Below are positions 1 through 34,351 of a DNA stretch of 34,351 nt, one piece after another (position 1 is the stretch's first letter; the number at the start of each line of letters is the position of its first letter). Source of the stretch: a virus; the IMG/VR virus record IMGVR_UViG_3300034145_000016, positions 1-34,351 of that record; one strand, 5' to 3'. The position numbers and the translations under genes are program-made. Below the pieces are notes generated by a model. It saw only the letters and a list, made by a program, of their open reading frames with translations, was not told the DNA's origin and did not search any database.

Positions 1-1
1 C

Positions 2-637
2 CTCGACCTCCCCCCTGGCGACAAGCTGGTGCTACTCGCCCTGGCCGATCAGGCTAATGACTCTGGCATTCAGTGCTGGCCGTCCGTCTCGACCATTGCA
101 AAGCGTTCGGGACAAGGGGAGCGCACTGTCCGCCGCGCCTTGGCTGGCCTGGAAAAGCTGGGCCACCTGACCCGTCATCACCGGGATGGCGTAAGCACCC
201 AATATCACGTCCACCCCTGCCAATCTGACACCCCTGCCAAATCAGCACCCCTGCCAAATGCGACCGAAACCCCTGCCAAATTGGCAGGTAAACCTTCAAG
301 AACCACCAATCCAAAGAAGGACAAGCCTTCTTTGGTCGCGCGCGAGCTTCCGGGCGACTGGCAGCCACGAGAGTTCGGGAAGGCCACAGTCAGCCGCAAG
401 GTGGTCGATGGGTGGCCTCCCGGCGAGCTTGAACGCCAGCTTGAGCATTTCCGCGCCCATCACCGGATGAAAGGGTCGAAATGGAAAGACTGGCAGGACG
501 CATGGTCCACCTGGGTACTGAACTGGCGAAGCTTCGGAGCGCGAAATGTCCACCAGCCTGCAAACGACGAGCCCCGGAACCCCATGGTCCGCGGCCACAT
601 CGCAAACGAGCGCGAGCGTGCCGGCCGCTCGTTCTGA
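2..637 (+). CDS. Replication initiator-like helix-turn-helix protein, 5' end missing
   Basis: The reading frame is open from the first bases of the window, and residues before the first internal GTG (29) read LDLPPGDKL. This fits the usual N-terminus of phage replication O-like helix-turn-helix proteins, so the true start is upstream. The winged-helix region (SVSTIAKRSGQGERTVRRAL, about residues 29-48 of the visible part) resembles the DNA-binding domain of phage O/DnaD-type initiators. A basic and proline-rich linker follows, then a C-terminal part with WKDWQDAWSTWVLNW, typical of these proteins. The role would be binding the phage origin. The 3' end overlaps the next gene by 92 bases, as expected for an initiator/loader pair. 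Exact family unproven. Confidence 0.7.
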   Translation, partial: LDLPPGDKLVLLALADQANDSGIQCWPSVSTIAKRSGQGERTVRRALAGLEKLGHLTRHHRDGVSTQYHVHPCQSDTPAKSAPLPNATETPAKLAGKPSRTTNPKKDKPSLVARELPGDWQPREFGKATVSRKVVDGWPPGELERQLEHFRAHHRMKGSKWKDWQDAWSTWVLNWRSFGARNVHQPANDEPRNPMVRGHIANERERAGRSF

Positions 638-1001
638 GATCGAGCGCATGGTGGCCAAGGCGAGCCTCGCTTATCCGGCAGCCAAGCTGAGTGACGGTGA
701 GGCCCGGGTCCGACTTGAGCTGTATGCCGATGCGTTGTCGGACATTCCCGCCGATGTGCTGGGAGTGGCGTTTCTTGAGGCCGTGAAGACGATCAAGTTC
801 TTCCCCTCGGTTTGCGAACTGCGAGCTCTGGCAGAAGCGGAGAGCGGACGCAGGTGGCGCGAGGAGCAGCAGCGGTTGCGGGAAAGTCGCCCGCATATCC
901 CGCCGCCGGCACCCGAGCCCGAGCTTTCCGCCGCCGAAAAGGTCGAGGTTTCCCGGATGCTCAAAGACACCATCCGCCACCTCTCATCGGCAGGAGCATA
1001 A
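546..1001 (+). CDS. Putative helicase-loader-like protein (G39P/lambda P position)
   Basis: The gene gives a 151-residue protein, starting at ATG 546 inside the preceding gene; an ATG at 648 is a later alternative that would shorten the overlap. Central residues about 50-95 (RLELYADALSDIPADVLGVA, then KFFPSVCELRALAEAE) match the helical pattern of small phage helicase loaders: a helix, a repeated A-x-x-x-A-I-x type segment and a 'fPsv.eLr' motif. The C-terminus is charged and proline-rich. Position directly behind an O-like initiator supports a loader role. I see no Walker motif, so it is not a DnaC-type ATPase. Family assignment is inference from pattern and context. Confidence 0.55.
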   Translation: MSTSLQTTSPGTPWSAATSQTSASVPAARSEIERMVAKASLAYPAAKLSDGEARVRLELYADALSDIPADVLGVAFLEAVKTIKFFPSVCELRALAEAESGRRWREEQQRLRESRPHIPPPAPEPELSAAEKVEVSRMLKDTIRHLSSAGA

Positions 1002-1006
1002 CCACA

Positions 1007-1567
1007 GTGGCAAGGAAGGGATCTGCAAAGCGCGAAGAAGCGGTTCCGCCCACTGCCGAACAGCAGGCGCATGGGACCTACGAGATGGGGGACGTGATCG
1101 ACCGGGAAGGCGCCAAGGCCCTTCGCGTCGGAAAGGCCTATCGCAAGGTCCGCATGATCGAGCTGCTGCACCGGCGCGGCCTGTTCACCGACGAGGAGGC
1201 CAAGGCGCTCAAGCACTACCGCCATCACGCCGACATGGCGGATCGGTCTCCGGTTCGCGACAGCCTTTGCGTCCAGCGCTTCGGCGGTAACGGCACCGGC
1301 CCCACGGTTGGAATGCTCACCGCTATCCGGGTGAGGGAGTCGTGCGAGCGGGCGGCCATGAGCGTCCAGGACATCCTGCGCTCGGTCGTGGTCTACGATA
1401 CCACGCTGAGCCAATGGGCGATGGCCCGAGGTGGAGCTATCAGCGACTGCCGCACGGTAAAAGGCGTGCGCGTCTGTTCGCTGCGCCCTACCGCTCGAGC
1501 GCTGGAAAACGCCCAGCTTGAGATCAAGATCGCGGCCCAGCGGGTCCAGAGCGAATTGGACGCTTGA
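1007..1567 (+). CDS. Phage protein of unknown function, last gene before the late block
   Basis: The start chosen is GTG 1007, because CAGGAG at 991-996 is a good ribosome site and the frame upstream only overlaps the previous gene. The 186-residue product is rich in charged helices. Segments AYRKVRMIELLHRRGLFTDE and VQDILRSVVVYDTTLSQWAM look like a compact helical domain, the second resembling a recognition-helix arrangement. It ends in a coiled helix. A gene in this place, behind replication and ahead of a terminator and the late block, could be a late regulator (Q-like) or a Holliday-junction-type nuclease. No catalytic signature is visible, so I leave the function open. Confidence 0.6.
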   Translation: MARKGSAKREEAVPPTAEQQAHGTYEMGDVIDREGAKALRVGKAYRKVRMIELLHRRGLFTDEEAKALKHYRHHADMADRSPVRDSLCVQRFGGNGTGPTVGMLTAIRVRESCERAAMSVQDILRSVVVYDTTLSQWAMARGGAISDCRTVKGVRVCSLRPTARALENAQLEIKIAAQRVQSELDA

Positions 1568-1624
1568 CCCGCCGTGCGTAATATGCAATCGGTTCGATAT
1601 TGCTGGCGCATTGCGTCAGGTAGA

Positions 1625-1648
1625 GGTCGGCCAAGCGCCGGCCCTTTT
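1625..1648 (+). terminator. Rho-independent terminator candidate
   Basis: GGTCGGC (1625-1631) pairs with GCCGGCC (1637-1643) around the loop CAAGC, with one G-T pair, and is followed by CTTTT. It lies 58 bases after the preceding stop. It would close the early/replication transcript before the terminase block. A competing stem (GCCGG with CCGGC just downstream) is also possible. Confidence 0.45.
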
Positions 1649-1763
1649 CGAATCCGGCCCAGGCCGGTCCCGCCGCCCACGACAGCTTCAAACACACCAG
1701 TCCTCCCCTAGTCGGCAGTGAGGCTCAGATCGCGCGCGGCGGGTTATATCCAGGAGAGCGTCC

Positions 1764-1838
1764 ATGACGATCGAACGCGCCCTTGTAGTTTGTGTGCTCG
1801 TCCTGTTGGTGGTGTTCATCGCCACGCGGCTGCTTTGA
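1764..1838 (+). CDS. 24-residue membrane microprotein
   Basis: ATG 1764 follows AGGAGAG (1752-1758) at a standard distance. The product begins MTIERALVVCV and ends ATRLL; residues 6-20 are almost wholly L, V, F, I, A and C. That gives one membrane span with a charged N-terminal face (E4, R5) and an R near the C-terminus. It stands alone between a terminator and the small terminase gene, 19 bases before the next ATG. The strong ribosome site and membrane-like content support translation, but with only 24 residues there is no homology argument. Its role could be holin- or lysis-related, or it could act in superinfection exclusion. Confidence 0.5.
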   Translation: MTIERALVVCVLVLLVVFIATRLL

Positions 1839-1857
1839 AAAAGTTTCAAGATTTCAA

Positions 1858-2136
1858 ATGGCAGGACCAGGCGGAGCGCGACGGGGCGCAGGGCGAAAGA
1901 AGGGAGGCACCAACCGGGTAACGCAGGAGGCCCAGGAAAGGGCTGCCGCGACCGGAGAGTTGCCCCTCGACTTCTTGCTCCGCATCATGCGCGACGAGCA
2001 TGCGGACGAGGCTAAACGTATAGACTGCGCGAAGGCGGCGGCACAATATGTCCACCCAAAGCTTAGCGCGATCGATGCCAACGTTACAGGGCAAATCAGC
2101 GTCGGAGATCTCCTCGACGCTGTTGCCGACCCGTGA
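1858..2136 (+). CDS. Terminase small subunit-like protein
   Basis: The start is ATG 1858, giving 92 residues. The N-terminus MAGPGGARRGAGRKKGG is the basic, glycine-rich lead common in small terminases and short DNA-binding phage proteins. It is followed by a helical segment ending AAAQYVHPKLSAIDANV. Small terminases recognise the packaging site and feed DNA to the large subunit. The gene directly precedes and overlaps the large terminase by 89 bases in another frame. The ribosome site is weak (A-rich). The protein is shorter than the P22 small terminase, so assignment relies on position and the N-terminal pattern. Confidence 0.65.
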   Translation: MAGPGGARRGAGRKKGGTNRVTQEAQERAAATGELPLDFLLRIMRDEHADEAKRIDCAKAAAQYVHPKLSAIDANVTGQISVGDLLDAVADP

Positions 2137-3691
2137 GCGCAAGCTACGCCGCCTCAGGGATGATTTTGAGTATTTTGCCCGGCACTGCCTGAGGATCAGG
2201 ACCAAGGCGGGCCACACCATTCCGTTTGAGATGAACCGGGCTCAGCGGTTCCTCCACGACCGACTTGAGCGCCAACGTGCAGAGTCGGGGACCGTCCGAG
2301 CCATCATCCTGAAGGGGCGCCAAATGGGCGCCTCAACCTATATCGAGGGTAGGTTCTACTGGCGGCTCTGGGGGGGCAGGGGCCTTCGCGCCTTCATCCT
2401 CACCCATGAGCAGGCCGCGACAGACAACCTGTTCGCGATGGCGCGGCGCTACCATGAAAACGTGCCTGAGCTGCTTCGTCACCCGACCCAGGCGGCCAAT
2501 GCAAAGGAACTGGCCTTCGCCGGCCGAGACTGCTCCTATGCAGTTGCTACGGCGGGAACGAAGGAGGTGGGGCGCTCAAGCACGATCCAGCTCTTTCACG
2601 GCTCTGAGGTGGCGTTCTGGCCTAATGCCGAAGAGCATATCGCCGGCTTGATCCAGGCGGTTGCCGATGTGCCCGGGACGGAGAGGCTGTTCGAGTCCAC
2701 CGCGAACGGGATCGGGAACGTGTTCCAGCGCCGGTACTCCGCCGCCGAGCGTGGAGCGAGTGAGGACTTGGCGATCTTCATGCCTTGGTTCTGGGCGGAC
2801 GACTATCGACAACCTGCGCCGGATGGCTGGTCAGCCCCGAGCAAGTGGTTGGATTACGGCGAAACCTACCGGCTTGAGCGCGACCAGCTCTATTGGGCCT
2901 TCGTCAAGAATAGGGACATGGCGACGGCTACCGGCCAGGGTGAGGATGAGCCCTGCTGGAAATTCAGGCAGGAATATCCGGCTACGGCTGAAGAAGCGTT
3001 CCAGACTGCCGGTAACAGTTTCGTCCCGTCGCCCTTGGTAGCCAAGGCACGAAAGGCGAAGGCGTTAGGGGCCGGACCACTCATCATCGGCGTTGACCCT
3101 GCTCGGGGCGGTGGGGACAAAACGGGCGTGGTCGATCGGCGGGGGCGCAAGGCCGGCGAGTATTTCTGCGACCTATGGGACATAGACGATACGATGGTGC
3201 TGGTCGGACGCATTGTCTCGATCATCAACAAGTACCGCCCCGACGCCGTGAACGTGGACGTGGGCGGGCTCGGTGCCGGCATAGTCGATCGGCTTCGCGA
3301 GCTCGGTCATGGGCAAGTCGTCAATGCCGTCAATTTCGGCTCTTCTCCGCTTGGCGTGGGGCCGACCGGTGATGAGCTTTACGAGAACCGCCGCGCGGAA
3401 ATGTGGGACGTGATGCGCGACTGGTTCACCGACCCTGCCGGGGTGGAGATACCTGACGCCGACGCACTCCATTCCTCGCTATGCGCCCCAGTCTGGGGTT
3501 CGGGGCAGACACGGCACAAGTCGAACAACGAACTTGTGATCGAGCCAAAGGACAAAATTCGCGAGCGGTTAGGCCACAGCCCCGACCTGGCCGACGCCCT
3601 AGCCTTGACGTTCGCGGTGCCGATCAGCCCCGCCGCTTACGAGTCGGACCCCGTGTTCGGATCGGGGCGCAACAGCATCACCGGATATTGA
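2048..3691 (+). CDS. terL: Terminase large subunit (packaging ATPase and nuclease)
   Basis: This 547-residue motor protein packages DNA into the procapsid and cuts the concatemer. The Walker A-like site is KGRQMGAST (about 89-97), the presumed Walker B region is LFHGSEVAFW (182-191, acidic E187), and the coupling-type ESTANG is at 216-221. The C-terminal RNase H-fold nuclease shows IGVDPARGGGDKTG (acidic D350), VNVDVGGLGAG (D404) and SPDLADALAL (D513, D516). These are the three acidic positions expected for metal binding. ATG 2048 lies 89 bases inside the small-subunit gene; ATG 2075 is an in-frame alternative. A start after the upstream stop would cost the N-terminal helix. Confidence 0.95.
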   Translation: MSTQSLARSMPTLQGKSASEISSTLLPTRERKLRRLRDDFEYFARHCLRIRTKAGHTIPFEMNRAQRFLHDRLERQRAESGTVRAIILKGRQMGASTYIEGRFYWRLWGGRGLRAFILTHEQAATDNLFAMARRYHENVPELLRHPTQAANAKELAFAGRDCSYAVATAGTKEVGRSSTIQLFHGSEVAFWPNAEEHIAGLIQAVADVPGTERLFESTANGIGNVFQRRYSAAERGASEDLAIFMPWFWADDYRQPAPDGWSAPSKWLDYGETYRLERDQLYWAFVKNRDMATATGQGEDEPCWKFRQEYPATAEEAFQTAGNSFVPSPLVAKARKAKALGAGPLIIGVDPARGGGDKTGVVDRRGRKAGEYFCDLWDIDDTMVLVGRIVSIINKYRPDAVNVDVGGLGAGIVDRLRELGHGQVVNAVNFGSSPLGVGPTGDELYENRRAEMWDVMRDWFTDPAGVEIPDADALHSSLCAPVWGSGQTRHKSNNELVIEPKDKIRERLGHSPDLADALALTFAVPISPAAYESDPVFGSGRNSITGY

Positions 3692-3702
3692 AGGATCCCG
3701 AC

Positions 3703-3909
3703 ATGGCGACGGAAACGAGCACGGTATCGAAGGCGAAGGCTACGGCGGACAAGAACGACGATGGCAAGTTAACCCTCACCGAGCGTGTCGAAGCGCTTGA
3801 GGCTGAGCTCGCCAGCATGAAGCGCGCTGCCAAGCGGACCGACACTCGGCTCACCGAAACCCGTGAGGTCATCGCCCCCCGGCTTCAGGCGCGAGGCCTG
3901 GAGGTCTAG
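3703..3909 (+). CDS. Small coiled-coil phage protein
   Basis: The start is ATG 3703 behind AAGGA (3690-3694). The 68-residue protein has a lysine-rich N-terminus and a heptad-like stretch (LTERVEALEAELASMKRAAK, about 25-44) that should form a coiled coil. It lies between large terminase and portal, 11 bases after one and 2 bases before the other, so it belongs to the packaging operon. No family recognised. A packaging accessory or DNA-binding role is possible, nothing more. Confidence 0.65.
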   Translation: MATETSTVSKAKATADKNDDGKLTLTERVEALEAELASMKRAAKRTDTRLTETREVIAPRLQARGLEV

Positions 3910-3911
3910 GC

Positions 3912-5840
3912 ATGGCCAGCGCGTTCGTACAGGAGGCTCCGCTGCCGGCTACGCCGACAATGGTCCCTGTCGAGCCCGTGCAGGCGATGGCGCTGGCAGA
4001 TAAACCGGAGCCCCATGAACGCCTAGAGATCCTCGCGGCCCATAGCGGCGACCTGACCCACGCGATGGATGCAAGCTCGCTTGCCGAGCTTGGGAGCCGG
4101 GTGGTTGAGGATTACGAAGCGGACAAGTCTGACCGCAGTGACTGGGAAGAGACGGTCAAGGCCGCGCTTCAGCACGCGGCCCAGGAGGGGAAGGATGCAG
4201 CGCGCACCTACCCCTGGAACGGCGCTTCATGCGTTCGCTACCCGTTGCTGACAGTCGGGGCGCTCCAGTTCGCCGCTCGTGCCTATCCCGCTATCGTCAA
4301 GGGTGAGGAGGCAGTGTCCGTCAAGGTGAGCGGGCGCGACGGCGGCGTTCCGGCGTCTCAGCAGGCCTCGGGTGCCCCTCAGCAGTGGGCGGCGGCGCCT
4401 GGAGCCAAAGCCGCTCGGGCGCAGCGGGTTCGTGAGTTCCTGAACAGCACGATTTTCACGCGGATTGACGATTGGGAGAGCGATACCGACGCATTGCTTC
4501 ACCAACTCCCGATTGTCGGCTGCGCCTTTCGGAAAGTGTGGTGGGACGCGGAGGCGGGAAAGCAGTGTATGGCCTTGGTGCCGGCACTTCGCCTGATTGC
4601 CCCCATCGGGGCCAAGACGTGCCGAACAGCACCCCGGCTGACTGAGGAAATTCCGGACGTTTACCCGATCGACATTTACGAGAAGATGCGCTCTGGCTTC
4701 TACCGCAATTTCGACCTGCTGCGGGCGGACGAACTGGACCGCGAGCCCAGGCTGCTGCTGGAGCAGCACCGCCTCATCGACATGGACGAGGACGGCTTTC
4801 CTGAGCCCTACGTGGTCACCGTCGACCTGGAGGCGAAGGAGGTTTTGCGGGTCGAGGCGAATTACGGCCCCCATAGCGTCAAGTGGAACGGCGACGGGAA
4901 GGTGGCTCGGATCGAGCGCGGCAATTTCTATGTGAAGTACGAGTTTTTCCCCCACCCCGAAGGTAAGTTCTACGGAATCGGGCTGGGCCACCTGCTGAAG
5001 CACATTGGGGCGGTGGTCGATACGGCGATCAATCAGATGGTGGATGCCGGCAATGCTCAGGTTGCGGGCGGCGGATTTATCGCCTCAGGTGTCCGTCTGA
5101 CCGGTACTAAGCGCACCGGCAACCTCAGGTTCCAGCCCGGCGAATATAAAACAGTCGACGTCCCGGGCGACCTGCTGCGGAATGCCATTGTCGAGCGGAC
5201 CTTCCCTGGTCCTTCGCAAATCATGATGAACATCCTGGAGATGATGCTCGGGGCAGCGACCGATATTTCGAGCGTCAAGGACGTGGTGACGGGCGAGGCA
5301 TCAAACAACGGCCAGGTCGGGACAACGCTTGCCCTAATTGAGCAGGGGCTGGCGCAGTTCACCGCTATCTACAAGCGTATCTACCGCTCGCTGAAGGAGG
5401 AATACCAGCTCCTGTTCGAGAATATAGCCCGATATGGCGGCGAGCAGGCGGCGAAGGACTATGCGGTACTGCTGGACGATCCAGCGGCTGATTTCGAGGC
5501 AGATTTCCGGCTTAACGACCTCGATATTAGACCGGTTTCAGATCCATCCAGCGTCACGAAGATGCAGAAGATGGCGCGAGCCCAGTTCCTTATGCAGTTC
5601 GTCGGCTCGCCGGGAGTCAACCCTCAGGCGATCATGCGGCGAGCTTGGGAAGCGGCCGACGTGGACGATCCAGATGAACTGTTCCTGCCACCTCAGCAGC
5701 CGCAGCCGGACCCGGCAGTGATGGCGAAGGCGGACAGGGACGTTGCTGAGGCCGAGAAGGCCAGGGTGGAAGCTGCTGGCAAGCATCTCGACAACCTCGC
5801 CAAAGCCTTCGGCGCCGGGGCGCAGGTCGGAATAGCATGA
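3912..5840 (+). CDS. Portal protein
   Basis: This 642-residue protein is in the size range of podovirus portals; it should form the dodecameric ring through which DNA enters and leaves. Recognisable segments are TYPWNGASCVRYPLLTVGAL (about 99-118, the early region that podovirus portals share) and a helical stem region including MMNILEMMLGAATDISSVKD. Next come TGEASNNGQVGTTLALIEQG and a C-terminal charged helix (DRDVAEAEKARVEAAGKHL), which may form the barrel. The start ATG 3912 follows the previous stop by two bases. The 3' end overlaps the next gene by four bases (ATGA). Confidence 0.88.
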   Translation: MASAFVQEAPLPATPTMVPVEPVQAMALADKPEPHERLEILAAHSGDLTHAMDASSLAELGSRVVEDYEADKSDRSDWEETVKAALQHAAQEGKDAARTYPWNGASCVRYPLLTVGALQFAARAYPAIVKGEEAVSVKVSGRDGGVPASQQASGAPQQWAAAPGAKAARAQRVREFLNSTIFTRIDDWESDTDALLHQLPIVGCAFRKVWWDAEAGKQCMALVPALRLIAPIGAKTCRTAPRLTEEIPDVYPIDIYEKMRSGFYRNFDLLRADELDREPRLLLEQHRLIDMDEDGFPEPYVVTVDLEAKEVLRVEANYGPHSVKWNGDGKVARIERGNFYVKYEFFPHPEGKFYGIGLGHLLKHIGAVVDTAINQMVDAGNAQVAGGGFIASGVRLTGTKRTGNLRFQPGEYKTVDVPGDLLRNAIVERTFPGPSQIMMNILEMMLGAATDISSVKDVVTGEASNNGQVGTTLALIEQGLAQFTAIYKRIYRSLKEEYQLLFENIARYGGEQAAKDYAVLLDDPAADFEADFRLNDLDIRPVSDPSSVTKMQKMARAQFLMQFVGSPGVNPQAIMRRAWEAADVDDPDELFLPPQQPQPDPAVMAKADRDVAEAEKARVEAAGKHLDNLAKAFGAGAQVGIA

Positions 5841-6070
5841 CGCAAGCGGCAACCGCCATGTGGCTGGGGTATCAAGGCGCCGATGCGGTGGACCAGATGA
5901 ATGCCGAACACGACCCGCTCCACCGAGACTTATGCAACTGGCTCGGCCTGACCAGTCACTCGATGCGAATGGCCGCTGGTGAGACGCTGACGCTAAACGA
6001 GCGCCGCCTTGCCGCACTTGAAGAGGATGCGGTTCTTCATGTGCAGCGATTCAGACAGATGAGCCGGTGA
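5837..6070 (+). CDS. Small phage protein, unknown
   Basis: ATG 5837 overlaps the portal stop (ATGA), and its own stop overlaps the next start (GTGA at 6067), which supports real coupled translation. The 77 residues form mostly helices with histidines and charged residues (DQMNAEHDPLHRDLCNWLGL, about 19-38). No signal peptide or membrane span is seen. No family recognised; it is part of the head gene operon. Confidence 0.65.
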   Translation: MTQAATAMWLGYQGADAVDQMNAEHDPLHRDLCNWLGLTSHSMRMAAGETLTLNERRLAALEEDAVLHVQRFRQMSR

Positions 6071-6312
6071 CTCGCGAGGAATATGACGGCTGGCTGGCCG
6101 ATCCTGTCACCCGTTGGGTGTTCCGAGGCCTGGAACGAGCCGCGGCTGCCGAGCAGGCGGAATGGCAGCGGGTGTCCTGGAGCAACGGGGTGGCGAACCA
6201 GAGGGTGTTGGACCAGCTCAGAGACCGCGCCTCGACGCTGCTGGAGCTTGTTGAGAACGATTTCGAGACATGGACGAAATGGAACGGGGAAGCCGGTGAC
6301 GATGACGAATGA
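6067..6312 (+). CDS. Small phage protein, unknown, GTG start
   Basis: GTG 6067 overlaps the previous stop. The 81-residue acidic helical protein (TREEYDGWLADPVTRWVF at the start, NDFETWTKWNGEAGDDDE at the end) belongs to a type often seen between portal and capsid in tailed phages. No function is known to me. The last 11 bases overlap the GroES-like gene. The short, acidic, tryptophan-containing form may suit an assembly helper, but this is not shown. Confidence 0.65.
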   Translation: MTREEYDGWLADPVTRWVFRGLERAAAAEQAEWQRVSWSNGVANQRVLDQLRDRASTLLELVENDFETWTKWNGEAGDDDE

Positions 6313-6619
6313 GAGCGGGATCAACCCGCTCGGCGCTTACGTGCTGATCGCCCTGCCTGCAGCGCAGGAGAAGATCGGCAGCGTGTTCATCCCCACAGAG
6401 GTAGCGGACAAGGACCGTTACGGCACGCAGCGTGGAACGGTGCTGGCAGCAGGGCCGAGCGTCGGTCGCGACGATAAAGGTCCGAATGGCCACGATGTGG
6501 AGCCTGGGCAGCAAGTCGCCTTCGCCCGCTACGCTGGCACGATGGTCAAGGGCTCGGACGGCGAAGACTACCGCCTCATCATGGATGTGGACGTAAAGGG
6601 GATTTATCATGGCGGTTAG
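6302..6619 (+). CDS. GroES-like cochaperonin (Cpn10 fold)
   Basis: The 105-residue product follows the Cpn10 pattern. It has an early strand LGAYVLIALPAAQEKIGSVF, a mobile-loop-like stretch IPTEVADKDRYGTQ, then RGTVLAAGP, and a later VEPGQQVAFARYAGT followed by EDYRLIMDVDVKGIY. Host GroES shows RGEVLAVG, VGDIVIF and YLIMxExDILA at the matching places. Such proteins cap GroEL for folding of capsid proteins, as T4 gp31 does. ATG 6302 is used; a GTG at 6296 is also in frame. Position between portal and scaffold/capsid fits a role in capsid folding. It overlaps its neighbours at both ends. Confidence 0.8.
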   Translation: MTNESGINPLGAYVLIALPAAQEKIGSVFIPTEVADKDRYGTQRGTVLAAGPSVGRDDKGPNGHDVEPGQQVAFARYAGTMVKGSDGEDYRLIMDVDVKGIYHGG

Positions 6620-6929
6620 CTCGATCAGCGGCTCGGATCGCCAGGCAGGGCGATATCGAACCATCGGCGGTCGGCCTGTGGCGGTATTGGCTTCAGAGAG
6701 CGACCCGGCAGGCTCTTCGGAAGCAGTCACTCCTCACGACACGAATCCATTGGCTGGCGGTCCGACCCGGTCGCTCTACGTCGGCGTTGCGGGCGATATC
6801 GTCGTGCGTCTCGAAGACGACACCACCGACCGCACGTTCAAGGCGGTCGCTGTCGGATATCATCCGCTCCGCGTGACCCATGTGCGCGCTACCGGAACCG
6901 CAGCGACGGATATTGTCGCCCTGTTCTAA
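6609..6929 (+). CDS. Spike base protein-like (RCAP_Rcc01079 type)
   Basis: The protein has 106 residues. The pattern is characteristic: a flexible N-terminus, AVTPHDTNPLAGGPTRSLYV, then GVAGDIVVRLEDD, VAVGYHPLRVTHVRATGTAA and TDIVALF. It matches the small beta-rich proteins annotated as spike base in Rhodobacter gene transfer agents and phages. They are thought to sit on capsids or tail spikes. Here the gene lies in the head module between the cochaperonin and the scaffold, which would suit a capsid spike or decoration base. The start overlaps the GroES-like gene by 11 bases. Confidence 0.7.
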   Translation: MAVSSISGSDRQAGRYRTIGGRPVAVLASESDPAGSSEAVTPHDTNPLAGGPTRSLYVGVAGDIVVRLEDDTTDRTFKAVAVGYHPLRVTHVRATGTAATDIVALF

Positions 6930-6985
6930 GCATTCCCGATAGCGGGATGAGCCGGCCCGGCGAGGGGCATCCAGAGGAAAGCCAG

Positions 6986-7798
6986 ATGGCAGATGAAGAA
7001 CTGGCCGGCGCCTTGCCGGCCCAGGATGGCGGCGTTGCGCCGGTCGACCCCGGTGATCCCGTTGTCGATCATGGCGAAGCCCAGCCACCCAAAACAGTGG
7101 AAGATTTTGCGCGGGAACGCGGATGGAAGCCGAAAGAGGAGTTTTCCGGCAACGCCGATGATTGGCGGCCGGCCGAGGATTTCATTGCCTTCGGTATGGA
7201 CCGGAACAAGAACCTAATCAGCGACGTGAAGCATCTCCGCGACACCACCGAACGGATGGCGCGGACCACTGCCGAGCTCACTGCCCAGGCCGTGGAGCGG
7301 GCGCGTTCCGAGGAGCGCGCGAGGCTTGAGGACATTCATCGCCGCGCTGTGGAGGAGGGGGACCAACCCACCGCCTTTCAAGCGATGCAGAAGGTGGCTG
7401 AACTGTCACAGCCGGCATCGGTGCAGGCTCCATCTGGACCGCCTCCCGAGGTTCAGTCCTGGGTGCAGCGCAATACGTGGTTCAACAGTGACCCGCTTGC
7501 CAATGCCAGGGCGATCGAGGTGGCCGAGCGGCTCAAGCACCTGCCGACACCCGACCAGCTTGCCCAGGTGGAGCGCGCGATCCGCAAGGAGTTCCCGGAG
7601 CACTTTCCATCCCCCGCTAAGCAGCCGGCCTCGGTCGCCGCGCCCGGCAGCCGCGTGGCACCCGTGGGCGGCCGCAAGAAGGGATTCGCGGACCTCCCCG
7701 GAGATGCCCAGCAAGTGGCGCGGGAGATGGTTCGCAAGGGCATCATCAAGTCGACGGATGCCTATGTCGAACAGTTTTTTGAGCAAGGAGCGGCTTGA
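6986..7798 (+). CDS. Capsid scaffolding protein
   Basis: ATG 6986 is chosen for GAGGAAA at 6974-6980; an ATG at 6947 lacks such a site. The 270-residue acidic, helix-rich protein has the signature of podovirus scaffolds. It opens with a disordered acidic N-terminus, then ARERGWKPKEEFSGNADDW and RPAEDFIAFGMDRNKNL, and a long charged coiled coil about residues 70-130. It ends with a basic C-terminal region (GGRKKGFADL) that could bind the coat. It directs procapsid assembly and leaves before maturation. Position just ahead of the capsid genes agrees. The stop overlaps the next start (TGATGG). Confidence 0.8.
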   Translation: MADEELAGALPAQDGGVAPVDPGDPVVDHGEAQPPKTVEDFARERGWKPKEEFSGNADDWRPAEDFIAFGMDRNKNLISDVKHLRDTTERMARTTAELTAQAVERARSEERARLEDIHRRAVEEGDQPTAFQAMQKVAELSQPASVQAPSGPPPEVQSWVQRNTWFNSDPLANARAIEVAERLKHLPTPDQLAQVERAIRKEFPEHFPSPAKQPASVAAPGSRVAPVGGRKKGFADLPGDAQQVAREMVRKGIIKSTDAYVEQFFEQGAA

Positions 7799-8259
7799 TG
7801 GCCGAAGCACAGGAGGCCCGTAGGGGCAGGCACGGGGAAGACACCCAGGGACGGCGCGAGCGGCGCCGGAAAGAGGGGCAGGAGGGGCTTGACGGTCTCA
7901 AATTGCCGATCCCGGAGTGGGTGTTCGACAAATACCCCGAAGGCTCATTCGTTCACCGCTGGTTTCGGGCCGAGAAGGGCCGGATTTACTCGAAGACGCA
8001 GGCCGATGATTGGGACCCCGTAGATGGGGTCGATCACGTGCCTGGAGCTCATGATCAGCACGGCAACGCTGTCGATCACGTGCTCTGCGTCAAATATCGC
8101 GACTGGTGGGAGGCAGACCGCGCCAAGGCCGATGTGCGGCGGCGCGAAACCGAGGACCAGATGCGCCGGGGGGTCGTAGCCGGAAAGGGCGACGATGCCG
8201 GCGAGGCGGGCCTCACTTCCGAAATTTCTTACGCGAGCGGCTTGAACCGCCTGCGTTGA
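7798..8259 (+). CDS. Phage protein of unknown function beside capsid genes
   Basis: The start is ATG 7798, overlapping the scaffold stop, and the product is 153 residues. The N-terminus is very basic (EARRGRHGEDTQGRRERRRK). It is followed by a compact region, IPEWVFDKYPEGSFVHRWFR, then GRIYSKTQADDWDPVDG, of a type found next to capsid genes in related phages. The middle carries VDHVPGAHDQHGNAVDHVLC. No enzyme motif is seen. A virion component or assembly factor is the best guess. Confidence 0.65.
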   Translation: MAEAQEARRGRHGEDTQGRRERRRKEGQEGLDGLKLPIPEWVFDKYPEGSFVHRWFRAEKGRIYSKTQADDWDPVDGVDHVPGAHDQHGNAVDHVLCVKYRDWWEADRAKADVRRRETEDQMRRGVVAGKGDDAGEAGLTSEISYASGLNRLR

Positions 8260-8271
8260 GGAGACATCAAA

Positions 8272-8850
8272 ATGGCAAATGCAAATGCACCGTTCGGCCT
8301 GAAGCCGATCCGGGGCGCTTTCAGCCAGCCCTATAACGACGGCGCTCAGCCTTATGCGAAGGCGGCGGCTGACACCGCGGTTGTTCGCTACGGCGATCCC
8401 GTGGTCGTGACCGGGGCCGAGACGGCTGAAGGCGTTCCGATTGTTACCCTCGCCACGGCGGGGTCCACCAACGCCATCACCGGCATCGCAGTGGGCTTTC
8501 GCCCGCTCGGTGTCTCGGAATGGCTTGGCTATGCTCCCGCTTCCACCCTGTATGAGGTCCTCGTCACGGACAATCCCGATGGCGAGTATCTTATCCAGGA
8601 GGACAGCGACGGCGGCGCCTTGGCGGCTGGTTCCACCGGCCTCAATGCGGCGATCGTCTTTGGCGCGGCGACGGGCAACCAGTCGGCAGCCATGCTGGAT
8701 TCGAGCACGGCCGCTACCACCGCTGGCCTTCAGGTCCGCATCCTAGGTCTCGCTCAGATTCCGGGCAACGCGATCGGCAACTATGCCGTGTGGCGCGTCC
8801 GGCTGAACAACGTGACCACCACCCCCAACGCGGCTTCGACCGGCGCCTAA
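8272..8850 (+). CDS. Capsid decoration/cement-like structural protein
   Basis: The protein has 192 residues, with GGAGAC (8260-8265) as ribosome site. It starts MANANAPFGLKPIRG, the usual opening of small structural proteins placed directly before the major capsid gene. The rest is beta-rich, with alanine, threonine and glycine: YGDPVVVTGAETAEGVPIVT, GIAVGFRPLGVSEW and a C-terminal WRVRLNNVTT. Such proteins are found as head cement or decoration proteins. The intergenic gap to the capsid gene is only 13 bases. Confidence 0.7.
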   Translation: MANANAPFGLKPIRGAFSQPYNDGAQPYAKAAADTAVVRYGDPVVVTGAETAEGVPIVTLATAGSTNAITGIAVGFRPLGVSEWLGYAPASTLYEVLVTDNPDGEYLIQEDSDGGALAAGSTGLNAAIVFGAATGNQSAAMLDSSTAATTAGLQVRILGLAQIPGNAIGNYAVWRVRLNNVTTTPNAASTGA

Positions 8851-8863
8851 GGAGGGCTGAGAC

Positions 8864-9763
8864 ATGCTTATTACTCGTTCAGTCCATCCGAAGTTGCTGC
8901 TTCCGGGTGTGAAGGCGTTCTTCGGCGACAAGTATAAGGACTATCGCCCGATCTGGTCGCAGATCTTCACCAAGGAGACGAGCGACCGCGCCTACGAAGA
9001 GGTTGTGGAAGAGCGGGGTTTCGGCCTTGCTCAGGTGAAGTCGGAGGGGCAGTCCGTCCCTTACGACACCACGGGCGAAGGCCCGACCACGCGGTTCACG
9101 CATGTGAACTATGCGCTCGGGTTCATCGTCACCGAAGAGGAGGTGGACGATAATCTCTATCAGGATCGCGCATTGAGCCGGGCCGGCGCGCTTGCCCGGT
9201 CGATGCGGATCACGAAAGAGGTGGTCCACGCCAACGTGCTCAATCGCGCGTTCAGCACTTCCTACCCTCTAGGCGACGGCGCGGCGATGATCTCCGCGTC
9301 CCACCCGACCACGGCGGGCAACCAGTCGAACCTCCTCACGGCGGCCGATCTTACCGAGGCGTCTCTTGAAGATGCCATGATCCGTATCGCAAACATGAAG
9401 GATGCCCGCGGGCTGAACATCATGACGCGGGCGGTGACTCTGGTGGTGTCGCCTTCGGAGATGTTCAACGCCTACCGCATTCTCAATGCCGTGGGGCGCA
9501 GCGGGGTCGAGACCAACGATCCCAACGCGATCCGCGACATGGGGATGGCACCCAAGGTGGTGGTCAATCCCTACCTGGACGATACCGACGCCTGGTTCCT
9601 CATCACCGATGTGGACCAGGGGCTGATGTCGATCCAGCGCAAGGCCCTACGCTTTGCCGAGGATGGGGATTTCGACACCGGCAACCTGAAGCACAAGGCG
9701 CAGGAGCGGTATTCCGCCGGCGCCGCTGACTTCCGGGCAATCGTCGGCTCGACCGGCTCCTAA
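8864..9763 (+). CDS. Major capsid protein, Mu gpT-like
   Basis: This 299-residue protein is preceded by AAGGAGGG (8849-8856), a near-perfect ribosome site, as expected for the most abundant virion protein. Signature stretches are FGDKYKDYRPIWSQIF (about 21-36), SVPYDTTGEGPTTRF, the central AMISASHPTTAGNQSN with LTEASLEDAMIRI, and the late MAPKVVVNPYLDDTDAWFLI. These match the Mu gpT-type HK97-fold head protein. It builds the icosahedral shell with the scaffold and cement proteins encoded just upstream. No N-terminal delta domain or protease is seen, in keeping with a separate scaffold. Confidence 0.9.
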   Translation: MLITRSVHPKLLLPGVKAFFGDKYKDYRPIWSQIFTKETSDRAYEEVVEERGFGLAQVKSEGQSVPYDTTGEGPTTRFTHVNYALGFIVTEEEVDDNLYQDRALSRAGALARSMRITKEVVHANVLNRAFSTSYPLGDGAAMISASHPTTAGNQSNLLTAADLTEASLEDAMIRIANMKDARGLNIMTRAVTLVVSPSEMFNAYRILNAVGRSGVETNDPNAIRDMGMAPKVVVNPYLDDTDAWFLITDVDQGLMSIQRKALRFAEDGDFDTGNLKHKAQERYSAGAADFRAIVGSTGS

Positions 9764-9778
9764 CCGAGCCAAGGGAGC

Positions 9779-9801
9779 GCCCCTCGCCTTAAAGGAGGGG
9801 C
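9779..9801 (+). other. Perfect 7-bp hairpin after the capsid gene
   Basis: GCCCCTC (9779-9785) pairs with GAGGGGC (9795-9801) across a 9-base loop. No T-run follows (AACCTA), so it is not a classic terminator. It may stabilise the 3' end of capsid mRNA or damp read-through to the less abundant tail proteins. Confidence 0.5.
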
Positions 9802-9826
9802 AACCTATTCACGCGGAGGCCCGGAC

Positions 9827-10081
9827 ATGACGGACGCGGCTCGCGGCAACTATTCGATGAACCCTAAGGGCGCCTGTATGAGGTGCGGGTTCAAATTCGA
9901 CCTCCACAAGCTCAGCAAGGAATGGACTGGCCTGAGGGTGTGTTCCGACTGCTGGGACAAGAAGCCCGAGGCGATCCACCCACCTTCACCGCTACCCGAA
10001 GGCTTGGTGAAGCCGAACGCCTCACCGGAGCCTGCCGACACGTTCATCACGCCCGGCCCGCCTGACAGGAGCACGCTCTGA
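9827..10081 (+). CDS. Small zinc-ribbon-like phage protein
   Basis: The start is ATG 9827 with GCGGAGG (9812-9818) upstream, giving 84 residues. Two cysteine pairs, CMRCGFKF (C18, C21) and VCSDCWDKK (C39, C42), enclose a WTGL segment. This is a four-cysteine ribbon common in proteins placed between capsid and head-tail joining genes. The C-terminal half is proline-rich and likely disordered. The stop overlaps the next start by one base (CTGATG). Function unknown; a head completion or DNA-contact role is plausible. Confidence 0.7.
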   Translation: MTDAARGNYSMNPKGACMRCGFKFDLHKLSKEWTGLRVCSDCWDKKPEAIHPPSPLPEGLVKPNASPEPADTFITPGPPDRSTL

Positions 10082-10755
10082 TGCCCAGCTCGGGTGTAAC
10101 GGCATGGTCTTTGACGGCCCGCGACCTCATCACCCAGGCCCTGCGCGAGCTTGGGGTTCTGTCCTCTGGCGAAGAACCCACCTCCGATGAGCTTTCGGAC
10201 TGCCTGGTAAGGCTCGTTTCATTGCTCAAGAGCCTCCAGGCCAAGGGCGCCAATCTGTGGCGTGAAAGCATTGCGACCGCGACGATTACCGCCAACGTGG
10301 CGAGTGTGGCCCTCGCCGCCGGTGTTCGCGATGTAGTGGCGGCCAGGCTGGTTGGCATCTCCTACAATCGACCATTGGCTCAATGGGAGCGCGACGACTA
10401 CCGCAACGTGCCGAATAGGGCACAAGCTGGCGATCCAATTGCATATTATGTCGAGCAGGCGGTTGGCTCGCGCACCCTCTACGTGTGGCCGGTCCCCACG
10501 ACCGGAAAGACGCTGGAACTTGATGTTATCCGGCAAGTCGAGACGATAACGGACGCCTCGCAGACGCTCGACTTCCCCGAGGAGCATCAGGAGGCGCTCT
10601 ACACCGCTCTCGCCGTCCGATGCGCCGGTTTGTTCGGAGTGCAGCCGGGACCAGAATTGGTAGCGCGGGCTCAGCAGCTCGAACGCGAGATGCTCGATGC
10701 TGATCGGCCGGAAAGCTACTTCATGGGGCCGTGGTCAGAGAGCCATTGTGCCTAG
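10081..10755 (+). CDS. P22 gp4-like tail accessory / head completion protein
   Basis: The protein has 224 residues. The N-terminal LTARDLITQALRELGVL, with GEEPTSDELSDCLVRLVSLL, is the hallmark helical opening of the gp4 (packaged DNA stabilisation) family. TLYVWPVPTTGKTLELDVIR and FPEEHQEALYTALAVRCAGL continue it. In P22, gp4 binds below the portal ring and extends it; it also has a hydrolase role in some phages, for which I see no clear active site here. The following gp10-type gene begins inside its 3' end, as expected for paired tail factors. Confidence 0.82.
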   Translation: MPSSGVTAWSLTARDLITQALRELGVLSSGEEPTSDELSDCLVRLVSLLKSLQAKGANLWRESIATATITANVASVALAAGVRDVVAARLVGISYNRPLAQWERDDYRNVPNRAQAGDPIAYYVEQAVGSRTLYVWPVPTTGKTLELDVIRQVETITDASQTLDFPEEHQEALYTALAVRCAGLFGVQPGPELVARAQQLEREMLDADRPESYFMGPWSESHCA

Positions 10756-12121
10756 CATTTCCTACGGTGTCGGCTCCTATCGCCGGCTGAACGGCAACCT
10801 GCCCGAGCTGCGGCTCGTCAACATGTTCATCGAAGCGGCGCCCACATCCGAGAACCGGGTCACTCTCCTGTCGAGAAAGGGGCTGGAGGAGCATAGCGCC
10901 CCCGGCTCTGGTCCGATCACTGGCATATTCCGCGAAGAGGGCGTGTTCGGCGGCGACGTGTTCACCGTCTCGGGCAGGACGCTGTATCGAGGCGAAGCCG
11001 CGCTGGGGAGCATTGATGGCGACGGGCCGGTAAGGTTCGCTGCTTCGGACACCGAACTGGCGATCACGGCTGGAGCGACCCTCTATCGCTATCACGCGCC
11101 CGATGGCTTGGACGCCGTGACGTTTCCGGATGATGCGGAGGTGACCGACATCCGCTTCCACGACGGCCTGTTCCTCGCCGCCGCAAACGACACGCAGCGC
11201 TGGTATTTCAGCGCGGTCCTGGACGCAGATACCTGGGGCGGGCTGGACTTCGCATCGGCGGAGCGGCGGCCAGACCCCTTGCTCGGCCTCGAGGTGCTGA
11301 ACGACACGCTGTTCCTGCTTGGCGCCTCAACGATTGAGCCTTGGGCAAATACCGGGGATGCTGAGCTTCCCTATTCCCGGATCGAGCAACGGCTGATCGA
11401 CAAGGGCCTGTATCGCACCGGCTGTTCCCAGCCGATCGACAACAGCCTGATCTTCATCGGCCATGACGGGATCGTTTATCGGTTGGCCGACGTGCCGCAG
11501 CGTATATCGGACCACGGCATTGAGGAGCGGATCGCTGGTTCGGCGGCGGTCTCGACCTTCGCCTATCAGTATGAGGGCCACAGCTTCTTCGTGGTCCGGC
11601 TTGATGCTGAAACTATGCTGTTCGACTTGGCCACGGGGCAATGGTGCGAATTTGCTACCTATGGCCGGAGTAATTTCGCGGGCAGGTGCGCGGTCACGGT
11701 CGGAACTGAGGCACTGTTCGGCGACGATACGGCGGGCAAGGTGTGGCGGTTCGGAGGCTGGGAAGATGGAGGCTCACCGATCGAGCGTCTTTTCACCGCG
11801 GCGTTCCCGATCCCGGGCGGGTCGGTCTCAATCGACAATTTTAATATCGAGGCCAATACCGGCTGGACCGAGGAGCTGACAGGGCAGGGGTCTAACCCTC
11901 AGGTGGAGATGCGCTCGTCCCGCGATGCCGGGGCGACGTGGGGCCCATGGCGGAGCGCAGGGCTTGGCGGGCAGGGCGAGTATCGCCGCCGCACGCAATG
12001 GCGCCGCTGCGGGCTGTTTGACGCACCTGGCGCAATCTTCGAGGTCAGGGCGACAGACCCGGTCGGGTTCCGGGTCAGCAATGTGCGGGTCAATGAGGCC
12101 GGCGGCGGCAGGAGCCGCTAG
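10748..12121 (+). CDS. P22 gp10-like tail hub protein
   Basis: GTG 10748 is chosen: it gives an N-terminus MPSISYGVGSYRRLNGNLPE, typical of this family, while ATG 10697 would lie deep in the gp4 gene. The 457-residue beta-rich protein carries repeated blade-like segments such as ITDIRFHDG-type and LLGASTIEPWANTGDAELPY, then SLIFIGHDGIVYRLA. These match packaged-DNA stabilisation gp10, the hexameric tail hub that joins gp4 to needle and tailspikes. It overlaps gp4 by eight bases and the next gene by one. Confidence 0.82.
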   Translation: MPSISYGVGSYRRLNGNLPELRLVNMFIEAAPTSENRVTLLSRKGLEEHSAPGSGPITGIFREEGVFGGDVFTVSGRTLYRGEAALGSIDGDGPVRFAASDTELAITAGATLYRYHAPDGLDAVTFPDDAEVTDIRFHDGLFLAAANDTQRWYFSAVLDADTWGGLDFASAERRPDPLLGLEVLNDTLFLLGASTIEPWANTGDAELPYSRIEQRLIDKGLYRTGCSQPIDNSLIFIGHDGIVYRLADVPQRISDHGIEERIAGSAAVSTFAYQYEGHSFFVVRLDAETMLFDLATGQWCEFATYGRSNFAGRCAVTVGTEALFGDDTAGKVWRFGGWEDGGSPIERLFTAAFPIPGGSVSIDNFNIEANTGWTEELTGQGSNPQVEMRSSRDAGATWGPWRSAGLGGQGEYRRRTQWRRCGLFDAPGAIFEVRATDPVGFRVSNVRVNEAGGGRSR

Positions 12122-12705
12122 TGGCACGGCTTCCCAGGCTCCCGCGAGGCCCGATCGTCACGCCTTCGACGGGCGAGCCGGGACAGGCGTTCACGGTTTA
12201 CTGGCAGCGGTTCGCGGAAGCCATTGAGACGCAGATTCAAGACATCTCGGAACTGCTCAACACGGTCATCCTGCTCAACGAACTGATCACCGAAGCGGAA
12301 GAGGCGATCAAGGCCCTGAACACTGCCGCCCAAGAGGTTACGTCATCGAACGAGCTTGGCACCTCCTATGTCGAAGGGATCACGATCACGGCGGATGACG
12401 CGGGCGTGGAGGCAAGCGTTACCGTCTCCGCCCACACCCGGAAATATCCGCAGTCGGACGGCTCAACCACCGACGTTGCCGTGAACGGCGGAGTCATTGC
12501 CGGCCTCAACCACTCGACCGAATATTGGATCTACTACGATCAGCCGAGCCGCGCGGGTGGGGCGGTGACTTATGCGGTTTCGGCTTCGCCTACGGCCCAG
12601 ATCGGCGATCGGCACAATGTCGGCGCAGTGACAACGCCGGCACCGCTCGGCTCTTCGACCACCGGCAACGGCGTCAAGCCTCCCGGATATACGGGGCCGG
12701 GATGA
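12121..12705 (+). CDS. Coiled-coil tail protein in the gp26 (needle) position
   Basis: GTG 12121 shares a base with the gp10 stop. The 194-residue protein opens with a proline-rich head-binding-like segment and GQAFTVYWQRFAEAIETQIQ. A long helix rich in leucine and isoleucine repeats follows (ISELLNTVILLNELITEAEE, about 42-61), suited to a trimeric coiled coil. The C-terminal half is beta-rich (TITADDAGVEASVTVS, LNHSTEYWIYYDQPS), like a fibronectin-type or tail-fibre tip domain. In P22 the needle/plug protein gp26 follows gp10; this is a positional analogue, not a sequence match. Confidence 0.6.
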   Translation: MARLPRLPRGPIVTPSTGEPGQAFTVYWQRFAEAIETQIQDISELLNTVILLNELITEAEEAIKALNTAAQEVTSSNELGTSYVEGITITADDAGVEASVTVSAHTRKYPQSDGSTTDVAVNGGVIAGLNHSTEYWIYYDQPSRAGGAVTYAVSASPTAQIGDRHNVGAVTTPAPLGSSTTGNGVKPPGYTGPG

Positions 12706-13151
12706 TCGTCAGAACCGCTAGCCCTGAGGATTTGGCAGCGATCTCGGAAATGGGGGAGCGCTTCCATAAGGAAGCTGGCTGGCTCGACATTGCAGGGTTC
12801 AACCGGATCGATTGCGAGGCCTCGCTACGATCAATGATTGAAGGCGCGGGAGTTGTCCTTGTCGCGGAGGATGAGGGGCGGATCGTCGGGATCGCCGGGG
12901 GGATATTCTTCCCTCTCTATTTCAATCACGCTCACAAGAGCGGCCAGGAGCTGTTCCTCTACGTGGAGCCGGGGCGGCGAGATGGCCTAGGCGGGAAGCT
13001 TTTGGCGGCCCTCGAAAATGCGGCCAGAGAAGCCGGGTGCCAGTCGTGGATAATGATCGCACTGGATCAGGTCGCTCCAGAGGCGACGGGGCGGCTCTAT
13101 CGACGCCGGGGCTATCGAGCAGCCGAGCATAGCTGGATCAGGAGTCTTTAA
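12702..13151 (+). CDS. GNAT-family N-acetyltransferase
   Basis: The start ATG 12702 overlaps the previous stop by four bases, giving 149 residues. The GNAT fold is visible: an opening strand MIVRTASPEDL, the central VVLVAEDEGRIVGIAGGIFF, then motif A LFLYVEPGRRDGLGGKLLAA with the R-x-x-G-x-G acetyl-CoA loop, and a last LYRRRGYRAAEHSWIR. It transfers an acetyl group from acetyl-CoA to an unknown amine. It lies in the tail module, coupled at both ends. It may modify a virion protein or the host. Such enzymes recur in tail or ejection clusters of podoviruses. Confidence 0.85.
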   Translation: MIVRTASPEDLAAISEMGERFHKEAGWLDIAGFNRIDCEASLRSMIEGAGVVLVAEDEGRIVGIAGGIFFPLYFNHAHKSGQELFLYVEPGRRDGLGGKLLAALENAAREAGCQSWIMIALDQVAPEATGRLYRRRGYRAAEHSWIRSL

Positions 13152-14089
13152 TGGCAATTTCGACTGGTCTGGCCCTGCTAGGCTCTGCGGCGCTTAGCGC
13201 CGGCGGCTCGATCTTGGCTGGCAACAGCACCAAGAAGGCCACCCAGCAGGCCGCCGATACGTCGATGCAGACGGCGGCAATGAACAACGCGCTCGCTCGC
13301 GACATTTACGGCCAGAACCGCAACGCCCTCGCCCCCTTCATGAGCCGGGGGAACGTGGCTGGCGATCAGATCAACGCGATGCTCGGCCTGTCCGCGAATA
13401 ATAATGCCGCCAGCACCCCTGCAAGCGCGCTCAGCGGCTTTTCGGGTGGCGGAGGCTATCCCAGCCCCAACGCCAGTCCGATGGCCCAGAACGGCTTCTA
13501 TCAGGGCGATTTCATGGACACGGGTCCGCACGGGCAGCATCTGCCCCAGCTGGCCGATCCGATGCCTCAGTCGACCGGCTATGCACCACCGCCCCAAGGC
13601 ACGGTCAATACGGCTCCTGCCGCAAACCCGATGGACCCGTTTCGGCAGTATATCGCCAATTCGGATTATGGTTTCAAATTTGGGGAGGGGTCGAACGCGC
13701 TCAACCATGGCTACGCGGCCAATGGCTCGCTCCAGTCAGGCGCGGCGATGAAGGGGCTGGAGAAGTTCCGGCAGAACCTCCAGTCCGGCTATCGCGGCGA
13801 GTATATGAACCTGCTTGGCCAGCAGCAGGGCGTGGGCTTGTCCGGCGCTTCGGCTCTAGCCGGTGTGGGGCAGAATTACGCCGGCATGGTCACGAGCAAC
13901 AATCAGCAGGCCGGCTCCGATGCCGCGAACGCAGCGCTGATGCGAGGCGCCAGCAACGCGAACATGTGGTCCGGCATCGCGGGCGGGGTCGGGAACGCGC
14001 TCGGTTCGTCCTATTCCCTGTTCGGCGGCGGCGGTGGGGGCCTGTCAAATCCGACATGGAGCCCGCGCTTCGGACCGATCGGCTACTGA
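13151..14089 (+). CDS. DNA ejection-type virion protein, small (gp7 position)
   Basis: ATG 13151 shares its A with the previous stop (TAATG). The 312-residue protein opens with a hydrophobic, glycine/alanine-rich segment (GLALLGSAALSAGGSILAG, about 6-24) that could enter a membrane. A QTAAMNNALARDIYGQNRNA helix follows, then a glycine, proline and asparagine-rich middle. It ends with LEKFRQNLQSGYRGEYMNLL, a repetitive GQNYAGMVTSNNQQAGSDAA region, and a glycine-rich tail. This layout is typical of podovirus ejection proteins that leave the head with the DNA and form a trans-envelope channel. Assignment to P22 gp7 is by order. Confidence 0.72.
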   Translation: MAISTGLALLGSAALSAGGSILAGNSTKKATQQAADTSMQTAAMNNALARDIYGQNRNALAPFMSRGNVAGDQINAMLGLSANNNAASTPASALSGFSGGGGYPSPNASPMAQNGFYQGDFMDTGPHGQHLPQLADPMPQSTGYAPPPQGTVNTAPAANPMDPFRQYIANSDYGFKFGEGSNALNHGYAANGSLQSGAAMKGLEKFRQNLQSGYRGEYMNLLGQQQGVGLSGASALAGVGQNYAGMVTSNNQQAGSDAANAALMRGASNANMWSGIAGGVGNALGSSYSLFGGGGGGLSNPTWSPRFGPIGY

Positions 14090-14090
14090 T

Positions 14091-15023
14091 ATGTCGGGAA
14101 TCAACTGGAGCATCCTGTCGAACGCACTCCAAACCAACCCTGGCGATGCGTTCCGCACCGGTATGGAGCAGGGCGCGACCCGCTCGGCCTTGGGGGCCTT
14201 GGCGCAGAACCCGAACGACTCCCGCGCAATGAACGCGCTTGCGGCATTCAATCCGCAGGCGGCGATGCAGATGCAGGATCGTACCCGACAGCAGCAGGCG
14301 GCGGCGCGTGAGGAGCAGCAGCGGCAAGAGCGGCGACGGATCGGCGCCATAGCGGGCACCAACCCTACTCAAGCCGTTGGTCAGGCGTTTGCCGCCGGCG
14401 ATCTGGAGCTGGCTCGTTCTATAGGCCAGCTTGACGAGGAGCAGCGTAAGGCGGCTTGGGAGAGAACAGAGCGACTGGGCGGCGTTGTCGCCCAAATTCG
14501 CAGCCTTCCGCCTGCCCAGCGGCGTAGCGCAATCCAACAGATGGCGCCGCAGCTTACCGGCGCATTCAATTTCACGCCTGAGACGATCGCTGCCTTCGAT
14601 CCAACCGACCAGAACCTGGACTTGCTGCTTTCCCGGACGATGAAGGCCAAAGACCTTCTCGATGTGCAGTCCGGCGGACAATACACCATCGACAACACCC
14701 GCTTCGACCGGAACGGCAATGTGATCGTTCAGATGCCGGAGTTCATCCCTGGGGGTGAGGGCTCTCTTTACAGGGTCGATCCCGCTGCTCCGGTTCGGCC
14801 CGGCCAGCCACAGACGGGCTCTCCGGGGACCGTAACGCGGACATCCACTCCCGACGCCGCGCCGGCCATGACGCCGGAGCAGCTTCGCGCCGCTGCAGAA
14901 AGCGCCATCGCACGCGGCGCTCCGGCGGATGCGGTAAATCAACGCCTGCAAGAGCAGTTGCGGGCACTCGGAAATGGAGGTGCGACCCCTGCCGGGTCGG
15001 GCAACTTTCCAGCGCGGTACTAA
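14091..15023 (+). CDS. DNA ejection-type virion protein (gp20 position)
   Basis: ATG 14091 begins one base after the previous stop; upstream frame is only antisense-like overlap. The 310-residue protein is alanine, glutamine and arginine-rich and mostly helical: NALQTNPGDAFRTGMEQGAT, then AAMQMQDRTRQQQAAAREEQ and LEEQ-type helices. The LPPAQRRSAIQQMAPQLTGA segment and a flexible C-terminus with VNQRLQEQLRALGNGGA follow. It sits between a gp7-type protein and a peptidase inside the ejection cassette. It overlaps the peptidase gene by 50 bases. The role is inferred from place and composition. Confidence 0.7.
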   Translation: MSGINWSILSNALQTNPGDAFRTGMEQGATRSALGALAQNPNDSRAMNALAAFNPQAAMQMQDRTRQQQAAAREEQQRQERRRIGAIAGTNPTQAVGQAFAAGDLELARSIGQLDEEQRKAAWERTERLGGVVAQIRSLPPAQRRSAIQQMAPQLTGAFNFTPETIAAFDPTDQNLDLLLSRTMKAKDLLDVQSGGQYTIDNTRFDRNGNVIVQMPEFIPGGEGSLYRVDPAAPVRPGQPQTGSPGTVTRTSTPDAAPAMTPEQLRAAAESAIARGAPADAVNQRLQEQLRALGNGGATPAGSGNFPARY

Positions 15024-15393
15024 TTGGGACGTGATCAGTATGCCCGGCGCTCCGAGGGACGGCGGGCGGCGGGTGCATCAGGGCTATGACATCGCTCCCC
15101 GCGCTGGTCCGGCGTGGCATCCCGAGCAGTCCTTCCGGATTGAGCGACCTCGCAACGGGCGTCGGTCTGGCCTTACCGCCGATGTCGTTTTGGAAGACGG
15201 AACGCGCCTGACCCTGATGCACCTTCGACAGCTTCCGCGTCCGGGAAGCTATCCGGCGGGCGCCTTGGCAGCAATCGCCGGCAACACCGGAAACGCGCGC
15301 ACCACACCGACTCATTTTCACGTCGAGGGCCGAGATGCTCGCGGCAACCGGATCGACCCCCGCCGTTACTTCGGGCTGGGGAGGAGACGCTGA
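14974..15393 (+). CDS. M23 (LytM-type) peptidoglycan endopeptidase of the virion
   Basis: The 139-residue protein is almost only the catalytic domain. The complete metal and catalytic set is visible: HQGYD (H35 and D39, the HxxxD motif), MHL (H83) and HFH (H114, H116). The fold pattern AGNTGNARTTPTHFHVEG leads to GNRIDPRRYFG. Enzymes of this family cut peptide cross-bridges in peptidoglycan. There is no signal peptide. Its place between ejection genes implies a virion enzyme that opens the wall during DNA entry, not a lysis enzyme. It starts 50 bases inside the previous gene; the early strand LPGRATFQRGT supports that start over GTG 15031. Confidence 0.85.
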   Translation: MEVRPLPGRATFQRGTNWDVISMPGAPRDGGRRVHQGYDIAPRAGPAWHPEQSFRIERPRNGRRSGLTADVVLEDGTRLTLMHLRQLPRPGSYPAGALAAIAGNTGNARTTPTHFHVEGRDARGNRIDPRRYFGLGRRR

Positions 15394-18300
15394 TGTTCCA
15401 AGACCCGTTCGCCGATCTGATCCCGAATCAGCCGGCCCAGCCGGGCGTGCCGCAGATGGTGGTCCCGCCGCGTCCACGCCAGGCCACTCCACAGACGCCG
15501 CAAGAGCAGCAGGCGACCGAACTTCGATCCGTACGCACGGAGCAGGAAATTGCGGCCCACCCAGTCAGTGTCGAGGGAACGCAGCTAGCCAACGAGGATC
15601 GAAGGCGCCAGCTTCGGCGCGAAGCGGCCGGCACGACCCTCCCCCGCGAGGCCATTGACGAGCTGAGCAAGCTACGCACCGCGTTCAGCGGTTTCAATTC
15701 GTCCGTGGGCGGGTTCATGCCGGACTATTCTGGACCAGGATCCACCTTGGAAAACACGGCTCAGGAATGGCTGGGCACCGGCACCCCCGGCCAGCGCGAC
15801 TGGTGGTCCAACTTCTACGCGAACGACATGCAGCTGCGCAATGTGATGTTTGGCGCCTCCCTCACGCCCAGCGAGCAGGCTTCATGGGAACGCGCCACCA
15901 TTCACCCCGGAATGACTGCCGACGAAATCCGCCGCAACCTCAACCGCCGCCGGGAAATGGCTATGGGGGCAATGCGTCGGCGAGCGGAGGCTTTTGTCGC
16001 GAACGGGTGGAATGCAGACGCTGTCCGAGCCACCCTCGGAGAGTTTCAGGGTCTGCTGGAAGGTCAGGATATTCCTCCGCCTCCCAACCCGATCAACGGC
16101 CTAGCCGTCGAGGCCGGGATTGCACAGGCGCAGCGCGTCACTGCTGGCGCCGGCGGCCCTTCCCATCCTGGGGAGGGCGTTCCCGCCAATCCCGCGATAG
16201 CGCCTCCTTCTGGCATCGTTCAGGGGCAGGGCGGCACTCCGATCGTCGGTGACACTCTGACCGACGAAGAGCGGGCTGTGATCATTGAGGCATCCCAGAC
16301 GGCGAGCAGCCCCGAAGAGTTCCGCCGCATGGTTCAGGAGCGCACCGGACTAGACGTCCCAAACTATCGAGAACTGTTCGACAGCCGGGGCAATCGGCGA
16401 CCGGTAAACAGCAACTTTCAGCTGCAGACCCCCGACATCACGGATGCGCGAGGTGGAGACGCAGCGGCCGACGAGGCGGCCATGATGCAGGCCCTCTTGA
16501 GCAGCGGACCCGGCGGTGCGGTTTTCGGTACTGTGCGCGCCATCGGCGGGGATGAAAGCGCCATGGCCTTCGGGCGCGGCGTGGCAGACACCGGCACCTT
16601 CGGCCTAGCGGATGAAATTGTCGCGGGCGGGACCACCCTCTTTGGCGGGGGCACCTATGATCATAATCTAGCCCGAGAGCGGGCAATCAACGCCTATGAT
16701 TACGAGAACAATTTCGGGGCGCGGCTGGGAGGCCAGTTTCTGGGCGGCGCCGCGATGCCCTTTCCGGCAGCGCGAACTGGAGAAGCGCTGAGTGCTCTGG
16801 CCCGTTATGCGCCGCAGATGCGCGCTGGGGCGGCATATTCAGCAGGATACGGCTTTGGGAGTGGCGATGGAAATGTGGCCACCCGAGGCGCAAATGCGCT
16901 GTTGATGGGGGCGGCGGGCGCTGCTGCGCCGCCCGTGCTGGGCGGCATTATCAATGCCGGAGGCCGCGCCGTGAATGCATTGCGCGGCACGTCTGCGCGA
17001 GCGGTTGGCCAGCCAAATGAGCAGATCATTCAGGCTTTCCAAGAAGAGGGTGTCGATTTTGCCCGCCCCTTCGCAGACCCAACACGCCATCGGCAAATGC
17101 GTGTTCTGGAAGCTACCCAAGGCGGCAATGATGCCGTGACCGGGAGTGTCGAGGCCACTCGCGCCGGACTGCAGGGGCGCGTTGCTCAGATGGGCGCAAC
17201 GGGTAGTCGGCAGACCGCAGACGAGATGGGCTCTACCATTCGAGGGGCGGTCGAGCGGCGGGTTGAGGCGCAACGCACTCGAGCCCGCACCTTTTACGAG
17301 CGAGCGGAGAGGGAGAGCGCTGGCGCTGCCATTGAGCCGCGTGAGCTTGTTCGAACGCTCGACGCCAGTATTGCCAATCTTCGCCGCAACCCTAACACCA
17401 ATAAGGCCACCTTGAGCGAACTACTCCAGGTTAGGGCCGACCTGGTCGATGACGCGGGAAACATCATCCCAAAAACTGTTCAGGATATTCAGAACATCCG
17501 AGAGGGCATCGCCGGCGGGGTCAACCAGGCCACGCTTCGCACGTCCCGCTCTGAGCGCATTCTCAACGCGGCCCTTCATGCTGGAAAACGTGACGTTGAG
17601 CGCGATCTTGGCCGCCAAGCCCCTGGAGCACTTACCTTGTACCGGCAGGGTGATGAAATATGGGCGGGGATGCACCGGGATAGTCATCAGCTCCTGGAGC
17701 GACTGACCGGCCCTGCCGACAATCCGATCAGCGGCGAGCAGGTACTTGCGAGGGTTCGCACCATGATGTCCAATCAGGGAGATGCCCGCCGCTACCAGCG
17801 CGTCCTTAGAACCTTGGCTCCCGCTGAGCACCGGGACTACGTCGCAACGTTGACGGATACGATTGGCCGTCGCTCGGCAGACGAGGACTTTTCACCTGCG
17901 CTATTTGTCTCCCAGACTAAAGACTGGTCTGACGAGGCGCTGCGCACGACCTTTGGGCGTGAAGGCGCCCGTTCAATTACAAACCTCCGCACAGCTTCTC
18001 AAGCGTTCCGAGACACGACCGGCAACCCGAATAATGTTCGGTCCGGGCTCGGTGTACAAGCCACACTCGGCGGCGTGGTCAACTTTCGTTCAATTGTGGG
18101 CAATGCGCTCGGCATGGCCGCAGGGGCGGTCACGGGAGGTCCAACGGGGGCCGCCGTTGGGTCCGCGCTTGGCCACGCTGTCGGCATGGGCCTAGAAAGG
18201 CGCGCCAACCGCCTGTCGGCACAGGCTCTGATGAATCCGGACATCAGCCGGTGGCTGGGCCGTGCTGCCCGCGCGGAAAGTCGAGAGCAGTCTCAAACCT

Positions 18301-18464
18301 TGACTAGGCGGCTGTCCGGAATTGCGCAGCGAAACCCTGCCTTTGCCGCTGAACTTGAACCGCTGATCAACTCCTTGGTCGCCGCGAATGACAATGTGGT
18401 CGGTTACAGCGGCCGTGCCGCGGCTTCAGGAGATGAACGGCGCAATCAGCAGGAACGCCCCTAA
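15393..18464 (+). CDS. Large internal/ejection protein (gp16 position)
   Basis: With 1023 residues this is the largest gene. The start ATG 15393 shares a base with the peptidase stop (TGATG). It has a proline/glutamine-rich N-terminus and a domain with LTPSEQASWERATIHPGMTA and DEIRRNLNRRREMAMGAMRR (about 155-200). A glycine-rich middle includes the hydrophobic GAAGAAAPPVLGGIINAGGR, and a long helical region with RTRARTFYERAERESAGAAI follows. A late membrane-prone segment (GNALGMAAGAVTGGPTGAAV) lies near the end. The final protein of the P22 ejection set is the membrane-active gp16, which this matches in order, size class and build. I see no separate lytic domain. Confidence 0.75.
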   Translation: MFQDPFADLIPNQPAQPGVPQMVVPPRPRQATPQTPQEQQATELRSVRTEQEIAAHPVSVEGTQLANEDRRRQLRREAAGTTLPREAIDELSKLRTAFSGFNSSVGGFMPDYSGPGSTLENTAQEWLGTGTPGQRDWWSNFYANDMQLRNVMFGASLTPSEQASWERATIHPGMTADEIRRNLNRRREMAMGAMRRRAEAFVANGWNADAVRATLGEFQGLLEGQDIPPPPNPINGLAVEAGIAQAQRVTAGAGGPSHPGEGVPANPAIAPPSGIVQGQGGTPIVGDTLTDEERAVIIEASQTASSPEEFRRMVQERTGLDVPNYRELFDSRGNRRPVNSNFQLQTPDITDARGGDAAADEAAMMQALLSSGPGGAVFGTVRAIGGDESAMAFGRGVADTGTFGLADEIVAGGTTLFGGGTYDHNLARERAINAYDYENNFGARLGGQFLGGAAMPFPAARTGEALSALARYAPQMRAGAAYSAGYGFGSGDGNVATRGANALLMGAAGAAAPPVLGGIINAGGRAVNALRGTSARAVGQPNEQIIQAFQEEGVDFARPFADPTRHRQMRVLEATQGGNDAVTGSVEATRAGLQGRVAQMGATGSRQTADEMGSTIRGAVERRVEAQRTRARTFYERAERESAGAAIEPRELVRTLDASIANLRRNPNTNKATLSELLQVRADLVDDAGNIIPKTVQDIQNIREGIAGGVNQATLRTSRSERILNAALHAGKRDVERDLGRQAPGALTLYRQGDEIWAGMHRDSHQLLERLTGPADNPISGEQVLARVRTMMSNQGDARRYQRVLRTLAPAEHRDYVATLTDTIGRRSADEDFSPALFVSQTKDWSDEALRTTFGREGARSITNLRTASQAFRDTTGNPNNVRSGLGVQATLGGVVNFRSIVGNALGMAAGAVTGGPTGAAVGSALGHAVGMGLERRANRLSAQALMNPDISRWLGRAARAESREQSQTLTRRLSGIAQRNPAFAAELEPLINSLVAANDNVVGYSGRAAASGDERRNQQERP

Positions 18465-18545
18465 GGTGCAGAGTCGCCTTCGCTGACTCCACCCGCCGAT
18501 CAGCCATGCCGCGATCGGGTAGGTTAGGAACCAGAATAGGGGCAT
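18426..18545 (-). CDS. 39-residue membrane microprotein, antisense to late genes
   Basis: On the minus strand, ATG (18545-18543) directly follows the TAA of its partner with no gap. The product starts MPLFWFLTYPIAAWLIGGW, has a short basic turn SQRRR, and ends LCTLGAFLLIAPFIS. This gives two short hydrophobic segments with a positive turn, a hairpin membrane topology. Its last 39 bases run antisense to the 3' end of the large ejection gene. No family recognised. It looks like part of a two-gene leftward unit in an otherwise rightward late region. Confidence 0.45.
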   Translation of the reverse strand: MPLFWFLTYPIAAWLIGGWSQRRRLCTLGAFLLIAPFIS

Positions 18546-18686
18546 TTACTGGCCCCGTCGTTCATTGTCCTGGACGCGCAAAAGGTTCCATATCCCAACG
18601 ACATGGTTGCTGATGTTAAAAAGCAGGATCATCATAATGCCTAGCAGCAGTATAACGCCGAGTTGGAATATCTCTGTCTGGCTCAT
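18546..18686 (-). CDS. 46-residue single-span membrane protein, antisense to late genes
   Basis: Minus-strand ATG (18686-18684) opens a 46-residue protein. It begins MSQTEIFQLGVILLLG, continues with IMMILLFN, and ends in a polar, charged tail (RVQDNERRGQ). One membrane span about residues 7-23 and a second amphipathic stretch are expected. The ribosome site is weak. The stop is followed at once by the ATG of the second small gene. Both fill the gap between the ejection genes and the tailspike. Likely roles for such phage morons are superinfection exclusion or lysis control; this is inference. Confidence 0.5.
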   Translation of the reverse strand: MSQTEIFQLGVILLLGIMMILLFNISNHVVGIWNLLRVQDNERRGQ

Positions 18687-18720
18687 CCGAGCAACCTAAC
18701 CCATCTCCCCACCCTTCGCC

Positions 18721-18748
18721 AAGCCGCTCCTAACCGGGCGGCTTTTTG
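18721..18748 (+). terminator. Rho-independent terminator
   Basis: AAGCCGC (18721-18727) pairs with GCGGCTT (18738-18744), loop of ten bases, followed by TTTT. It would end the head/ejection transcript 19 bases before the tailspike ATG. The tailspike would then need read-through or its own promoter. Because of the weak A-tract on the other strand it may also help end nothing leftward. Confidence 0.7.
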
Positions 18749-18766
18749 CATTTGGAGCCGAGCCGA

Positions 18767-20761
18767 ATGGCCCTTTTCATTCCGCCGAACAGCCGAGCCA
18801 CCGACGCGAACGCGAACGCGCTCAGCGGTGCTGTGTGGCACTTCTACACCACCGGCACCACCAATCCTGCTGCCGTCTATACCAGCGCGGCGCTCAACGT
18901 CGCCCATGGCCCATCCGTGACCGCCGACGCCGGCGGCAAGTTTCCCAACATCTTCCTCGATCCCGCCGTGACCTATCGCGCCATCCTGAAGACGGCCGGC
19001 GGGTCGGTGCTGCTGGACGTGGACCCCTACGACAAGGCGGTTGGACAGGGCGATCTCTCCGCCTCAGCTGGTTCCGGTCTCGTAGGCCACATCGCCGCCG
19101 GTGCCGATGCCGTGGCTCGCAGCGTTCAGGCCAAGCTGCGCGAGTTCGTCTCGGTCAAGGATTTCGGGGCGCTTGGCAACGGCTCCACAGTCGACACCCT
19201 CGCCATCAATGCGGCTATCGCATCGCTGACCGCTGGACAGACCCTCTACTTCCCCGCCGGCATCTACCTGGTCGATAACAGCGACCTTCAGGAGACTGCT
19301 GGCGGCACAGTCAGCACCGTCCCCCTGCCGGATGGCGCGAACCTTCTGATGGAAGGCGGGGCATGGCTCAAGCGCGCTCCGGCCGACACGGGCGGGCCGA
19401 TCTTCATCACCGCCACCGGCAATAACATCATCCAGGCCAATATCGACGGCGACGAGTTCCCCCTGACCGGCGGCATTTCCGGCACGTGGCGGACCGCCGG
19501 TGGGGTGGGCATTTCCGCAGCCAGCGCGTCGAACGTGACGCTGATCAACTGCCGCTTCCGCAACCTCACCTACGGGGTCGAGGCTATCGGGTTGACGCAC
19601 TGGAAAATCCTCAACAGCGAGTTCTACCGGATCAAGCTGAGCGGGTGCCTGCTTCGCGGCAACGACGCCATCGGGGCCGCCCACAACCTGGTCGCCATCT
19701 GCTATTTCGAGAGCATGGGCGATACCGCAGTGGCGCTCCACTACGTCACCAGCTCGTCGGTCGTCGCCTATAATACCATCGCGCTCTGTCACGCCAAGGA
19801 CACGCAGATGCGCGAGGACGGCTACGCCTTCGACATCGAGGCGTCTGTCATGCCCGGCACCCACCACCACAACCGGTTTGCCGACCTCACCGTTGAGCAG
19901 GTGACGGACAGCGGCAAGGTCCAGGGCGGCGCGACGATGAACGCCAACATCACCGACAGCGCGATCACCAACTGCATCTTGAAGGGCAACGGGACGATCG
20001 AGAGCTACGGCGTCTCGATCACCTCCACCACAGATGTCAGGGTTACGAACAATCTGATCGAGGGCTTCCGGGGCGGTGCCATCTACGCCGATGGCGCGAT
20101 CCGGCCATTGATCGACGGCAACCAGATCAAGGATTGCGGAGACTCGGGCTCGATCATCAACAATACGATCCTGCTGAGTGCGTTCCTCGGCAACACGGCA
20201 CCGATGGTGACGGGCAATCGCATCACCTATTCGGCTGGCTATGCAGGCGCCGGCGCGTCCTTAGCTGCGATCTCCGGACGCTATTTCAACGCCCTCATCC
20301 CAGACGACGCAGTGGTGCGCGGGAACCTGATCGAGGGGCCGGCGGGGATCGCCGTCAGCTTCTTCGGCTTCTCCGGGGCTGCCAAGGTCGGCACGCTGTA
20401 TGTTGAGGGCAATTATGCTTTCGGCGTCACCGCCGCGCCGTTCCAGGTCAATTGGAACACCGGCGGTCGGATCCAAGGCAACCGCACCGACGTCGGCAGC
20501 GGGTTCAACCTCGCCAATGTTGCGGCAGCTACGATCATCCGCGACAATGACAGTCACAAGACCGAAGCCTGGGGCACGAGCGCGGCGATTGCGAGCGGCT
20601 CGACCATCGCCCACGGACTCGCCGTTACTCCGACCAGCTACCGCGCCACGCCGACCTCCACCGGGGCAACCGACGTGTGGATCACGGCGGACGCCACCAA
20701 TCTGACGGTCAATTTCGGCGGCGGCGGAAGCCACGCCTTCTCCTGGGAGGCGCGGGCATGA
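18767..20761 (+). CDS. Tailspike, right-handed beta-helix (pectate lyase-like) receptor-binding protein
   Basis: The 664-residue start is ATG 18767 (GGAG at 18754-18757). Three parts are visible. The N-terminal particle-binding region is about 1-95 (ALFIPPNSRATDANANALSG, then FLDPAVTYRAILKTAGG). The entry to the beta-helix is VSVKDFGALGNGSTVDT (128-144) with GQTLYFPAGIYLVD. A long set of rungs follows with repeated N-x-I/V and G-N motifs (VVAYNTIALC, VTNNLIEGF, VRGNLIEGP). The C-terminal end is STIAHGLAVTPTSYRATPTS with a SHAFSWEARA finish. It should bind, and probably cut, the host surface polysaccharide. Its cluster of small genes downstream is coupled by ATGA. Confidence 0.9.
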   Translation: MALFIPPNSRATDANANALSGAVWHFYTTGTTNPAAVYTSAALNVAHGPSVTADAGGKFPNIFLDPAVTYRAILKTAGGSVLLDVDPYDKAVGQGDLSASAGSGLVGHIAAGADAVARSVQAKLREFVSVKDFGALGNGSTVDTLAINAAIASLTAGQTLYFPAGIYLVDNSDLQETAGGTVSTVPLPDGANLLMEGGAWLKRAPADTGGPIFITATGNNIIQANIDGDEFPLTGGISGTWRTAGGVGISAASASNVTLINCRFRNLTYGVEAIGLTHWKILNSEFYRIKLSGCLLRGNDAIGAAHNLVAICYFESMGDTAVALHYVTSSSVVAYNTIALCHAKDTQMREDGYAFDIEASVMPGTHHHNRFADLTVEQVTDSGKVQGGATMNANITDSAITNCILKGNGTIESYGVSITSTTDVRVTNNLIEGFRGGAIYADGAIRPLIDGNQIKDCGDSGSIINNTILLSAFLGNTAPMVTGNRITYSAGYAGAGASLAAISGRYFNALIPDDAVVRGNLIEGPAGIAVSFFGFSGAAKVGTLYVEGNYAFGVTAAPFQVNWNTGGRIQGNRTDVGSGFNLANVAAATIIRDNDSHKTEAWGTSAAIASGSTIAHGLAVTPTSYRATPTSTGATDVWITADATNLTVNFGGGGSHAFSWEARA

Positions 20762-20955
20762 CGCGAGAAGAGTTCGACGCAGCCCTTGAGGCCGCCACCC
20801 CCGAAGCACCGTTCATCGTCACCAACGGCGAGGTGACGGGGGTCGCGCTTCGGTTCGATGAGCGCCGGGAGACGGTCTATCTCCACGGCGGCCGGCGCCT
20901 GCCGCTGGAGGGGCTGTCAGTTGCGCCCGCCAACGCCCTCCACGGCGAGGCATGA
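20758..20955 (+). CDS. Small protein after the tailspike, unknown
   Basis: ATG 20758 overlaps the tailspike stop by four bases. The 65-residue protein (starts MTREEFDAALEAATPEAPF, contains GVALRFDERRETVYLHGGRR) looks like a small alpha/beta unit. No membrane segment. The family is not recognised. Tight coupling to the tailspike suggests a chaperone or accessory for it, but that is only context. Confidence 0.6.
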   Translation: MTREEFDAALEAATPEAPFIVTNGEVTGVALRFDERRETVYLHGGRRLPLEGLSVAPANALHGEA

Positions 20956-20956
20956 C

Positions 20957-21268
20957 ATGCGCCTGATCATCACCCTTCAGGTCATATCCGCGCTGGTTTG
21001 GTCGGTTCCTGTCCTGTGGTTCGCCCGCAGCTTCGTGCGTCTTTTCTTCCATCGGGCCTACAGCCGCGATTGCGAGCGGGTGACGTGGTTCTTCATGGGG
21101 CTGCTCCAGGTCGGCTTCGCGCTTCGGTGGCTCGTTTTCCACGAGAGCATCCCCGCGATGCGAATCTCCGAGGTCATGGTCTGGTCCGGCCTTTACGCAT
21201 TATCGGTCGCCCTCGCCCTGTGGGTAATGCTTGTGGCGGGGGCGCATGGTCGTGGCGAACGTCGGTGA
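20957..21268 (+). CDS. Three-span membrane protein, holin candidate
   Basis: ATG 20957 starts a 103-residue protein with three hydrophobic stretches: about 3-24 (LIITLQVISALVWSVPVLWF), 42-61 (VTWFFMGLLQVGFALRWLVF) and 72-95 (VMVWSGLYALSVALALWVML). The C-terminus is short and positive (GAHGRGERR). Size and topology fit class I phage holins or a small inner-membrane exclusion protein. It stands first in the lysis module and overlaps the next gene by 23 bases. Confidence 0.6.
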   Translation: MRLIITLQVISALVWSVPVLWFARSFVRLFFHRAYSRDCERVTWFFMGLLQVGFALRWLVFHESIPAMRISEVMVWSGLYALSVALALWVMLVAGAHGRGERR

Positions 21269-21662
21269 TGCTATTCCGGTTGTCACCGGCTTCACATGGA
21301 CCGCTGCGGGAGCATGGGCCTCATTCCTCGCCCTTCTGGGCCTGCTGGTGCGCCAATGGGTGCCGCTGCGGCGAGCCCGGATCGATGCCGACAAGCTCAA
21401 GGTCGAAAGCGACAACTCGCTGCGCGTCGACCTCATGGCCGAAATACGAGCGTTGCGGGCGGAGCAACGGGAGGAGCGGGCAGACTGCGACCGCCGCCTT
21501 GCCGAGCAGGACAAGGAGATCGCGAGCCTTCGGGAGGAGATCAGGGGGCTGCACGCAATGATCCGCCAGAACTCGCAATCGAGTGCGTACCTGCTGGGCG
21601 ATCCTGCGGCGGTCGCAACGTCAACGTCGGCTCGCAAGCAGCGAAAGGATGAGGAAAAATGA
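21246..21662 (+). CDS. One-span coiled-coil protein, i-spanin-like or holin partner
   Basis: ATG 21246 lies inside the previous gene, giving 138 residues. It has an N-terminal membrane span about 15-36 (FTWTAAGAWASFLALLGLLV). A basic stop-transfer RQWVPLRRAR follows, then a long charged helix 48-112 (ALRAEQREERADCDRRLAEQ, DKEIASLREEIRGLHAMI) that should coil. This is the layout of inner-membrane spanins and of some phage membrane regulators. It overlaps the endolysin start by four bases (ATGA). A matching outer-membrane lipoprotein is encoded at 23487-23837. Confidence 0.6.
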   Translation: MVVANVGDAIPVVTGFTWTAAGAWASFLALLGLLVRQWVPLRRARIDADKLKVESDNSLRVDLMAEIRALRAEQREERADCDRRLAEQDKEIASLREEIRGLHAMIRQNSQSSAYLLGDPAAVATSTSARKQRKDEEK

Positions 21663-22333
21663 CCCGCAAAGCCCTGTTCGAAGCGGTCCGCCCCTTCGCC
21701 AATGGCTATCGGAAGAGCGAGACGATCGGGCTGGTGAACCAGTTGGCCGACCATCTCGGCCTGGCGCCAGAGACGCCAGCACAGCCCGCTCCAGCCCTGC
21801 CTGCCATTCCGATACCCGGCAGGCTGCAAACGGCTCCTGTGGCGCCTTCTAGCGAGCCCTCGTGGGTCGCAGTCGCCCGCAAGCTGATCGGGACGCGCGA
21901 GGTGCCCGGACCGCAGCATAACAGCTTCATCAGCAAGGGATGGGCGCGGCTCGGCGCCGGCTGGTTCAACGATGATGAAACGCCTTGGTGCGGGTTCTTC
22001 GTCGCTCACTGCATGGAGGCGGCAGGGATATCCTACCCGGGCAAGGGCCTCTTCGCCCGCGCGAAGGCATGGCTCGACTGGGGGAACAACTGCTCAGCGA
22101 TATACGGTGCCGTGGTCGTATTCGGCCGGGAGGGCGGGGGGCACGTCGGGTTTCTCGTCGGTGAGAGCCGCGTCAATTTCTACGTGTTGGGCGGCAATCA
22201 ATCGAACGCCGTCAACATCACCCCGATCGCCAAGAGCCGCGCCTTAGGGTTCCGCTGGCCCGCCTCGGTGCCCGGGGGAACCAAGAAGCTGCCTGAGATG
22301 AGCGGCGGCACAATTTCAAGGAATGAAGCCTGA
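21659..22333 (+). CDS. Endolysin, TIGR02594/CHAP-like cysteine peptidase type
   Basis: The 224-residue protein is coupled to the upstream gene. A short helical N-terminal unit (1-36) is joined by a Pro/Ala-rich linker (38-66) to the catalytic part. That part has WVAVARKLIGTREVPGPQHN, then DDETPWCGFFVAHCMEAAG (C111), GAVVVFGREGGGHVGFLVGE (H162), and VLGGNQSNAVNI with LGFRWPAS. This is the TIGR02594 pattern; the cysteine and histidine are the expected catalytic pair of an amidase or endopeptidase acting on peptidoglycan. No signal peptide, so it needs a holin for export. The location in the lysis module agrees. Confidence 0.85.
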   Translation: MTRKALFEAVRPFANGYRKSETIGLVNQLADHLGLAPETPAQPAPALPAIPIPGRLQTAPVAPSSEPSWVAVARKLIGTREVPGPQHNSFISKGWARLGAGWFNDDETPWCGFFVAHCMEAAGISYPGKGLFARAKAWLDWGNNCSAIYGAVVVFGREGGGHVGFLVGESRVNFYVLGGNQSNAVNITPIAKSRALGFRWPASVPGGTKKLPEMSGGTISRNEA

Positions 22334-22397
22334 GTTTCCGGCGACCGGAAAGCGCAGCCGCTCGCCTAGCGGCATAGAAGAAGAAGGACGCAGACAA

Positions 22398-22745
22398 ATG
22401 CTTACCGTGATGCATCGCCATAACGATGGCACCGAAACTCTTTATCAAGCTCAATCGGTTCGCCGCGAAAACGGCGGAACTCCCTCTATTCCCCCTTCTG
22501 GCGACGTTATTCTGACGGGCGCTCCCGACAGCGGACCGACTCTCTATGGCGGCCCCGGTGCTCACCATGAGGGCGAAGGAATGATCCGGATAAGCCCGCG
22601 GTTCTTCGCCACCGAAGGTGGAACAGAGCACGCGGGTCTCTTCGATGAAAGCACGGTGTTCGTGATGAACCGCTTCGGCGCCACCGTCGCCCGCTACCAC
22701 CTTGGCCCGCCTCCCCGCGCTCCCAAGGCAGCCGAGTCGAACTAG
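22398..22745 (+). CDS. Phage protein of unknown function in the lysis module
   Basis: ATG 22398 has AAGGA (22384-22388) at good distance and gives MLTVMHRHNDGTETLYQAQS; ATG 22323 would add a basic, poorly ordered lead and overlap the endolysin. The 115-residue protein is compact and beta-rich, with DVILTGAPDSGPTLYGGPGA and STVFVMNRFGATVARYHLG, ending proline-rich. No signal or membrane span. The pattern recurs in related alphaproteobacterial phages in my memory, without a function. Confidence 0.65.
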   Translation: MLTVMHRHNDGTETLYQAQSVRRENGGTPSIPPSGDVILTGAPDSGPTLYGGPGAHHEGEGMIRISPRFFATEGGTEHAGLFDESTVFVMNRFGATVARYHLGPPPRAPKAAESN

Positions 22746-22751
22746 CAACTA

Positions 22752-22777
22752 GGGCGGCAGTGCGATTGCCGCCCGTT
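22752..22777 (+). terminator. Hairpin, terminator or attenuator candidate
   Basis: GGGCGGCA (22752-22759) pairs perfectly with TGCCGCCC (22767-22774), loop GTGCGAT, then GTTT. The T-tract is short, so termination is probably partial. It sits between the unknown gene and the holin-like gene. Confidence 0.5.
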
Positions 22778-22792
22778 TGAAGGAGACCCACC

Positions 22793-23059
22793 ATGGCAAC
22801 AGCCCCTGAATTGCCGATCGAAGTCGGCCCCTCCGCCGTCCCCGACACTGCGAAGGCCGCTGGTCGGTATCTAGTCGCAACCGCCGTAGCATTTGCTGTC
22901 GGTAAGGGCTGGGTTGATGCCGAGAACGCGGAAGGCATCGTTACCGCCGGCGTCGGCCTGATCGCCATTGGCTGGGGCCTCTACGCGACCTTCCGGCGCA
23001 AGTCTCAGCTCGTGGTGACGGCGGACGCCGCGCCAAACAGCGTGGCGGTGGTGAAGTGA
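22793..23059 (+). CDS. Small holin-like membrane protein
   Basis: ATG 22793 follows GAAGGAGA (22779-22786). The 88-residue protein has two hydrophobic segments: about 27-38 (a weaker AGRYLVATAVAFAVGKGWVD) and 48-66 (GIVTAGVGLIAIGWGLYATF). A basic RRKSQ and a flexible tail follow. Size and layout match small two-span phage holins, but an R-type structural pilot protein is not excluded. Its GTGA end couples it to the Ntn hydrolase gene. Confidence 0.6.
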   Translation: MATAPELPIEVGPSAVPDTAKAAGRYLVATAVAFAVGKGWVDAENAEGIVTAGVGLIAIGWGLYATFRRKSQLVVTADAAPNSVAVVK

Positions 23060-23490
23060 CCACCATCGCAACGGACGGCAAGAGCATGGCGGGGGACGGC
23101 AAGTCGCAAACGCGGGGCACGGTCTGCTCGCTGAACAGCGTGAAGGTCCACCGGATGCGCGACGGCGGGCTGTTCGCAGCTTGTGGATCATCCGGATGGG
23201 GCGACAAGCTGCAAGCTTGGTACGAAGACGGCCAGAGCGGCAGTCCACCCACTGGGGAGGACGGTGACGGTTTCATACTCCTGAGGCTCGACGGCTCAAT
23301 CTGGCAAGGCGGTCAGGACGGGCTCGCAGTCCAGATCGAAGCGCCATTCGCGATCGGATCGGGCATGGACCTCGCCATCGGGGCGATGGACCAAGGCGCC
23401 TCGCCTGAACAGGCCGTGGCGATTGCAGCGCAGCGCGACCCCGGCACCGGCGGCACCATCACCATCCTTCATCTGGAGAGCCAAACATGA
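23056..23490 (+). CDS. HslV/proteasome beta-like Ntn hydrolase
   Basis: GTG 23056 overlaps the previous stop. The 144-residue product begins (M)TTIATDGKSMAGDGKSQT, the start of HslV-like peptidases, in which a Thr after Met becomes the N-terminal nucleophile. VKVHRMRDGGLFAACGSS, the later FAIGSGMDLAIGAMDQGASP and EQAVAIAAQRDPGTGG are the conserved strand and helix features of the T1 family. No regulatory HslU-like ATPase is seen nearby. It could trim virion or host proteins. That a proteasome-like unit lies inside a lysis module is notable; the fold is clear, the target is unknown. Confidence 0.8.
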   Translation: MTTIATDGKSMAGDGKSQTRGTVCSLNSVKVHRMRDGGLFAACGSSGWGDKLQAWYEDGQSGSPPTGEDGDGFILLRLDGSIWQGGQDGLAVQIEAPFAIGSGMDLAIGAMDQGASPEQAVAIAAQRDPGTGGTITILHLESQT

Positions 23491-23837
23491 AACCCATTCT
23501 CATAGCCCTAGCGCTCGCCTGTAGCGGGTGTAGCCTCACCGATCTGCCGGCACCCAATAGCGTTGCCGATGCGACCGTGCTTGACGAGAAGCTCGGTATC
23601 GCCGTTGAGACCACCTACGCCGCTGCTGCGCGCACCGCCGCCCTCGCTATTCGAGCGGGGCTGGTGGACGCTGCTGGGGCTCGGAGGATCAGCCTGCTCA
23701 ACGAACAGGCGCGGGCAGCAGTCCTTCTGACCCGCCAAGCCTATGACGCCGGGAACGCAGTGACCTACACGGCCGCCGCGTCTCAAGCGCTCGGCCTGAT
23801 CAACAGCATCATTCGAGCCGCAGGAGGCCAGCCATGA
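23487..23837 (+). CDS. Outer-membrane lipoprotein, o-spanin candidate
   Basis: ATG 23487 is coupled by ATGA. The 116-residue protein has a short signal (MKPILIALALACSGC) with a cysteine at 15 after S-G, a lipobox-like site though position -3 is a cysteine in place of L/V/I. The mature part is helical and alanine-rich (LDEKLGIAVETTYAAAARTA, NEQARAAVLLTRQAYDAGNA). A lipoprotein late in the lysis module fits an o-spanin that joins the one-span protein at 21246-21662. The lipobox deviation lowers certainty. Confidence 0.6.
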   Translation: MKPILIALALACSGCSLTDLPAPNSVADATVLDEKLGIAVETTYAAAARTAALAIRAGLVDAAGARRISLLNEQARAAVLLTRQAYDAGNAVTYTAAASQALGLINSIIRAAGGQP

Positions 23838-24034
23838 ACCTCACCACTATCCTCAGCGCAATGAAGCTGGTCGGGGCCGCCACGCCCGCATTCAAGGCCC
23901 TGTTCGACCAGGTCCTGCCGCTCTTCTCCTCCAGCGATCAGACCAAGCTGAAAGACGCCTACCAGCGTGCACGGACCGAAAGCGATGCGGCGGACGCTGA
24001 TCTGCGGGATGCGGTCAGCGGGGCTCAGCAGTAG
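23834..24034 (+). CDS. Small helical protein, end of rightward late operon
   Basis: ATG 23834 overlaps the lipoprotein stop (ATGA). The 66-residue protein has a mildly hydrophobic N-terminal helix (LTTILSAMKLVGAATPAFKA) and a charged helical end (SSSDQTKLKDAYQRARTESD). No signature. It is the last rightward gene before the mostly leftward accessory block, 21 bases from the convergent stop of the next gene. Confidence 0.55.
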   Translation: MNLTTILSAMKLVGAATPAFKALFDQVLPLFSSSDQTKLKDAYQRARTESDAADADLRDAVSGAQQ

Positions 24035-24055
24035 AGGTTTTCGGGTGATTCCGGC

Positions 24056-24286
24056 TTACACCTCGCCACGGTAGCGCATCGCCTTCCGCGTGCAGAGGAC
24101 TGACTGTACAGCAGCTCCAATCGCTAAGACGACTGGGAGAGCGACCCACCACCCCGCTTCAAACCACCAACAGAAGGCCGCGGCGAGCAGCCAGCCCCAG
24201 AACGAGTTGGCAAACCGCTGCGCTAGGCGGTCTTGGCGATGAGCCGCCGCCTCAAGCCAGCCTCCGCTAATTTCCCCGCTTGCCAT
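24056..24286 (-). CDS. Small two-span membrane protein
   Basis: The start is ATG (24286-24284) with AGGAAGAG (24301-24294) upstream on the minus strand; longer starts at 24316 and 24373 exist but lack such a site. The 76-residue protein has a charged N-terminal part (LEAAAHRQDRLAQRF) followed by two hydrophobic stretches (WGWLLAAAFCWWFEAGWW, VALPVVLAIGAAVQSVLC). A basic end, RKAMRYRG, follows. A moron-type membrane protein is likely, role unknown. Confidence 0.6.
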   Translation of the reverse strand: MASGEISGGWLEAAAHRQDRLAQRFANSFWGWLLAAAFCWWFEAGWWVALPVVLAIGAAVQSVLCTRKAMRYRGEV

Positions 24287-24314
24287 CGCGTTCTCTTCCT
24301 GTTCCATACCAGCC

Positions 24315-24572
24315 ATGCCCGAATCGCCCGACTTTATCACGGTCACCCCGGAAGAGCTTAGGCGAGACTTCACGGTCTGGCTGAAGGTGATGCCGAAGTC
24401 ACTGTGGCGGTCGTACCTGGCGATGCTGGAGGTCGACCCGAGGCGGCGGAACCCTGAGGATCGGGTGGACCCTCATGCGCTCCTGGGCGAATATCTGGCG
24501 GAGCAATTCGTCAGGGCGAAGTGGACAGCGCCATATCCGAAGCCGACGCCGCCACGGGCGAGGAATAGCTAG
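24315..24572 (+). CDS. Small protein, unknown, rightward inside the leftward block
   Basis: ATG 24315 starts 29 bases from the divergent small gene, and its stop TAG interlocks with the stop of the convergent SLOG gene (CTAG). The 85-residue protein (VTPEELRRDFTVWLKVMPKS, LAMLEVDPRRRNPEDR, then a Pro-rich basic end) has no known signature. The upstream ribosome site is weak. It reads like a real compact alpha-helical protein rather than a shadow. Confidence 0.5.
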   Translation: MPESPDFITVTPEELRRDFTVWLKVMPKSLWRSYLAMLEVDPRRRNPEDRVDPHALLGEYLAEQFVRAKWTAPYPKPTPPRARNS

Positions 24573-24952
24573 CCGGGCGACGGCTTCGGCCGGTGGCCAC
24601 TATCGCGTTCGTCACGGACCAAGACTTCCCGCCGGTATGCCTGCTCGACCGCGTTATTTGTGCCCCTGTCCCCGGGGAACGCTATCAACTTGTAGATTGG
24701 CAGAAGGTCTAACATCCACCCGTTGCGACGTGGCCCGGCAGCCTTTCCGAAAAAGCCCCATAGCGCCTCCATGCCGATGCAGGGGACGCCGTTTTCGCGA
24801 CACCACCGCTTGGCAAGCAAGTCAGCACCACCCTTGGGACATTCCCCTTGCACGACCACGCCCGGCCGCTCCTCATCTAGGACGCGCTTGACGTGCTGAT
24901 AGTCGCCGTAATCACGGCCACCCGTGACAGCATAAAAGATCGGCTGGTTCAT
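24569..24952 (-). CDS. SLOG/DUF2493-type protein
   Basis: The 127-residue start is ATG (24952-24950), overlapping the stop of the small gene upstream. The Rossmann-like SLOG pattern is visible: an initial strand YAVTGGRDYGDYQHVKRVLD, VVVQGECPKGGADLLAKRWC (the GxxxGAD binding loop), the AAGPRRNGWML segment and LIAFPGDRGTNNAV. Members are thought to bind nucleotides or nucleotide-derived ligands, and related SLOG proteins act in phage-host conflict. The actual ligand is not known here. The last gene of the leftward operon. Confidence 0.8.
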   Translation of the reverse strand: MNQPIFYAVTGGRDYGDYQHVKRVLDEERPGVVVQGECPKGGADLLAKRWCRENGVPCIGMEALWGFFGKAAGPRRNGWMLDLLPIYKLIAFPGDRGTNNAVEQAYRREVLVRDERDSGHRPKPSPG

Positions 24953-25089
24953 GCGACTTTATAGCGCATGGGCTGTTGCATGGGAAGCGCCTTGATGCTA
25001 CGCAGGGTGTCGGTTGCGGTTGTCGCAGGCCCCGCCACCTTGCTCGCCAAGGCGCTGGCACCCCGGCAATCGCAACCTCCTAACACCAC
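24949..25089 (-). CDS. Possible 46-residue ORF between nuclease remnant and SLOG gene
   Basis: GTG (25089-25087) lies inside the nuclease remnant in another frame, behind GGGGAGG at eight bases. The product has VLGGCDCRGASALASKVAGP and ends LPMQQPMRYKVA; its TGA overlaps the ATG of the SLOG gene. The coupling and the ribosome site argue for translation. Content is not diagnostic, and the same frame is open further upstream to 25329. Confidence 0.35.
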   Translation of the reverse strand: MVLGGCDCRGASALASKVAGPATTATDTLRSIKALPMQQPMRYKVA

Positions 25090-25325
25090 GGCTCGCGCCT
25101 CCCCGTCCACGTCCGGGCAAGGCCCTCCGCCACAAGCCTGTCCCCCACGCTCCGCCCATGCTGCACCACCACTCTCAGCCGGCGTCCGTAGCGGTCTCGA
25201 TCCCGCCCCAACCTCACCAGCGTAAACGGCTGTCTCAGCAGCTCGGCAAGCCTGTCGCGGGCTCGGCTGCGAAGCAGTGGCAGCCCGGTCCGCTTCAGCG
25301 GAAGCGCCGCAATTATCTGGCACAA
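25080..25325 (-). pseudogene. Thermonuclease (SNase-like) remnant, N-terminal half missing
   Basis: The 81 visible codons start at a cysteine in the position of the conserved Cys of these enzymes. They continue RARDRLAELLRQPFTLVRLG, RDRDRYGRRLRVVVQHGRSV and GDRLVAEGLARTWTGRREPW, the clear C-terminal half of phage and bacterial thermonuclease-like proteins. The first half, with the VxDGDT and calcium/active-site arginine region, is absent. Directly upstream in frame is a TGA, and no ATG fits (only TTG). It is probably inactive, though a start behind GGAGAT might still produce it. A different frame from ATG 25329 is open across the same DNA and has the better ribosome site. Confidence 0.6.
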
Positions 25326-25338
25326 TCATATCTCCTCA

Positions 25339-25531
25339 TCAGGCAAGGGTAAGGGGGTTAGGCGGTATCCGCTTCACCGTGATCTTGACGTCAAACTCGA
25401 TGCCATCGAGCGTGAATGAGCAGTTGCCCACCGTCCCCGGAACTGCCTTGTCTACGACAGCGACGATCAGCGGTCTCCATGATCCGTTCCTCGATAAACT
25501 CTGCGACCTGGAATGCTGGCGCGTGCATCAT
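25339..25531 (-). pseudogene. Small gene split by an apparent +1 frameshift
   Basis: From ATG (25531-25529), behind AAGGGA, one frame reads MHAPAFQVAEFIEERIMET and then loses protein-like character (stop at 25391). The next frame, without ATG, reads PLIVAVVDKAVPGTVGNCSF, then TLDGIEFDVKITVKRIPP, to a stop at 25339. Skipping one base near 25474 joins them into one protein of about 64 residues. Either the gene is broken, the sequence has an error, or a programmed shift or a CTG start (25470, behind GGAG) is used. No family recognised. Confidence 0.5.
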
Positions 25532-25567
25532 CTCGTCCCTTCTAAGCTTCGGTGGTCGTGGAGTAGG

Positions 25568-26053
25568 TCATGCTGTTGGCCAATTCCGCAGATCCTCCGG
25601 GCGATAGGCTTGCGGCAGGCTGTAGACGCTGAAGATTGTGCGCCCCTCCACCACAGGCCTCTCCCCGCGCTCAAGGCAACGTCTCAGCCACTTGGAAAAC
25701 AGCAGCTCCCAGCGTTCTGGCATCGGTTCCGGATCGTCTGCCAGCGTTTTGCCGGCTATCGTCTTTGTCCAAACATCCCGGTAGAACTGCTCGACAATAG
25801 GTAGCATTGCATCGTGCAGTGCCTTCTTCATGCTCTCCTTGGCGGAGGCAGGAATCGCCGCTTCAATGTCGAACGGAAGCTCTGCCGTGCAGCCGAGCAC
25901 GTTACCTTGAACCGTGACGGTATATACTGCGCCGGGAGTGCCGCACGGGCGCTCTAGCTTTGGGAGGCGTTCGTTGATCTCGCGCCTGCGCTGGCAAACG
26001 CCCTCCCGCGCCTCCCGGCGGCGCCGATCTTTCTCCGGACTCCAGTTGCCCAT
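25568..26053 (-). CDS. Accessory phage protein, unknown, 161 residues
   Basis: ATG (26053-26051) shares bases with the upstream stop (TAATG). The N-terminus is highly basic (PEKDRRRREAREGVCQRRRE). A beta segment follows, VYTVTVQGNVLGCTAELPFD, then a helical part (SAKESMKKALHDAMLPIVEQ) and PERWELLFSKWLRRCLERGE. It ends VYSLPQAYRPEDLRNWPTA. No known signature. Full-length and coupled, so likely functional. Basic head plus mixed core could bind nucleic acid. Confidence 0.6.
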   Translation of the reverse strand: MGNWSPEKDRRRREAREGVCQRRREINERLPKLERPCGTPGAVYTVTVQGNVLGCTAELPFDIEAAIPASAKESMKKALHDAMLPIVEQFYRDVWTKTIAGKTLADDPEPMPERWELLFSKWLRRCLERGERPVVEGRTIFSVYSLPQAYRPEDLRNWPTA

Positions 26054-26235
26054 TAGGACACCCTCCCAACCGGGATGGTCAGAATAGGATCATCCGCTGC
26101 CGCCTCTGGTATCGCACTGGCATCACCAGCACCCCCTTTTCCCGATCCGTTCTCGCCATCTGCTGAAGCAAAACCGCAGAAAGCCGCCATTATCGGCGTC
26201 GGTGGGTACAATGGCATTGTAGGGGGCGGGGTCAT
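26053..26235 (-). CDS. 60-residue proline/glycine-rich small protein
   Basis: ATG (26235-26233) overlaps the TGA of the zinc-finger gene, and its TAA overlaps the next ATG. This chain of overlaps is the main reason to accept it. The product (MTPPPTMPLYPPTPIMAAF, GENGSGKGGAGDASAIP) is low-complexity and probably disordered. No function can be given. Confidence 0.5.
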   Translation of the reverse strand: MTPPPTMPLYPPTPIMAAFCGFASADGENGSGKGGAGDASAIPEAAADDPILTIPVGRVS

Positions 26236-26675
26236 GCTGCTTTCCCGCCCTCGATCACCTCAAGCGGCATCGGCGTGAAGGTGGGGTGCTTTGTGTCCAT
26301 GTGCCGGCGCAAGTTCTCGAACGTCCGGTTGCAGCAGGGGCATACGCCTGCCTTGGCGCGCTTGGTGATGCGGGTGGCGTGGCCTTTGTAGCCGTTGGCG
26401 CGGCGCCGCTCCTTCTCGGCTCGCTCTTCCGCCTCCCGCCGCATGTCCGCCTGATAGGCCACCCGCTGTTCGGCCCGCTGGCGCGCAAGCCGCTCAGCCT
26501 CAAGCTGCGCGAACAGCTTCTGCTCCTTGCTCTCGCCTTGGGGGAAGTGTTGCTGGTGCCCATAGGGACAGTAGAAATTATGCGAGCTGTGCCTCAGCTC
26601 CGCTTCCGTCTGGGCAGCTAGACCGAACTTGACGCTGCATTGGCAGCACTCCACCTCTTTCAGGAAAATACTCAT
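26232..26675 (-). CDS. Zinc-finger protein with Ros-type C2H2 module
   Basis: The start is ATG (26675-26673) behind a perfect GGAGGT at 26686-26681; the longer frame to 26750 crosses the leader. The 147-residue protein has three parts. The N-terminal ribbon has CCQC (C10, C13) and YCPYGH (C36, H40). A charged coiled coil spans about 50-92 (RLARQRAEQRVAYQADMRRE). The C-terminal finger is CPCCNRTFENLRRHMDTKH, spacing Cx2Cx9Hx4H (C112, C115, H125, H130). That spacing is the Ros/MucR type seen in alphaproteobacterial regulators. It is the first gene of the leftward operon and may be its regulator. Confidence 0.8.
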   Translation of the reverse strand: MSIFLKEVECCQCSVKFGLAAQTEAELRHSSHNFYCPYGHQQHFPQGESKEQKLFAQLEAERLARQRAEQRVAYQADMRREAEERAEKERRRANGYKGHATRITKRAKAGVCPCCNRTFENLRRHMDTKHPTFTPMPLEVIEGGKAA

Positions 26676-26680
26676 CGCGA

Positions 26681-26728
26681 ACCTCCAAGCATGAAAGACA
26701 GGGGCCGGAGGTCCAGTTTTGAACCTCC
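26681..26728 (-). promoter_or_regulatory. Candidate SD-sequestering leader with two exclusive hairpins
   Basis: On the leftward RNA the order is GGAGGT (26728-26723), ten bases, ACCTCC (26712-26707), twenty bases, GGAGGT (26686-26681, the Shine-Dalgarno), five bases, ATG. The middle ACCTCC can pair with either GGAGGT. Pairing with the first leaves the SD free; pairing with the last hides it. No ligand or protein can be named. Confidence 0.4.
26699..26720 (+). repeat. Internally deleted second copy of the tRNA-Pro tail
   Basis: CAGGGGCCGGAGGT (26699-26712) repeats exactly at 26831-26844, and the following CCAGTTTT (26713-26720) repeats at 26864-26871. Between them the real tail has 19 more bases (26845-26863). 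So this copy is the tRNA tail with a clean 19-base gap, 130 bases away. Confidence 0.65.
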
Positions 26729-26821
26729 ACCCAGAACGGGTTGGGAACATGCGGCACTATTTGCCACCGTCCCGTCACGCTGAAGCGCCATTTCTCCACC
26801 GTTGCGGCGAGGGGCGACGTT

Positions 26822-26866
26822 TTCGGGAGGCAGGGGCCGGAGGTTCGAATCCTCTCTCCCCGACCA
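26822..26866 (+). other. attR-type junction: 3' half of tRNA-Pro(CGG)
   Basis: The parts are: anticodon loop TTCGGGA (26822-26828, anticodon CGG), stem GGCAG (26829-26833) and variable GGGCC. Next are T-stem GGAGG, loop TTCGAAT (26844-26850), stem CCTCT, acceptor CTCCCCG (26856-26862), discriminator A and encoded CCA (26864-26866). The bases 5' of the loop (GACGT) do not pair with GGCAG and no CGGGGAG acceptor strand precedes, so the 5' half is missing. This is the classic phage crossover inside an anticodon loop; the whole tRNA should be at the left prophage end. A T-rich stretch follows. Confidence 0.85.
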
Positions 26867-26944
26867 GTTTTCTTTTCGCATCACCTGCATCAACAATCGC
26901 GCCGCAGCCGAAACGGAATCGGCGGGCGTCGCGTTGAGGCGGCT

Positions 26945-27910
26945 ATGACGATGAAGACGATGCGGGCGGCGGTCCTCGCCGGTCCGGGGGCGATCAGGAT
27001 CGAGCAGGTGGAACTGCCCTCGCCGGGAACTGGCCAGGTGCGGCTGCGGCTGGAGGGGTGCGGCGTGTGCGCGTCGAACCTGACGCCGTGGGAGGGGCCG
27101 GAATGGATGCGCTTCCCGACCGAGGCCGGCAGCCTTGGCCATGAGGGCTGGGGCGTGGTCGATGCGGTCGGCGAGGGTGTCGAAGGACTGACCGTGGGCG
27201 AGCGGGTGGCGGCGCTGTCCTATCGCTCCTATGCGGATTACGACCTCGCCGACGCCGACAAGCTGGTGAAGCTCCCGGAGGCGGTGACGGGCCCGTTCCC
27301 GGGCGAGCCGCTCGGCTGCGCCTTCAACATCTTCCGGCGCAGCGACATCCGCCCTGGGCAGGATGTGGCGATCGTCGGCATCGGCTTCCTCGGCGCCATC
27401 TTAACGCGTCTCGCGACGGACGCGGGCGCGCGGGTGATCGCCATCTCGCGGCGCCAGTTCAGCCTGGACCTTGCGCAGCGTTACGGCGCGGCCGAGACGG
27501 TTCCGATGGACGATCACTGGGCGATCATCGAGCGGGTCAAGGAACTCACCGACGGCGCGATGTGCGACCGCGTCATCGAGGCGGTAGGCAAGCAGTGGCC
27601 GCTCGACCTGGCGGGGGAGCTGGTGCGCGAGGGCGGCCGCCTGATCGTCGCCGGCTACCATCAGGACGGACCGCGGCAGGTCAACATGCAGATGTGGAAC
27701 TGGAAGGGCATCGACGTGGTCAACGCCCACGAGCGCGACCCGGCGGTGCAGATGCAGGGGCTGCGCGAGGCGGTGGAGGCGGTCGCGAGCGGCCGGCTGG
27801 ACCCGGCGCCGCTCTACACGCACGAATATCCGCTCGAGCGGCTCGGCGATGCGCTCGACGCCACGCGCGATCGGCCGGACGGCTTCCTGAAGGCGCTGGT
27901 GACTTTGTGA
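26945..27910 (+). CDS. Zinc-type medium-chain dehydrogenase (MDR family)
   Basis: The 321-residue protein starts at ATG 26945 (ATG 26951 and a later one are also in frame). The catalytic zinc site is GCGVCASN (C39) with GHEGWG (H66, E67) and EPLGCAFN (C125); the structural zinc loop of classic alcohol dehydrogenases is lacking. The nucleotide-binding loop is VGIGFLG (GxGxxG at 145-150), followed by ARVIAISRR, where the basic tail of the strand may favour NADP. It probably oxidises a sugar-like alcohol. It is the first host gene after the tRNA tail and is coupled by GTGA to the next oxidoreductase. Confidence 0.82.
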   Translation: MTMKTMRAAVLAGPGAIRIEQVELPSPGTGQVRLRLEGCGVCASNLTPWEGPEWMRFPTEAGSLGHEGWGVVDAVGEGVEGLTVGERVAALSYRSYADYDLADADKLVKLPEAVTGPFPGEPLGCAFNIFRRSDIRPGQDVAIVGIGFLGAILTRLATDAGARVIAISRRQFSLDLAQRYGAAETVPMDDHWAIIERVKELTDGAMCDRVIEAVGKQWPLDLAGELVREGGRLIVAGYHQDGPRQVNMQMWNWKGIDVVNAHERDPAVQMQGLREAVEAVASGRLDPAPLYTHEYPLERLGDALDATRDRPDGFLKALVTL

Positions 27911-28899
27911 CGGCGCTGGTGACGGGGCCGCGCGTCGGCTTCCTGGGGGTCGGCTGGATCGGTCGAAACCGGATGGAGGCGATCCTCGCCAGCGGCGCCG
28001 TCGAGGCGGCCGCCGTCGCCGATCCCTCCGCCGAATGCGTCGCCGCCGCGACGGCGCTAGCGCCGGCCGCGAAGGTCGTGGCGGGGCTGGACGAAATGCT
28101 GGCGCTCGGGCTGGACGGAATCGTGATCGCGACCCCTAGCGCCCAGCACGCGGCCCAATCGATCCAGGCGCTGGAGGCGGGCGCCGCGGTCTTCTGCCAG
28201 AAGCCGCTCGGGCGGACGGCGGCGGAGGCCGGCGAGGTCGTCCAGGCGGCGCGCGCGGCGGACCGGCTGCTGGCGGTGGACCTGTCCTATCGCTTCACGT
28301 CGGCAATGGCCGCGGTCGCGGAACTGGTGCGCGGCGGGTCCCTGGGGCAGGTGCATGCCGCCGACCTCACGTTCCACAATGCCTATGGTCCGGACAAGCC
28401 GTGGTTCTACGATCCCGCGCAATCGGGCGGCGGCTGCGTCATGGACCTGGGCGTGCACCTGGTCGACCTGGCGCTGTGGGCGCTGGGGTGGCCGGCGGTC
28501 GAGCGGGTGGAATCGCACCTGCTGGCGGGCGGGGCGCCGCTTCGGGCCGGCCAGTGCGAGGATTATGCGGTGGCGACGCTGACGCTGGACAGCGGCGCGG
28601 TGGTGCGGCTGGCCTGCTCGTGGCGGCTGCAGGCGGGGCGCGAGGCAGTGATCGGGGCGGAGTTTTACGGGACCGAGGGCGGCGCGGGCCTGCGCAACGT
28701 CGCCGGGAGCTTCTACGACTTCACGGCGGAGCGCTTTGCCGGCACCTCGAGCGAGATGCTGGCGGGGCCTCCGGACGAGTGGGGCGGCCGCGCCGCGGCG
28801 GACTGGGCGCGGCGGCTGGCGGCGGGGCAGCGCTTCGATCCGGAGGCGGAGCGGCTGGTGGACGTCGCTCGGGTGCTCGACCGGATCTACGGACGGTAA
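27907..28899 (+). CDS. Gfo/Idh/MocA-family oxidoreductase
   Basis: GTG 27907 overlaps the dehydrogenase stop by four bases; the product has 330 residues. The Rossmann part has VGFLGVGWIGRNRM (GxGxxG at 14-19) and VADPSAECV after the second strand, then GIVIATPSAQHAAQS. The normal EKP motif is QKP here (98-100), with Gln in place of Glu. GGGCVMDLGVHLVDLALWAL holds the D180 and H184 pair of the catalytic part. Such enzymes act on sugars, inositols or their acids with NAD(P). Coupling to the MDR enzyme suggests two successive steps on one sugar-like substrate. Confidence 0.85.
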   Translation: MTALVTGPRVGFLGVGWIGRNRMEAILASGAVEAAAVADPSAECVAAATALAPAAKVVAGLDEMLALGLDGIVIATPSAQHAAQSIQALEAGAAVFCQKPLGRTAAEAGEVVQAARAADRLLAVDLSYRFTSAMAAVAELVRGGSLGQVHAADLTFHNAYGPDKPWFYDPAQSGGGCVMDLGVHLVDLALWALGWPAVERVESHLLAGGAPLRAGQCEDYAVATLTLDSGAVVRLACSWRLQAGREAVIGAEFYGTEGGAGLRNVAGSFYDFTAERFAGTSSEMLAGPPDEWGGRAAADWARRLAAGQRFDPEAERLVDVARVLDRIYGR

Positions 28900-28914
28900 C
28901 CGGCCCGGGGGAAG

Positions 28915-29367
28915 CTAGACATGCTGATCGAACAGGATCGGATTGCCGTCCGGGTCGACGATCCGGAAGCTCGCGGGGCCGCTGCCGCTCTCGATGTCCG
29001 GCCCGACATCGACGCCGGCCGCGCGCAACCGGTCCTGGATGACGCGCACGTCCTCGGAATTCGCGTCCGGCTGCCCGTCCTGGTTCCACCCGGGATTGAA
29101 GGTCATGACGTTGCGGTCGAACTGGCCCTGGAAGAGGCCGATGTTCGTGCTGCCATTCTTCATGATCGCCCAGCCTTGCGCACTGTCGCCGAGGATCTGG
29201 GTGAAGCCGAGCTTCTCGTAAAAGGCCTTTGACGTGCCGATGTCCCTCACGGTCAGGCTGACCGAGAAGTTGCCGAGATGGCGGGTGCTCCGCTCGGCCG
29301 ATGCCCCGCCCAGAGCGGCCCCGGCGAGCGCGAGCCCAGGCAGCAAGATGCCGGTCAGCTTCTTCAT
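28915..29367 (-). CDS. Exported VOC-fold (glyoxalase-like) protein
   Basis: ATG (29367-29365) is preferred: GGGGGAGA stands just upstream and the product then has a clean signal peptide, MKKLTGILLPGLALAGAALG, with a GASA cleavage site near residue 24. The mature part (about 126 residues) is one VOC unit: SVSLTVRDIGTSKAFYEKLG, then FTQILGDSAQGWAI, a middle strand, DVRVIQDRLRAAGVDVGPDI and FRIVDPDGNPILFDQHV. Metal ligands are not full (only an end Q-H is obvious). VOC proteins act as lyases, dioxygenases or binding proteins; an exported one is less usual. Convergent with the oxidoreductase pair, 15 bases away. Confidence 0.78.
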   Translation of the reverse strand: MKKLTGILLPGLALAGAALGGASAERSTRHLGNFSVSLTVRDIGTSKAFYEKLGFTQILGDSAQGWAIMKNGSTNIGLFQGQFDRNVMTFNPGWNQDGQPDANSEDVRVIQDRLRAAGVDVGPDIESGSGPASFRIVDPDGNPILFDQHV

Positions 29368-29488
29368 GGCGACGTCTCCCCCAATTGGTGCCCAGTCTGC
29401 ATAGGGCAATGAAGCGGGCCGTGGATATCGCCCGAATGGGTGATTGGGAGGATTTTGCGGACGAAAAGCCGGGCCGCGCGCGGCGGCT

Positions 29489-30556
29489 TCAGGCGGCTTG
29501 GGGCACTTTCGCGCCGGTGAGGAAGGTTTCGAGCTCGCGCGCCCGGTGCTCGGCGGTGTGAGCGGCGAGGATGCGCGCGCGCGCGGCGCGGCCCATCGCC
29601 TGGGCCTCGGCGCCAGACCGGGTGAGGGCCCCGATCACGCCTTCGCTTCCATCGGCCAGGATGATCTCGCGGCCCGGCTCGAGCAGATCGTCAATCCCCT
29701 GCCAGCGGTCGGAGATGACAGGGACGCCGCACGCCGCGGCTTCGAACAGGCGGACGGAGGGCGACCAGCCGGCGGCGATCATGTCGGCGCGGGTGACGTT
29801 GAGCGTGAAGCGGCTCCCCGAGTAGAAGCGAGCATGATCGGCGGGAGGGCAATGCTCGATCCGCTCGACATTGGCGGGCCAGTCGATCGTGGGGGGATAT
29901 TGCGGGCCGGCGACGACGAAGTTGAGGTGGGGGAGGCGGCGCGCCGGCTCGAGCAGCAGCCGCTCGAGCGTGGGCTGGCGGTCGTCGGAATAGGTGCCGA
30001 GATAGGAGAGGTCCCATTTCATCGGGATGTCGAGCGGCTGGTACGCCTCCGGGTCCACCGAACAATAGAAAGCGCGTGCCGCGGGGGAGCCATAGCGCTG
30101 CTCGAGCCTGCGCAGGGTCGGGCCGCCCGTGAAGGATAGATAGAGGTCGTAGCCGGGGATGACCTCGGGCGAGAGATATTCGAAGTCGCCCCGTTCCAGC
30201 TTGGCGAGCGTGACCGGCGTGTCGATGTCGTAGAAGGCGGTGACGCCGCGGGCGGTACGCTGGACGAAGCGGGCGAGCTCGACCCCTTCGGGAACGTACG
30301 ACCCGACGATCACTGCGTCGGCCGAGGCGATCTCTTCCTGCCATCGGTCCAGCGCGCCAAGGTTCGGATAGAGTTCGAGGCGGCACCAGTCGCAGGTGGG
30401 GAAGTCGCGGTTGGCCGCATACCAGGGCACGTCCCGTTCCAGGAACAAGATGTCGTGGCCGCGCCCCGCAAACGCCTTGAGCAGCGCCCGATAGGTGGTG
30501 GCGTGGCCGTTGCCCCAGGAGGAAGAGAGCGACAGGCCCAGGACGACGAGCTTCAT
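29489..30556 (-). CDS. Glycosyltransferase, CgeB/Glyco_trans_1_2 type
   Basis: The 355-residue start is ATG (30556-30554), overlapping the upstream stop (ATGA). The N-terminal domain has GLSLSSSWGNGHATTYRALL (8-27) and HDILFLERDVPWYAANRD. A CgeB-like middle has VTAFYDIDTPVTLAKLERGD and WDLSYLGTYSDDRQPTLERL. The C-terminal sugar-nucleotide domain is LFEAAACGVPVISDRWQGID, then LLEPGREIILADG. It should transfer a hexose-type unit to a glycan or protein. Last gene of the leftward glycosyltransferase operon. The donor is not predictable from sequence. Confidence 0.85.
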   Translation of the reverse strand: MKLVVLGLSLSSSWGNGHATTYRALLKAFAGRGHDILFLERDVPWYAANRDFPTCDWCRLELYPNLGALDRWQEEIASADAVIVGSYVPEGVELARFVQRTARGVTAFYDIDTPVTLAKLERGDFEYLSPEVIPGYDLYLSFTGGPTLRRLEQRYGSPAARAFYCSVDPEAYQPLDIPMKWDLSYLGTYSDDRQPTLERLLLEPARRLPHLNFVVAGPQYPPTIDWPANVERIEHCPPADHARFYSGSRFTLNVTRADMIAAGWSPSVRLFEAAACGVPVISDRWQGIDDLLEPGREIILADGSEGVIGALTRSGAEAQAMGRAARARILAAHTAEHRARELETFLTGAKVPQAA

Positions 30557-31716
30557 TGGGGGACACCCAGGTTCACGTCATTCCGGCGGAAGCCGGAATC
30601 TCCCTGACCTTCCATTGAAGGTGAAATGGGATTCCAGCTTTCGCTGGAATGACGATAGCGTTTGAACAGCGCATCCACCTGGGCGCCGCGGTGGGCGTAG
30701 GTGTGTTCGGTGAGGATGCGCCGGAGGGCGGCCTCACCGATAGCGCGGGCGCGCTTGGGGGTGAGCGCTGCGACGTGGTCGGCGACATCCTGGCCGTCGC
30801 GGGCGACGAGCACCTCCTCGTCGGGCTTGAGGAACTGCTCGATCCCCTCCCACGCGTCGGTGATCAGGCAGGCGGCGGCACCGGCCGCCTCGAACACGCG
30901 GGTGGCGGGGGAAAAGCCGATATGGGCCATGGAGTCCCGCGCCACGTTGAGGACGGCGAGCGGGGTGCAGTTAAAGGCGTTGTGCTGGTGGGTGTAGACG
31001 TGGCCGAGGTGGCGCACGTTGGCGGGCATTCCCTTCGTCTCCCAGCCATTCCCGCCGATCAGGAACCGGCGCTCCGGCTGGGCGGCCGCTGCCTTCAGGA
31101 AGAATTCCTCCACCCGCGCCTCGCGGTCCGGCAGGCGGTTGCCGAGGAACGCGAGGTCGGCGGCGAAAGCCGGGTCCGGCTCGACCGGGTGGTGAGTGGT
31201 GGGATCGAGCGCGTTGTAGACGGGGATGCAGCGGGCGGCGCCGAAGCCCTCATAGGCGTTGATAACCGGAGGGCCGCCGCCATAGGTCAGGACCATGTCG
31301 AGCTGCGGCAGGACGCGGCGGACGACGTGGCTTTCGTCGCCGCGCATCTCGTCGAGCGTGGCGGCGGCGTCGACGTCCCAGAACAGGCGCAGCGCGCCAG
31401 GGCGGGAATGGGCGACAATGCCTTCCAGCAGCTCCGTGTCGAAGACGCCGACGCCGCTGGCCTTGACGACGATGTCGGCGCGGGCGGCTTCGGCAAGCAC
31501 GCCCGCGAGCGCGCCGGGCGTCGCGTCATAGACGACGACTCGGGCCCATTCGGGAGGTTCGATATCCCTGTGCTGCTGCCGGTCGAAGGCGTCGGGCTCG
31601 TAGAAGATGATGTCGTAGCCGCGGCCCGCGAGGTTGCGCAGCAGACCGCGATAATAGGTCGCTGCGCCGTTCCAGTAGGAGGAGAGCAGGCTCGAGCCGT
31701 AAAAGGCGATCTTCAT
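30553..31716 (-). CDS. Glycosyltransferase, CgeB type, with repeat-encoded tail
   Basis: The 387-residue start is ATG (31716-31714). The N-terminus is YGSSLLSSYWNGAATYYRGL, then GYDIIFYEPDAF. The middle has LRLFWDVDAAATLDEMRGDE and DLAFLGNRLPDREARVEEFF. The C-terminal domain has RVFEAAGAAACLITDAWEGI and FLKPDEEVLVARDGQDV. The fold is as in the neighbour downstream, so the two are paralogues. The last about 30 residues (HSSESWNPISPSMEG, DSGFRRNDV) are not glycosyltransferase sequence: they are the translation of a palindromic intergenic repeat. The stop still overlaps the next ATG. Confidence 0.85.
   Translation of the reverse strand: MKIAFYGSSLLSSYWNGAATYYRGLLRNLAGRGYDIIFYEPDAFDRQQHRDIEPPEWARVVVYDATPGALAGVLAEAARADIVVKASGVGVFDTELLEGIVAHSRPGALRLFWDVDAAATLDEMRGDESHVVRRVLPQLDMVLTYGGGPPVINAYEGFGAARCIPVYNALDPTTHHPVEPDPAFAADLAFLGNRLPDREARVEEFFLKAAAAQPERRFLIGGNGWETKGMPANVRHLGHVYTHQHNAFNCTPLAVLNVARDSMAHIGFSPATRVFEAAGAAACLITDAWEGIEQFLKPDEEVLVARDGQDVADHVAALTPKRARAIGEAALRRILTEHTYAHRGAQVDALFKRYRHSSESWNPISPSMEGQGDSGFRRNDVNLGVPQ
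30577..30654. repeat. 78-bp compound palindromic repeat inside a coding end
   Basis: The ends are CGTCATTCC and GGAATGACG. Each half folds alone: ATTCCGGC/GCCGGAAT around GGAA (30581-30600) and ATTCCAGC/GCTGGAAT around TTTC (30631-30650). The type is well known in many proteobacterial genomes between genes. Here it is read as protein. Confidence 0.85.
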
Positions 31717-31730
31717 GCGGGCACTTCCTT

Positions 31731-31875
31731 GCCCCTCTCCCTGGAAGGGAGAGGGATGTCAGCCGCAGGCTGACGGGGTGAGGGTCGGTTCTCTTTGGAG
31801 GCAGGGCCGCGACCCTCACCCTCCCACCCGCTGCGCGGGCGGGCCCCTCCCTCTCCCCCCGCGGGGAGAGGGGCT
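31731..31875. repeat. GC-rich inverted repeat between two glycosyltransferases
   Basis: It contains CCCTCTCCCTGGAAGGGAGAGGG near 31733-31755 (a self-complementary hairpin), GGGTGAGGGTC (31776-31786) matching GACCCTCACCC (31811-31821), and CCCTCTCC / GGAGAGGG at the right end. It looks like a second intergenic repeat family. Its right part also encodes the end of the next glycosyltransferase. Confidence 0.75.
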
Positions 31876-32955
31876 TAGTGCACCCACGATCCGCAGTAAC
31901 TCGTCGGCCCGGTGGGCGCAGGTGTGGCGGGCGCGGATCCTCTCGAGGCCTTTGGCGGCGAGGGAGCGGCGCAAGTCCGGCTCATGCTTGAGGCGCTTCA
32001 TCTGCTCGGCCATCTCCGCGCCCGACGAGACCATCAGCAAGTCTTCGCCGACCCGGAACAGATGCTCGCTGTCCTGCCACGGGGCGGAGAGGAGGGGGAT
32101 ACCGCAGGCGAGCGCCTCGAACGGGCGGATGGTGGGGATGCCGGGCAGCGTCTTCGTATAGAAACGCCGGGGGATGTGGACGGTGGCAAGATGGCGGGCG
32201 AAGACCTCCGGCGCCCGCGCATTGGCGAGCCAGCCATGGTAGCGGCCGCCATAGCGCCGGACGGTGTTCTTCGCGGTCACGTGATAGCGCACGCCGTAGA
32301 TGTTGAGGCCGAGAGCGGCCTCGCGCGCGGGGGTGAACAGGAATTCCTTCAGCTCCCGGGTGCGCTCGCCCTCGCCCCAATTGCCGATCCAGACCAGGCC
32401 GGAGCGCTCGCTTTCCTCCGCGGGCGGGCGGAAGTGGCGGGTATCGGCCGCCTCGTGCCAGACGAACACGTTCCCGCCCCAGCCCCAGCCGCGATAGACC
32501 TGCGCGAGCGTCTCCCCGAAGGCGAGGACGCCGTCATAGCCGGACAGATCGTAGGCCTTCATCGCCTTTGGCTCGCTGACCGCGCGGTGGTGCGTGTCGT
32601 GGAACAGCAGGATGAACTTGCCCCCGCGCCTGCGCCGCTCGCCGATCGCGGCGACTAACGCGTGGTCGTTCCATTCGTGGACGACGACCAGGTCCGCGCC
32701 GTCGAGCATCCGGGTGAGCGGCGGGCGCTTCCTGAACTCCGTCGAGCTCAGTTCGGGATAATAGCGGCGGTAGGGCTCCAGCCCCTCCTGCCCATGATCC
32801 TTGAGGAGGTTCTCCATGCTCCAGCTTCCGGCCGGCTCAAAAGCGGTGACGTCGTGCCCCAGAGCGATCAGCTCGCGCAGCACGCCGCGCAGGAAATGGG
32901 CGTTGCCGTGGTTCCAGCAGGAGGCGAGCGAGTGGGTGAAGTAGACGATTTTCAT
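31816..32955 (-). CDS. Glycosyltransferase, CgeB/Glyco_trans_1_2 type
   Basis: ATG (32955-32953) gives 379 residues and an N-terminus MKIVYFTHSLASCWNHGNAH like its neighbours; the frame to 33042 only translates a repeat. The N-terminal part has LIALGHDVTAFEPAGSWSME and ADLVVVHEWNDHALVAAIGE. The middle is SGLVWIGNWGEGERTRELKE. The C-terminal nucleotide-sugar domain has PTIRPFEALACGIPLLSAPW, then HLFRVGEDLLMVSSGAEM. The end (ALSPSPRGGRGRGPPAQ) is encoded by the repeat at 31731-31875. Third of the leftward operon's transferases. Confidence 0.83.
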   Translation of the reverse strand: MKIVYFTHSLASCWNHGNAHFLRGVLRELIALGHDVTAFEPAGSWSMENLLKDHGQEGLEPYRRYYPELSSTEFRKRPPLTRMLDGADLVVVHEWNDHALVAAIGERRRRGGKFILLFHDTHHRAVSEPKAMKAYDLSGYDGVLAFGETLAQVYRGWGWGGNVFVWHEAADTRHFRPPAEESERSGLVWIGNWGEGERTRELKEFLFTPAREAALGLNIYGVRYHVTAKNTVRRYGGRYHGWLANARAPEVFARHLATVHIPRRFYTKTLPGIPTIRPFEALACGIPLLSAPWQDSEHLFRVGEDLLMVSSGAEMAEQMKRLKHEPDLRRSLAAKGLERIRARHTCAHRADELLRIVGALSPSPRGGRGRGPPAQRVGG

Positions 32956-32970
32956 TTGATTTCCGGCACC

Positions 32971-33047
32971 CGTCATTGCGAGCGGAGCGAAGCAATCCAG
33001 CCGCGGCGAATGGATTGCTTCGTCGCCTCCGGCTCCTCGCAATGACG
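32971..33047. repeat. 77-bp palindromic repeat (CGTCATTGCGAGCGGAGCG type)
   Basis: It starts CGTCATTGCGAGCGGAGCG and ends with GGCTCCTCGCAATGACG; AAGCAATCCA inside pairs with TGGATTGCTT. It is a third repeat family, here truly intergenic, between two transferase genes. It may act as a mRNA-end or REP-type element. Confidence 0.85.
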
Positions 33048-33063
33048 GTGAGGGGGCACCTGC

Positions 33064-34191
33064 TTATGCCGCCGCGCGGGCGGCCAGCACCGGGCGGCGG
33101 AGCGTGGGCAAGAGGCCGCGGTAGAGGCTCGCCATCTGGGCGGCCATGGCGTCGGGCGTGAAATATTCGGCCCGCTCCTTGGCGGCGCGGCCGAGCACGG
33201 CCCGCTCGAAATCGTCGCCGACCAGATCGTTGCAGGCCGCGGCGAAGGCGGCCGGATCGCGCGGATCGACGAAGATCGCGACTTCCTGCCACAGCTCCCG
33301 GAAGGTCGGGATGTCGGCCAGGATGAGCGGGCAGCCCGCCGCGGCGGCTTCGAGCACCGAGAGGCCAAACGGCTCGTAAAGGGCGGCGGAGGCGAAGACA
33401 GGGCGGGCGGAAAGCCAGCGGCCGATCGCCGCCTCGTCGAGATTGCCCAGCGTGTTGAGATGCTCGAAGGCGATCCCCTGGCCGTTGGGACCCTCTACGG
33501 GACCGGCTGCGTGGACGGGCACGCCGATGCTGGCGGCGGCGGCGTCGAGCGTGCGCAGGTTCTTGCCCTGGTCCCAGAGCCGGCCGGCCGTGAATATGAA
33601 GTCGTGCGGCGCGTGGCTGCCGGCGGCCAGCGGGGAGCGGCCGTTGTGGACGGTGCAGGGCGGCACGCGCAGGCCGTAGCAGCGCTGGACCAGCTTGCCG
33701 AAGGCCGCCGTTGGGGTGACTACGGCATTGGCGGCGGCCAGGCCGGCGCGGACGCATTCGGTGCGCCAAGCGAAATCCTCCGGGAGGGCGGAGTCCGGGC
33801 CGTGTACCTGGTCCCACCAGGTGGCGACGCAGCTGTGCATCACCGCCACCATCGGGACCGGGAATTCGACGCCGGCGGCGATCGCCGGCGTGTTGAGCTG
33901 GACCAGATCGACCTGCTCCTTGGCGGCCAGCCGGGCGATCGCCCGACCGGCCTCGGCCAAGGCATGGGCGTCGGGAGCGAGCCAGTCGAGCGGGAGGCCG
34001 GTGTCGACCAGACGCAGATCGGGGATCGCGCGGGCGGCCTGCTTCTGGGCCGCGGTCGGGGAGGGGCCCATTACGGCGAGCACCGCGCCGATCTCCAGCC
34101 GGGCGAGACCGCGCACGAGGTCGAGGCTGTAATTCCAGACCCCGCCGACCGCGTCGGTGGTGATCAGGACCCGGTGCTGCGGGCCGCTCAC
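33064..34191 (-). CDS. Glycosyltransferase family 4 (GT-B, retaining type)
   Basis: GTG (34191-34189) overlaps the upstream stop (GTGA) and gives MSGPQHRVLITTDAVGG, the right N-terminus. The frame further upstream lies inside the epimerase. The 375-residue protein has the nucleotide-binding pattern in the second half: FIFTAGRLWDQGKNLRTLDA, then LYEPFGLSVLEAAAAGCPLI, whose E-x7-E (EPFGLSVLE) is the mark of retaining GT4 enzymes, and PTFRELWQEVAIFVDPRDPA. The first half has NYSLDLVRGLARLEIGAVLA. It would add a sugar to a surface glycan. Unlike the other three it is not CgeB-type. Confidence 0.88.
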   Translation of the reverse strand: MSGPQHRVLITTDAVGGVWNYSLDLVRGLARLEIGAVLAVMGPSPTAAQKQAARAIPDLRLVDTGLPLDWLAPDAHALAEAGRAIARLAAKEQVDLVQLNTPAIAAGVEFPVPMVAVMHSCVATWWDQVHGPDSALPEDFAWRTECVRAGLAAANAVVTPTAAFGKLVQRCYGLRVPPCTVHNGRSPLAAGSHAPHDFIFTAGRLWDQGKNLRTLDAAAASIGVPVHAAGPVEGPNGQGIAFEHLNTLGNLDEAAIGRWLSARPVFASAALYEPFGLSVLEAAAAGCPLILADIPTFRELWQEVAIFVDPRDPAAFAAACNDLVGDDFERAVLGRAAKERAEYFTPDAMAAQMASLYRGLLPTLRRPVLAARAAA

Positions 34192-34351
34192 GCCTCGCCT
34201 CCAACCAGTTCGCGCGGCGCCTCCACCCTGCGGTCCTCGCGCAGCCACGCCGCCAGGCGGGCGACGCCGTCCCGCCACGGCCGGGCGGCGGGAAGGCCAA
34301 GCTCGGCGCGGATCGCGGCGGTGTCGGCGACGAAATAGCGCTGGTCGCCGG
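34188..34351 (-). CDS. NAD-dependent epimerase/dehydratase, C-terminal part only
   Basis: The frame is open from the right window edge to TGA at 34190-34188. The 53 visible residues (GDQRYFVADTAAIRAELGLP, then WRDGVARLAAWLRED) match the end of extended SDR sugar-nucleotide epimerases, where G-D-Q ... D ... LG ... W-G-V ... L-W is the usual finish. It would make or convert a nucleotide sugar for the transferases. The stop is coupled to the GT4 start. The N-terminus is outside the window. Confidence 0.72.
   Translation of the reverse strand, partial: GDQRYFVADTAAIRAELGLPAARPWRDGVARLAAWLREDRRVEAPRELVGGEA

What the first reader, a model, noticed from the sequence alone, without database searches (positions are those of the whole stretch)
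24056..26675. Leftward moron cassette at the attR end
Nearly all genes here run opposite to the late genes and are coupled by ATGA/TAATG overlaps. They include a Ros-type zinc finger, a SLOG protein and a membrane protein. Cassettes at this spot often carry anti-phage or host-changing functions. The SLOG protein could sense a nucleotide signal.
Basis: inference. Interest (0 to 1): 0.65.

Follow-up and report, generated by a model that had tools for sequence, protein, structure and literature searches.

The report
Early phage genes split by integration
The small leftward gene block at the right end of this prophage is most likely not a host-serving add-on but the tail of the phage's own early (integrase) operon, cut off from the rest when the phage inserts into a tRNA gene; it is an ordinary arrangement, as in phage lambda, although two of its protein families are still uncharacterised.

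Summary
The right end of a podovirus-like prophage in Sphingomonadaceae-type DNA carries leftward genes just inside attR: a two-zinc-site protein, two orphans, an SNase fragment, a YspA-type SLOG protein and a small membrane protein. It is not one tidy operon. Only two junctions are start/stop overlaps, and a possible rightward ORF (24315-24572) interrupts it. attR is the last 45 bp of tRNA-Pro(CGG), 26822-26866. The "moron" reading is weakly supported. In three circular relatives (one sharing 73% of TerL) a co-directional integrase is followed by a tRNA-like attP and then by such genes (zinc-finger, SLOG or other cargo), converging on late genes. A prophage with a 63%-identical zinc-finger protein shows the same operon split: tRNA-Val plus leftward int at attL, zinc-finger gene inside attR. 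The SLOG and SNase genes also occur upstream of int, beside Erf. The zinc-finger family sits among integrases and recombination genes (21 of 23 integrases co-directional). Base composition is not anomalous. Best reading: a lambda b-region-like, attP-distal tail of the early operon, probably expressed early. The SLOG protein may act on nucleotide immune signals (inferred). The window phage's own int lies outside the record, so the split is inferred from relatives.

The parts
26822..26866 (+). attR: last 45 bp (positions 33-77) of tRNA-Pro(CGG)
   Evidence: 100% identity over 45 bp to intact tRNA-Pro genes of Sphingomonadaceae genomes; about 50 bp conserved across the family
26232..26675 (-). 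147-aa protein: N-terminal zinc ribbon (C10,C13,C36,H40), 60-residue helix, C-terminal C2H2-like finger (C112,C115,H125,H130); first gene inside attR
   Evidence: phrog_33336 E=8e-23; 121 relatives in IMG/VR; invariant Cys/His; AF2 pLDDT 93
26053..26235 (-). 60-aa ORF, no homologue; start overlaps ZnF stop (ATGA), stop overlaps p161 start (TAATG)
   Evidence: sequence; no family
25568..26053 (-). 161-aa orphan protein
   Evidence: coding score; no relative in viral contigs, phages, plasmids or 299 Sphingomonadaceae genomes; AF2 uninformative, pLDDT 42
25391..25531 (-). 46-aa ORF, possibly the N-terminal part of a frameshifted gene
   Evidence: open continuation in another leftward frame; no relatives of a joined product
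25080..25325 (-). SNase-like C-terminal fragment, 81 aa, without the DGDT and DTPE catalytic half
   Evidence: PF00565 21.9 bits over profile 25-78; aligns only with the C-terminal half of full-length relatives
24569..24952 (-). YspA-type SLOG protein (DUF2493/YAcAr), motifs GGRxY, GxCPxxGADxLA, AGPxRN, AFPGxRGTxxxV present
   Evidence: PF10686 E=1.5e-9; 68-80% identity to L139, L140, L247 proteins; invariant motifs
24315..24572 (+). rightward 85-aa ORF interrupting the leftward block; reality uncertain
   Evidence: weak coding score, no homologue
24056..24310 (-). small hydrophobic (membrane) protein, start uncertain (24286, 24310 or 24373)
   Evidence: sequence; weak phrog_28983 E=0.0027

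Best explanation
The block is the attP-distal tail of the phage's leftward early operon, in the same place as the lambda b-region genes ea47/ea31/ea59. In the circular phage, transcription from the early promoter would run through recombination genes and int, across attP, into ZnF-p60-p161-...-SNase fragment-SLOG, and meet the convergent lysis genes. Integration by attP x attB (tRNA-Pro CGG) cuts the operon there: int goes to attL and this tail goes to attR, facing inward. The tail would then be mainly expressed on infection or after excision, and weakly or not at all in the lysogen. Its contents are interchangeable accessory early genes. The zinc-ribbon/C2H2 protein is probably a nucleic-acid-binding early factor. 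The SLOG protein is probably a binder or processor of nucleotide (NAD-derived) signals. Shown here: attR, orientation, the same layout in relatives, homology. Inferred: this phage's own int position, expression timing, both protein functions.
For: Circular contigs (end overlap). G025: int(-) 8174-9397, then 44 bp matching tRNA-Val at 97.7% (attP), then ZnF, a 168-aa gene, an SNase gene, small genes, then convergent lysis genes. G021: int(+) 5239-6201, tRNA-Val attP (97.7% over 44 bp), SLOG 6401-6829, 78% identical to the window's. G008 (TerL 73%): int(+), tRNA-Val-like attP (88% over 34 bp), GIY-YIG, methyltransferase..., SLOG-like remnant (35%, E 7e-7), convergent late genes. Integrated case G084: intact tRNA-Val(CAC) plus int(-) at attL; 55-bp direct repeat at attR 43 kb away; ZnF(-), 63% identical, starts about 115 bp inside attR (window: 146 bp). 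Genes move across int: in the G098 prophage SLOG (69%) and SNase lie upstream of int, in one run with Erf, all leftward. Of 23 integrases found near ZnF in IMG/VR loci, 21 are co-directional and 11 lie within 800 bp (6 upstream, 5 downstream). ZnF neighbours are integrase, helicase, methyltransferase, RecE exonuclease, RusA and HNH families. In actinophages ZnF lies in RecE/RecT or sliding-clamp/RecA operons. GC is not anomalous. Lambda ea47, ea31 and ea59 are listed next to int and are non-essential (PMC10695390).
Against: The window's own int and attL lie outside the record and could not be retrieved, so co-direction of int is inferred from relatives. No transcription data exist. In G275/L205 ZnF lies inside the operon upstream of int, several kb from att, so its place next to attP is not fixed. 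The possible rightward ORF 24315-24572 would separate the membrane gene from the rest. A promoter of a non-sigma70 type between attR and ZnF cannot be excluded.
Confidence: 0.72

Rival explanations
1. A true moron / lysogenic-conversion cassette: an independent transcription unit with its own promoter just inside attR, expressed in the lysogen to protect or alter the host, like gtrABC of P22-like phages.
For: Same genomic spot as gtrABC in epsilon34 (PMC2629481); cargo variable between relatives; a SLOG protein and a membrane protein are plausible defence parts; 146 bp between attR and the first ATG leave room for a promoter.
Against: No defence family, no leftward promoter-like site ahead of the first gene, no compositional anomaly. 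Relatives of the three recognisable genes occur in early/replication regions on both sides of int and in phages taken to be lytic.
Confidence: 0.2
2. A decaying remnant: early accessory genes stranded at attR that are drifting (truncated SNase, frameshifted ORF, orphan ORFs) with little function left.
For: SNase fragment lacks its catalytic half; possible frameshift at about 25.46 kb; p60 and p161 have no relatives.
Against: ZnF and SLOG keep all residues invariant in their families and coding-like codon use; overlaps at ZnF/p60/p161 are intact.
Confidence: 0.08

Closest known systems
Phage lambda b region (ea47-ea31-ea59, beside attP-int)
   Same: Accessory genes on the far side of attP from the other early genes (lambda gene order in PMC10695390; leftward, int-codirectional transcription from general knowledge), ending up inside attR after integration
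   Different: No sequence relation sought or seen; gene content differs; lambda integrates at a non-tRNA site
P22/epsilon34 gtrABC conversion operon
   Same: Lies next to attP/int at the prophage end; phage integrates in a tRNA gene (PMC2629481)
   Different: gtrABC makes O-antigen-modifying proteins; no such genes here
phrog_33336 zinc-finger family (for example Gordonia phage Blueberry gp64, Mycobacterium prophi91-4 gp17)
   Same: Homologous over most of the length (about 37-41% identity), same Cys/His set
   Different: There it sits deep in replication/recombination operons, not at attP; function unknown in all
YspA/YAcAr SLOG proteins of phages (DUF2493, PF10686)
   Same: Same domain and motifs; 78% to G021, 69% to the G098 prophage protein
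   Different: Stand-alone and short (127 aa); no Macro, NADAR or effector partner seen nearby

Membership tests
attP-distal early-operon genes (lambda b-region layout) | Genes lie just inside attR, reading away from att and towards convergent late genes | tested here: met
attP-distal early-operon genes (lambda b-region layout) | int co-directional on the other side of attP | tested here: inconclusive
   Met in relatives G025, G021, G008 and integrated G084; this phage's int is outside the record
attP-distal early-operon genes (lambda b-region layout) | Transcribed with early genes in infection or induction | not testable with these tools
   no expression data
Moron | Own promoter and terminator | tested here: inconclusive
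   no leftward sigma70-like site ahead of ZnF; terminators at chance level; other promoter types not covered
Moron | Base composition differs from the surrounding phage genes | tested here: not met
   62.0% against 63.3 +/- 0.9%, range 61.5-65.3
Moron | Expressed in the lysogen and benefits the host | not testable with these tools
   no RNA or phenotype data
YspA/YAcAr SLOG (PF10686) | Domain above the Pfam cutoff with conserved nucleotide-pocket motifs | tested here: met
   37.9 bits vs 28.2; motifs invariant in a 7-sequence alignment
Ros/MucR regulator | Cx2(C/D)x9Hx4H finger spacing | tested here: met
   C112, C115, H125, H130 invariant in 44 sequences; the Ros spacing itself is from memory
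Ros/MucR regulator | Sequence match to the Ros/MucR family model | tested here: not met
   not among Pfam hits at E<=1 or NCBIfam hits at E<=0.1; it has an additional N-terminal zinc ribbon and long helix
Staphylococcal nuclease (active) | N-terminal catalytic residues (DGDT, DTPE) | tested here: not met
   only the C-terminal half is encoded
Known anti-phage defence system | Match to a PADLOC model | tested here: not met
   no credible hit; best E 0.025 to a coiled-coil region

The most novel reading that the evidence does not exclude
Integration is itself the switch for these genes: they are expressed only when attP is intact, so anti-defence proteins (SLOG acting on NAD-derived immune signals, with the zinc-ribbon/C2H2 protein as an early regulator or DNA-binding factor) are made at entry and after excision but shut off in the lysogen, and attP-adjacent early genes are a general, recurrent class of such entry-only factors.
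Probability: 0.15. Interest if true: 0.6.

Novelty: new member of a known kind. Interest (0 to 1): 0.33.

Why it matters
It warns against reading every gene block at a prophage end as a lysogenic-conversion cassette: such a block can be early phage genes displaced by integration. If attP-distal genes are routinely entry-stage accessory genes, the gap between attP and the late genes is a good place to look for counter-defence proteins in sphingomonad phages, and the widespread, uncharacterised phrog_33336 zinc protein becomes a clear target for study.

Tried and rejected
Host-benefit cargo through PADLOC, NCBIfam and Pfam: nothing beyond SLOG and the SNase fragment. p161 homologues in four collections: none; single-sequence AF2 unusable. 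Joining the two frames around 25.46 kb as one product: no relatives. p85 relatives: none. Structural neighbours of the zinc protein: no significant PDB or BFVD match (best E 0.09), only generic zinc ribbons and C2H2 fingers. PDB by sequence: nothing significant for SLOG or ZnF. Extending the prophage leftward by exact search: none. Counting SLOG hits in 107 of 299 Sphingomonadaceae genomes as relatives: rejected, because most lie in long 300-480-aa frames (as in DprA-like proteins); only G098 is a close one. TerL relatives G001 and G005: no integrase found by my profile, so they do not test the model; G007 has a rightward int near a contig end not shown to be circular. The int-ZnF gaps of L012, L023 and L078 contain tRNA-like stretches by eye, but they were not matched by BLAST to the few tRNAs held, so they are not counted as evidence; L019 and L024 show none.

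Full report
What is there. The window is an IMG/VR virus record of 34,351 bp whose left 26.8 kb is the rightward late half of a podovirus-like prophage: TerL 2048-3691, SU10-like portal 3912-5840, tail spike 18746-20761, CHAP lysin 21659, holin 22793, HslV-like 23056, lipoprotein 23487 and 23834-24034. The right 7.5 kb is host DNA. Its ADH and following genes match many Sphingomonadaceae genomes at 72-77%. The junction is exact: 26822-26866 equals the last 45 bp of tRNA-Pro(CGG), as read from six intact genes.

The block. Between the last late gene and attR lie leftward ORFs: the zinc protein 26232-26675, p60 26053-26235, p161 25568-26053, p46 25391-25531, an SNase fragment 25080-25325, SLOG 24569-24952 and a small membrane protein ending at 24056. 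Only ZnF/p60 (ATGA) and p60/p161 (TAATG) are overlapped junctions. The third ATGA belongs to a 126-aa frame with no homologue that overlaps the SNase frame. A rightward 85-aa ORF lies between SLOG and the membrane gene; its reality is uncertain.

The proteins. SLOG passes PF10686 and keeps all motifs that are invariant in relatives. Homologues are found in 290 phage records, among them Vibrio and N4-like Klebsiella phages that I take to be lytic. Published surveys predict that viral SLOG domains sense or degrade cyclic ADP-ribose-type signals (PMC9503650); this is a prediction, not an assay. The zinc protein belongs to phrog_33336, has over 100 relatives in IMG/VR and invariant Cys/His at two sites. 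A confident model (pLDDT 93) shows an N-terminal ribbon, a 60-residue helix and a C-terminal C2H2-like finger, with no close match in PDB or BFVD. Its finger spacing is Ros-like, but it does not match a Ros/MucR model, so it is not filed there. The SNase piece lacks the catalytic half. p161 and p60 are orphans in everything searched.

Relatives explain the layout. In circular phage G025 the order on one strand is Rad52-like gene, int, attP (44 bp of tRNA-Val, 97.7%), ZnF, 168-aa gene, SNase, small genes, and then the lysis genes from the other side. In circular G021 it is Erf, YqaJ exonuclease..., int, attP (tRNA-Val, 97.7%), SLOG (78%). In circular G008, whose TerL is 73% identical to the window's, it is int, attP (tRNA-Val-like, 88% over 34 bp), GIY-YIG, methyltransferase, small genes, SLOG-like remnant, convergent late genes. 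G084 is an integrated version: tRNA-Val(CAC) and a leftward int at attL, a 55-bp repeat 43 kb away as attR, and a leftward ZnF (63%) about 115 bp inside it. Cutting such an operon at attP produces exactly the picture in the window. Gene names such as Erf, Rad52-like and YqaJ in these relatives are my reading of the sequences; they were not tested against a family library.

The genes are early genes that move around int. In the G098 prophage SLOG (69%) and a full-length SNase lie upstream of int, in one leftward run with Erf; in G022 SLOG overlaps Erf. Near ZnF in IMG/VR loci 23 integrases were found: 21 co-directional, 11 within 800 bp, about equally upstream and downstream. Recognised ZnF neighbours are mostly integrase, helicase, methyltransferase, exonuclease, RusA and HNH families. 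In actinophages ZnF is in RecE/RecT or sliding-clamp/RecA operons.

Against a moron. GC of the block is 62.0%, within the phage's own range (61.5-65.3% for windows of that size). No leftward sigma70-like promoter precedes ZnF, and terminator-like sites are as frequent as in shuffles; sphingomonad promoters may differ, so this is weak.

Verdict. The most likely explanation is a lambda-b-region-like, attP-distal tail of the early operon, separated from it by integration, made of interchangeable accessory genes; some are intact (ZnF, SLOG), some are decaying (SNase fragment, perhaps p46). Shown: anatomy, attR, homology and the layout in four relatives. Inferred: this phage's own integrase position, expression timing and both protein functions.

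Noticed in passing
window 26697-26714 and 26831-26846: A stretch of about 14 bp of the tRNA/att core (CAGGGGCCGGAGGT) is repeated just upstream of the ZnF start, about 134 bp from the copy in attR; perhaps an old att remnant or a recombinase arm site.
   Followed up: no
window 23056-23490: An HslV-like (proteasome-type) hydrolase (phrog_1040) lies in the lysis region; in the relative G008 the homologue lies beside the portal gene and in Sphingomonas asaccharolytica (L188) near a TerL-like gene.
   Followed up: partly
G084 C1, full-prophage coordinates 14368-57300 (L221, L211, L212, L204): A complete 43-kb Sphingomonadaceae prophage in tRNA-Val(CAC) with a 55-bp att repeat; it ends close to a second tRNA gene (tRNA-His).
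   Followed up: yes
phrog_33336 family, alignment A3: A widespread phage protein with the near-invariant motif GVCPCCNRTF...HM..KH and no assigned function; it recurs next to integrases and recombination genes in proteobacterial and actinobacterial phages.
   Followed up: partly
L216 (G025) 6512-7042 and L247 (G098) 18148-18513: SNase-type nucleases with an apparent signal peptide recur in these early operons, sometimes directly beside SLOG or ZnF.
   Followed up: partly
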